DNA of 64,000 nucleotides. Origin: Brachycybe producta (Eukaryota; Arthropoda; Diplopoda; Playtdesmida; Andrognathidae). Position numbers and translations under genes: made by a program. Below the pieces are notes generated by a model. The model had not been told where the DNA came from and did not search any database. It worked only from the letters and a program-made list of their open reading frames with translations. Where the stretch lies: assembly GCA_036925085.1 (NCBI GenBank), contig JAUPFP010000001.1:21797437-21861436 (forward strand). Direction: 5' to 3'. Shown here piece by piece: positions 1 through 64,000 of this stretch (position 1 is the first letter of the stretch; the number at the start of each line of letters is the position of its first letter).

Positions 1-200
1 GCGGTGCGTTCAGTTTCTAATTGCTTGCAAAGCACAGATAGCGGTGCGTTCAGTTTCTAATTGCTTGCAAAGCACAGATAGCGGTGCGTTCAGTTTCTAA
101 TTGCTTGCAAAGCACAGATAGCGGTGCGTTCAGTTTCTAATTGCTTGCAAAGCACAGATAGGGGTGCGTTCAGTTTCGAAGCTCTTGTAGAGTAAAAAGG
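1..200. repeat. 40-bp tandem repeat in MTSS1 intron
   Basis: Four identical 40-bp units, each beginning GCGGTGCGTTCAGTTTC, run from base 1 to 160 and are followed by a degenerate fifth unit. The array touches the left edge, so its true length is unknown. It lies in an intron upstream of the first visible MTSS1 exon. The GTGCGTTCAGTT motif recurs near 268. From 200 to 387 I see only AT-rich intron sequence. Confidence 0.9.
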
Positions 201-387
201 GACTGAGAGTCAAAAGAATATGTGGGTTCAGTTTCTAAGCGTTTGGTAAGCGAAGGAGATATTTCAGTGCGTTCAGTTCATATTATTTTGAAACCTAACA
301 GTTTTAAATAATGTCTTAATAACATCTTAAATAATCTAAATAAAAAAAAATAATGAAAACGAAAGTAAAATTTTTTTTTATTCGTAG

Positions 388-3300
388 GTAAATGTGAAAT
401 TCAGCGTTGTTTGGACACAGCTCTTCAAGATGTGAGCGAGAAGTTCATCGTTTTGGAAGAGACGGAGAAACAAGCGCTTCGAACGGCTCTCGTCGAAGAA
501 CGGAGCCGCTTTTGTTTGTTTGTCTCCTACCTAAAACCAGTCGTGGTAAGTGGTATGTAGGTGGCGGTGGGCGGTGGTTTATTTGGTGGTTTCTAAAAGC
601 GTCTTCAGGTGATCTCTCTTTCTGTTCAGAATAACATTTCAATTGAGTGTTATTTTTTTTTGGTTCTGTTTACGCTGCACTCGAAAACTGAACTTAATAT
701 ATTTAGCTTTTTGACATTAATGTTGATGGACGTGGGAGGAAAAATTAAAAGGGAAAACTCAAATTTCATTGCGTAAACGAATGAAAAATAAACTCTTAAA
801 TTCTGTTTATTCTTTATATTATTTAATTTTTAAAATAATAATTTCATTTGACAGTAATTAATTAAAATTATTATACAGGGATGTTAAAAAAGAGCACTTA
901 AGGTGGCTCAATAATTATTTATTTTGTTTTCGTCCCTCCAGATGGCGCCACTGCAGTGTCTAGTTATGTTTCTATAGGTCGTCTCTTCTCCCCTCAACCT
1001 GCGGTTTTGAGAAAATTTCAGGAGAAACATTATGAAAAAAATTCAAAGTGTTTTAGAAACTTGAATAGTTGGTGATAAGGATAAAAGTTTTTTCAATAAT
1101 GAATCTTTCAAAATAAACTTTTTATAAGTTTGAAAAAAGCGAAAATAGTTTTTCATGAAATTTCAATGGAAGAAAAAAAAAACAGATAATTTTTCAAACT
1201 GAACTATAAAATGTTTATTTTTTTTTTAAGATATTGCTATTTTTACCATTCTAGTTTTGAATACAATTTGATTTTTTTTTCGTAATGTTGTTTCGTAATA
1301 AAACGTTCGCTTCACTTTTTTGTGTCCCAAAAAACATCTATGGAACCCATAGCATTAGCCCAGTGGCGACGTCCTTCGAACTTTGGTTATTCTGTTTTTC
1401 AGGTGCTAAATGGAGTGAAACTTGAATGTGTTTTAGAAACTAGAAGGGTAACTCAATCGTTTGAGAAAATTTACAAGTTGATGTCTTTCAAAATAAGCAT
1501 TTTTTTATGACTGCTTGAAAATGATCCAACTTAATACAGATGACTTTTTTTAAATGTTGTCTATAAAACGTTTATTTTGAAAGATATCAACATGAAAAGA
1601 AATGTTAAGCAACATTAAGGAAAAATTTTAAGTGCATTAGAAACTAGAAGGGTAGCTCTAATGTCTTTCAAAATAAGCTATTTATGACAGCTGGTGCAAC
1701 TTAATACAGATGACATTTCTAAAAATCTTGTCTATAAAAAGGTTATTTTGAAAGGTGAAAATGAAGATAATTTTAAGTGCGTTAGAAACTAGAATGGGTC
1801 GCTTAATCACGTAATTGTATTTTCATGTTGATATTTTTTAAAATGAATTATTTATAGCGGAAAGTTTCAAACTGATATAACACGCTTATTTTGAAAATAC
1901 TTTTTTAATGATTGAGTTACCCTTCTAGTTTTTAAATCACTTCCAAATTTCTTCTTATTTTTTTTTTCGCTTGAAAGACAGAATAATCAAAAGTTCGAGA
2001 GGTTCGTATGCATTTTGAAAACCAGCTTAAAGCAGTGAAAGAATAATTTGCATTAAGTAATTTTGCGATTTTTGTGTGCTTAGGATGAAGAATTGGCGAT
2101 GTTAAGCGAAACGGCACATTTACAGGAGGTTATGGAACTACTTTTGACGCAAACGGCCGATCCTTTCACTTTGCCGGCATCGAGCGAACAAGTCATAAAC
2201 GAATTAAAGAACTCTGAAGGATCGTGGTCCTTTCAGGTGATTATAGAATCTTGCTTCTCTATAGAACTCTAGTCTCTAACTGGTATTTTTTTTATTGAAA
2301 TGGGGATATTTTGCTTGCATTTATTTTCTTTCTAGACTCCTCCGAACTCTCCGAGTTCCGTTAGTTCTCGGAAGTCAAGTATGTGTAGCATTAGTAGTAT
2401 GAATAGCTCATCGAGCGGCTCAACTAAATGTCATTCTCCGGGGTTACATATGCGTTATCGCAGCCATTCTCAGGTATGGTAAAGCTACCTGGAGATTATG
2501 ATATAAATTAACGTTTTCGACGGTCTTTTTTTTTTTTTTAATAATTCGTAGCCTCTTGGAGTCGGTGCTCCACTTCGTCTTCCGAGTGTTTCATCTCAGG
2601 ATTCGGGATTCACCTCTCAGGACACACTTTTCGTACGGCCTCACACTCCGCCGCCTTTGGAGTTAATTAGACAGGTGAAGAGAGATGGAGAATGCTTTTT
2701 GAAAGCAATTCGGAGAAGAAATTAAGACACTAGAAGAGTAAATTAAAGAGTTGAAACCGTTTCCATAATGAAATATTACAAAATAAACTATTTATTAGAA
2801 ATATTAGGAAGAAATGGAGTAATTGAATAGACTGAAAGTATTTTCACGATATCTTTTAAAGTAAACTTTTTAATTGCAACTCGGAGAAGAAATAGAAAGT
2901 TTCATAGAAACTAGAAGAACTTTCTTAGAAATTAGAAGAGTAAATGAAAGAGCTAAAAGCTTTTTCATGATAAACTATTTCAAAATAAACTATTTATAAG
3001 AAACATTTTGAAGAAATTGAAAGTCTGTTGGAGACTAGAAGAGTAGAGGAAAGAGTTAAAAGCTTTTTCATGATAAACTATTTCAAAATAAACTATTTAT
3101 AAGAAACATTTTGAAGAAATTGAAAGTCTGTTGGAGACTAGAAGAGTAGAGGAAAGAGTTAAAAGCTTTTTCATGATAAACTATTTCAAAATAAACTATT
3201 TATAAGAAACATTTTGAAGAAATTGAAAGTTTGTTGGAGACTAGAAGAGTAGAGGAAAGAGTTAAAAGCTTTTTCATGATAAACTATTTCAAAATAAACT

Positions 3301-6300
3301 ATTTATAAGAAACATTTTGAAGAAATTGAAAGTTTGTTGGAGACTAGAAGAGTAAATGAAAGAGTTAAAAGCTTTTTCACGATAAAGTACAGTATTTCAA
3401 AATAGACTATTTAGAATTAAAAAGAAATTGAAAGTTTCTTAGAAGCTAGAAGAGTAAATGAAAGAGCTGAAAGTTTTTTCATGATGATATATTTCAAAAT
3501 AAACTATTTATGAGAAACTTTAAGAAGAAATTGAAAATTTGTCACAGTGAATTCAAAAGACAGCAAGTATTTTCATGATATCTTTCAAAATAAACTTTTT
3601 AGTTGCTGAGTGAGAAGCTAGAAAAGTAAATGAAAGAGCTTGAAAGCTTGAGTTTATAAATCACCTGTTCATAAAACATCTTTAACGGATGTTTTTAACG
3701 GACATATTTCCAGATGTCCGGAGTTGTCGAGCAAAATACTTCCAGTAATGCGAGTACGCCTTCGTCGCCGTACGGTTTACTTCCGATGGCCACAGCTACG
3801 TGGCCTAACCTTCAAGAAACGGGACAGTTTGATAAGAATTCTTGCCCCATTGTCGGTGACCGTCCTCACACCATTTCCACCGGTGAGAAGGACGTCATTT
3901 TGAACATTTTTACAGTTTTCTTAATTTTGTGAGTTCTGATTCGTTTGCAGCTTACGAACGTGGCCATCAGCGACCGGCGTTGACGGTTCACACGTTTGAA
4001 CCGTTAGATAAAATGTCCAGACAAGTAAATTCAACGCCGTCGAGTCCTCAGGGGTACGACGAACATTTGATTTCAGATCAGTCGAATGTTTCTACTTTAG
4101 CTTCTTCTCATAGGGACCAACAGCCAAAAATTCCTCAAAGGTTCGCTTTTTTTTAGTCGTAGAAAAAAATTGAAAATTGAATTTGAAAAAAAGATAATAT
4201 ATTGAAGAACAAAAAAGACGAACTTTGGCTACTTCGGTGTGGTTACAGTTATTTTATAAGAGGATGCTGGACTAACTGTACCATGAAGCTTAGTGGACTA
4301 ACTCGACCACGAGGCTTAGTTGACCACTGGGTTTAGTTTAAAATTGGGCTTAGTAGACCAGTGAATTAACTGCATCACGAGGCTTAGTGGACTAATTGGA
4401 CCACGGGGCTTAGTTAACAACTGGACGTAGTGGAACACGTGTCTTAATGAAACACCAGGCTAAGTCTTCCCGATGACCACTTTGCTTAGTGGACCCACGG
4501 GGTTTAGCTATCTGCAGGGCTTAAAGAGGTCACTTTAGGGTTAAGAATATAAAAAAACAGTTTGTCTCTGAACGAAAAACAAGTGAAAATAACAATTTCT
4601 GAGAATATCACAGGTTTTCATTTAGTGGAAAAAGTAATATGATTTCTTCACAAAGTAAAACGAAAACGACAGTTGTGCAAAGGTTCAAAGAGTCGTTGTG
4701 TTTTATTTTTAATTAGAGCCTCAACAATCGAAAGGCCCAGCGTTCCCGACAAATCGACAAAAGTACGACAAGCCAAAGCACAGTCGCATTTATCGCCAAT
4801 CAAAATGGCTGTTCTTCCAGATTTCCACCAACCTTCTCCGAACCAAAGTACAACGACTGACATTAGATACCTTCGTACTTTGTTCCAAGAACCAAATGTG
4901 GTTTTCTTTTTTTTTTTCTTTCATTATTGTTCGCAGTTATTCCGCAGCCTCTTTACGTGAACATGGATGAGTTAATGATAAACACTACTGATGAAACTGT
5001 TCAGCTCAGACATCCACAGTCTGGACAGAATTCTGGCAAGGGATTGCAGTTTCATTATGTGGACGATTCTACGATCGACGGGAAAACTAGTCACGGGTCG
5101 TTGGCCATTTCCAGCGGTTATGGTAGCCAGATAACTGGTTCGGAAGACAGTTTGGTTACGGGCGGTAAGTTTATTACGAAGTATTAATCAATCTGGGCAT
5201 CAAGTTTGTTGTTGTTGCATTTGTTGAGTATTGTTTTAAGAAAGAGGTAAATTGCACAATTTGCATGATTGTTTATTTCGTGAAATTGCTTTTATTTTGT
5301 TAGCATGACATTTTTTTTTTGTTTTCCACTTTGCACTTTTTTTTTTAAAAAAAAATATTCGATTAACGCCAGACGTTCTGCATAATCTGAAATGTCTTGA
5401 CGAGGCTACGAAATATTGCACGATTCCTCGTTATGCCACTATTCCTCACTTGCGACCGCACGCACTCAATCATCAGAGGCCGGCTTCGACTACAGGTACA
5501 TTTACATATATTTTGCCGGTGTTTATTATTTTTTTTTATCAATCTCGTGCGAGACTTAAAATAAAAGCCGTGCAAGTTTAATTTTGAAGTTGCAATCGCT
5601 TCCTGAATGTTGTGGCCACGTTTTAAGTTCTATTTCTTCCAAATATTCAAATGCGTTTTCAGTCAGAGAAGCTGGTTAGAGGCTAGGAGTCAACCTAGCA
5701 TCTAAAACTGGTCTTGTTTAGACTAGAACTCTAGCCTCTAAGACGGTTCTTTGACTAAAAAAACGCACTTTTCTGGTAGCTTTAGGCCGGGTCCACATCA
5801 AGCTGACAAAAGTGGAACATGAGTTCAAGACAAAAACACAACAAAATTGCCAGAAAAAGCAGATTTTGAAATCAAAACAAAACTGAAACAATTGTCAGCA
5901 GTACTCAAGACAAAAACACAACAAGTTTTTGACAAAGCAGAAACAAATTTGGGCTTTTTTTTGGTTTCTATAGCTGTCCCTACGTAAGCTACGCAACTGT
6001 TGTTGTTTTATTGTTAACTGTTCATAGTGCACAGCACAGACAAACAGTTGACAAAATGTTGCATAGTACCGAGACAAAACACAAACATTTTGTGGTTTAC
6101 CGACCTGAGCCAGAACTTGGTGTGGATCATGCATACGGAGCAAAATTTAGAGAAACTAGAAGGGTTGCTAAATTACTTACGGTTATTTTCATGTTGATAT
6201 CTTTGAAACTAAACTTTTTAAAGACAAAAAATTGAAAAAAAGGGTTCGGTTTAAATGTGGATCATTTTCAAACTGACATAAAAAGCTTATTTTGTGAGAT

Positions 6301-7567
6301 ATTTAACATGAAAATACCCTTAAGTGATTGAACTACCCTTCTAGTTTTTAAACTCCATTCAAGTTTCTCTTAATTTTGAACGTTACGTATTTTTATTTTA
6401 GGTTATCCAATCTCGAGTCTTTACGGCACATTACAGTCTCGTACGGGTTCTTTGAGACGTTCAAGTTCTCAATCTCATAAGCCACCACCTCCAGTTCGTC
6501 GTACATCTTCTATAACGAGCCATCACACATTGACTGTGGCCGCTTTGCGGAACGCTCAAAGTTCTCACAGTTTAGATCTTGGTTCCTCATATTCTCTTTC
6601 TACTGAAGTTGTAGGAGAGACTATGTCGGTGACCGATCCACCGCACATTTCAAACGGTGGACAGGTTAACGGTCCCACGCAACATGAACAATTTCAGTGC
6701 AATCAAGTTGAAGATATGAAGAAAGTTGTTGTGGGTCATTCGTCAACTTTGCCAAAAGCGCATAGTTTAACTCACGCGCGTAAGAGTCTTCCCGCTTTGG
6801 GAATAAGTTCGGAACTTACGATTGCTCCGATACGCAAGACTTCGCTCGTCGAAGAAAGTGTCGTTATAAATCAGGCAAATCTGATACAGAGTCTGAATGC
6901 GAGGCTATCGCAACAACAGCAACAAGATCAGATTACAATTAGTCAACAATCTTCATCGTTATCGTCATCTGGAACTCCGACTTCAAATGTTTCGTCGTCT
7001 TCTCCTCCTTCATCGTCCGAGACGACAACTCCGAGTTTACCGCAATCCGTACCGATTGCAACTGCGACTACTGCTCCACCAACGGTGGAGTCGCAGCCGC
7101 TGTCGCAAACAGCCGTAAAGGATCACGGCTTCAAAGAAAACTTCCTACAGAGTTTAAATGCGAAACTGGCTCAACATGTTCAGAAAAACAATCCTAATGT
7201 CGTTGCAGCTCCACCTTCACCACAGCTACAACCTAAAAGCGAAGTTGGTGGTGGTGGTGGTGGACAGCCGCGGGTTTCGACGCAGCGAGCAAACTTCAAG
7301 GAGGTTTTGAATGCGAAGTTAACGCAACAATGTTCGAAACCGACGGCATCCGTTCTGCAGCAGAGCGGAGGCCTTCGATCGCAACATATGGCGTCTTCGG
7401 CCGGTGTTAACGACAAGGAAGTAGGGATGAGGGTACGGCAATGGATGGCTAGCCGTGTGCCTTACGATCCAGTGATCTGTCGAGAGTCTCTTCTCGATCA
7501 GATAAAACAGGGTGCGCCGCTTCGTAAAGCGGCCACCAACGATCGTTCGGCTCCTCGTATTCAATGA
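388..7567 (+). CDS. MTSS1: MTSS1 / missing-in-metastasis (MIM) homologue, 3' part
   Basis: MTSS1 family proteins bind acidic membranes through an N-terminal IMD (I-BAR) helical domain and bind G-actin through a C-terminal WH2 motif. Visible exons, with matching phases, are 388-545, 2084-2236, 2336-2473, 2552-2674, 3714-3882, 3951-4140, 4717-4847, 4937-5164, 5373-5495 and 6402-7567 (TGA). The first encodes IMD sequence (LEETEKQAL, then EERSRF). The second and third carry the family stretch ending SEGSWSFQ followed by TPPNSPSS. The exons at 3714 and 3951 give RPHTIST joined to AYERGHQRPAL, also MIM-like. The last exon holds the Ser/Gln/Pro-rich region and a WH2 (LLDQIKQGAPLRKA, then TNDRSAPRI) just before the stop. 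The start codon and most of the IMD are off the window. The donor at 4847 is the least certain boundary. The family match is recalled from known MIM proteins, not searched. Confidence 0.9.
546..2083. other. MTSS1 intron with palindromic repeat copies
   Basis: No coding exon is seen here. The stretch 899-1370 begins AAGGTGGCTCAATAATTAT and resembles 37930-38340 in Dscam, whose far end is the reverse complement of this start. They are therefore probably copies of one terminal-inverted-repeat element. From about 1420 to 1960 there are several copies of the family that reads GAAACTAGAAGGGTAGCTC on one strand and its complement further on. Confidence 0.6.
2690..3640. repeat. 103-bp tandem repeat in MTSS1 intron
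   Basis: A repeat with a period of 103 bp occupies this intron; the segment AAGAAATTGAAAG recurs at 3011, 3114, 3217 and 3320. The units around 2950-3370 are almost identical and the outer ones are degenerate. Each unit resembles the GAAACTAGAAGAGTA half of the palindromic repeat family found across the window, so the array probably arose by tandem amplification of a half-element. No coding content. Confidence 0.85.
4230..4540. repeat. Degenerate tandem repeat with GGCTTAGTGGACTAAC core
   Basis: Roughly ten imperfect units of about 25-33 bp carry a GGCTTAGTGGAC core followed by TAACTGGACCACG-type sequence. They lie in the MTSS1 intron between the exons at 3951-4140 and 4717-4847. They are more GC-rich than the surrounding intron and show no reading frame. 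Confidence 0.75.
5786..6140. mobile_element. Non-autonomous TIR element, family B, partial
   Basis: The left end, GGCCGGGTCCACATCAAGC, matches the ends of related copies at 14437, 22210, 41189 and 53910. The interior is rich in GACAAAACACAACAA words and contains the family landmark CTATAGCTGTCCCTACGTA. The right end (TTGGTGTGGATCATGC) is a degenerate match. There is no transposase, so it is a MITE-like element inside an MTSS1 intron. Confidence 0.65.
6145..6380. repeat. Palindromic repeat, family A
   Basis: The left arm begins GAAACTAGAAGGGTTGC and contains TTCATGTTGATATCTTT. The right arm holds the complement (GAGATATTTAACATGAAAAT, then ACTACCCTTCTAGTTTTTAAAC). The result is a fold-back of about 230 bp, one of more than a dozen in the window. 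It sits just upstream of the last MTSS1 exon. Confidence 0.75.
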
Positions 7568-8764
7568 TTAAAAGTCGGGTTCCTGATATCAAAGTTTGAA
7601 CGTTTGGAACTTCGCAGAAGACTGCCAAAGGACTCTACGATGGTCGATAATAAGAAATCGGAGTTTTCTTTCTTCGCTAACTTTGAGGAATACTTGTAAA
7701 AACATTTTTGGCCTGTTTTTTTTTTTTCGGAAGGAGAAAAAAGAATCTGCGGGCGTTTTTTTTCGTCCTTTTTTGGCCAAACTTATTTATATAACAAGAT
7801 TAACATGATTTGTTTACAGATCTCTCTTTCAAGATGATGTTTCGTACTTGTTTAAGTAGAAGACATTACGTTAGACAAAACACTCGAACCGTTTTTGAAA
7901 GCAGAAATTCGAAAATTTGTTAGAAACTAGAAGAGTAAATGAAGTTGTATCTCAAAAGTATTTTCATGATAATTTCAAAAATAACCAGAAAAATGCGTTT
8001 TTCTGTTAACAGAACCTGATTAGAGGCTAGTTAATCTAGAGGAAACTTGTTTTCGATGCTAATTTCACCTCAAGTCACAGAATGCTAGCCTTTAACCAGG
8101 TTTTCGGATTATAATATTTAAGGCAACGAGAAAAACGTTTATCAATCAAAGAACCTGATGAGAGGCTAGTTATAGAGTGGAGAGACGGTTAGATGCTAAC
8201 TTGGTTTCTGGCCACTGAATGCTAGCCTCTAACCAGGTTTTTCTTTTGACTGAAAAATGCACTTTTCTGGATGAGTTAATAATTTTCAAAATAAACATTT
8301 CTGTGAAAGTTCGAATAATTTATTTCGGATTTTTCGTTATTTTGAAAACGAATAGGAATTTTTAGGCTTGAGGAAATAAAATCCAGTTTCTTAAGAAACT
8401 AGAATGTCGTCGAATGTGGCTGAAAACATTTTTGTGACTAATGTTGTTTCAAAATATACTTTTTACAATTTGATCTATTTTGAAACGATTTCGATGTAAA
8501 AAAAGAATTACTTAGAAGACGTTCACTTGCCTATTCTAGTTTCTAATAAACGTATTTTTTTCCTGGTTGCATCTAATTTCATAATTAAAGTGAAAAAAAT
8601 ATTGCTTTTCGAAATCAAGGGCTAGAGTTCTCGGAAAGGTGTAATGCAAGAATTCGCCTTAATTTTTTAGCCTCTGATCAAGTCTTTTTGATTGAAAAAA
8701 AAAATGCAAAATTTGTTATGCTTTGGTTATGATTTATTGTTTATATTGAAACATTTCGTCATCA

Positions 8765-9053
8765 GGGCTCGGATTTTTATGCAGTATCAAGCAACTGTTT
8801 CTCATGTTGTGGCCCAAGTGCCAATTGTGAAATAATTATCATTAGAGCAACTTGCAATTATGCTTTTTCTAATCAAAAAGGCTAGATGTCTAGTTACTAT
8901 CAGTCGCCAACTAGAGTTCTAGCCTCTAACTAGCCTTTTTGATTAGAAAAAAAGCATAATAAAATGATTGTAGTTGTTCTATACTTATTCGCTTTTGGGC
9001 CACAGATTGAGAAACGTTTGCTTGATTTGATGTTGCATAAAAATCCGAGCTCT
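8765..9053. mobile_element. Palindromic MITE, family C
   Basis: The ends read GGGCTCGGATTTTTATGC and, at the right, GCATAAAAATCCGAGC, an exact inverted match. Inside are further inverted pairs: TCTCATGTTGTGGCCC against GGGCCACAGATTGAGA, and CTAGTTACTATCAG against GTTCTAGCCTCTAAC. No protein is encoded. Other copies lie at 30488-30791, 37123-37429, 57634-57952, 62603-62872 and 63555-63830. Confidence 0.8.
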
Positions 9054-12000
9054 AATAATGAAAATTTGTCGGATAAATTTTGAATTAACTTTTTAAAAAC
9101 TGTTCGAGCATTTTGTTGACGTTCTAGCAAAAGTTTTGCGTTTTTCGGTAGAAAAGAAAAAAAGTTTTTCAGATTTGAAACTTAACTGCGGTTTTAAGTT
9201 CTAGTTAAAAATGTTAACGTGTAAGATAATATCAGGAATCGCGATTTAATTTACGAAGAAAAAAAAAGGTTTTTGCGAAAATTGAAAAAAAAAAAAATAT
9301 AATATAAATCGAACAATAGAATTTTTTTGGAGTTGTTTAGAATTAAAACATATCCAAAAATTTAATCTTCATAAAAAAAATCAGTTTCTAATTATACTAA
9401 AGTAATTTTTTTGGATGTTTTTATTGCAATTTTTTGAAGTTTGTTTACAATTTTTGTTGCATAAAAATCGCAGAAAAAAAAATTCTACAAAATATTTATA
9501 TGAACAAAAATATTTAGGTTAAAAAGGGTCTGAGTTGTTGAAAGTCTGCTAAGGATTGTATTCTTTAGCTTTTTAAAAAAGGGCGCCGTGAATAAGCCCC
9601 AATTTGAACAAACGCCGAACTGAATAAGCGCCTGAATGAACAAACGTTTAATCTGAGTAAGCGCCAAATAGAATAAATACCAAAATGAATACAGTAAAAC
9701 CTTGAATCGCGAGCAGAATTCGTTTCGGAAACGTGTTTGTAATCCAAAGCACTCGTATATCAAAGCGAACCATCGGCACAGTTGTGACGGGCGTGACGCT
9801 CGACATACAAAGCGTATACGTACCACGCTCGTTTATCAAGTTAAAATTTATTTAAAAAATTTTTGCTCGTCTTGCGAAACGCTCGCAGACAATCTTACTC
9901 GTAATCCAAAGGTGCAAAAATTGTTGTAGCTTATTCCCATTGGCGTTTAACCAATTTGTGGCGCTTATTCAGCTTGAGTTTGTTCAGTTAATTGAGTAGG
10001 CCTGTGTTTGAAAAGATCTGGGTTCATTTTAGCCTCTTATGTTACAGCATTTTGTCTTATTTGCGCGCCAAACCTTTATAACAACTCAGTTAAAGTTTTG
10101 AAAGCTATAAATAATTACTTTTTTTGGTGGTTTTAAGTTTTATTGGGGGATTTTCCCGCTAAATCAGCGCCACTTTTTAAAAAGCAACTTTTTTTAAAAG
10201 AAATTTAAAATTTATTTTAAACTAGAAGAGTAATGGAATGAAATAAAACTATTTTCGCAATAAACTTAACGAGAGTTAAGTAGGCTTACTTTATATTACC
10301 ATTAAAGGATATAAATTAATTAAAATAACTTTATGGCATTCTTTTACTCTTCTAGTTTCAAATATAATTTGAATTTCTGTATAAAGTTGGCTCTTAAAGG
10401 TATGAACCCTCAATCTAGTTTTTTTTTACCGAGAAATAGTATTGAGTTACGTTTTGTGACTAAATGAATCGCTCAAAAAAAATCTTCGAAATTATTGAAA
10501 TAAGTGCAGAGATTTAAATACTTAGTTTTTGACAAACATTTTTTAATAGAAATTCAAAATTTATTGGAAACTAGAAGAGTAAAGGATTCGAGCGGTAGTA
10601 TTTTAATGACTTTTTTTTTGTAAACGATTTTTGTTGCCAAAAATTTACCTTAAAAAAACAATTGACAATTTGAACAATCAAAAATCTCAGTTAGTGGCAA
10701 CGCAATTCTCAAAGACTTCTGAAATAATTGAGGCGCTGATTGCTCAAATGGTCGATTTTCGTTTTTCTTTTCTTTCAAACTTTCATAAAATATTTATTTT
10801 TAAAGATACCGTCACTAAAATAATATTACTCGATTCCTTTACATTTCTAGTCTCAAGTATGTTTTGAATTTCTATTAAAAGATTAACAAGTGTCTAACAA
10901 ACGAAGTACTTCAATTTCTGCAACTATAATGAAGTAAAATTTTACTATAAAACCAGAAAAAAAAAGACTAAAAAAACTAAAAATAGCATAAACTGTCCTG
11001 ACTACTAAGTTTGTCAAAACTTATTTTCTACATAAATTTCTTATTAACATTTTGTCTGCAAAGTGAGAGACGGATTCTTGTAGAATTAGAAGTAAAGTAA
11101 ACTGTGAAGTTTTTAAGCTTTTTTATGTGTGTTTTTGCAAAGATACGCGAGTTACGGAAAGTTACGAGAGAGTAAAAAACAAATACCATTTATGAATCAA
11201 GGTCTGAACAGGTTCCTTATTTTTTAATGTTTAGAAATTAATGTTTTATATGAATGGGGGAAAAAAATATTTAATTATTCTTGATAGATTTTTTTGTTGT
11301 TGTTTTGTTTTTGTGTTTTATGTCATTTTGTGATGATTTTCGAGAAAATTGTTTCGAAAAAAAAAAGTCACGATTATTATTAAGTCTGACTTAAAAGGAC
11401 AATTATTATCTCGAGAAATAATTTCGTATAGTTAATGCTAGTCTTTTATTCTTTAATTTCTTAAAAGAAACAACCAAAAAAAAAACATGGTGGCACTGCC
11501 GTAATGATTTAATTATTCATCTTTTTCTCTTCAGCTTTTTTTTAAACAAATATTTTTCTTCGCTTTCAGGTTTTTTAATGTGAAAAAAAAAACCTCAACT
11601 AATTTTTTTGGAAATATTTTTGTGATGCTTTACGATGCTGAATCGAAGGTAGAAAACTTAAATGGAAGAATTTTTTTTGTGAAATTTCATTTTTTATGGC
11701 CGTATACAAAAGAGAGAAACAAAGAATCCTTTTTTTTTTGCTACTTTATAAAGGGAAATATTTAAAATTGTGAAATGAGTGTAAAATGCATAATTAAAAC
11801 ATAAAGGGTTTTTCATTTATTCTTGTTTTCTTCTTTGAAAATATAAAATTTATAAAGGAGCCTAGGTAATCCAGAGTTTCACATTTTATGGTTCAAAAGT
11901 TGCCTAAATGGCTGTAGCAACTAAATGACAAATCGAAGTAGACCGAAATGGGCTCCCATCAATGAGGAAATACCTTCTCATGGGATGGGAATAAACAAAA

Positions 12001-12124
12001 AATAGGTGGGATCGATGGAACCTATGAGACTATGTCGATGAGCAGGACCATTGGAACTGGTGGGCCCACGAGACCGATGAGGGAGAGAAGAACAGATGGT
12101 ACTCTGCTTTATGGGACCTGTGGA

Positions 12125-12380
12125 CCTGTGTTTCTCTTTCAAATATAAAAAAGGGGAGAGGATAATTGTAGCAAAATTAAACTACAGTTTATCTCGGGCA
12201 ATTGTGCCCAGCATTAGAATTTCTTTTGCTCCGACCTTTTATGAACGTCATCAATTTATAATTGGCTTGTTACTTGGTCTGACATCATAAAAGGGCGAAG
12301 GAAAAGAAATTCTAATGCAGGGCACAATTGCCTGTGAATTTTGCTCCTGTCATTTATGACGGGTTACCCCACTAGTTGTC
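12125..12380. mobile_element. Hairpin element, copy 1
   Basis: Starts near TCTCTTTCAAATATAAAAAA and ends at TTACCCCACTAGT. The arms contain CAATTGTGCCCAGCATTAG followed by AATTTCTTTT, and further right the complement (AAAAGAAATTCTAATGCAGG, then GCACAATTGCC). A second copy about 90% identical by eye lies at 56305-56555, with the same ends. Non-autonomous and probably a MITE; its superfamily is not identifiable. Confidence 0.75.
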
Positions 12381-12589
12381 CATATAAATATGATTCAGCT
12401 GCCATTCTAGTTTCTAACATACTTTTAATTTCTCTTTAGTGTTCCTCTTCTGAAACTAGAGTTCGCAAATTGCCTGTTCATAAAACACATAAATTTTGCA
12501 ATTCTTTTATTTAATGGCAAAAGACACATAAACAACGTTTAAAAGTTAAAAAATAAAACTGCTTCAAATTACAAATCTTTATTATTATT

Positions 12590-15500
12590 TTATTCATCCA
12601 TTTTGTGTTCGGAAGGTTTACAATTCGGAAGGAAATCGTTGGGACCAAGGCCCTTACACATCCAATACATCGAATCTGGAAAGATGACGATAGTACAAAG
12701 GTTGTCTCCGTTAGCTGTTGCGTAGCTGTGTTCTTCGTTCTGCCAGGAAACGGGAACGTCGTCGAATCCGTGAATTACGACGGCTGCCCACGGTAAACTA
12801 TTTTCCACCACAAGATTTCTGAAAATAAAAACGTAATTTTCTGAACAGTTCCCAAAAAAATACGACCAAAAGGGTTGGTTTAAAAAAATCAGATTTTTTA
12901 GCTTCCAAGTTAACAAAGTTTTTTTTTTTTAAAGTCTTAAACGATCTCTCGAACTCTTATTGTCTTTCAGGTACAAAATGAAGCCAAACTATAGTGTTTT
13001 AGAAAGTAGAAGGGCAGCATCATCACTTTAGGCAATTTTCATGACGATATCGTTCAAAATAAACTTTTTATGTCAGAAGAAAATGACTCAAATTTTAAAC
13101 AGACGATATTTATTTTAATTTTTGTCTATAAAACGTTTTATTTTGAAAGATACCAAACATGAAAAGGCTATTAAGTAATAATAGCTACCGTTCTAGTTTC
13201 TAACCCACTTTAGATTTCTCCATAAGTGTTGATTCTGAAATTCAGAAAGGAGTGAATTGAAAGCGTTTTAGAAACTAGAAAAGGTAACTCAATCATTTTG
13301 ATATCGTTCGAAATAAACGTTTTGTGTGTCAGTTTGAAAATAACCCAACTTTAAGCGGACGATGTTTCAATTTTTGGTCTGTAAAAAGGTTTATTGCGAA
13401 AGATATTCTACATGAAAATACCTTTAAACGATTGAGCTACCCTTCTAGTTTCTAAAACACCTTTTAGTTTACTCGTAATTTTAATCATGAAAAGAAAGAA
13501 TAATCAACAGTTCGAAAATCATTCGTTAGTAAACCATCTCCATTGTGATTTTTTCCTCCCAACCCTCGATTAGAAAAAGACTAACTTAAGCCGCTGAGTA
13601 AAATTAAATATTAGTTCTGAAGAAAGGAATCCGGTCCATTGGCAGTTCACGAGAGGAAATTCTTCTCGTGTGTAATAGGCCTGTTCGACTTTACCACTAG
13701 AAATGCAATCGAGATTTAAGTTCGTGTTTTAAGATTTTTGTTGATATTCATTCCAAAACATACAAAGAAATGCCACACGTTAAACATCCAAGGAATTCCA
13801 TAAAGTCATTGAATCCACATTTCTCATCACCCTTCCAAGCACTTGACGTTATCGTTGGTGCCAGACATACAGCACGTATGTCGAGCGTCTTGTTCGGAAC
13901 ACAAATGTCGATGTCGTAGCCCCACGTTAGGAGATACGAATGCAGAGAACGGCACGAAATGGAGTCATCTGGTATATATTTTTTAAAAAATAAAAATGTA
14001 GTGATTTACGATGTTTCATTTTGAAAATACGAAGCGTTCCGGTTTCAAAGAGACTTATGTCAAAATTCCTTTTAAACACGAAAACTTTATATAGTTTCAA
14101 TTATCTTGAATCATATCCACGTTAATTGATATAAAAACATTTTGGCTTGAGTGGCGCCTCATCATATTTAGCAGCCACTTCGAAAATAAAGTTCTAAGAA
14201 ACCGAACGCAGTCGTTCGTATAACGATTCGAATTTACCGTGAGGAACCCACGAGAAGATAAGATCGAACTTTAAGTGTTTTCGCTCTTGTAATATTTTAA
14301 GAGCACGATCGTAACCATTTTTACCCGGAAAGAAACTATCGGCCAAAAGATCGATCTTTACGACTAAAGAAAACAACAACAAAAAATAAATTAATTATCA
14401 TCCAATTAATTTTTTTAATTCTTGGTTTATTTGTTAGGCCGAATCCACATCACACACCGAAATAACAAACAGAAACTCGAGTATTTCGAGACAAAAAGGC
14501 GACAATTCTAATACATCGCCACGACTTTTTTCAAAATCTGCTTTTTTCTGGCGTGTTTGCCTCGAACTCGTATGTTGCACTTTTGTCAGCTTGTTGTGGA
14601 CTCGGCCTAAGGCAACCAGAAAAGTGCGTTTTAGTAAAAAAAAAAAAACTTATAGGCTAGAGTTCTAGTCTAAACAAGGAACAGTTATAGATGCTAGTTT
14701 GACTCCTAGCCTCTAACGAGGTTCTCAGACTGAAAACCCACTTGAATATTGCAACAAATAGAACTTTAAACGTGGCCGCAACATTCAGGAAACGATTGCA
14801 ACTTCAATTATTGTTCAAAACAAAAGTTATCTAGTTTCTAAAACACTTTCAGTTGTTTTCTGTTCACCGTTTTGTGGTTTAAACTTTCCCATCGCATAAA
14901 ATAGGTAAACAATTTGTTTTTGTTTTATTTTTACCATATTTTGTCGGTTTCACTTTTTTGTCGAAACTAGATGGTTTTCCTGGAAGTCCTAATTCTTCGT
15001 AATCGTCTTTCATCAGTGAGATTACGAGGTTACCTTAAAAAATAAGATCACAAAACGTTTTTGCTTAAGCCACTCTAAGATGAACAACTTATTTTTCAAA
15101 CTCTTGATTATTTTGTCTTTCAAGAAGCAAAATTACAACAAACTAGAAAGTGTTTTAGATACTAGAAGGGGCATACCTTAATCACTTAATAGTATTTTTA
15201 TGTTTAATATCTTTCAAAATAAACTTTTTACAGTTGGATCTGTTTCAAACTGCCATAAAAAAGCTTAATTTAAAAGATATCAATATGAAAATACACTAAA
15301 GTGATTGAGCTACTCTTCTAGTTTCTGAATTACTTTCAAGTTTCTCTTAATTTTGCTCCTAAATGACACAAGTTTCATTTCCACAACTTTTGTTTTGTGC
15401 TTTTACCCGGATGATAAACGCAGACCGAATTATCGACATCAATTCGAGTTCCGTCGCTTAAAACACTTATTTTTCCTGTCAAGAAAAAGTAATTTTTTTA

Positions 15501-16135
15501 TAATGAAACTTTGGCACACTTTCACGCGTTATTTATTGATTTTTTTTTCTATCAAAAGACGATGCCTTTTTTAACGAATGCACCGATAAAATCCATATCC
15601 AAGAGTTTATCCAACGTGACAGCGCGAACAATGTAATATTCCGAGTCGGAATCTGCGAAAACATCTATAAGATCCGATGGAAACTTTTTCAATCCAGGTA
15701 TAAAAACATCAAACTAGATTAAATAAAAGTAAAACAGAACCAAACAAAAAATTGGCGCCAAAATAATGTAAACAAACGCACATGGCCCCCCCTTTTCCCA
15801 CCCCGCAAATGAGACCACGTGGTTTATATTCCCGCCAAATGAGACTACAAACCACGTGGTTTATATTACTATTAAATAGTACCACGTGGTGACACCACCA
15901 GAAATGAAACCACGTGGTAATCGTGGTTACAGTCATTAAGGAAAAAAAAATACCACGTGGTTTTTTTTTCTTTCTCAAATTCCCGTTAAAAAAGTAACCC
16001 CTCGATTGGCCTTACAGCATGGTTAAAGTGATGGGTTTTAATTGAACTCTCCAAAGTTGATTTCTCGTCGTCAAATTTCCTTATTTCGATAATTTCTCTC
16101 CGCAACGGACTGTCAAGTAGTGGTAACGACGCCAT
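12590..16135 (-). CDS. RPP40: Ribonuclease P/MRP protein subunit p40 (RPP40)
   Basis: RPP40 is a protein subunit of nuclear RNase P and RNase MRP, which process tRNA and rRNA precursors. Eight exons join in frame: 16135-16016, 15713-15566, 15475-15407, 15033-14935, 14363-14208, 13968-13764, 13696-13586 and 12818-12590, giving about 378 residues (human protein is about 363). Family-like segments include KTHHFNHA, IGAFVKKG, RIDVDNSV, KHLKFDFIFSW (its first seven residues are clear), CGFNDFMEFLGCL, and a C-terminal block with IHGFDDVPVSWQNEEHSYA and GDNLCTIVIFPDSMYWM. The start ATG at 16135 follows AAAAAA and precedes GCGTCG; an in-frame upstream ATG at 16216 would add unrelated residues. The intron after 15566 needs a GC donor (AAAG/GCATCG). 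An AATAAA overlaps the stop codon. The C-terminal block is the strongest evidence for the family. Confidence 0.88.
12985..13470. repeat. Two adjacent family A palindromes in RPP40 intron 7
   Basis: The first (about 12985-13212) and the second (about 13260-13470) each start with GTTTTAGAAA plus CTAGAAGGG or similar, contain TTTCAAAATAAACTTTTTATG and, in the second half, its complement. Both end with CCTTCTAGTTTCTAA-type sequence. Each could fold into a stem of roughly 90 bp. They are repeats, not exons. Confidence 0.8.
14437..14612. mobile_element. Short TIR element, family B, in RPP40 intron 4
   Basis: The left end is AGGCCGAATCCACATCAC and the right end CTTGTTGTGGACTCGGCCT, which are inverted matches. 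The interior keeps only the two terminal blocks of longer family members, so this looks like an internal-deletion copy. A family D segment (GGCTAGAGTTCTAGTC and GCTAGTTTGACTCCTAGC) follows at 14625-14810. Confidence 0.7.
15140..15350. repeat. Family A palindrome in RPP40 intron 3
   Basis: Begins GTGTTTTAGATACTAGAAGG and ends CTACTCTTCTAGTTTCTGAA. The two halves contain ATATCTTTCAAAATAAAC and its complement around a short centre. No frame. Confidence 0.78.
15808..15965. promoter_or_regulatory. Cluster of five ACCACGTGGT palindromes
   Basis: The 10-bp palindrome ACCACGTGG(T), an extended E-box CACGTG core, occurs five times within RPP40 intron 1, near 15811, 15853, 15881, 15910 and 15950. The copies are separated by short related spacers (AAATGAGAC, AAATGAAAC). 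This is either a degenerate tandem repeat or a binding array for bHLH-type factors. The sequence alone cannot decide. Confidence 0.6.
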
Positions 16136-16898
16136 TTTTTTTTTCTGCTTCGAAAATATCAAAACGAAAACGTCAACGGGACGACATACAAGTATGAATC
16201 TCGTGTGGTATGGCAAGCCGTTTTTTTATTCGTGTTTTACTTGATTTTAAGAATTTGAGATTCATCATTGGTGTCCAGTGAAACGCGGTTAAAGAGTGAA
16301 ACAGCTTACCATACATACGTTTTGCTGTGAATGTTTGTGAATCTCGTAAGTGATTTTTATCTATATCGTCTCCCTTAGAAAATGTACATGTTATCTGGTC
16401 ACAGAGAATTGTCAACCATATTATGTGACACAATGTTGTATATTTGAAGCACTGTTTTGTTTATTTCAGTGCAGTAACATGGCGTTGTTTCACAGAATCT
16501 AAATTACTTTTGCTGCCATATTGGTTAACCCCCTTCACCTTTTTTATCATTTGAATAGATGGCTTTTAATGACGGCATTCTCTGCTTCAAAGTTTTATTG
16601 TTGCTACTTTTCCATATGGCTGAATGAGGACTCTCGGCGATGACGTCATCGCTTATTCGACCAATAGATTTGCATTCCAGATAGCGTCCATTATTGCAAA
16701 TTCTGTTAGCTAATCGTTTTGTCAAGCTATGTGACGTCACTGTTATGTATTTCAATGGACGAGACGTCACATTGTTGGATAATTCGGTGACTACCGGAAT
16801 TTTCAATGCCAGACTTCGGCACATGAAATTATTGGCGCGAAATTGACATCACTGGTCAGAGGATTTTCGGTGTTTTTCATCGTTTTAGTCGCACAAAA
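16136..16898. promoter_or_regulatory. Divergent RPP40 / CENPN promoter zone
   Basis: The 763 bp between the two divergent start codons contain three CRE-like elements: ATGACGTCAT near 16639, TGACGTCA near 16733, and a GACGTCAC half-palindrome near 16762. Open frames on the minus strand here do not resemble any family and are probably chance. No TATA box is obvious. Confidence 0.5.
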
Positions 16899-19832
16899 AT
16901 GAGTAAAATACGTTTCAAAGTTAATGTAAAAAAGATTGTTGTTGTAATAATAATGACTTTTGTTCTTCTAGGTCCCTGTTATTCTTGATAGAATCGTTTT
17001 GGGTGAAGAAACAACGATGGAAAGACGATTAAAAATCGAAAAATGTTTGAGAAAATTCACAAAACGGAATCTCTTGAATCACGTGACCAAACTTCAGATG
17101 TTTAATGGCGTTCAATTAGTACGTAATAAGAAGACTAGAAAGGTCAGAAATAAAACAGCTAAAAGAATCAGAAAATCAAGAAGTAGAAATGAAACAAACG
17201 AAAGCAACAGCAGCAGTAGCAGCGACGAAGAAACGTCCGAAAGTGACGAAGAAACGTCAGAAAGTGACGATGAAAACGACGGCGAATCGGACTTAACGAA
17301 GTTGGATCTCGTTGAAAGTCTCATAAATCGGCTAAGAAACGATGTTTCTACCGAATTTGCAACCTCTCATTTGGATCTTATTGGTTTAAAATCTTTTATT
17401 TGTACTTTTTATTAAGATAACCAAACGTTTTTAACAAGTTTTCTTGTTCTTTTCAGGTTTATTTCTTCGGCGGACTTCAAAAAATTGGCGCCTTTTTCAA
17501 ATGACAGGTGAAAGAAGTTTGAAAAAAACGCTCAAAATGAAATGGTTTTTCTAAGTAAAATATTGCAAAATATGCAAAAAAAAATGAGATCAATGGAATT
17601 GAACTTTAGATATTCTGTTTTTCAGAAGCAAAATGATGAAAAATTTGAATGCGTTTTAAAAACTTGAAGATTAGCTCATTTTTATGTTGATATATTTTAA
17701 AATAAACTTTTTATGTCAAAAGGTTGTTTTATAAAAGGTTTATTTTGAAAGGTATCAACATGATAAATTATTAAGTGATCTATTCGCTCTTCTAGCCTCT
17801 TAAGAAGTTTTGATTCCAATTGTTCTAATTTATTTGTAAATGTTTTACTTATGAAATCCTTCTTAAGAGGTCTGTTAGAGGCTATTTCCATTTTTTGTTA
17901 AATTTCGCTGTTACTTTTAGATTCTCTTGATTCTGAAATGCGGTTTGAGCCGAGTTATCTCGAAAGGAAACTAAGAAGGAATCTTGAAGTCACTTTTAAT
18001 GCCGTTAGTGGTTTTTGATTTGTTGATATTTTTTGGAGATCTTTTATAAATGTAACTTCAAGAGTAACCTATGAAAGTAACTGTAACTTCAAGAGTAATC
18101 TATCGAAGTAACTGTAACTTCAGGCATAACCTATGGAAGTAACTGTAACTTCAGGAATAACTTATGAAAGTAACTAACTTCAAAAATAACCTATGAATGT
18201 AACTGTAATTTTCAAGAATAACCTATGAAAGTAACTGTAACTTAAAAAAATAACCTATGAAAGTAACTATAACTTCAAGAACTTTTTAACTCTTCAAGAA
18301 TGTTGCGGTTCAGATCCACGACGGAGCTTATTGGATACGAATCGCTTTGAATCAGAGAGGTCAAAAGAATACTCCGCTTCAACGAGAAAAGATTGTTTAC
18401 GCTGTTCATTACTCGCACATTTCTTACGTCGGAGTTACTGAAATAATCAAGAAACATTCCTCTATCGTCCTTGACGTAACGTGACATCTTTTTCTCGTCG
18501 CTACAATTCGAAAAAATCCGATTTTAAAATTATTTTTAGGCTCTTACAAAGCTTTTCGGATACAGAGAAGTAAATCCGACCGCTTTAGTCGATCGAAACG
18601 TTGTTGGACTTTTTCAGTTGGCACACGACAAAGGAAATGTCGGATTTCGAGTTCAGGCTAATCTCGAGAATCCGCTTTCGTTCTCAACTCGAGCAAAGAA
18701 CGTTTCTGTCGAACGTAAGTGGTCTTTTAGTCGTTTTTTGTATTAAATAATCGTGTTTTTTTTCTGTAGCAGCAAAAGATGAAAGGATCAGAGATTTGGA
18801 TGCGAAACAGAAGGAAGAAAGAGATGCTTATAACAGGTTGCATTTCGGATCCATTCCTCTGCCTCCGATACAGCAGCTAACGTACAAGGTAAATCCACTC
18901 TTTCTTTCTCTCGTGGCTGTTTTTTTTTTTGACGTGTTTTAGCTCGAAATGATGCGAAAACTGTGATTTTAATTTCTATTATACCTTTAAAAATTACTGA
19001 AACTTTGAAAGTAATTCCAATAAGTCAATGTAACCCCGAAAAAGTAACCAAATCGTGGAAAGTAACTTCCGAAAGTAATACCAAAAAAAGTAACTAAAAC
19101 GTGGAAAGTTGTTTTCGAAAGTAACTAAACCGTAGAAACTAACTGAAACTTGGAAAATAGTTCCGAAAGGCAAAAGTAACGAAAAAAAAGGAGCTGATAA
19201 TTTTCAAAATTGACTGGAATTTTGAAAGTATTTCTGAAAAGCAAAAGTAACTACAAGAAGTAATTAAAATATGGATAGTACTCATTGAAAGTAACTGTTC
19301 CGGGAAAGCATTTTCAAAAGGCAAAAGTAATTCCAACAACAAAAAAGTAACTAAAACATGGAAAGTAATCTTCAAAAGTAACTGAAAACGTGTAAGTAAT
19401 CTTCAAAAGTAACTGAAGACCTAAAAGTAATTTTCAAAAGTAACTGAAAACCAGAAAGTAAACCCAGAAGGCAAAAGTAACTGCAAAAGGGTAACTAAAT
19501 TATGAAAAGTATTCTTCAAAAGTAAAAAGTGTTTCCACTGCATTTTTTTAGTAATTATTTGAGTTTTGTTTTGACAGTTAGAAGCTCCGTTCGAAGGAGA
19601 AGATTTTGTTCCATCGATGTCGGACCGTAGAGACAAACCTTTTCAATGTAAACTCGTTTTCGAAGGCAAAGATGTTTGTACCGGAATCCAGGAATTGGTT
19701 CGTCTCGGAATAGCGACGATTCCGCTTCCGAAACATTTGGCCGATGTTCGTATTTTAGGAAGAAATCATTTTCTAATCAGAAAGAAAAAGACGGAGGAAC
19801 CAACGAAAATAACCAAAAACCAATCAAAATAA
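16899..19832 (+). CDS. CENPN: Centromere protein N (CENP-N / Chl4 family)
   Basis: CENP-N belongs to the constitutive inner kinetochore and, with CENP-L, reads CENP-A nucleosomes. Proposed exons are 16899-16919 (MSKIRFK), 16972-17383, possibly 17457-17507, 18299-18475, 18540-18714, 18770-18888 and 19578-19832 (stop). The diagnostic part is the C-terminal half: NVAVQIHDGAYWIRIALN then KIVYAVHYSH, DERIRDLD with HFGSIPLPPIQQLTYKLE, and FQCKLVFEGK with ELVRLGIATIPLPKHLADVR. These parallel the human order (AVWIRIAW, YPQPQLEFAQYKLE, LRCLIKF, SLAPAGIADAPL). The N-terminal exon holds a basic stretch and an acidic Ser/Glu/Asp insertion (about residues 75-105). The 17457 exon reads SSADFKKLAPFSNDR in one frame, CENP-N-like, but its phases fit neither neighbour. 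That junction is unresolved: a missed small exon, an assembly error or real decay. Confidence 0.84.
17600..18298. repeat. CENPN intron with GTAACTGTAACTTC tandem repeat
   Basis: A partial family A fragment lies at 17640-17830. From about 18045 to 18285 there are some eight units of about 30 bp built on GTAACTGTAACTTCAAGA then TAACCTATGAAA. The array stops just before the acceptor at 18298. No coding exon is convincing in this stretch apart from the short candidate at 17457-17507. Confidence 0.8.
18985..19545. repeat. Degenerate AAAGTAACT repeat in last CENPN intron
   Basis: Some twenty imperfect copies of words like AAAGTAACTGAAAACG and AAAAGGCAAAAGTAAC occur with no strict period. It is related in sequence to the GTAAC repeat in an earlier intron of the same gene, so both may derive from one expanding motif. 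Two minus-strand open frames across it are repeat artefacts. Confidence 0.75.
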
Positions 19833-20097
19833 GTGGTTCGTTTTTACTTTTTTTATTTCTCGGTGTCTTTTCTTTTTCAGATCAAAAAATTGTTAGAGGT
19901 TTTGTTTTGTTTTTAATTGACGTCTAATTTAGCTTACAAAAAGGTTCTATTTTTATTTTCAGCCTTCCCCCCCCCCCCCACAATTTTCATTAAATATATA
20001 AAACTATTTCAAATTTGAGTTTAAAAAAAATGCAATTTTTCATTAAATATGGGCAAAACAATATTATTTATAGATTTCGAATACACTTGGTCCATTA

Positions 20098-20271
20098 AAG
20101 CTTGTAGCACACTACATCGGAGCGGACCGGTCGGAACGAATTGAAATATTTTGATAACAAACGTTTCAATGGAGCCTCGCCAGCGTGGAGGGGTTCCATT
20201 GAAACGTTTGTTATCAAAATATTCCAATTAGTTCTAACCGTTCCGATCCGATGTAGTTTGCTACAAGCTTG
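20098..20271. repeat. Long perfect-arm hairpin between CENPN and ATMIN
   Basis: The left arm starts AAGCTTGTAGCACACTACAT and contains ATTTTGATAACAAACGTTTC. The right arm is its near-complete complement, ending AGTTTGCTACAAGCTT. The centre carries a short GC-rich loop (CCTCGCCAGCGTGGAGG) that is itself partly self-complementary. Arms are about 75 bp. Probably a MITE lying between two convergent genes. Confidence 0.8.
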
Positions 20272-20496
20272 GTTCCTTTAGGCCTCGTGGTCACATCAGG
20301 TCCTCGGTTACTAAGACCACTGATGAAAGTATTTTTAAATATTACCTTAAAACAGCGAAAATGCGAAATATTTAGCTAATTTTAATTTACAAGTAATTTT
20401 TACGTCAAATTTTTTTTTATTAAATTTATGAAAATTACGATGAGAAGAAAAAGAAAACGAATCAAAATTTCTATAAATCTAATAAGAGAACGCAAA

Positions 20497-23400
20497 TTAG
20501 GAAAGTAGAGACGGAGTTTCGACCATTTCCAAAAAGGACAGAAATGTTTGCGTTTCCATGTTCGTAAGTTGCGCCGTAGTTGCTCCTCCTTCTCCTTGTC
20601 CATTTCGTAACGTGACGTTTGAGTTAGTCTGCGTTTGAATGTCGACCAAACTAGAAGACGTATTCGCATTATTAAAATCGTAAACTGTTTGCGTCTGAAT
20701 GTTACAGAAATTTCCGAGTTCCGTAAATAGATCCGAAGTTTGAGTTTCCATATGCGATAATAATTGATCGTACGGAATCGATTCCAAATCTTCGGACGTT
20801 TGCGTTTGAATGTCCGCTTCGTTAGGCATTTCGCTTTCGGCGCCGCCACCGCACATTAAAAGTGCTTCGAAATCGACTTCGGTCTGCGTTTCGATGCTAC
20901 TTAACTGTTGTCGAACCGTTTCGGCTTCTTCGCAGACCGACAGAGGCAACTGATACTCCGCTAGGTTATCGAGAGCCAGATAATTACGTAACGGACTGTC
21001 TAAGAAACTATCGCAGATCGGATTCTTTGGAACGAATCTCATCGTACGAGGACTTGTTTGAGTTCCGGACGAAACGAGCTGAAAATTAACGTCGATATCG
21101 AGATCGTTGATCGTCTGACATAATTTATCTGTCATCGTTAACGATCCATCGTCAGACATTTGCCAGAGAAACTGGTTATCGTTTCTTTGGTAGACGTCGT
21201 TGTCGTACGATAAGAACGGTTCCGTTTGAGTCATTTCCGATCTAGACGGTTCTTTTGATGGAACCGTTACAATCGTTTTGCTTTTTTTCGTTTGCGTGCT
21301 GCAGCTTGTAACTTCGCGTCGCTGTCGCTTATTACGCGTTAAAGTCTGCGTCTCTGAACTGCGCTTTGCAGCTCGCTTCATTTGAGTGTCGTGTTTGACG
21401 GTGCGACACGAACAGCTACCGAGCCCTTCGGTCTGTGTCGTTGTTGTCCGTTTCGCGTTTGAAAACTGACAATTCGAGAGTTCGCTTAAAGCCATTGCTG
21501 CAACTGTCTTTAACGGTACCGTACTCAAAGGAGCCGGTTTCGGCAAAATGAGGCACGGTTTACGAACTGTCGTAGTTGTATTTGGTAACGATGACGACGT
21601 TGTATTGTCAAATACGACTACGATGGTTGGTTTCGACGTATTCGGCACTTCGGTGGCCACTGCAGTGATTTGTGGCTTCCGTTTCAGCCGTTGTTCAGCA
21701 GGAAGTTCGTGTTGCTTTCGATACGCGTGCGTTAGTAGCGCTTCCCGCTTGTTGAACACACTTCCACAGCTGCAATTGAACTGTTTTCCGCATACGATTT
21801 CGTGAGCTTTGAAGTCAGATGTGACGGCGAATTTCATTTGACATTTACTGCAAGAGAAGATTTTCTCGGCGTGGACCTTTCTATAATGCTGAAAAAGAAA
21901 AGAGAAAAACTCACTTAAGCTCATTTTATAGTGTAAACGCGCCGTTTTTAACCGAACTCTAATTATTCTGTCTTTCAGGAGAAAAATTATGATAAACTTG
22001 AAAGTGTTTTAGAAACTAGAAGGGTAGCTTAATCACTTAAGGATATTTTCATGTTGATATATCTTTCAAAATAAACTTTTAAAGTCAGTTTGAAAATGAA
22101 CGAACTTTAAACAAATAATGTTTTTTTCTTTAAATTATTCTTTATAAAAAGTTCATTTTGAAATATAGGAACTTGAAAATATTATTAAGTAATTCAGCTA
22201 TCCTTCTAGTTTCTAATGCTCGAACCACATCAAGCTGACAAAAATGCAACATGTGTTCGGGACAAAAACACAACAAAAACGCCAGAAAAAAAGCCGATTT
22301 TGAAATCAACAAACCTGAAACGACTGTCTCCAATACTCGAGACAAAACTACAACATATTTGCGTGACACAACACAAACAAATTTGTTGTTTTGTTTTTGT
22401 TTTTCTATAGCTGTCCCTACGTAAACTACGCAACTGTTCTGTTGTTGTTTTAAATACTAATTGTCCACAATTGCAACAGACAAGAGTTGACAAAAATGTT
22501 GCGTAATACTGAGACAAAACACAAACATTTTAATGTTTACCGACTTGCGGCGGAACATGGAAACAGTTTGTGAAATTTCAGACAAAACATAAACACAAAA
22601 GTCGTAGAAATGTTTTAGAATTGTCGCCAATTTGTCTCGAAACGCTGAGTTTCTGTTTTGTTTGTGTTTTGTCAGCTTGATGTGGATCCGGCCTAACATT
22701 TCTGCGACTTCTGTGTTTTGTTTTTGTTTTGTCTGCAATTTCACAAAGAATTTCATGTCCTTGTGCAAGTCAGTAAACATCAAAAGGTTTTTGTTTTGTC
22801 TCTGTATTATGCAACAATTTGTCAACTCTTGTCTGTGCAGTTGTGGACCCAGTTAGTATTAAAACAACAACACAACAGTTGCATAGTTTTAAACCCAAAT
22901 TTGTTTTTTTCAGAATTGTCACTAATTTGTCAGCAGTTACTCAAGACAAAACCACAACAAATTTGTGTGACACAACACAAACAAATTTGGGTTTTGTTTT
23001 TGTTTTTCTATAGCTGTCTCCTACGTAAACTACGCAATTGTTCTGTTGTTGTTTTAATACTAACTGTCCACAACTGCACGAGACAAGAGTTGACAAAATG
23101 TTGCATAATTCCGAGACAAAACAAAAAACCTGTTTCGATGTTTACCAACTTGAGCCGAAACAGGGGATTGTTTGTGAAATTGCAGACAAAACAAAAACAA
23201 AACACAACAGTCGCAGAAATGTTTTAGAATTGTCGCCAATTTGTCTCTTAAGAGGGTTACAGAGCGCCACGGACGTTTTTTTGACAGACGACATTATGAT
23301 TGCAGTGTCTGACATCAGAGGCGCCACTTGTATTGAATTAGCATAGACATAATGCTAATTTAAATTTCAAACATACAGTTAGGTTTGGTAGTCATTATCT

Positions 23401-24405
23401 GGAGACATATAAGTTTTTAAAATGTGATTAAAACTGTAATAAATATTAGATTGTTTAATGAAACAGATTAAAAAATTTTCAGACTTTAAATCTGCCTCTA
23501 AATATTTTTAATTAAATATTTAAAAAGGTGTTTTTTTTTTTCTATGCAAAATCTCATAGAAGAAAAAAAGCTACATATTTGGTATCCATTATCTTTGTTT
23601 TACAAAAGAGATAATAGTAAAATAAAAAAATGTGGTGGTAGATTTATTTCTTTTCTATAAGAACAATTAAATTTCATTACCTAATTGCATGTGTATATTT
23701 TTATATTGAAGTAAAAGTCGTAATGGGCGAATTTTTTCAGATCAATAAAAATCTGATTGAGTCAAGGCCTGGTTAGAGAGTACATGACGTCACATTACAC
23801 ATAATATTCTATTATGTAAACTATGTGTATGTTTTGTTTTAGATAGAAAATGTTGACCGCCATGATTGTTTTTGCTGGGTGTAAGTGATGTCTAAAAATT
23901 CATTTACTCTACTTACATGCATGCTAGAAGAAATTTGATGAATTCCTCTAAAAGATCTGGTGGAGTTTTATAAACATATAAAATTTCATGCAGAAATATG
24001 TATTTATAACCTTAGATGATTACCTTGAAGTTCATGAAAAACCCCATCGGCATCAAATAATTACAGCTATGTCCTGTACTATAGAGCATAGCAAGAGCAC
24101 CCAATTTCAAATTGTACAGTTACTATAGAGTTATTATGGAGTCTATAGTATCTCAATGGCAACTGTCAAATTTGAAATGGGCGTGCTCATTCTTCTAAAA
24201 GGTGGGATGGGTAAATTTAAAAATAAGAAAACAAGAGCAAGAAAAGAAGACATGGCATAAAATTTTAGATTGTGTTCCTCTCAACCAAAGCCTCTATGGC
24301 ACCTTATAGAAGGTTATGTCTAACCTAGGTTTATAGGTTGCCATGGAAACAGACAGCCTATATTTTATAAAAAAAAGGCATTACAACAAAAAAAAATAAT
24401 GTATT

Positions 24406-24463
<58 letters not shown>

Positions 24464-27400
24464 TTTACCACCTATGTATAAAATGCCTAGGCAATATGCA
24501 AATCCACACTTTTTTTGCTAGTAAATATGCAAAATTCAGCAATTTAGGTCATGGACAAACAGAAATGTTTCAGGCAATTTTCAAAATCACTAACATTTCA
24601 GGCAATTTGCAAAATCACTATCATTTCAGGCAATTTGCAAAATCACTAACATTTCAGGCAATTTGCAAAATAACTAATGTTCTATGCAGTGCCAATTTTT
24701 TTAACTTTAAGGCAATGTGTTAAATACTCAGGCAATAGACAAAATTTAGGGCGTTTTAGGCAATGTGCAAAATTCGTAACTTATTTCAGAGAATATCTAA
24801 AATCACAAACTTTCCAGGCAACACACAAAATGACAACTTTTCAGGAAATTTGCAAATGATTTGCAAACCTTCGCGGGACAGATTTGCGAACCTTCGCGGG
24901 ACGGATTTGCGAACGCGCGCGGGACGGATTTGCGAACGCGCGCGGGACGGATTTGCGAACGCGCGCGGGACGGATTTGCGAACGCGCGCGGGACGGATTT
25001 GCGAACGCGCGCGGGACGGATTTGCGAACGCGCGCGGGACGGATTTGCGAACGCGCGCGGGACGGATTTGCGAACGCGCGCGGGACGGATTTGCGAACGC
25101 GCGCGGGACGGATTTGCGAACGCGCGCGGGACGGATTTGCGAACGCGCGCGGGACGGATTTGCGAACGCGCGCGGGACGGATTTGCGAACGCGCGCGGGA
25201 CGGATTTGCGAACGCGCGCGGGACGGATTTGCGAACGCGCGCGGGACGGATTTGCGAACGCGCGCGGGACGGATTTGCGAACGCGCGCGGGACGGATTTG
25301 CGAACGCGCGCGGGACGGATTTGCGAACGCGCGCGGGACGGATTTGCGAACGCGCGCGGGACGGATTTGCGAACGCGCGCGGGACGGATTTGCGAACGCG
25401 CGCGGGACGGATTTGCGAACGCGCGCGGGACGGATTTGCGAACGCGCGCGGGACGGATTTGCGAACGCGCGCGGGACGGATTTGCGAACGCGCGCGGGAC
25501 GGATTTGCGAAGCGCGCGGGACGGATTTGCGAAGCGCGCGGGACGGCTTGCGAAGCGTGCAAAAAGGCTTGCAAACTACAGAAAGGCTCTATAAGGTTCG
25601 CAAATCTGTCCCGCAAAGGTTCGCAAATCCGTCCCGCAAAGGTTCGCAAATCCGTCCCGCAAAGGTTCGCAAATCCGTCCCGCAAAGGTTCGCAAATCCG
25701 TCCCGCAAAGGTTCGCAAATCCGTCCCGCAACGGTTCGCAAATCCGTCCCGCAAAGGTTCGCAAATCCGTCCCGCAAAGGTTCGCAAATCCGTCCCGCAA
25801 AGGTTCGCAAATCCGTCCCGCAAAGGTTCGCAAATCCGTCCCGCAAAGGTTCGCAAATCCGTCCCGCAAAGGTTCGCAAATCCGTCCCGCAAAGGTTCGC
25901 AAATCCGTCCCGCAAAGGTTCGCAAATCCGTCCCGCAAAGGTTCGCAAATCCGTCCCGCAAAGGTTCGCAAATCCGTCCCGCAAAGGTTCGCAAATCCGT
26001 CCCGCAAAGGTTCGCAAATCCGTCCCGCAAAGGTTCGCAAATCCGTCCCGCAAAGGTTCGCAAATCCGTCCCGCAAAGGTTCGCAAATCCGTCCCGCAAA
26101 GGTTCGCAAATCCGTCCCGTAAGGTTCGCAAACAATTTGCAAATTGCCTGAAGTAAGAATTTTGCACATTGCCTAAAACACTGAATTTTGTCTATTGTCT
26201 GAGAAATTCTGGATTTAACACATTGCCTGAAAAGTTAAAAAAAATTGGCACACTGCCTAGAAAATTAATTATTTTGCACATTGCCTGAAAAGTTAGGAAT
26301 TTTAAAGATTGCCTGGAAAGTTTGTGATTTTACACATTTTATGAAAAGTCGATAATTTTGCACATTGCCTGAAGTTAGGAATTTTGCACAATGCCTAAAA
26401 CTCTGAATTTTGTCTATTGCCTGAGAAATTCTGGATTTAACACATTGCCTGAAAAGTTAAAAAAAATTGGCACACTGCCTAGAAAATTAATTATTTTGCA
26501 CATTGCCTGAAAAGGTAGTCATTTTAAAGATTGCCTGAAAAGTTTGTGATTTTACACATTTTATGAAAAGTCGATAATTTTGCACATTGCCTGAAGTTAG
26601 GAATTTTGCACATTGCCTAAAACTCTGAATTTTGTCTATTGCCTGGGAAATTCCGGATTTAACACATTGCCTGATGATTAGTATGCACATGACCTAAATT
26701 GCTGAATTTTGATTATTTACTAGCAAAAGAGTGATTTTGCAGATTGCCTAGGCATTTTATACATTGGCCGTAACATACATATTTATTCATATATACACAC
26801 ACAGATACATATAAATAATAGTGAATATGACATCATGTTCAAAAATAGCATTTGAATGTGACACTACATACATCCTTGGATAGATTAGATGGCTTGATGT
26901 TTCTCTATATAGAAAATACATTATTATTCTTTTTGTAATGTCTCCCTTGTTTATAAAATGTAGGCTGTCTGTTTCCATGGCAACCTACCAACTATGTTGA
27001 GACATAGCCTCCTATCAGGAGTTATGAGAGGCTATAGTTGAGAGGAATACAATCGAAATTTTATGCTGTCTCTTCTTTTCCTTCTTGCTGTTTTCTAATT
27101 TTTAAATTTACCCATCCCACCTTTTAGCAGAAACATGGCTCCAATTTTAAATTTGACAGTTACTATTGCATACTATAGACTATAGTAACTCTATAGCAAA
27201 TGCCTACAACTTGAAATTTGATGCCAACGGTTTTTTTCATGAACTTGAAGGTAAGTTTCTAAGGTTATATATGAATATTTCAGCATAAAATTTTAGATAT
27301 TTATAAAACCCCACCAGATCTTTTAGTTGGATTGAACAGATTTTTTCTAGCATGCATGGAAATAGAGAAAATTAAGTTTTTGTCAGCACTTAAACCCACC

Positions 27401-28429
27401 AAAAACAAATATGGCGGGTCAACATTTTTCAGGTAAAACATACAGTTTTCATAACAAAATATAATAAGAGAATATACATCCATTGTAGCCTCTAATGCAT
27501 CCCCCACAAAAATTTACCATTTATACATAAGCTGCATATCATATTAGAGAATAACCATAACGTCCTATATACATAATAAACGATGCGAGCACCCTCTATG
27601 AATATTTTTCAGAAATTCACCTACTTCACAACCCTCTTTTAAACACTTGAGTTTCTGTTTTGTCAGCTTGATGTGGCCTTAAAATAAAACTTTCTATCGA
27701 AGTTTGGAAAAATATCTAAAATCATAAATAAGTTTAGTACATTCATGTATTATTCTAGTTTTTAACAATCTTTAAATTTATTCCAAATGCTTTTTTTTTT
27801 TGTTAATTTTGCTATTTTTTTTTCTCTATAAAACACTTTTTTACTTCAAGTTGCTTCTAAATGTTTTAAGTTTAGCTTTGTTTTAAGCATAGTTTTTTCG
27901 AATGTCACATGTTTATCGTAAGAAAGATAGAAAGGTTTTTCACAAATATGTTTCGATAAAGTTTATTTTGAAAGATATCATGAAAATACTTTCAGGGTGT
28001 TATTTTACTCTTCAGTTTGCAACAAAATCTGAATTTCTTCGTAAAGTTGCTTTTTTAAAAAAAAAAAAATAAATTAATAACTGTTTCGTACACCTGGAAA
28101 GTTACTAAAAAAAACTGAAATCTTTCAATTAATATTCTTTTGAAATAATTGTCCAAAATGAAAAGTAAACCTGTTTTAAATATTTCATGCAGGAGAAGTG
28201 TCTTTCGGTTGTCGGTCCGTAAATACATCCATCTACAGAACAGTGGAACTGATTTACGGTTCCTTTTTTTGCAAAGTGTCTCTGAAAGAAGAAAAAAACA
28301 AAATGCGGATCTCGTAAGCTCGGTTCGGTGAGTTCGGATTCTAATTCAAACCTTTCGGTTCTTTACGACACTTTCACTCGTGGTTGGTTTCAGTTCTTCC
28401 TCGGTCGGAACAATCTTTTGGACCATCAT
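20497..28429 (-). CDS. ATMIN: ATMIN / ASCIZ zinc-finger transcription factor
   Basis: ATMIN (ASCIZ) activates transcription of the dynein light chain LC8 (DYNLL1), which in turn binds its TQT motifs and damps its activity. Exons are 28429-28352 (26 codons), 28281-28171 (37 codons) and 21888-20497, all in phase 0, about 526 residues. C2H2-type fingers cover roughly residues 38-120: FHCSVDGCIYG, then HYRKVHAEKIFSCSKCQMKF, then CGKQFNCSCGSVFNKREALL with THAYRKQHELPAEQ, closely like human ATMIN. The rest is disordered and carries about eleven TQT motifs (for example SIETQTEVDF, DIQTQTSEDL, METQTSDLF, NIQTQTVYDF, METQTFLSF), the expected LC8-binding pattern. The first human zinc finger has no counterpart in the short exon 1, so either it is lost or an upstream exon was missed. 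The 6.3 kb second intron holds a giant fold-back element. Confidence 0.9.
21980..22218. repeat. Family A palindrome in ATMIN intron 2
   Basis: Starts with GAAAGTGTTTTAGAAACTAG and ends CTATCCTTCTAGTTTCTAAT. The halves contain TATCTTTCAAAATAAAC and a degenerate complement. It abuts the family B element that follows. Confidence 0.75.
22210..22697. mobile_element. TIR element, family B, nearly complete
   Basis: The left end has CCACATCAAGCTGACAAAAA and the right end TTTTGTCAGCTTGATGTGGA followed by TCCGGCC, an inverted match. It is about 485 bp long and contains the internal landmarks CTATAGCTGTCCCTACGTA and CAGACAAGAGTTGACAAAA. No transposase. Confidence 0.78.
22698..23252. mobile_element. Second family B element, interrupted by the giant fold-back
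   Basis: The sequence from ACATTTCTGCGACTTCTGTG to about 23250 repeats the family B interior and stops at AATTTGTCTCTTA. The expected remainder (GAGTTTCTGTTTTGTCAGCTTGATGTGG) is found instead at 27648-27677, on the far side of the fold-back element. This implies that the fold-back inserted into it. Confidence 0.7.
24408..24458. repeat. (TA)n microsatellite
   Basis: About 24 TA dinucleotides in an uninterrupted run within the left arm of the giant fold-back element. There is no matching long TA run at the corresponding place in the right arm (near 26780-26820 there is only a short TA/CA-rich patch). Confidence 0.95.
24858..25560. repeat. 23-bp tandem array, left arm
   Basis: From 24904 to 25501 there are 26 apparently identical 23-bp units, each GATTTGCGAAC followed by GCGCGCGGGACG. 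Degenerate units flank them at 24858 and 24881 (with CCTTCGCGGGAC) and after 25502. The CGCGCGC core is far more GC-rich than its surroundings. All frames stay open because 23 is not a multiple of 3 and no unit supplies a stop, which explains the long overlapping frames here. Confidence 0.97.
25597..26135. repeat. 23-bp tandem array, right arm, inverted
   Basis: About 23 units of TCGCAAATCC then GTCCCGCAAAGGT, period exactly 23 (25621, 25644 and so on to 26104), with one variant near 25735 (CAACGG). Read on the minus strand the unit is GATTTGCGAAC plus CTTTGCGGGACG. It therefore equals the left-arm unit except in the central six bases. A spacer of about 40 bp with shortened units separates the arrays. 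Confidence 0.97.
26150..26770. repeat. GCACATTGCCTGAAAAG repeats, right flank of arrays
   Basis: Units of about 28 bp carry TTTTGCACATTGCCTGAA. A block of about 212 bp is itself duplicated (for example ATTGGCACACTGCCTAGAAA at 26246 and 26466). The left flank 24486-24850 holds the complement (TTTCAGGCAATTTGCAAAAT). Part of the fold-back structure. Confidence 0.85.
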
Positions 28430-29471
28430 TTTACTTTTTTTTGTTGTTGGGTGATTTCCTATACATAAAATACCAAAGACATTCATTAACATTGGATCAA
28501 GTCACTACCACTGTATAACATTGGGTGACGTCACTCATTGAATAACATTGGGTGACGTCACTCATTGAATAACACCAGATGACATGACACCCATTGAATA
28601 ACACGTAATGACGTTCACCCACTGAATAACTTTTTAGCACATTCTGTTATTCATCGTTTTATCTATCAGTGTAACGTCATATGTATAGAAATATATGGAC
28701 ATGACGTCACGTCGCTGGATAACCGAGTATGCGATTTTAATGACATCATTTCTATTGAATAACACAGCATGACGTTATTCCTATTGAATAACACGAAATG
28801 ACGTCATTCCCATTGAATAACACGGAATGACGTCATTCCCATTGAATAACATTAAAGTGACGTCACCGCAATCGAACAGCATTGTTGTGATGTTATTTTC
28901 ATTAAATAACGTGCAACTGTTTTTAAGTATACTTTTAATTATAATTGGGGCATACTTTTTCTCCCAAAATCATAAATTTATTTTGTAATTGGCGCTTTTT
29001 ATATAAAAAATAATTCATGCAGTTGAAACTAGATGGCGCTACTGTACGTTTTGGCGGGAATTGTAATCGACATGCTCAATGGCGGATACGTGACGTCACG
29101 ATTTAATCGTTTTCATGAAAGGGAACTAGTAATTTTTAGGATTATAAAAGGGGCACTTCAAGGCCCTAGTTGCGGCCCAAATCGACACTAAATGATTGCA
29201 AATTACGAATTCATTATCTTATATACGATTCTACGTTTCTGAACGGCGAAACAAGCTTAAAAACACAGCTTTAAGGCAAGAAAAAGCGGATAAAATCGAA
29301 GCAAATCGCGTCTTTTGTTTGACGTCTATTTGGCCCGTTGTGGCCCTCGCGTTGAGAAACTCAAAGAGCACGCGCGCGGACGAGATCCGGAGATAAGCAG
29401 CACGTGCTCTTTCTTCGTGCACGTGCGTCTCGTGCTCTGACATATATATTTTTTTTCGCGCCAAAAAAACG
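28430..29471. promoter_or_regulatory. Divergent ATMIN / Dscam promoter zone with CRE-rich minisatellite
   Basis: Between 28485 and 28900 a tandem repeat of about 28-30 bp reads ATTGAATAACA then three to five bases and a TGACGTCA-type site. Perfect TGACGTCA palindromes occur at about 28523, 28552, 28701, 28799, 28828 and 28857, with another (GTGACGTCACG) at 29090. The last 170 bp before the Dscam ATG contain CACGTG-type sites (AGCACGTGCT near 29399, TGCACGTGCG near 29419). No coding exon seen. Confidence 0.65.
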
Positions 29472-32400
29472 ATGTTTCCGGTTTGTGTTTTCGCGTTGTT
29501 TCTCACCTTTTACGTTAAAACAATCGTTTCAGGTAAGAATTCTAATCACAAAACGATGAAATTGCATCGTTAATTTAACGCTGTGCCGACAAAATCACGA
29601 TTTTAACGGTTGAATTTATCAGTTTACAGTTTGAAATCAGCGGCAAAATATCAGATTTCTAGATAATAAATGCGGAAATATGACTTGAAATGCGACAACT
29701 GCAATCACGGTTTTTTTTTCGTTGTACAGTCGAGGTCAAAAGTTCGGAATTTTTCAATGACCCTCGCCTTCCTAGCGCGCTAGGTTGCGCTACGCGTGAC
29801 TCAATCACGTTACTGTTATGAGAATCAACTAAGACTGTCATGACAGTAATGGGAGAAAGAGTTTATAGCAATTTAAGCTACTGTTATGGCAATTAAGTTG
29901 TCTTAATAATCAGCTGATTAAGCAAAATGGAAAGAAACTAGAAAGTGTTTTAGAAACTAGAAGGGTAGTTTAATCACTTAAAAGTAATTTTCATGTTTTG
30001 CTATCTTTCAAAATAAACTTTTTATAGACAAAAAATTATTAAAACTCACATAAAAAGTTTATTTTGAAAGATATTAAACATGAAAATACCCTATTAAGTG
30101 ATTGAGCTACCCTTCTAGTTTGTAAAATACTTTCTAGTTTCTACATTCAAGTTTTATTTTGCACCTATTTCTATTGTTATAAGAAAATATTTTCATTAAA
30201 CTATTGTTATAAACTTGAAAAACTTGATTAATTACGGTTTTTTTTTCCAATCAAAAACACTGGTTAGAGGCTAGAACTCTAGTTGATAACTTATAGTAAC
30301 CAGACATCTAGCCTCTAACCAGCCTTTTGATAAAAAAAAGCATAATTGCACTTTAATGATGATTCCTTCACAATTGGCACTTGGGCCACAGATTGAGAAA
30401 CATTGTCTTGACACTGCATAAAAATCCGAGCCCTAATCATAACGTAGTGTTATAGATAGCTACTGCTATAACATTTATTGTTATGACTAGGGTCCGGATT
30501 TTCATGCAATATCAAGCAAAATGATGTTTCTCAATCTGTGGCCCAAGTGCCAATTGTGAAAGATCAATCCCAGTTTAGAACAACCAACAATTGTTTTATA
30601 TAACAAAAATACCTGGTTAGAGGCTAGAATTGTATTTATTCTTCCAGACAACTAGCCTCTAACCAGCCCTTTTGATTTGAAAAGAACATAATTGCAGTTA
30701 AGTTACTCTAATGATGATTACTTAACAATTGGCACTTGAGCCACAGATTGAGAAACATTTTGCTTGATTTTGCATGAAAATCCGAACCCTAGTTATGACA
30801 ATATTTTTCATAATTTTAAAGAAATACTAAACTCTTCAATATTAGAAGAAAAAATTATTATAATTTTTTCGTTTTCTCGTTGATGAAATTAGTTCAAGTG
30901 ATCGAAGGTCCCGAGTTTGTTTCGGAACCACCGTCAAGATCGGACTTTTCAAACAACACCGGAGCTAAATTGGAATGTTCGGCTCGTGGAACTCCGCAGC
31001 CGACTGTTGTATGGACACTTCTAGATGGCAACGCAGTTACGGATGTCTCTAATCTACGCCAGGTTCTATCCGATGGGACGATCACTTTTCTTCCGTTTCG
31101 AGCCGAGCATTTTCGGCCAGATGTTCATACGGTCGGTTATCGTTGTGTTGCATCGAATGCGGCTGGAACTATCGTAAGCCACGATGTTCATATCAAAGCA
31201 GGTTCGCAATTATATTTTCGTATAAAAAACAGGATTTTACTATGAATTGAAGAAATCGAATCGGCATTCTTTTTTATTGATATGAATCATAATTTTTGTT
31301 GACAAAAATGTCGAAAATTATTATTTCATATTAGAATAATATTAATAAAAAATATAATAATTGTTGTTGAATTTAAAAAAACAAACCTAGGATTTTCGTT
31401 GAAGAAAAATATAAAAATTGTAATTTTTATTAAGAGAAATATAAAAAGTCACAATTTTTATTTAAGTTATTTTAAAAAATAATGATTTTTTTGATAAAAG
31501 TAACCAAAAATGGCATAATTCTTGGTTAAGAAAAAATCAAAAAAGGTATAATTTTTGTTAAAACTATTTTAAAAAAGCATAATTTTTGTTAAAAATATTT
31601 TTTTAAAAGGCATATTTTTATTAAAAATATTCAAAAGGCTTAATTTTTGTTAAAAATATTCGAAAACGGTTTAAATGGCATAATTTTTGTTAAAAATAAT
31701 CAAAAAAGACAAATTTTTGTTAAAAAAATAATCAAAAAAGGCGTAATTTTTGTTAAAAATATTTTAAAAAAGCATAATTTTTGTTAAAATATTTTTTTAA
31801 AAAAGGCAAATTTTTTTTTAAAAATATTCAAAAAGGCTTATTTTTTGTTAAAAATATTCAAAAACGGTTTAAACGGCATAATTTTTGTTAAAAAATAATC
31901 AAAAAAGGCGTCATTTTTGTTAAAAATAATCAAAAAGTAATTATTTTTTTGTCAAAAATATGCAAAAATTAATTATTTTTTATAAAAAAAATATTCAAAA
32001 ACGCATAATTTTTGTTAAAAATATTCAAATAATATTTAATAAAAAAGTTAAATTTTGATTCAAAAATAATAATCAAACATTTGGGGGAAAAATGAAGATT
32101 TTAATTTTTGAAACAAATTTTAAAAAAATTACGTTTTTCCTTTCTATCAAAATAAATAACTTGCCGTTTGTGTCTTGTCTTTTTCAGTTTTGGCTGTGGA
32201 ATACGACGTGCACGTGTACGACGAGTACGCAATAAACGGAAACACGGCAATGTTGAAATGTCACATTCCGAGTTTCTTGAGGGATTACGTTTCGGTTGTT
32301 TCGTGGATTCGTGACGATACGATGAAGATAATGGCCACCATGGACACGGGTCGGTTCCCCCCCCCCCCCACCACTTAAATCACGGCTTACGTGGTTCTTA

Positions 32401-35400
32401 ACATGTAAACGGAACCCATTCTGTCTTTCAGAGAAGCAAAATGAAGAGAAACTTGAATGTGTTTTAGAAACTAGAAGGGTAGCTCAATCACTTAAGGATA
32501 TTTTCAAGTTGATATCTTTCAAAATAAACTTTTTATGTCAGTTTGAAATAGAACCTAATATAAGCAAGATGATATTTTTTAATATTTGTCTAAAAAAAGT
32601 TTATTTTGAACAAGATATTGAACATGAAAATATCCTTAAGTGATTGAGCTACCCTTCTAGTTTCTAAAACACTTTCTAGTTTTTCTTAATTTTGCTCTTG
32701 TTGAGAGACAGAGAAGCTGCTCGTAAACCATCTTAAACGAACCAGTTACGGTTTCGATCTAAACTCTAAAAGTAACAGGTCGATCTTAAATTTTGCGCGA
32801 TTTTTTTCCTTTTTTTTTCTTCCCCACAGATGGTAAATTTTGGTTGTCTCCTCATGGAGATCTTTACGTAAAAGATGTCGGAACATCGGACAAGGGAAGT
32901 AGTTACAAATGTCAAACGTTTCATCGGTTGACCGGTGAAACTAGGACCAGTTCCACGACGGGTCGGCTCATTGTCACGGGTTGGTTCAACCTAACTCTCG
33001 TCTTTGTGATTTTTATCTGTTTTAAAAGTGATCAGATGGTTCAATTTGAATTTGAATGATTACTCTGCAAGCAGCCCAGAGGGCATGTAGCAGAGGGACA
33101 ATTTAGTCCAAAAGCAGCAGCATTGTCAAAATAAACATTTTTTTTCAAGTTGTGGTTCAAATTGCAAGTTTTGTGGAATTCATTTTTGTGTGATTCGTAT
33201 TTTCTGATTTCGTAGAACCGAGAGACAACATTCCGCCTAAAATTGTTGATAGTGGGCCGTTGACGGTTTCCGTAAGAGAGAAGGAAACCGCTTTCTTGCC
33301 GTGTATCGCTCAGGGATATCCGAAGCCGAAAACTACGTACGGAAGAGGCTAGAAAGCCGCATGGAAAGTATTCTAACTTTGGCTTTTTGTTTTTTGCTTT
33401 CTCGTACTCGTACGTTTCAAGGTGGTTTCAGAAGAAAGAGTCGCAAGACGTTCCTCTAGTGTCGTCTCGTATCAAAGTGACCAATCAGGGTTTAATCATT
33501 CACGGAGCTCACAGTTCCGACAACGGACTCTACGTGTGTCAAGTCAGTTCCAGCACGTGGACGACCACAAGAGAAATCAAACTTCAGGTTATCGGTGAAT
33601 TGAAACTTCGTCTGTTTTACAGTTGCCACTTTTTATGGACTGCGTCAAAGTTTTAAGAAGAAATTTAAAGTTTTTTTACAAACTAGAAGAGTAAAAACAT
33701 TCATTTAGGAGGGAATGCAAAGTTTTGTACAAACTAGAAGAGTAAAAGAATGATTTTAGAGAGAATTCAACAAGAAATTGGATGTGTTTTAGAAACTAGA
33801 AGTGTAAAATGGATTATTTAAGAGGGGATTTAGAAAACAATTGAAAATGTTTTAGAAACTAGAAAGGTAAAAGAAATGTATTAAATTGACGAAATTTAAG
33901 AAGAAATTGAAATTGTTTTAGAAACTGGAAGATTAAAATGAACCATTTTAAGAGGGAATTTAAGAAGAAATTGGAAGTGTTTTAGAAACTAGAAGAGTAA
34001 GATGGAAGTATTAAAAAGAAGAAATTTACAAAGAAATTGAAAGTGTTTTAGAAACTAGAAGAGCAAAATGAGTCATTTAAGAACGAATTTAAGTAGAAAT
34101 TGAAAGTGTTTTAGAAACTAGAAGGGTAAAATGAGCCATTTAAGAGGGAGATAATAAATAATAAAACAGAAAAATAAACTCAAGTGTTTTATTACATTTT
34201 GCTAAAACATTGAAATAATATCGCGAATTTTAACAAACACGTTTTTTTTTTAATTTTACACAATGATAAATAATTTTTTGACGCAAATGCTAAAGAAAGT
34301 GTCTGATTTTGCACTTTTCTGAGAAAAAAAAACCCTTAGCTTCAATAAGATATCTTAAGACTTATTTGAAAAAATGGACTTTTGATTGTTTCAGATCTTG
34401 TTGAAATCAAGATCGACCCTTTGAAACAGACTTTAAACGTAGGCCAGTCTTTGGCACTTCATTGTGAAGTTCCGAGACGCGAAACGGCTCAGATAACTTG
34501 GTTTAAAGACGGGCATTCGATAACTAAATCACACGTCCTCATATCTTATCACGGAAGTTCTTCCGAACTGAAGATCGATTCGCTCAAATCGGAGGACAAA
34601 GGAATGTATCAGTGTTTTACGCAGAGTGGTGATCAAGTGGCTCAGGGTGCAGCACAAGTGTCTCTCGGCGGTACGAAAAATCGTTACGATTTATTTTTCG
34701 AGTAGCTTTATGTTGATCTCGTTTTTTGTCGTTTCAGATTTTCATCCGGAAATTTTGACTGCGTTCGAAGGATCTACGCAAGAACCCGAAACTCCAATCG
34801 TCTTGAGTTGTTCTTCGATCGGTAATCCCGAACCGATCATAACTTGGTTTCTGGATGGTGTTAGCTTGAATGGCGACGGACATCATTTGACGATCGAAAA
34901 TAGAGTCGATAACGACGGAAACAAACACAGCGTACTTAAGATCGAACGATCTAGAACCGATGACGGAGGACTCTATTCGTGCGAGACGAGCAATCGGCTT
35001 GGAAAGACTCGAAGTTCCGCCAGAGTCAACATTTACGGTACGTGTTTGATGGTAAGTGCTGTAATTGCCTTACCCCCAGCTCTTTCGCTTGTTTGCTTAT
35101 ATTTTTATCGTAAAATTTTAATTTATCAAAAGTAACTGGATAATAGTGGGTATATTATTAATTTTAATGATTAATAACTTACGTGATGTTCATATTTTAA
35201 GACGACGGCGTTTGAAAACGACTACACTTTGCGCAGAATAGCTTCAAATGCACTAGGGCTTGCGTATATTCTTAGATGTCGTGAAAATGCCTCAACTGGC
35301 CCAAGAATTTCCCCAAAAGCTTAAAAAAAGTGAAAAATTTCAGTAATTTCTAAAAATTCTTAAAAATGGAAAGAAAGAAAAAAAGCAAAATTCAGTCTTT

Positions 35401-38400
35401 GCTTTTTTTCAAAAATCCCTCTAAATCTCTAAAATCCCTACAAAGGCACCAGGTACAGGTAGGCTCAACTTGAGCCAGTTGAGCCTACCTTGTGCCTTTG
35501 TAGGAATTTTAGAGCTTTTTATTATTCTTAAATTTAATAAGTCACAAAAAGGGGCAAATGGAAAAAATTGGACAAAAATCACATTTATTGAATTCCCCCC
35601 CCCCCCCTTCCAAAAAAAAATTGCCAAATTTAAAAAAAAATATTAAAATTTTCCAGAATCTCTAAAATGATTCAGGTCAAAGATTCACAAATGTTTAAAA
35701 TTAAAAAAAATTCTTTAATTCAAGTGTTAAAGTGCTCAACTGGCCTTAGAAATCTCAATAGACATTTAAAAGTACAAAGGTTAAATTACTTTTAAAATTC
35801 CGACATTAAAAAATGAATAAATATTGAAAAATATTAAAATTCTCTGAAAAAACTTAAAGGTGGGTCCAGAGACTCCAGACTAGAACAGAATACCGAACAG
35901 AACATGTTTGGCGACCATTTTCAAAGAACATGTTTGTTGTTCTAATTAATGTGGCCGGAGTTTCCAAACTTGAACAGAACATGTTTGCAACATGTTCCCA
36001 GTTAGTAACCTTGAGACGTACGTACAAACTACTCCTGGCCCGAACACAAACATCCTTTGATGTGATGTTTAAAAACCGACAACTTGTGGATCAAAGCCAA
36101 ACAGAACAACGAACAAAATTTGTTACAGAGAAATGTTTGGCAAACTGTTCACACGGTTCGTTGCTCTGTTCTAGTCTGGACCCGCCCTTAGAGGCCTTAG
36201 CCCCAGAAGATCTAAACAAAGGTTTAAGAATTTTTATTTAAAAAAAATGGGATAAAGCATATCTACGGAAAAATCCATAATTCAAAATCAATTTTTGAAA
36301 ATTATCTGTTATTAATGAGAATTATTATTTGCGAAATTGCCGTAATTACTGAAAAGGATTTTTTTTATTAATAAATAGCCTATTTTTGTTTCATTTCGAA
36401 CAACCTTTATTTGTAAGTCTGGCTATTTTGCGTTTTTAATTATTCGTTTTTTTTAACATTGCTTTTAATTTAAAGCAAAAATGAGGGAATTATGTAAACG
36501 GATGTCTCCGGTGTAACTGTAACCACAGTATCAAGCACTCATATATTTACCATATTACCTGGTTACTTTTACTTTGTAACTTTTGAACAATTAACTCTGC
36601 TTGGGCTTTCACAGCACCTTGAGTTTTTACATTTAAAAATAAACGAGTTGTATCGATAATTAGGTCCTCTGCAAGTTCGCAACGTTCCACAAGTGACAAC
36701 CGTTTCCGGAGAGAATGCAATCTTAAGTTGTCCTGTTTATGGATATCCAATAGATACGATTGAATGGCGTAAAGGTACAGACTTTAACCTATATGTTCAG
36801 TAATAAAACAACATTAAACACTGCACTTTTGTTTTTCAGAAATGAGGAAGTTGCCTTTTAGTGTTCGTCAAGAAGTGTTTCCAAATGGAACGTTGTTCAT
36901 CAAATCCGTTTTACGAAAACAAGACAGCGGAGATTACGTTTGTATGGCAAAGAATTCGAAAGGCGAAGAAGTTCAAGGGAATTTGCAAGTGGCCGTTATG
37001 GGTAATCGTTTCCTCTTTTTGTTGTTCATATGTGCTTGAAGTTGGAAAGAAATAATCATTTGTTGTGCTCAGTTTCCGAGTGATTTTGAAGTTGTTCGAG
37101 AAGCGTTCTGCGTTATGAGCAGTGCTCGGATTTTTATGCAATATCAAAGAAAAAGTTTCTCAATCTGTGGCTAATGTGTCAATTGTGAAGCAACAATCCC
37201 AGTTTAGATAAACCAATAATTGTTCTTTTTTTAATCAAAAGCCCATGGTTAGATGCTAGAACTCTATTTGGTAACTGATAGTAACCAGACATGTAGCCTC
37301 TAACCAGTGTTTTTGATTAGAAAAGAACAATAATGGCTGTTGCTTTTATGATGATCTTTAATTCACAATTGGAAATTGGGCCACAGATTTAGAAACATTT
37401 GCTTGATTTTGCATAAAAATCCGAGCTTTATTTATGAGACGCATTTCATCTCAAAATGGGCCAAATGTTTATATCGATAGTTGAATTTTTGATCATTTGA
37501 TTAAATTTCGACATGAATTGGTGTCCTGTACGTAGAAAGCTCTTCAAGATATTAAAAATCGCTTAGAAACTCAACACATTCTAAATTATATTCAGCCAAA
37601 TATATGGATCTTTTTTTATGAAAATTAGAAAAATATTTTTAATTTTTTTTTAATTTTTCTTAAATATAAATATGTAAATTTTTAATTATCCAATTTAATT
37701 CTGAAATTTAAAAGTAGTAGAATAATATTAAGAAGATTTTAATTAAGATTAATAATTATGCAAATTTTAAAATTAAATACAGATGCATTTATTGTAAATT
37801 TACACAAAACATAAATTGTTCTATTTTTATAATTAAAAATGTAAATAGGTAAATTTTAATTAACTATCTTACAAGTTCTGAATTAAGTTGGCAGAATAGA
37901 TATTTATTTCTATTTTTCAAGCAAACGTTTTTCAAGTGAAACATTTATGAAAAAATTCAAAGTATTTTACAAACTAGAATAGTTATTGATAATGCTAAAA
38001 GTTTTTTCAATGATGATATCTTTCAAAATAAACTTTTTATGACAGTTTGGAGAAAAAATGTCAATGGAAAAACCTAAAAACGCGTCATTTTTCAAACTGA
38101 ATTATAAAATTGTTTATTTTTTAAGATATTGCCACGAAAAAACTTTTAACATAATCTTTTACCATTCTAGCTTTGAAAACAATTTGAATTTTATCAGAAT
38201 GTTCTTTCTTTTAAAAACGTTCGTATGACGTTTTTGCATCCGAATTTTATAAAAAACGTCTATGGAGCATAGCATTAACCACTATGGTGGCGCCGTCCAT
38301 GGAGACAAAAATAAAATAAATATTCATAAAGCCACCTTAAAATTCGTAATTATTCAAATGATAATTAAAATTCAGCTTTAATTAAATCTCGAATCAAATC

Positions 38401-41400
38401 TCGATTGTTGACAAAATTAGGTCCGATGAAGCCCTACATAAATTATCGAACATGCCCTAGTGACACTAGAATGCCACTAGTCTTACCTGTGAGTACCGAA
38501 TATCATTCATGCTTACTGGTAGGCAACCAACTCATTTGACTAAGTGACAAACTTTTTAACAAGGATTTATTTAGTCATATGGGCAAAGTGCCTTCTAGTA
38601 AAAAAAAAAAAAAAATAGGGCCCTTTTAAATGTTCTTAGCCAACAATTTCTGCAAGTTGTTTTATGCAATTTTATTTTGCAATTGTTTAAACTTTCAGTT
38701 CCCCCAAAGATATTGCCCTTTGCTTTCCAAGATGAATTATTACGAGAAGGGATGCGTGCGAGGCTGCAGTGTGTAGTCAGTGAGGGAGATTCTCCTGTCC
38801 ACATAGAGTGGCTCAAAGACGGAGAGCATTTGGATACTGAATCTGGAATAGTTGTCCAGGCCATGGACGAATTCTCCAGTATTTTGGCCATTAAAACTGT
38901 GACCCCAAGGCACAATGGCCTCTACACATGCATTGCTCGAAACACTGCCGGCGTAGCCTCACACTCGGCCCAACTCTCCGTTAATGGTAATTTGTTGGTT
39001 TTTTACAATGTTTTCAGCACTTCCAAAGATAATCCCGTTCGCATTCCAAGATGATCAAAATTTTAAGGGCATGCGTGCACATATTACTTGTGCCGTAAGC
39101 CAGGGAGATCTTCCTATCACGTTCTCGTGGTTGAAAGATTCCTTTTTGGTGCAGCCATCTTTGGATGTCAAAGTGGCAAGTTACGATCGGCACTCGAGTG
39201 CGCTTAGCATCGAAAGCGTAACTTCGGCACATTCCGGAAACTATACTTGTGTCGCTAGTAACCTTGCTGGAGAAGCCAGCTTTACGGCTCAGCTTCTTGT
39301 TCAGGGTAAACATGTTTCAAATTCCCCTTCGTCTTTTCGTTGCAGTTCGGCCAAAGATTATGCCATTCTCGTTCCAAGATCAGAAATTTTCTATTGGTGG
39401 CAACATTGCTGTTGTTTGCATGTTGACCGAGGGTGATCCTCCTTTGATTTTTAGCTGGACGAAAGATGGTTTGCCCATCGAATCGTTGTCAGGAGTTAAC
39501 GATGTCACTGCGAGTGACTTTTCTAGTATGCTAACTGTCAAAAATGCGACACCGTCTCACAGTGGCAACTACACTTGCTCTGTGAGAAACACCGCTGCAA
39601 CGGCCGAATTCACGGCAGAGCTTAAAGTTAACGGTAAATGAAATCGGATTAAGCAATTTGTTCCCGTGTTCGTTTTGCAGTGGCTCCGAAAATTGTCCCA
39701 TTTTCATTTGGTGGTGACCATTACTTTGTCGGTATTTTGGCTCGGATCACTTGCGTGGTCTATCAGGGAGATCTGCCGCTAAATATACAATGGCTGAAAG
39801 ACGGCTTGCCTTTAATAACTGACTCTGGCCTCTCCATTCAAGCGATGGACGATTTTACGTCCGTACTTACTATTGACAATATTCAGAGCCATCATACGGG
39901 CAATTATACGTGCATTGCCAGGAATGCGGCTGCAGCAGCTAGTCACTCTGCCCAACTTGTTGTCAAGGGTAAATATCCCATTTGCAACTATTTATTCATT
40001 GGGTGCTTTGGTTTTTCTTTTAACATGTGAAGTGCCGCCAAAGATTGTGCCGTTCTCGTTTCAAGACGAACAGCTCGTGGCTGGCATGTTTGTCAGAGTC
40101 TCGTGTGTTGTGAGTCGCGGTGATTTGCCACTGAACATGACATGGCTTAAAGACGGCAGTCCCATTTCTAGTCTCCTTAAAATTAGTACTAGAATGATTG
40201 ATGACTACTCTAGTCTTTTGTCCATTGACTCTTTGAGCCTTGAACACAATGGCAACTACAGTTGTTTTGTGAGTAATACAGCTGCTACGGCCACCTTCAC
40301 GGCACCACTTATTGTCAATGGTAAATCATTACATTGTCAAGTCATTTAGAAAAAAATTAATATAATTCTTGAAAACTGTGAGAATGACCAAATTTACATG
40401 CTTGATTACATAATTTTGCAACAAAATTGTGCTTAGAAAGATTTTTGCACGAACAGACTTGATATTATTGGTCGTTTGTTCCAAGGGTTGTTCGGCAATG
40501 GAATTTACTTCCAGATGATTTTGTGCATAAGGAAAATTTCATCTTGTGGGATCATTAGGGTGGAATTCAAACAAGACATATCCATATGTAGCAGTGTTGT
40601 ACTGTATGTAAGCATGGGGGAAATTGGTATTTTGGTATTTCATTAAGAGCAAAGGTACCAAACTTCCAAAGACCAAATTAATTATTGGATCATATAACGT
40701 GATTTACCTAACTAAAATGTTGGTGTGTGACGTTTGCCCTAAAGACACTTGCCTACAGTTTCCCTAAAGCCGTTTGCCCTAAAGAGACATTTAATCTAAA
40801 ACCACTTGCCTTAAAGGACGTTTGCCCTAATCAGCAGTCTAAATATAAGTTAATTAGCGTTAGGGGATGTGTCTTTAGGGCATGTGTCTTCAGGTCAAAT
40901 GTCTATATGGGTCAATTTTATGGTTTATGCTTCTACAATGTTGGTGCAGATTATAAATATTTCAAACCAAGTAAAAAAAAAAACAGTAATAAACACTTCC
41001 AAACTTGTACTGGATTTGTGTTTTTCAGTGGCAATTCACCGACACTTTATTATTCCTTGCATGTTCTGATCATTTTCACATTTTTCATTATTCCGAAAGC
41101 ATATACCAACATAAATTTACAAGCAATGAAATTTATAAAGATTCATAGAAATGGCCAAAGTAAATTTAAAGTGTATTTGAAATATTAGGCCGGATCCAGA
41201 TTCAAGCTGACAAAAGTGCAACATGAGTTTGAGAGAAAAAACAACAAATATGCCAGAAAAAGCCAATTTTGAGAACAAAACTAAAGTGAATCAACTGTCA
41301 GCAGTTAGTAAAGACAAAACCACAACAAATTTGGGTTTTTTTCTTCTATAGCTGTCCCTACGTAAAGTACGCAACTGTTCTGTTGTTGTTTTAATACTAA

Positions 41401-44400
41401 CTGTCCACACTGCACAGACAGAGTTGACAAAATGTTGCATAATATTGAGACAAAACAAAAACAATTTCATGTTTACCGACTTGTGCCTGGACATGGAATT
41501 GTTTGTGAAATTGCAGACAAAACAAAACACAAAAGTCGCAGAAATGGTTCAGAATTGATGTTCATCCAGCCTTAGATACAAAATACAACTAAACCATGTA
41601 CATGGTGGTCGAATTGTTTGATAATTGTTCTCAAAAATTCATATCTCCTAAATAAATAATGCTAAATTGTTGGAAGACTAAACGACTAAGAGTCTAAACG
41701 TTGATTTATATGATTGATATATTTTAAATATATTAATGTAATTCATAATGGAGCGCTTTTTTGTTTTTGTTATTGTTGTTTTACAAGCAAAGATCATCTT
41801 ATTACTTGTCATATTAATGTTGGTATATGGTTTAATATTTGTTGAAAACATGTGTATATATTGCTTTCATAAAAATGTTCATACATTTTTAAGCAAATTA
41901 CTATAATTATTTTTTTCAGTTCCACCGTTTTGGTCTGTGAGACCAAATTACGAAGTTGCTGCAGTTGTTGAACAGAATGTTGTTCTTCACTGTCAAGCTG
42001 AAGGGTTTCCAAAACCGACGATCACTTGGTCAAAAGGACAGAGTTAGTTCGATTTTTCATTGTCTTTCTGATATTAATAAATTAATTAATTTTATATCTA
42101 GGAGAAATTTTTGAAAACTCTTGAATACCCGTAGTTTCTGAAATTTTTAAAACGACTTTTAAGAAAGAAATTCAAAGCGCTTTAGAAACTAAAAAAGTAA
42201 ATAAATCACTTACATGTAAAATGAATTTTCATGTTGATATTTTTTTTTAAATGAACTTTTTATGGCAATTAGAAAAAAAGAAAGTGCGAGAATTTGAAAT
42301 TTGCTATAAAATTTTATTTTGAAAGATATAAATTTGAAAGTAATTTTTGAGTTATTCTTTTGCTTTTCTATTTTCTAGTGTCAACTTTTAAAAACGTTTA
42401 TTAGAAACTAGAATAGCTAAAAGTGTTTCCATTACGGTATTGTTCAAAATGAACTTTTTTGCCATTTTGGAAACAAGTTTAAGAAGAAGTTGTAAATTAG
42501 AAGAGTAAAAGATCATTCTGAAAGTTTTATCATAATGACATCTTTCAAAATAAACAATTTGGAATAACGTTTAAGAAGAAATTCAAAATTTGTTTAGATA
42601 CTAGACAATATTTTTTCGACTTTTAGTCCAATCTTAAAGTGAAATATAAAAATGTAGAATTTGAAATTGTAGTAAAAAGTTTATCTTTAAAGATATCATA
42701 ATAAAAATTCCGTGTAAATAATTCATTTACTCTTCTAGTTTCTAAAATACATGAAATATTTTTTTCATGATGTCTGCTTCTGAAAGGCAGAATAAAAAGA
42801 GTTTTTATTGAATTTTTCTATTTTCTAAATATGTCGGCCTTTAACGTCTCTGAAATATTTTATGTAGAGGAGTCAACAATAAGTGGCAATGCCGTTGTTT
42901 TTCCAAACGGCACTTTGCTTATTTCCTCGATCAAGGAAGAACAAGAAGGTTATTACGTCTGTAAAGCGAATAACGGCATCGGAGTTGGTTTGGACGAAAT
43001 TGTTCACATTAAAGTTTATGGTTCGTAAACTGTAAGCAATTTTTGTGATCGTGGTTTTTGTAAATGAGAAATTGTAACTTTGTTACAGATCCACCTGTGA
43101 TCGTTTACAAGTCCGATAATCAAACCATAGCAATGGGAACCAGTGCGGCTCTTAGTTGTGTCACCAAAGGAGATTTGCCACTTAATATCACTTGGGCTGT
43201 CGATGGAAAAACTTTGGGATCAAAGTTATTGAATAGGTCATTTTAAGAACAAATTTTAAATGTGGCTATTTGAGAAAAAAATTGCTTAAATATGTTAAGA
43301 CATAACTAGAAGTTCGGTTATTCGGCATTTTGAGAATAACTTTCAGCTGGTTTTAAAGTGTCATGGTTCTTGGAACTTTGGTTATTTTGTCTAAGGAGAA
43401 AACTTACGAGAGTATTAGAAACTAGAAGGGTATTTTAATGTTGACATCTTTCAAAATAAGCTTTTTTTATGACAGTTTGATAAATTTCCGAACTTTTAAG
43501 TAGTCGAATATTTTTCAAACTTACATAAAAAAGGCTTTATATAAAGATATTAACATTAAAATGCCCTTCTAGTTTATAAAACACTTTAAATTTCTAATGG
43601 ATTCAGCTACCGTTCTAGTTTTTAACTTAAACGCAGAAAGAAGAAATAGAAAGTATTTTAGAAACTAGAAGTGTAGCTCAATCACTTAAGAGTAATTTCA
43701 TTGTTGATATCTTTCAACAAATAAAAAGTCAAAGGTGGCTGGGATTTCATCGTAATGTATTTTCTATGAAAAGACGGCAACCTTGGCACACAGTTATAAG
43801 TCGCTTGTGTGCCAAGGTTGGTGTTTTTTCATATAAAATACATTACGATGACACCTCCGCTATGTACGACTTCTTTTTGTCGCCAAAACGTTTTTCAACA
43901 GTCGCTTTAGTGTTGCTCTTCTGAAAAAAAAATACGTCTTAAGCTCGCTGATATTTATCAGCTTCTCTCTCTCACTAATAGATACAAGATCAAGGAGGAT
44001 CAAGCTCCGAATGGTCTCAGTTCTGAACTTATGATCACGAAGGTTCACAGAGAGGACACGGTATTGTACACATGCACGGCACAGAATGCATACGGAGAAG
44101 ACAATGCTGTCATGAAGCTTACGGTTCAAAGTAATTCGTTCGAATAACTTAAAGATTTGTCCTCGAACGGTTTTAACTTTTAGCTTTTTTGTTATAATCG
44201 TAAGGTCAACCGGATCCTCCCCTCGGAATGTCCGTCGTTGACATTGGTAATCAGGCTGTGAAAGTGTCCTGGAAAGAACCATTTGACGGCAACAGTCCGC
44301 TTCAGAAATACACCATCGAATATAAACAGAAAGCAGGTTTGAATTTTGCCTTCTGTTGTTGGTTTTCTTCTTCCTCTATTGGTCTACTAACTCCATTATC

Positions 44401-47400
44401 TTATAGGAATTGTTCAAAATAAAACGGTTCACGGAAGTCAACAGTTTGCAACCGTAACAGGGTTCCAACCTTCGGCCACTTATTTCTTTCGTATGTTTGC
44501 CGAGAACATTTTCGGACAGAGCGACGCTACAGAGTACATCAGTGTTGTTTTAGCGGGCGAAGGTAATAGAGAAATGCCGTTTAAAATATTTTATTTTGCG
44601 TTAGTGCTTTGTCTAAATTATCCTCTCCCCCTCAGCTCTACAACATGCTTCTCCAGCTAATTTGGAGCATTTAAGAGGGGGGCTCCATAGAAAAATATTT
44701 GTGTAAATTGCAAGGTAGATGGCGCATGCAACCTCCCTAGGTGGCCAACTCCACGCTTTGCTAATTAGTTGAAATTTTTAGCTCTAAAAGCGTCCACGTG
44801 ACAAACTTACCAAGAACATTGGAGTGAAGAGAGCACGTGTAGAAATAGCGATGACGCAATTAAAAGTTTGCATGAAAAAAAAAAGAAACGTGAGTCAGAG
44901 ATGAAGAGTGTCACCAGTACTATTTCAATGGGAGGGCTAGTGGCGCCGTCTATTGCTACATGGACAAAATAAATGTTCTACTTTCATTCTTAATTATCTT
45001 TCAAGTTTCGGCCGTCTTTTTTTGGAAAACAACATTCGTGAAGTTGAGCGCTCCCAAGTCTTCTTGGGGCTTTTTAGAGCATTTAGATATTTTTTCACTT
45101 TTGTGAGCTTTTTCATGTCTTCTGAGGCCATTTGAGCTTTCCTAAGGCTAAAGGTTGGCTCTCCTCTGAGCCAACCTTCGGCCTTTTGCAGATAATCTAT
45201 GTTTATTGTAATTTTAAGTTTACGAGAAAAAACATTTATAATAATTTATTACACCAACAGTTCCGTCTGGGCCACCAAAGAACGTCGACGTTCAAGCTCT
45301 GGATTCGCAAACGGTTAAAGTATCTTGGCAGCCTCCGGCTCGCGACACTTGGAACGGCGACATTCGTGGTTATTTCGTCGGCTATCGAGAGTCTTCGTCA
45401 ACTGATAATTACGAGTTTCAAATGCTCGAAGTTCCGATCGGTTACGACAAGGGACTCTCGTTTACGATTCCAGAACTGAAGGAGTTTACGAAATATGCGA
45501 TTGTTGTTCAAGCTTTCAACGATATCGGAAAGGGTCCACTTTCCGAAGAGATTCTTGTTATGACGAGCGAAGATGGTTCGTGTCTTCTTTTTGTTTTCGA
45601 AGTTTCTCATCGATTTTTTTTTATGGTTTTTATGTGTCTTTAGTTCCAAGTAAACCTCCCAGTGATGTCAGTTGTTCGGCTCAATCTGCCGACACGATCT
45701 TAGTCAAGTGGAAATCTCCAGCTTCCGATTCCGTGAACGGCATTTTACGTGGACATCGTGTTCTGTTTTGGCCGGTCGATGCTTGGGATGGTAGGTAAGG
45801 GATTTCTTCTTATTTAAGCTGAAATGTTTCAATTTTTTTTGTCTCTCGCTTGTTTTTTATCGTTCTTGCATCTTAATTTTATTCAATTGTTTTAAGAAAA
45901 TTTAAAAAAAAAACACTGAAAATATCTTGCTTTTAATATAAAAAAAATCCGTTTAACACAAAAAAATATGTACGTCCCTTTACATTTTGTGTTAAAAGGT
46001 TTGCAATGTACAGTGAAAATCGTTTAGCACGAATTAAATAACATGAAAACCCAGATAAAACGAAATATACTTTCAGTCTGTTTATTTTAGAAAAGCGTAA
46101 AAATATACGAAAAAAATATAACATAGTCTCTTAAATTTAGTATTAAAAGATTTCTACTTTACAATGAAAATCGTTTAACATGAAAACGGATAACATGAAA
46201 TAAATTTCAGGTATTGTTTTTTTAGAACAGTATTAAAACATTTTCTATTTACACGAAATTCGTTTAATACGAAGAAAAAAAAATATTACGGTCCTTTCCA
46301 TTTTGTATTAAACGGTTTTCATTGTACAGTTGAAAACCGTTTAAAACGAAAATGGATAACAAGAAAAATCGGATAACATGAATTATAGTAACCATCTAGT
46401 TATTTAGAATATCATAAAAATTCTTTCTTTTAACACAAAAAAAAATCATATAGTTCCTTTCATTTCATGTTAAACGGTTTCCACTTATCAGTGAATACCT
46501 GTTTAACACGAAAACGGATAACAAGAAATATATTTTCTCACTCTGGTTCCTGAGAAAATAACAAACATTTTTTTTAACACGAAAAATATTCTAGTTTGTT
46601 TTATTTCGTGTTAAAAGGTTTCCATTGCAGTTTTTTTTTTCCAGTTCTAGAACTCATTGATTAAACATTTAATTGATATTAGGTCGTCATATCGGAATGG
46701 ACAACTCGACAACAACCGCAACAACGATGAAGAACTTAGCACCCTTTACAAACTATAGCATTCAGGTGGTTGCGTTTACGCTTGCCGGAGACGGAATTCC
46801 GAGCCGACCGGTCTACTGTCGCACCTGGGAAGATGGTACCCGATCACTTTCTTCTAGAATATGTTTAAGCTTTGCTTTGTCTTAAGCAATTGGTTAATAC
46901 GGTCACAAGTCTCAAGTTTAAAATTAACGATACTTTTGTTTATTTCAAGTTCCCGGAAGTTTAACCGATGTGAAGTGTGTTCCGGGGTCTACAGAATCTG
47001 TGGTCGTATTTTGGATGCCACCGCAACACATTAACGGACACATAACACATTACACGGTCTACGTCGAAGATCCGAGTAACGGATGGCAGGTTTGTGTGGT
47101 TTTTTAACAAGTTTTTGTGAGAAAACAGAAAGTTCTTGTATTTTATCAAAAAAACATTTTGGTTTTCGAGCAAATAATAATTACAATGAACGTTAGAAAA
47201 TAAATACAATGATGAAAAAATCTGAATTAACAATCAAGAGTTCGTAAATCAGGTGTTGCTCTTGTCGATTTCAGGCGAAACATAAAGTGTTAGGTCATTC
47301 TTCGAACCACGAAGTTCAGAGTTTGAAACGGTCTTTGCGTTATAAGTTTTGGGTGACGGCATCTTCGGTTCTCGGCGAAGGAAAACCTTCTCAAGTTGTT

Positions 47401-50400
47401 TACTGCGGCCCAGCTGCTTCTTTTGGTAAACAGATTTCGTCGTTTCTCTCGCGTATTCGTCAATCGTCACTTTTGACGGTTTTGTTTTCTAATTGTTTCA
47501 GTTTTACCGAAATGCGTCACTTTTAATCGAACTTTTAAAGTGAAACAGGGAACGAAAGTTTCGATGCCGTGTCCGGCCGTCGGTGTTCCGACTCCGCAGT
47601 TTACTTGGCTTCAAGGGTCATTAAACTCTTTATTTTTCTCGGCTTTTCAGTGATTCAAATCTTGTTTTATTTTATGTTTTAAACTAGAAATCAGGAAGTT
47701 GTCGTTAAAGAACGGATTCAGATTCTTCCTGAAGATAAATCGCTCGTGATTAATAATGTGCAAAGCGAAGATGCTGGCAATTATAGCTGCCAGGTTAAGA
47801 ATGATTTTGGAGACGATCAAGTGAATCACGTAGTTGTCGTTCAAGGTGAATCACTCATTATATTTTTTTGTTAAAGCGTTTTACAAACTAGAATTTGTAA
47901 ATAAGATTGTCTTTCAAAAAAATATTTAGAAGTAATTTTAAAAAGAAATTCAAAGTTTACTAGAAACTATAATATTAACGACATAAGCTGAAAGTAATCT
48001 CGTGACGATATTTTTCAAAATAATTTTTTATTCCAATTTGAAAAAGTCCAACAAAAGAAATTTCAACTTTAAAATTTGTCAACATTTTTTTAAGATTAGG
48101 TCTGAGGTTTTTCAAGCTTCGATGAAAAGCATATTTTAAAAACATCGTTATGAAAACATTTTCTGTCTTATTCTTTGACTGTTCTAATTTCTTAAAAACA
48201 ATTTGAATTCTTTCTGAACGGTGCTTTTAAAAGCCAATTGTGTGTTTGTTGAGAATGACTGGAGACTCAAAGATTGAACACTTTTCATAAGAAACAAATC
48301 CTTTATTGTCTTTTACAATAGTTCCTCCTGCGGCTCCCATTCTTTCCGTTACGATGGCCACATTTAACTCGATCGGTTTAAGATGGAAACCTCGTGCGAA
48401 CGGAGACAGTCCCATTCAAGGTTTAATTAAAAACACATCCTCGAATAATAATCGTTTACTTATCATATTTATATTTAAGCTCACTTGAATTCTCACTTAT
48501 TCATCGTGTTTTTCAGCGTATTTTTTTGAGAGAAAAAATGTTGATAACTTTTTAAAATAAACTTTTTATCTCCGTTTGAAAATGTCCAAATTTTACGAGA
48601 CGATTTTGGCCAAATTTCAAGTGAAAAAAATAACGAAAATGGAGAATTTTAAATAGCCATAAAAATATATTTTAAACCAAATATTAAGGTGAAGTTTTTC
48701 TATTTAGAAAAAAAAAGTATTGAAAACGTTTTGGAAACTAGAAGAGTATAATATCTTAAAGATGGCAAAATTTTAGTTTTTGAACTTTTTTCGCTCAACT
48801 TGAAATTAAAAGCGAAAATGGAAAATTTCAAACATGCCGGAAAAAGTTCATTTTAAAATATATCAATGTTAAAAATTATATTAAGCTGGAATTCCTCTAT
48901 TTAGACAAAAAATATTGAAAACGTTTTAGAAACTAGAAGAGTATAATATTTTAAAAATGGCAAAATTTTTAGTTTTTGAACTGAAAAGTACTGGAAGTCT
49001 TTGAAAGATACTGGAAATCGTTCATTTTAAAAGATATCAATATAAAAATAACTCGTCTAGTTTATTTATTAATTTTTCGCCTGAAAGACAGCATAACCAG
49101 AGTTCGAGAGACGCGTTTACACTTTAAAACCTTAACGTAATACATTTTTTTTCTAAGGATTCGTTTTACGTTATAAACCGGAGATCGGACCGTGGGAAAC
49201 CATCGAACTTCAACCTTACCACGATTCTCACACTTTGAGAAACCTTCGTTGCGGAACGTCATACGAAATAACCATTTCGGCAGCGAATGAAGTTGGATCC
49301 GGAGACAATTCCGACGTTCTCACGGTGTCGACAGACGGTGGTGGTTAGTCTCGAGGAGTAGTTAGTATTGATAGAGAATCTAGTTTTTTTTGGAATATTT
49401 TTTTTCTTTGTATCTTAGTTCCTGTGGCTCCTCCTGTTGCGCAATTGATCGAAGAGTCGACAACTCACGTAACTCTTCATTTGGACTCTTGGGTCACGAA
49501 TGGATGTCCCATTTTATATTTCACCGTTGAATACAAGTCGAGACGAGCCAACACTTGGACTCTAGCCTCGAAGGGAATTCGTCCGAACCAACGTATGCTC
49601 GTCGTAGCTGATCTGACCGCAGATGCTTGGTACACTTTACGAATGACAGCGCACAGTACGGCCGGAACGACGGTCACTGAATACGATTTCTCAACTGTCT
49701 CTCTCGACGAAGGTTTAGGTTCGACCGATGAAATTTCTTACAATCGGCGTTTATATATATTTTTATTTATTTGTTTTTATAAGGAGGAGATTTCAAAATC
49801 AACGATTTGCAGGAAATAACCGGTGTTATTCCTTATGTGGATTTTCCAACTTTTGGTCCTATTTTGATTTGTGCTACCGTAATCATAATTTGTTTGGTCG
49901 GAACTTTGATTTGGGTTCGCCGGCGACGTAACGAACAAGATGCAAAAGGTCTTTTAGTTGTGCTTTTTTTAAATTAATGGCTGCATTAAGTTTCAGTAAG
50001 ACTCTTACGGTGGTTTTACAGTGTAAAACGCCTCACGAACTCTTGTTTGTTCTGTCTTGCAGGTGCAAAATGAAGAGAAATTAGAGTGTTTTAGAAACTC
50101 GAAGGGTAGCTTAAACACTTAAGGCTAAAACTTTTTATTTCGGTTTGAAAATGACCCAAATTTAAGCAGAAAGATCTTTTTTTTTAAATATTTGTTTATA
50201 AAAAGCTCATTTTGAAAGATATCATCATAAAAATACCCTGAAGTTATTGAGCTACCCTTCTAGTCTCTAAAACACTTTCTTAGTTTCCCCGTAATTTGGC
50301 TCTTCTGAAAAACCGAATAATCAAGAGTTTGGAAATCAGCTGTTCATAAACCTTTTGTTCGGCTTTTTTTTTAGCAGCTAAAGAGACAACCGATGTCCGA

Positions 50401-52507
50401 GAAGGACAAGCGAATCCTCCGACACGATCAACACTTAGGAGTCTACGTAGATCGGCCGGAGGAAACGGCGATGGAGCAGGTAAATTATATGGACATTCTA
50501 GCAAGTTCGGTGCATTTCGGAAGATAATTTTGTATCATTTGCTTAAAAAGATTCGGATGACGATATTTCGCCGTATGCGATGGTTCGTTTATCGGACTTT
50601 CAACCCGGAACGTCTAAGTCGGCCGGTCACAGTTCAGGATCTGGGGTTTGTGACATTCTTTACGCTTAAAAGAGATTGTCAGTAGTTTGAATTGAACTGT
50701 TTTGGTTTGTTTTCAGTCGATGCGACATTCAGTTCCTGGTTGGCAACATCATAATCATCCTCCACCTGGTTTTGTCTCCGAGACATGTTACAATTGTAGA
50801 CAAATTTTATTTAAAAATTGCGTTTTTTTTTTACAGGCATGTTTGTTCATCATCAACCGACTGCTCCTCCGATGTCGGAATCATACGGAGCTGGAGGAGG
50901 TTATCCACATGGTAAATTTTAAAGTTTCATCTTTCAAAGTTTTTCGTATGTTTCTCGCGTTTTTATGAGACTAGAATGACAATTTTTGCTGACTTTTTTG
51001 TTTAAAATAAAAGGTATGATGATGGGTGGTGGAGGTGGTGTAAAAGGAGGCCCTCAGTGTCAGGCATATGCCCAACCTCTAAAGGGAAACAAGAAAGGAT
51101 CGTCTGGAACTCATCCTCCGAGAGCTCAGGGCCATCACTCTGGGTCCGTTTCGTTTTTGTTTAGATGTCATAACGCCCTTGCCGCTTTTTCTAACATAAA
51201 GTATTTAATGTTTAAAGACCCTCATCGGAAACAACGTTCGTGTTTCCACCGGCTCCGGACGGTGATTACGATCCGCCACCGGAGTTTAAATGGTAATTTA
51301 TTAATTATTTTTATTTTAACTTATGAATTTGGATTTAATCATACAGACTTTTCAGAATTTTGGACAAGTAAATTACAAATTTTTTTAGAAGTTTTGATTA
51401 TAATTTACAAAGTTTGTAGAATTGTGTACAAAATTTTAAGAAATTTTAATAAAGTTTTTAAGAAATTTTAATAAAGTTTTTAAAATTTGAATACAATTTT
51501 TTAGAAATTTGAATAAAATTTTTAGAAATTGGAATAAAATTTTTAGAAATTGGAATAAAATTTTTAGAAATTGGAATAAAAAATTTAGAAATTTGAATAA
51601 CATTTTTAGAAATTGGATTACAAATTTTAGAAACTGGATTACAAATTTTAGAAACTGGAATAAAAACTTTAGAAACTGGAATACAATTTTTAGAAATTTG
51701 AATACAATTTTTTTAAAATTTGAATACAATTTTTTAGAAATTTGAATAACATTTTTAGAAATTGGATTACAAATTTTAGAAACTGGAATACAAATTTTAA
51801 AAACTGGAATAAAAACTTTAGAAACTGGAATACAATTTTTAGAAATTTGAATACAATTTTTTTAAAATTTGAATACAATTTTTTAGAAATTTGAATAACA
51901 TTTTTAGAAATTGGATTACAAATTTTAAAAACTGGAATAAAAACTTTAGAAACTGGAATACAATTTTTAGAAATTTGAATACAATTTTTTTAAAATTTGA
52001 ATACAATTTTTTAGAAATTTGAATAACATTTTTAGAAATTGGATTACAAATTTTAGAAACTGGAATACAAATTTTAAAAACTGGAATAAAAACTTTAGAA
52101 ACTGGAATACAATTTTTAGAAATTTGAATACAATTTTTTTAAAATTTGAATACAATTTTTTAGAAATTTGAATAACATTTTTAGAAATTGGATTACAAAT
52201 TTTAGAAACTGGAATACAAATTTTAGAAATTGGATTACAAATTTTAAAAACTGGAATAAAAATTTTAGAAACTGGATTACAAATTTTAGAAACTGGAATA
52301 AACATTTTAGAAACTGGAATACAATTTTTAGAAATTCAAATGAAACAATAGAAAATTTTAGAATTTTTTAAAAATCTGAAAACAACCTTAATTGAAAATT
52401 TTCATAATTTTCCTGAAAATTTCTAAGAGTTTCTCAAAATAGTCAATTTTGACTTGTTTTTTGTTTTTTTTTCTTCTGATTTTTTCAGGCCGTTTACCAG
52501 ACAGTAA
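29472..52507 (+). CDS. Dscam: Dscam, arthropod-type Down syndrome cell adhesion molecule
   Basis: Dscam is a type I membrane homophilic receptor used in neuronal self-recognition and, in arthropods, linked to immunity. I can place 39 exons: signal peptide, Ig1-6, five alternative Ig7 exons, Ig8-9, FN3 1-4, Ig10, FN3 5-6, transmembrane, and a cytoplasmic tail. With one Ig7 chosen the joined frame is about 1815 residues, without an internal stop, and every intron phase matches. Most domain borders are phase 1, as is usual for Ig/FN3 genes. Exon 1 (29472-29532) starts MFPVCVFALFLTFY, a signal peptide. Ig1 (30893-31201) carries the Dscam hallmark GPEFVSEPPSRSDFSN and FRAEHFRPDVH. Individual blocks are listed separately. 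The cytoplasmic tail ends WPFTRQ and stop at 52505-52507. The 9-4-1-2 order separates it from Sidekick and contactins. Confidence 0.95.
30488..30791. mobile_element. Palindromic MITE, family C, in Dscam intron 1
   Basis: The ends read TAGGGTCCGGATTTTCATGC and GCATGAAAATCCGAACCCTA, an almost perfect inverted pair. A second, left-truncated copy lies at about 30230-30436. A family A palindrome precedes both at 29940-30135. Together they fill most of the 1.36 kb intron after the signal-peptide exon. Confidence 0.82.
30893..37001 (+). CDS. Dscam: Dscam exons for Ig1 to Ig6
   Basis: Ig1 30893-31201; Ig2 32188-32349 and 32830-32979; Ig3 33216-33336 and 33422-33594; Ig4 34395-34670; Ig5 34738-35037; Ig6 36664-36774 and 36840-37001. 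Each domain has the Ig cysteine pair and core Trp (for example LECSAR, VVWTLLDG and YRCVASNAAG in Ig1). Ig2 begins DEYAINGNTAMLKCHIPSF, typical of Dscam. Ig2, Ig3 and Ig6 are split in mid-domain, as in insect Dscam. In insect Dscam1 the first half of Ig2 and the first half of Ig3 are the variable exons; here only one copy of each is seen. Large introns hold repeats: 31300-32080 is an AT-rich degenerate tandem (GGCATAATTTTTGTTAAAA), and 33650-34170 is an array of GTTTTAGAAACTAGAAGAG units. Confidence 0.93.
31290..32090. repeat. AT-rich degenerate tandem repeat, Dscam Ig1-Ig2 intron
   Basis: About 25 imperfect units of 28-35 bp with the core GCATAATTTTTGTTAAAAAT then ATTCAAAAA. Extremely AT-rich, no frame. 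Confidence 0.8.
32440..32690. repeat. Family A palindrome inside the Ig2 intron
   Basis: GTGTTTTAGAAACTAGAAGG at the left and CTTCTAGTTTCTAAAACAC at the right are exact complements over 19 bp. TGATATCTTTCAAAATAAAC and a degenerate complement lie inside. One of the best preserved copies of the family. Confidence 0.85.
33650..34170. repeat. About 62-bp tandem repeat, Ig3-Ig4 intron
   Basis: About eight units of roughly 55-65 bp, each containing GTTTTAGAAACTAGAAG then AGTAAAATG and TTTAAGAGGGAATTTA. The unit again derives from the end of the family A palindrome. Confidence 0.8.
35427..35514. repeat. 88-nt hairpin in Dscam Ig5-Ig6 intron
   Basis: The left arm has CTACAAAGGCACCAGGTACA and GGTAGGCTCAACT; the right arm has AGTTGAGCCTACC and TTGTGCCTTTGTAG. 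The loop is short (TGAGCC). The flanks CTCTAAAAT and ATTTTAGAG extend the stem. The size is that of a microRNA precursor, but a small MITE is equally possible. Confidence 0.7.
35860..36190. mobile_element. TIR element with GGGTCCAGA ends
   Basis: The left end AGGTGGGTCCAGAGACTCC is followed by AGACTAGAACAGA; the right end is TCTGTTCTAGTCTGGACCCG. The inverted match and a length of about 330 bp suggest a non-autonomous DNA transposon. The interior repeats GAACATGTTTG. No transposase. A short open frame across it is not conserved. Confidence 0.65.
37123..37429. mobile_element. Palindromic MITE, family C, Ig6-Ig7 intron
   Basis: The ends GCTCGGATTTTTATGC and GCATAAAAATCCGAGC are an exact inverted pair. 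The copy lies 120 bp after the Ig6 donor. From 37930 to 38340 a second element similar to 899-1370 occupies the same intron, ending GCGCCGTCCATGGAGAC and AAAGCCACCTT. Confidence 0.8.
38699..38986 (+). CDS. Dscam: Dscam alternative exon Ig7.1
   Basis: Encodes one whole Ig domain in 288 bp, entered and left in phase 1. It begins VPPKILPFAFQDELLREGMR and has the first cysteine in LQCVVSEGD, the core in IEWLKDG and the second in YTCIARNTAG, ending QLSVNG. The GMR and VVSEGD-type motifs match Ig7 of insect Dscam, which is also encoded by alternative whole-domain exons. The acceptor is CTTTCAG and the donor GTAATT. Confidence 0.93.
39018..39305 (+). CDS. Dscam: Dscam alternative exon Ig7.2
   Basis: 288 bp, phase 1-1, separated from Ig7.1 by only 31 bp. 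It begins ALPKIIPFAFQDDQNFKGMR, with ITCAVSQGDLP, FSWLKDS and YTCVASNLAG. The WLKDG motif reads WLKDS here, and the first residue is Ala (G/CA) where most copies have Val. Confidence 0.93.
39346..39633 (+). CDS. Dscam: Dscam alternative exon Ig7.3
   Basis: 288 bp, phase 1-1, after a 40-bp intron. It begins VRPKIMPFSFQDQKFSIGGN and has VCMLTEGDPP, FSWTKDGLP and YTCSVRNTAA. It is the most divergent copy around the first strand: it lacks the GM-R motif and has WTKDG in place of WLKDG. Confidence 0.93.
39681..39968 (+). CDS. Dscam: Dscam alternative exon Ig7.4
   Basis: 288 bp, phase 1-1, after a 47-bp intron. It begins VAPKIVPFSFGGDHYFVGIL, then ITCVVYQGDLP, IQWLKDGLP and YTCIARNAAA. The usual FQDE is replaced by FGGDH. 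Confidence 0.93.
40033..40320 (+). CDS. Dscam: Dscam alternative exon Ig7.5
   Basis: 288 bp, phase 1-1, after a 64-bp intron whose acceptor is ATGTGAAG, preceded by a GTTTTTCTTTT tract. It begins VPPKIVPFSFQDEQLVAGMF, then VSCVVSRGDLPL, MTWLKDGSP and YSCFVSNTAA. It is followed by a 1.6 kb intron before Ig8. Confidence 0.93.
40321..41919. other. Intron after the Ig7 array: GCCCTAAAG repeats and a family B element
   Basis: From 40731 to 40910 there are several TTTGCCCTAAAG words on the plus strand (40732, 40772, 40824) and one inverted copy. The 14-mer TGCCCTAAAGACAC at 40735-40748 is exactly complementary to 40869-40882. A family B TIR element spans 41189-41573 (GGCCGGATCCAGATTCAAGC at the left). 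No sixth Ig7 exon is seen. Confidence 0.65.
41920..44130 (+). CDS. Dscam: Dscam exons for Ig8 and Ig9
   Basis: Ig8: 41920-42042 (VPPFWSVRPNYEVAA, LHCQAEGFPKPTITW) and 42868-43020 (FPNGTLLISSI, EGYYVCKANNGIG). Ig9: 43089-43236 (DPPVIVYKSDNQT, LSCVTKGDLPLNITW) and 43982-44130 (RYKIKEDQ, YTCTAQNAYGEDNA). Phases fit: 1-1, 1-1, 1-2 and 2-1. The motif NGIGVGLDEI in Ig8 and NAYGEDNAVM in Ig9 resemble insect Dscam at the same places. The Ig9 intron contains a hairpin at 43733-43856. Confidence 0.92.
43733..43856. repeat. Strong hairpin in the Ig9 intron
   Basis: Arms 43748-43791 and 43807-43850 are complementary over about 44 bp with few mismatches (CATCGTAATGTATTTTCTAT against ATATAAAATACATTACGATG; GGCAACCTTGGCACAC against GTGTGCCAAGGTTG). 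The loop is about 15 nt. It is either a small MITE or a microRNA-like precursor. Confidence 0.78.
44205..47425 (+). CDS. Dscam: Dscam exons for FN3 domains 1 to 4
   Basis: FN3-1: 44205-44336 (DPPLGMSVVD, VKVSWKEPFDGNSP) and 44407-44562 (TYFFRMFAENIFGQS). FN3-2: one exon 45261-45575 (GPPKNVDVQALD, VSWQPPA, YAIVVQAFNDIGKGP). FN3-3: 45644-45790 and 46683-46835 (NYSIQVVAFTLAGDG). FN3-4: 46950-47089 and 47275-47425 (KFWVTASSVLGEG). The conserved FN3 Trp and Tyr, and the small-residue turn near the end (AENIFG, AFNDIG, AFTLAG, ASSVLG), are visible in all four. FN3-4 is split in phase 0, the others in phase 1. The FN3-3 intron (45800-46650) holds a tandem of about 155 bp with CGTTTAACACGAAAACGG. Confidence 0.92.
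44563..45260. other. Dscam intron between FN3-1 and FN3-2
   Basis: Contains CTAGTGGCGCCGTCTATTGC and ATGGACAAAATAAATGTTC near 44938, similar to the ends of the elements at 899 and 38282. There is also a short hairpin at 45143-45187 (AAGGCTAAAGGTTGGCTC against GAGCCAACCTTCGGCCTT). No exon seen. Confidence 0.55.
45960..46640. repeat. About 155-bp tandem repeat, FN3-3 intron
   Basis: Four to five degenerate units, each with CGTTTAACACGAAAACGGAT then AACATGAAA and TTTTGTGTTAAACGGTTTCCA. Spacing between the CGTTTA cores is about 150-165 bp. Noncoding. Confidence 0.75.
47502..49712 (+). CDS. Dscam: Dscam exons for Ig10, FN3-5 and FN3-6
   Basis: Ig10: 47502-47616 (VKQGTKVSMPCPAVGVPTP, FTWLQG) and 47688-47845 (SEDAGNYSCQVKNDFGDD). 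FN3-5: 48322-48420 (VPPAAPILSVTMATFNSIG) and 49158-49343 (YEITISAANEVGSGDNS). FN3-6: single exon 49419-49712 (VPVAPPVAQLIEES, ILYFTVEYKSR, WYTLRMTAHSTAGTT). An Ig domain between FN3-4 and FN3-5 is the signature of Dscam. The 737-bp intron in FN3-5 contains two short repeats with GTTTTAGAAACTAGAAGAG. Confidence 0.93.
49784..52507 (+). CDS. Dscam: Dscam transmembrane and cytoplasmic exons
   Basis: Exon 49784-49948 encodes the juxtamembrane segment, the transmembrane helix PILICATVIIICLVGTLIWV and the stop-transfer RRRRNEQDAK. Tail exons: 50375-50479, 50551-50645, 50717-50768, 50837-50911, 51014-51143, 51218-51292 and 52489-52507. The tail is low in complexity: SPYAMVRLSDFQPG, a Pro/His-rich part (HHNHPPPG), a Gly/Met run (GMMMGGGGGVKGG) and a proline-rich FPPAPDGDYDPPPEF. 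The small tail exons are candidates for alternative splicing. The last exon gives WPFTRQ and stop. Skipping or a different phase would give other ends, so the C-terminus is less sure than the rest. Confidence 0.85.
51420..52345. repeat. Nested minisatellite in last Dscam intron
   Basis: The basic unit is about 21 bp (AATTTTTAGAAATTGGAATA and close variants). It is organised into higher-order blocks of about 130-180 bp that recur several times between 51680 and 52330; the segment ATTTTTTTAAAATTTGAATA marks each block at about 51707, 51857, 51986 and 52135. Plus-strand and minus-strand frames read out as Asn/Phe-rich and Phe/Leu-rich repeats; these are by-products. Confidence 0.92.
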
Positions 52508-55500
52508 AATTCAAGATAAAGGTAGTAATTGGACACGAATAATTTTTTTTTAACGATTATTACAATTTCAAATTATCTTTAAATAGGCCTAGGATGTTTT
52601 TTTAGATAATTATTTTAGCTTGTGCTTATTTATATATCGCATATTATTCAATTTATAATATTTGTTGTTAATGCACTCGCAGCAGTTTTATGAACTCGTA
52701 AAAAGAAAAAAAAAAGATTCACCGAGACCGAGGTTCGGTGGCGTAGCTCATCGTAACAAATTCGAGCAAATCATTCTCGTGCGCCAATCGCTAAAAAACA
52801 GGTCGCCGTTAGATGTATTTTTTATTTTTTAAAATTTTATTTCTAAATTTAAACGATTAATAATAAATTAATATTAATTAATAAAACAATCAGAAAAAAA
52901 ATGTATTTTCAGTAGCAAAAAAAAAAATCCTTAGTTTGTGTTCTAGTCCGGATAAGGCTATGTTGGATGCTAGTTTGTAGCCTCTAACAAGGTCCTTTGC
53001 CTGAAAAATGCATTTTTATCTCAATTACTACTTAGAAAAAATTAAGAATTTTATTTTGTGGTGACGAAGATTTATTCTTGCGATGCTGAAACCTAAGCTA
53101 CGCCACTGGATCGGTTTGGAACACCGTATGGTCTCGTCACACATAACAGTGCCGTATCAGTGACGCCTATTCACACATATCCGTACAATTTTGAGTCAGT
53201 GATCTTTCGAGATGGCAAAGTCCGTGAAACCGTAGAAACATCGGTAGTGATGATATAGAATATCACAGTACGGATACTGAACTGAGATTGAAGGTTAAAG
53301 TACGGACACTGAGCCGGACTGGTGACCGTAAACGTGTCAATTGAAATCTCAAGAAACGATATTTCTCATCACTGACACTGAAGGCGACTTCACGGAACTG
53401 AGCGGACACGTCATATCACTTGTATGTGTGAATAGACCATTATTGGGAACCGAACCCGGTTCTGCTACCGCGACACGTGCTCTTGATGTTCGAATAGTAT
53501 CGAAATTTTTCTAGTTTAATTGGTTATTTTTAGTTGCCAACTAGGAGGGGAAAAAACCCCTAAAAATGTGATATTTTATTTCTCTTTTTTTTTAGTCATA
53601 TACAATCTAGTTTTACATTTTTTACAATTTATTTTATTATATGTCGTGTAAATTTTACAATTTTTACGATAAACCCGTGACATTCGAAAAGACTATGCTT
53701 AAAACGAAGCTAAACTTAAAACGTTTAGAGACAACTTCAAGTAAAAAGTGAAAGTTTGTTTTATAGAAAAAAAATAGCGAAATTAACAACAAAAAAGCAT
53801 TTGGAATAAATTTAAAGATTGTTAAAAACTAGAATAATACATGAATGTACTAAACTTATTATGATTTTAGATATTTTTCCAAACTTCGATAGAAAGTTTT
53901 ATTTTGAAGGCCGGATTCACATCAATCTGACAAAACAGAAACTCAAAAGTGTTTCAAGACAAATTGGCGACAATTCTAAAACATTTATGCGACTTTTGTG
54001 GTTTGTTTTTTTGTTTCGTTTGCAATTTAACAAACTATTCCATGTCTCGGGCTCGAGTCGGTAAACATCAAAAGTGTTTGTGTTTTGTCTCGGTAATATG
54101 CAACATTTTTGCAACTGTTGTTTGTGCAATTGTGGACAATTAGTATTTAAAACAACAACAGAAAAGTTGCATAGTTTATGGTATAGAACTGCTATAGAAA
54201 CAAAAACAAAACCCAATTTGTTTGTGTTTTGTTACACAAATGTGTTGTAGTTTTGTCTCGAGTACTGCGAACAGTTGTTTGAGTTTTGTTTTGAAAATCT
54301 ACTTTTTTTTTCTGGCGTTTTTGTTGTTTTTGTCTCGAACTCATGTTGTACTTTTGTCAGCTTGATGTGGATCTGGCCTTAAAGATAGCATTTATAGAAA
54401 TGAAGTTTAGTTTATTTTTGGCTTTAGCTTTACCAATGGAACATTCCGTGCTATAGCTGAGTGTGGCCAATAGATGGCGACACCTCTACTTAGAGCTTAA
54501 TTAACACAGTTAAAACACGAAGTCAGTGATAACACAAATCATAGCCTTATAAAGAGAAATAGAAAGATAATATCAGGTAATAGGAATAAAGAGAACCTTG
54601 AAGAGAGGCTATGAAATTAAAGATTACATTTTTGGAAAATAAACTTTTAGTTTAAAAGTTTTGAAAACGAAATCCCTTATTTCTGTTTTTCACTTCAAGT
54701 TGGTTGAAATTTATATTTTTTTGTAAACTTTTATTTTAAACTATATTTCATTAAGAAAACATTTTAACTAGATACATTTACTATTCTAGTTTCTAACAAA
54801 CTTTAAATTTCGTCTTGAAGTTGCTTTTTTAAAATTATGTAATAAAAAAGTTGACCAGGAAAAAATTCATTTGCAGTCAAAAAGAACTTGGTTAAAGGCT
54901 AGATTTCTGAACGAAAAAAAAAAACAAGCCTCTGAATTCTAGCCTCTTACCAGGTTCTGGCTTCCTTAGTAAAGATTATTATAAAATTTTACATTATTTT
55001 GTAACAAATGATTACTTTTTTATTTTACAAAAGTTCGGTTCAATTTATATTTTTTTTCAACTAGGTTCGTTTACTATTCTAGTTTCTAACAAACTTTAAA
55101 TTTCGTCTTGAAGTTGCTTTTTTAAAATAATGAAATAAAAAAGTTGACCAGGAAAAAATTCATTTGCAGTCAAAAAGAACTTGGTTAAAGGCTAGATTTC
55201 TGAACAAGAAATCAAGACTCTAAATTCTAGCCTCTTACCAGGTTCTTTGTTAGAACAAAAGACTTTTTTTTTCTGGCTTCCTTAGTATTACATTATTTAC
55301 TTTTAATAGTTTCGTTTCGGAAGTTCGGAACAAATGATTACTTTATTTTACAAAAGTAGGGTTTAATTTTTATTGTTATTTTTCATTATCGTAAAAATTG
55401 TAATTTGTTTTAAACTATCGATGAAAAGGGCCACACACTTTTTTTGAGGATCATTAGATCAAAATATAAATCAAAAGCCGTTGCTTTTATTTATGTACTA

Positions 55501-56304
55501 GTCTATCTTTAAAAAATAATATGCCAAATGTTTTTTCTCTCACAAATTCTTCTTGTCTTTAATTATTAATCTCTTTTTAAAAAATTGATATTTGATTAGA
55601 TCTCAATAATAATACAATTGTTCGATGTGAAAGGGGCATTCAAATATCAATATCTTTAGTGTTATGATAAAATTTTACTAACTTTTTCTATGTCGTGTGG
55701 TCACTTTGTATATTCTGTGACATTGTGTGTGTGTGTGGTTCGTGTTTACGAATAAATGTCTTGTAGAAATGCAATTTTCGTACCCATTTCTAGTTTGGTT
55801 TTGCATTTTTATTTCATTTGTAGATTTTGACATTTGTAGGTTGGGACACCTGAAATTTTCAATGAATTAAGAAAAAAAAAACTAGAAAGTGTTATCGAAA
55901 CTAGAAGGGTTGCTCAATCACTTTAGCGTATTTTTTATATTGATATGATGATATCCTTCAAAATAAACTTTTTATAGACAATTATATATATATATATACT
56001 GTGTATGTATGTATGTGTGTGTGTGTTTAATGCTGTACAACCTTGAAGCACGTCGGAATTTATATACTGTAAATTCAAATGAATAAATGAACCACTTTTT
56101 CTCAAGGTCAACTATATGTTGCACTCACCCCATGATATTAAATTGGAGAGGGGAAAAGGTTGGAAAGTGTAGAAGGGGGAGAGAGAGAGAGAGAGAGAAA
56201 CGTGGAGGGAGAAAAAGTAGGAGGGGGTGACTGAAATTGAAATGAAAGGAGTAAAAAAGGAACAAACGACGCGCATGCGCACACCAGAAAAAAAAATGAA
56301 AAAC

Positions 56305-56555
56305 TCATTTTCTCTTTCAAATATAAAAAAGGGGCGGGGATAATAGTAGCAAAATTAAACTACAGTTTATCACAGGCAATTGTGCCCAGCATTAGAATTT
56401 CTTTTGCTCAACCCTTTTATGAACGTCATCAATTTCTAATTGGTTTGTTACTTGGTCTGACGTCATAAAAGGGCGGAGGAAAAGAAATTCTAATGCTGGG
56501 CACAATTGCCTGTGAATTTTGCTCCCGTCATTTATGACGGGTTACCCCACTAGTA
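56305..56555. mobile_element. Hairpin element, copy 2
   Basis: Second copy of the element at 12125-12380, with the same TCTCTTTCAAATATAAAAAA start and TTACCCCACTAGT end. Here the arms pair better: GGCAATTGTGCCCAGCATTA and TAATGCTGGGCACAATTGCC are exact complements over 20 bp. The better fit suggests this copy is younger than copy 1. A GA-rich microsatellite (GAGAGAGAGAGAGAGAG) lies just before it at 56181-56197. Confidence 0.8.
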
Positions 56556-56697
56556 TTTTTATAATTTTCGTTAATACAAAGTTTAATTTGAAATATATCA
56601 GCATAAGTATAATATTAAATGATTGAGCTACCCTTCTAGTTTCTATTACACTTTCAATTTTTTTCATAATTTGGTTCATGAAATGTAGAAAGAAGAA

Positions 56698-57140
56698 ATT
56701 GGAAAGTGTTTTAGAAACTAGAAAGGTGTAGCTCAATCACTTAAGGGCATTTTCATGTTGATATCTTTCAAAATAAGCTTTTTATGTCAGTTTGAAAATG
56801 ATCCAAGTGTAAACAAGAATATTTATTTTAATTTTTGTCTATAAAATGTTTATTTTGAAAGATATCACTAACAAAACACCTTTAAGTGATTGAGCTACCC
56901 TTCTAGTTTAGAAAACACTTTCTATTTCTTCGTCCTGTTGTTAATGACGTGTAGAAAGAAGAAATTGAAAGTGTTTTCTAAACTAGAAGGGTAGCTCAAT
57001 CACTTCAGGGTATTTTTATATTGATATCTTTCAAAATAAACATTATCTTTATATTAGAAAGTTTATTTTGAAAGATATCATCATAAAAATACCCTGAAGT
57101 GATTGAGCTACCCTTCTAGTTTCTAAAACACAGTCAAGTT
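56698..57140. repeat. Two well-preserved family A palindromes
   Basis: The first spans 56698-56928 and the second 56963-57135. In the second, CTAGAAGGGTAGCTCAATCA at the left and TGATTGAGCTACCCTTCTAG at the right are exact 20-bp complements. ATTGATATCTTTCAAAATAA is mirrored by TTTATTTTGAAAGATATCAT. A third, partial copy lies at 56570-56660. Confidence 0.85.
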
Positions 57141-57429
57141 TCTCTTCACTTTGCACCCGAAAGACAGAATAACCAGAGTTCGAGAGGCTCGTTTATACTT
57201 TAAAACCAATCTTACCCTTTAAAGTTGGACCCTGAATCAGTAAATTTATTCCAACAATTTGTGTCTCAATTACCAAGTAACTGTAACTATCTTTCTCCGT
57301 TCTTTCTTTGAATCAATATGTACAATTGTAAAAGCACAAAAAAAAATACAACACAAATTAAGTTTCACAATTTCTCCATTATTTTCAAAACAAAAAAAAC
57401 ATTTACAAAGTTACTGAAATATTTATATT

Positions 57430-59609
57430 TTATTTTCGATTAGTTCCTCTAATGACTTTATATGGAACCTTCTGAACTCCATCTCTGAATTTTCCAATCA
57501 AACCAGTAAATCCACGAACAACTTCTTTCGGCTTCGTTTTGACAACCTTTTTACGCTTAATTCCATTCAACCGATCCTTTTTTTTTTAAAAAAAAAAGAA
57601 GGAAAACAAGTAAGTTAAAATTGTAATTATTAGGGGGGGATCGGATTTTTATGCAAAATATCAAAAGCAAATAGTTCTCAACCTATGGCCCCAAGTGCCA
57701 ATGGTGAAGTAATCATTATCCTTAGAGCAACCCAACAATTATGCTTTTTTTAATAAAAAAAAACACTGATTAGAGGTTAGAACTTTCTAGTTGTTGACAA
57801 CTGATAGTAAGCAGATATCTAGCCTCTAACCAGCAATTTTTGATGAGAGAAAGCATAGTTAGTTGCTATTATGATGATGATTATTTCACAATCGGCACTT
57901 TGGGCCACAGATTGAGAAACATTTGGTTTTGATATTTTTCATAAAAATCCGATACAAAAAAAAAGCGAAAATTTGTCGAACTTCTTCTCGTTTTTCTTTT
58001 TCGGCTTCTTTTGCCAATTTTATTTTTTCCATCAAGATTTTATAATTTTCTGCTTTTCTTTTCGGTGGCTAAAAAAAAGCAACAAACATAATTAACAAAT
58101 TTTAATTAAAATTAAAAGCAAATTATAATTTAAGTATAGTTGGCAATACTGTCAACCATTAAGTTGCTTTACGAACAGCTGATTTTTTTTAACTCTTTGG
58201 TTATATTCGGTCTTTCAGAAGTAGAGCAAAATTAAAAGAAACTAGAAAGTGTTTTAGAAACTAGAAGGGTAGTTTAATCACTCTTAAGAATATTTTCATA
58301 TTAATATCTTTCAAAATAAACTTTATGGATAAAAATTAAAAAAATATCCTCTGCTTTAAAGTTGTGTCATTTCCAAACTGACATAAATTGTTTATTTTGA
58401 AAGATATCAACTTGAAAATACCCTTAAATGTTTGAAGCTTCCTAGTTTCTCATCATTTTGCACCTTTATTAGTGTTAGAAACTAGAAGGGTAGCTCAATC
58501 ACTTAGGGTATTTTTATGTTGATATCTTTCAAAATGAGCTTTTTATGTCAGTTTGAAAAATAACTCAACTTTAAGCAGAATATATTTAAATGGAATTAGA
58601 AACTAGAAAGGTAGTTGCATCTCTTAAAGGTTTTTTATTTTGATATCTTTCAAAATAAACTTTATATGTCAATTTTGAAAATGACTCTAAATTTAATCAA
58701 TTGGTAATTTTTTTTAATTTTTGTAAATAAAAAGTTTATTTTGAAAGATTTCAAGATGAAAATACCCTTAAGTGAATGAGATACTTTTCTATTTTCTAAA
58801 ACACTTTCAAGTTGCTCTTCATTTTGCTTTCCTGAAAGAGAGACTAATCAAAGAAGTGTTCAAGAGGCGTTTACACTGTAAAACCACCTTAAGATGGCTG
58901 ACTTTGAAATGCTAATGAGATAGACAGTGTTGCCAGCTACTAGATTGGTAAATATTTTTTTCTTCTAACTTTCGCTCCAAGTTGAATTGCTATTTGAACT
59001 TTAGCCTCTTCTTTCTCTTCTTTGCTGAAACCTTGAATACCATAGTTTCTAACTTGAAATCTCGCCTCCCGTAATTGCATTTTAACTTTCTTTCCTAAAT
59101 ATTCCCGTTCTTTCTCCTTATTCTTTACAAGGGGCTTCTTTTTTGCTTTTTCCTTGTTGCTCTAATAAAAAAACAAAAATTAATTTTAGTTATTTATTTA
59201 GTTTTATTCTTTCTTTTTGGCGCCAAAAAATGTTTGTATTCGTTGCCATGGCAACAGGTCATTGGAGCCACGCTTTACATCAAAGTCGCAGTTTTATCTC
59301 CTAATAACGCACGTGGCAATTGTAGTACAATCAATCAGCGTGCAAACGCGTGACGGCACGTACGTACGATAGAGATACGATGTGACGTCACAACGATAAA
59401 AATGACAAAAAACACGGTAATAATGGGCTTTTAAATCGTAATTTTTTTTAATAAATTCAAGATTACGTTATTTACGATACCTTTCGACGTTTAGCAGGAT
59501 CCTTAAAGACGATTATTTCAGGAGGAGCCCTCTTTTTAGTTGGAATTTGTTGTAAAACTGATTCTGTCATGGACGCCGCCATTTTCGTCGGAAGCGGAAA
59601 TGACGACAT
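57430..59609 (-). CDS. C1orf131: C1orf131 homologue (DUF4602), SSU processome factor
   Basis: C1orf131 is a small basic nucleolar protein of the small-subunit processome, which matures 18S rRNA. Exons are 59609 or 59582-59481, 59161-58970, 58068-57982 and 57576-57430, all phase 0. The protein is about 175 residues from the ATG at 59582, which has an AAAATGG context. An in-frame ATG at 59609 would add nine residues (MSSFPLPTK). Exon 1 carries PPEIIVFKDPAKRRK. Exon 2 has the family core REARFQVRNYGIQGFSKEE and IQLGAK. Exon 3 continues PPKRKAENYKILMEKIK, matching the human LGAKPPKKSYVNYKVLQEQ. The last exon has GFTGLIGKFRDGVQKVPYKV and a basic end. The exon 3 donor (GAA/GTTCGA) is chosen by phase only. 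The match is from memory of the human protein. Confidence 0.85.
57634..57952. mobile_element. Family C MITE in C1orf131 intron 3
   Basis: Ends GATCGGATTTTTATGC and CATAAAAATCCGAT, with the inner pair CTCAACCTATGGCCC and GGGCCACAGATTGAGA. It fills nearly all of the 405-bp intron, so the intron is largely a transposon insertion. Confidence 0.8.
58240..58815. repeat. Family A palindromes in C1orf131 intron 2
   Basis: At least two overlapping copies: 58240-58450 and 58480-58810, both with GAAACTAGAAGGGTAG at the left and, at the far end, the CTTCCTAGTTTC or CTTTTCTATTTTCTAAAACAC complement. A further left-half segment starts at 58585. Noncoding. Confidence 0.75.
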
Positions 59610-60170
59610 TAGCGAACAAACTTGTGGTGAAGCGGTAAATTGTCTCCTAAGCTTAATGTTAATGAGTTACAGGAAGTAGTTCATTATTAATCGTGTAAAT
59701 TTATATGGTTTATAAATTTATAGAAAATAATCGTATATTTTCTATTGAATCTTGTAATTATTAAAATTATTTATAGTTTTAACTGTGACTTTTATGTAAT
59801 AATTAACGAAAACCGTCTTTGTATGCATGCGCGGTAATAGTTCCTTTAAGAGCTCTTAAGAGCAGAAAAGACACGCGCTGTAGTTTTTTAACAAGCATCT
59901 GAAGTCACTTAAAAATTCAATAGAGACACGTAAAGAGACTAATATGGCGGTCAAATTTTATAGATATTAATGAAAGAACGTCCATTTTAGTACGCCTATA
60001 TAAGCAAATTAGTAGGATTCAATTATTTAACGTCATGTTTCTTAAGTCCTCTTTATTTTGCTTTTAATTTTAGTACTTCCGGTGAAAGGTGTATCTTGTG
60101 ACCTGTTAAGAAGGTGATCGGTTTTTCGTCAGTTTTACGGTTTATTTTCCTTATTTGACGCAATTATCAG
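59610..60170 (+). promoter_or_regulatory. C1orf131 upstream region and possible noncoding first exon of a rightward gene
   Basis: Upstream of the minus-strand C1orf131 gene the sequence is less repetitive. Near 60070 there is ACTTCCGGTGAAAGG, an ETS-like site, and at 60161-60175 a very good donor (CAATTATCAG/GTAAG). This arrangement would suit a short untranslated exon of a plus-strand gene whose coding part lies beyond 64000. No protein evidence supports it. It could equally be a chance donor. Confidence 0.3.
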
Positions 60171-61610
60171 GTAAGAAACTAATAAATGATAATATCTAAA
60201 GTATCTTATGATTGATTGAAGTTGTTTAAATTGTTTAAAAGTGTGATTTAAGTCGTAAAATGATGTTGGTTTTTCACTCCATAGACTTCGATGTTGAAAT
60301 TTTTCGTTCAGTTTTTTCTCGTCTTTTTCTTTCTGTCTATCTGTTTCTTATGTTGTTTTTTTCTTCTATATTTTGACCATTTGCCCTCGATCTTGTTATT
60401 TTGAGGTGATATCTTTTAATAAGATCAGTTTTAATGTCATTTGCGTCGTTGTAGTGTCTTAATTTACGTGTTTTTTTCTTGTTTTTATAGGTCAAAAGTC
60501 GTTTTTTGCGCTTGAAATAAGCTCTTTATATAAAAAAATTTGATCTATTGGAGCTTTTTATGCTCATTATAAGGTTAATTTGGGCATGAAATGTATCGAA
60601 ACGTGACTTTTGACACTTTTGTTGCTATTTTACTGACGGAAAAATAGAAAAGACACTTTTTAATGTGTTTTAACGGTATTGCGTAACTTACAAAAGTGAT
60701 TATTCTGCTTGTTAAAAAGGCTCTTAAGTAGTGTTTTAATTAGCATAAAAGCTTAAATATTATTTGAAATATATTCTAAATATATGAAATACGTTTCAAA
60801 TTGCGAAATATGTGACAAAATTACAAAAGAATCACATAAAAGAAACGAAAATATGATTGTTTCGTTTGATAAGTCTCTAAACGGGTTCTGAAAGCATAAT
60901 TTGTTAAAAAAACGCAACGAAAATCGTTAAAAAGCTGCAAAAAAAGGGGAAATTGTCTTAAAATCAACTGTAATATGATGCAAAATTACAAAAAATACCT
61001 TTAAAATCATTGTTTTGTGTTTCTAAATGGGTTCTAAAATCATAATTTGTTACAAAAACGCAAAGAAAATAGTTAAAAAGCTAAAAAAACAGCTCAAATT
61101 AGCTTAAATGAACTGCAATATGATACAAAATTACAAAAAATACCTTTAAAATCATTGTTTTGTGTGTCTAAATGGGTTCTAAAATCATAATTTGTTATAA
61201 AAACGCAAAGAAAATAGTTAAAAAGCTGCAAAAAAAAAATTCGAATTGGCTTAAATGAACTGTAATATGATGCAAAATTACAAAAAAAAAATACCTTAAA
61301 AACCAAAAATATGATTGTTTTGGTTGATAAAAGTTTCGAAATGGGGTCTAAAAACATAATATGCTACAAAAAACGTACATTAAACAACTCAAAAGCTGAA
61401 AAAAGCTTAAATATAGCTTAAAATGAACTTTAATATGGTTAGAAAACCGCAAAAATATCGCGAAAAACGCTAACATATGATTGTTTAGGCTTATCAAATT
61501 GCTGAATTTTATAATATATAAATATTTGCTGTACAAACACAAAGAAACAACTTAAAAGCTGTGAGGTAAAAGTTTAAAAAAATTTTAAAATGAACTCTTA
61601 AAATAGATAT

Positions 61611-61733
61611 CTATATATTTTAAATTGCGAAATATGCTACAAAATTACGAAAAATAAAATAAAATTATCAATAAAAATTGTTTAATTTCATTTTTCGTAA
61701 TTTTGTAGCATATTTCGCGTTTTAAAATATATA
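61611..61733. repeat. Palindrome with GAAATATGCTACAAAATTACG arms
   Basis: The left arm contains GCGAAATATGCTACAAAATT and the right arm AATTTTGTAGCATATTTCGC, an exact 20-bp complement, extended by CTATATATTTT and AAAATATATAG. A third direct copy of the arm lies at 61770-61800. This is a fold-back derived from the local tandem repeat. Confidence 0.85.
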
Positions 61734-62136
61734 GAAAAAGCTATATTAAAAGTTTGTGTGTTTTAAAATGCGAAATATGCTACAAAATTACGAAAAATGA
61801 AATAAAGAATGTGATTTGTTTCGGATGATAAAAAGCCTCTTAAATATTTTCTTTAAAAAAAACCCTTAAATGCTTAAAAACAACTAAAAAGCTGATCAAA
61901 GTTTTAATTTCTTTGAAATTTGTACTTCTTAAATAGAAGAAATAAGTTTAAAAAATGTTAAATTTTGCTACAAAACCACAAAATAAACCATTTAAAGACG
62001 TAAATTTATTAATTTTAATTGGAAAAAAAAAGCCTCTACAAAGGAATCCAACTGTGAAAACCTTTAATTTTTCTTAAAATCTCTTAAATTAATCAGAAAG
62101 AAAATCGATTTCAAAAAGTGAAATATTACAAAATTG

Positions 62137-62247
62137 AAAAATTATCTTCAGAAGAAGCAAGAATATGAAATATATGTATTTTTTGCTGTTTTTACATCAA
62201 AAAAATACATATATATCATATTCTTGCTTCTTCTGAAGATAATTTTT
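62137..62247. repeat. Long hairpin near the right end
   Basis: The arms 62137-62185 and 62199-62247 are complementary over about 48 bp (ATTATCTTCAGAAGAAGCAA against TTGCTTCTTCTGAAGATAAT, then GAATATGA against TCATATTC). The loop is about 13 nt. Confidence 0.85.
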
Positions 62248-63554
62248 ATGAGTTGCCTTCGAGGTAAACTGAGTTAAGTCACCAAACCTATATTTTAGGG
62301 AGTCATTTTGAAAGTTTTTCTCTTCATTGAAGGAGGGAGTAGGACTTAACATGGTTATACCGCCATCTGGCGGCCGATGTGTAAAATTGTGGACTTAACA
62401 CTGTTTACTTTTGATAGAACTTGAGATATACATAAGATGTAGAAATTGTGTATTTTCTTTTATTAAAAAAAATGTGACTTAACATGGTTTACCTCTGAGG
62501 CACTAAAATAATAAAAAAAATCTTAAATATGTCTTAAAATTTGTTCAAATTAGGAGAAAATAAAAATAAAATGACACAAAATTGTAAAAATATTCTTTAA
62601 AGCAAATGTTTCTCAATCTGTGGCCCAAAGGTCATTTCTATTTAGATCAGTCAACAATTATGGTTTTTTTTTTCAATCAAAAACAGTGTTTAGAGGCTAG
62701 AATTCTAGTTGACAACTGATAGCAACCAGAGATCTAGCCTCTAACCAACCCTTTATTAGGAAAAAAAAACATAATTGCAGTTACTCTAATAATGTAATCA
62801 ATTACTTTACAATATTGGCACTCGGGCCACATAATGAGAAACATTTGCTTGATATTTTGCATAAAAATCCAAGAAACACACCAAAAGGACTATAAAAATA
62901 GTGAAAAATATGCTTTAATATTGAAAAAAAGAACCTTGAAATAGAGAATATATCATGATGTTTATTAATTATGACGTAAATGACATAAAAAACACATTAT
63001 TAATTGAAAAGGTCAAAATAAACTCATAAATTACAATTTAATGCTAAAAAAAAGCTCAAAAACTGAAGTTATTCGCAGAAAAATAAATCATTTCAATAAA
63101 AAAAAGACGAAAACTTTGCTCGAACTAAATAATTGGCCCTTCTAAATCGGCTCGCGAGCCACAAAATGGCTCTTGATGTATCTGAATGAAAATTAGTGAC
63201 GTCACATAATCGTCTCCGTTTCTTCACTTCAAAGTGTGATTGACTCTTAGAAAGTCGTCTCGTCTGATGATGACTCGCGTGCCAAACGAATCGATTTGTT
63301 TTCAATAAGAATATCGAGATTTGACGTCATTAATCTCTAATGACGTCATCAACTCGGCCAATAAGTGATAAACAATTATCCTGAGTTTGACACATTTAAA
63401 CAAACGGTGATTGGTTAAACGGTTCGAACGAATAAAAACACACAAGTGACATCACGCGGCGCGAGCCACCTTTTGAGCTTTACTGTGACGTCACTTTGTC
63501 AGACGATGGATTCAGATGATTGACAAGTCACAGGTGTCAATAATGATGATTAGA

Positions 63555-63830
63555 GCTTCGGATTTTTATGCAGAATATCAAAAGAGAAATGTTTCTCAAT
63601 CTGTGGCTCCAAGTGCCAATTGTGAAGTAATCATCGTCATCATTAGAGCAATCAACAATTGACTTTTTCTATTCAAAAAGGCTAGTTAGAGGCTAGATGT
63701 CTGGTTATTATCAATTGTCAACTAGAGTTCTAGCCTCTAACCGGTTGTTTTTGATTAAAAATAAGTGTTGGTTGATCTAGACAAGATAGGCTCTTGGGCC
63801 ACAGTTTGAGAAACATTTGCTCGATATTTT
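63555..63830. mobile_element. Family C MITE, right-end copy
   Basis: The left end is GCTTCGGATTTTTATGC. Internal landmarks are GTTTCTCAATCTGTGGC and, inverted, GGGCCACAGTTTGAGAAAC; GGCTAGTTAGAGGCTAG and TTCTAGCCTCTAACC also pair. The right terminal GCATAAAAATCC is missing, so the copy is truncated by about 20 bp. Confidence 0.75.
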
Positions 63831-64000
63831 AAATCTGAATTCTTTTTGTGGCCCATTTGAGTTAAGTAGGTTGAGTACTCGTTGACAACTAGGAAGTTGT
63901 TTTGTTATTACTAACTTATTAGTGAAAAACGGGGAAGTTGTTGATGATTTCTACGTAAGATAATGTATTTCTGCGCATAGGTACTCAAGCGGCGCGCGCG

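Follow-up and report, generated by a model that had tools for sequence, protein, structure and literature searches.

Dscam is a cell-surface receptor gene of the nerve and immune systems. The gene described here carries five consecutive exons for one and the same Ig domain, Ig7, which raises the question of whether its transcripts take up one of these exons or several and of what would make the choice. For the Dscam Ig7 (exon 9) cluster, it is still debated how cells choose a single exon out of a long array. The reading favored here, at a probability of roughly three in four, is that these are five alternative Ig7 exons of a canonical arthropod Dscam of the Strigamia maritima type and that most transcripts carry exactly one. 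The anatomy of the array and the published centipede genes indicate that it is likely built for mutually exclusive splicing; the gene would then yield about five receptors differing only in Ig7. All positions are those of the window, the whole 64,000-base stretch of DNA that was analyzed. It contains no N bases, which points to, but does not prove, a long-read assembly.

The host gene

The modeled part of the gene lies on the forward strand at 30916 to 50500 and extends from Ig1 into the beginning of the cytoplasmic tail. The model starts and stops at arbitrary points within exons (the signal peptide exon and the remaining tail are left out), and the exon borders are predictions placed manually on the basis of open reading frames and splice signals. 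A Dscam protein has 10 Ig and six FNIII domains, with Ig10 between FNIII 4 and 5, and a single transmembrane segment. Pfam finds nine I-set and six fn3 stretches in the modeled protein, and four of the fn3 stretches precede the last Ig; the tenth Ig receives no I-set call, and one transmembrane segment is recognizable by eye. Up to Ig9, the modeled protein is colinear with Ig1 to Ig8 of Dscam1 (3dmk) in one 767-residue stretch (E 6e-187), and the array occupies the Ig7 position in this alignment. As predicted, the gene has the domain architecture of Dscam and appears canonical and single-copy outside the array. The first-half exons of Ig2 (32188 to 32349) and Ig3 (33216 to 33336), both on the forward strand, are single, tblastn of the window returning one copy of each and no second copy of either. 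A tblastn search with the modeled protein likewise found no second Dscam gene in the window outside 30000 to 51500.

The array is flanked on the same strand by the second exon of Ig6 (36840 to 37001), which has the common donor upstream, and by the first exon of Ig8 (41920 to 42042), which has the common acceptor downstream. The Ig6-Ig7.1 intron (37002 to 38698, forward strand, 1,697 bp) contains repeat copies at 37112 to 37437 and 37930 to 38280, and the Ig7.5-Ig8 intron (40321 to 41919, forward strand, 1,599 bp) contains one at 41185 to 41557. The first of these is a palindromic repeat of about 300 bp that could fold into a long hairpin in the pre-mRNA; similar copies lie at about 8.8, 30.2 to 30.8, 57.6, 62.6, and 63.6 kb of the window. 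Copies of the repeat in the downstream intron are found near 5.8, 14.5, 22.2 to 23.2, and 54 kb.

Other parts of the window contain further repeats and neighboring reading frames. Two adjoining arrays of 23-bp units (24858 to 25554 and 25593 to 26132) have long open frames on both strands, and the stretch from 24858 to 26132 was rejected as a gene and classed as repeat. A tandem 21-bp unit in about 43 copies (51430 to 52336) lies just past the end of the modeled Dscam. Neighboring frames encode a WH2 motif (6380 to 7564, forward strand), a segment of Rpp40 of RNase P (12593 to 12928, reverse strand), and an ASCIZ-type zinc finger (20500 to 22008, reverse strand). None of 4,227 Rfam families reached its gathering score in the 64-kb window, and a tRNA search of the window with bacterial settings gave none.

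Anatomy and identity of the Ig7 array

The array consists of five consecutive predicted exons on the forward strand, each 288 bp long and of phase 1-1 (5/5), with AG/GT borders. Copy 1 lies at 38699 to 38986, copy 2 at 39018 to 39305, copy 3 at 39346 to 39633, copy 4 at 39681 to 39968, and copy 5 at 40033 to 40320, and the whole array fits in 1.6 kb. The exons are separated on the same strand by introns of 31 bp (intron 7.1-7.2, 38987 to 39017), 40 bp (7.2-7.3, 39306 to 39345), 47 bp (7.3-7.4, 39634 to 39680), and 64 bp (7.4-7.5, 39969 to 40032). The first-pass annotation had claimed five Ig7 exons of this length and phase with introns of these lengths, and its coordinates were exact; the positions that it gave for the acceptors (38698, 39017, 39345, 39680, and 40032) are the last bases of the introns, not exon starts. 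Each exon comprises 95 full codons with split codons at both ends. The acceptor of copy 4 scores low on a matrix built from the gene's own sites, and that of copy 5 ends in GTGAAG. Chance would not produce five intact Ig7 exons of equal length and phase, all with splice signals. No further Ig7 copy was found in the 64-kb window by tblastn; the remaining matches were weak and represent other Ig exons of the Dscam gene or chance-like similarity. No relatives were found among 64 pattern matches in genome contigs or among seven in viral contigs.

All five copies score above the Pfam cut-offs for I-set and Ig_3. They align with each other gap free, and both cysteines and the core tryptophan are among the 26 of 95 columns that do not vary. 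A profile of the five copies scores 85.7 bits against Ig7 of Drosophila Dscam1 (3dmk, residues 619 to 711) and 87.6 bits against Ig7 of human DSCAM (6zr7), and these are the best single-domain matches among the best three chains aligned. Titin (3b43) comes first in the profile ranking only because its score adds up six domains; the highest-scoring of them reaches 41.7 bits by itself, and titin was rejected as the top match. AlphaFold modeling of the five copies gave two good and three poor models (48 to 52). The model that was kept, that of copy 1, has a mean pLDDT of 87.5, and its top match in the PDB is Dscam1 Ig7 (4wvr) with a TM of 0.95; ranks 1 to 14 of 14 are all Dscam or sDscam chains. 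The identification of the cassette as Dscam Ig7 is supported by tblastn, the profile search, the match of the AlphaFold model, and the colinear Dscam1 alignment. The number of N-glycosylation sequons (38701 to 40319) differs among the copies, with none in 7.1, one each in 7.2 and 7.4, and two each in 7.3 and 7.5.

Intron spacing

The spacing within the array was compared with that of the 27 other predicted introns of the gene, including the two that flank the array. The shortest of these ordinary introns is 65 bp, and 11 of the 27 are 65 to 85 bp long. A steric limit near 50 nt for the distance from donor to branch point is cited in PMC7969005, and a criterion of under 50 nt for the same distance is used in PMC5740500. 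When every adenosine 9 nt or more upstream of the intron end is allowed as a branch point, the greatest distance of a candidate from the donor is 21, 15, and 22 nt for the 31-, 40-, and 47-bp introns, respectively, as against 45 to 96 nt in the comparison introns of up to 130 nt (n = 12). The best branch motif, scored with a hand-made motif that yields candidate sites, lies 18, 15, 18, and 54 nt from the donor in the four array introns, compared with 27 to 91 nt in ordinary introns. Since some ordinary introns fall below 50 nt by best motif, this organism may tolerate a shorter distance. With the farthest candidate branch adenosines at 15 to 22 nt and a threshold of about 50 nt, the array introns together would hardly be removable in series.

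The 64-bp intron is a different case. Its branch-like motif, TTTTAAC, is the one 54 nt from the donor, but just 9 nt separate it from the acceptor end, and the next adenosine is 29 nt from the donor. The gene handles introns of about 65 bp, so this intron cannot be called too short, and it may be spliceable. The first-pass annotation had proposed that introns this short may block joins between neighboring exons; the proposal is supported for the 31-, 40-, and 47-bp introns, whose candidate branch adenosines lie outside the range of the gene, and is uncertain for the 64-bp intron, next to which ordinary introns of similar length are common. Ten forward joins between copies are possible: three would be blocked, the 4-5 join is doubtful, and the remaining six require introns of 359 to 1,046 nt. 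Spacing therefore leaves the non-adjacent joins unblocked, a point absent from the earlier proposal.

The reading frame gives no further protection. Whichever exons are combined, their lengths preserve the frame, and the Dscam model is stop free in eight of eight combinations (each copy alone, none, copies 1 and 3, and all five). Because every subset is in frame, decay of faulty mRNA would spare double inclusions, and because non-adjacent joins are also unblocked, a second layer of control would be needed if use of the exons is exclusive. Retention of an inter-exon intron leads to a stop within 3 to 44 codons after the exon in four of four cases, and intron retention was rejected for that reason. 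An incompatibility of mixed major (U2) and minor (U12) splice sites was rejected as well, since the donors around the array are all of the GTAA type and match the U12 consensus at only three to five of eight positions.

Possible selection of a single exon

In the favored reading, the 1-2, 2-3, and 3-4 joins would be blocked sterically, as the geometry of introns and branch points suggests, and the second layer would keep joins rare between copies 4 and 5 and between any copies that are not adjacent. This layer might hold back the array as a whole and free its exons singly. Release could depend on exon-specific proteins or on weak or exon-internal RNA pairing, and a scheme of this kind appears likelier than strong docking at one shared site.

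In another mechanism, well known from exon 6 of insect Dscam1, selectors compete for RNA pairing with a docking site; such a system, with one site and five selectors, is possible, if improbable, here. According to PMC8042237, which cites work on Srrm234, the docking sites of exon 9 are disputed, and the selectors of beetle exon 6 may lie partly in exons. Both flanking introns were scanned against the intron segments, exon starts, exon ends, and whole exons of the array, with 30 shuffles each, and no site in the flanking introns that pairs with all five copies gave a signal in eight segment tests and two whole-exon tests. The upstream intron near 37331 pairs with the exons slightly better than chance: against whole exons, its sum is reached by 4 of 30 shuffles and its weakest link by 3 of 30, and against exon ends 5 of 30 shuffles reach the value of this intron, in a series of ten sum tests in all. 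None of the tests stands out, however, and planted sites were mostly detected. A planted site of 16 nt exceeded 2 SD of the shuffles in 6/6 trials, both with no mismatch and with two; sites of 14 nt with two mismatches and of 12 nt with one mismatch did so in 5/6 each, and sites of 12 nt with two mismatches in 3/6. Strong, unbulged docking sites would show in such a scan, and weak or bulged ones would not. The 31- and 40-bp introns leave little room for selectors (the inter-exon introns are too short for them in at least two places of the array), and the flanking introns contain repeat copies, both of which also weigh against this mechanism.

Spacing itself might do more than block neighbors. 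The array can be treated as a one-dimensional exclusion chain whose introns are two-state switches. If the introns act independently, enumeration of the 16 states gives one exon in five states, two in 10, three in one, and none in no state. If the introns were coupled, a single boundary would pick one of the five exons without any docking site. This idea is speculative and rather doubtful, but if it is true, spacing would run mutual exclusion in a cluster larger than a pair. Steric spacing alone, in which each short intron holds a complex either at its left donor or at its right acceptor and non-adjacent pairs are common, is unlikely. It draws on the intron and branch-point geometry, on an enumeration in which at least one exon is always defined, and on the absence of a docking signal in the scans. 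However, a single exon results in only 5 of the 16 states, so mixed Ig7 pairs would be the norm, and the 64-bp intron is near the ordinary minimum of the gene; the published transcripts of centipede genes suggest mutual exclusion instead.

The array is able to separate these models. Spacing alone predicts no junctions between neighbors and many that skip one exon, and a choose-one mechanism predicts few of either. Its five exons in 1.6 kb are small enough for a complete minigene. By contrast, insect Dscam arrays of about 30 kb are described in PMC8042237 as too large for one.

Age and use of the copies

The Ig7 copies share 40 to 54% protein identity. Synonymous change is saturated in seven of 10 copy pairs and amounts to 1.7 to 3.0 in the other three, for which dN/dS is 0.16 to 0.35. 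Copies this old with unbroken frames suggest that all five have been used. The Ig7 donors lie at the 69th to 85th percentile relative to the 26 other donors of the gene, so the copies look usable. The acceptors of copies 4 and 5 rank at the 4th and 19th percentile of 26, respectively, on matrices built from 26 sites each of the same gene, and these two copies could be rarely or unequally used. The low acceptors would also fit a gene that uses just one or two of its copies while the others decay, but that has a small chance of being correct given that none of the five copies has a stop or frameshift despite near-saturated synonymous change.

If several copies, or all five, were included in series, receptors with up to 14 Ig domains would result. 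The arithmetic of the first-pass annotation on this point is correct, since all five together are in frame in the modeled gene and any copy number keeps the frame. Nevertheless, serial inclusion is very unlikely, as it needs removal of the 31-, 40-, and 47-bp introns with a branch spacing outside the gene's range. Alternative promoters, one per copy, have next to no prospect here: tandem Ig7-type cassettes are known in chelicerate sDscam (described in PMC4835542), but gaps of 31 to 64 bp cannot accommodate a promoter plus a signal-peptide exon, and the array lies inside the gene, downstream of Ig1 to Ig6.

Ig7 of Drosophila Dscam1 takes part in like-to-like binding. The five variants might serve in self-recognition or immunity. 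Variable columns show no significant concentration on the assumed ABED binding face (permutation P of 0.39 and 0.45), with the face and the inward and outward positions assigned by eye. The pattern of variation therefore lends no support to a role in binding specificity.

Comparison with known Dscam systems

A literature search found no published account of exactly this array, and the excerpted springtail and horseshoe crab Dscam papers make no mention of Ig7 arrays. Mechanistic parallels are steric mutually exclusive pairs, of which OGDH exons 4a/4b and the exon 17 pair of Drosophila Dscam are said to be examples. In these pairs the branch point is too close to the upstream donor, as the candidate branch points appear to be in three of the four introns here, but they comprise two exons, and five in a row leave the non-adjacent joins unblocked. 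In chelicerates, the 5' cassettes of sDscam are likewise tandem variable Ig7-type units. Those cassettes occupy the 5' end, have promoters of their own, and encode an N-terminal Ig, whereas the exons described here are single, internal, and without room for promoters. Membership in sDscam was rejected because it needs 5' cassettes with their own promoters and no Ig1 to Ig6, and here Ig1 to Ig6 are present. For chelicerate Dscam, the excerpted text of PMC4835542 reports no similar internal array beyond two alternatives.

Exon 9 of pancrustacean Dscam1 (Dscam-hv) resembles the array in encoding the whole of Ig7 by alternative exons at the same position of a colinear protein. Dscam1 differs in having arrays for Ig2 and Ig3 as well, and its Ig7 exons number in the dozens (33 in D. 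melanogaster), compared with one, one, and five here. Assignment to pancrustacean Dscam-hv was rejected, since arrays for Ig2, Ig3, and Ig7 are all required and only Ig7 is arrayed. Dscam-L2 (the Drosophila Dscam2 type) likewise has alternatives for Ig7 only, with two described in PMC4244043 and five here.

The closest likeness is to the centipede S. maritima, for which Brites et al. 2013 is said to be the primary paper on the Dscam paralogues. As summarized in PMC4244043, 40 Dscam genes of this species carry two to five Ig7 exons with no duplication of Ig2 or Ig3, and their transcripts suggest mutual exclusion of the Ig7 exons; mutual exclusion is also stated for at least one of its Ig7-array genes in a passage of PMC5465998. 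Only one Dscam gene is present in this 64 kb. The first-pass annotation had regarded the locus as a possible minimal version of the insect system, a view that gives way to the centipede arrays of two to five exons for Ig7 only, already published (PMC4244043). The predicted gene shares with those of S. maritima, as summarized there, a canonical Dscam with a duplicated Ig7 exon (five here, two to five there) and single Ig2 and Ig3, and no difference was found in these points of exon number and domain makeup. A centipede or another myriapod is therefore the likeliest host; in S. maritima itself, this would be one of the genes already counted. Judged by its predicted exons, the array is of a kind already published, that of the centipede Dscam genes with Ig7 arrays, rather than a new one.
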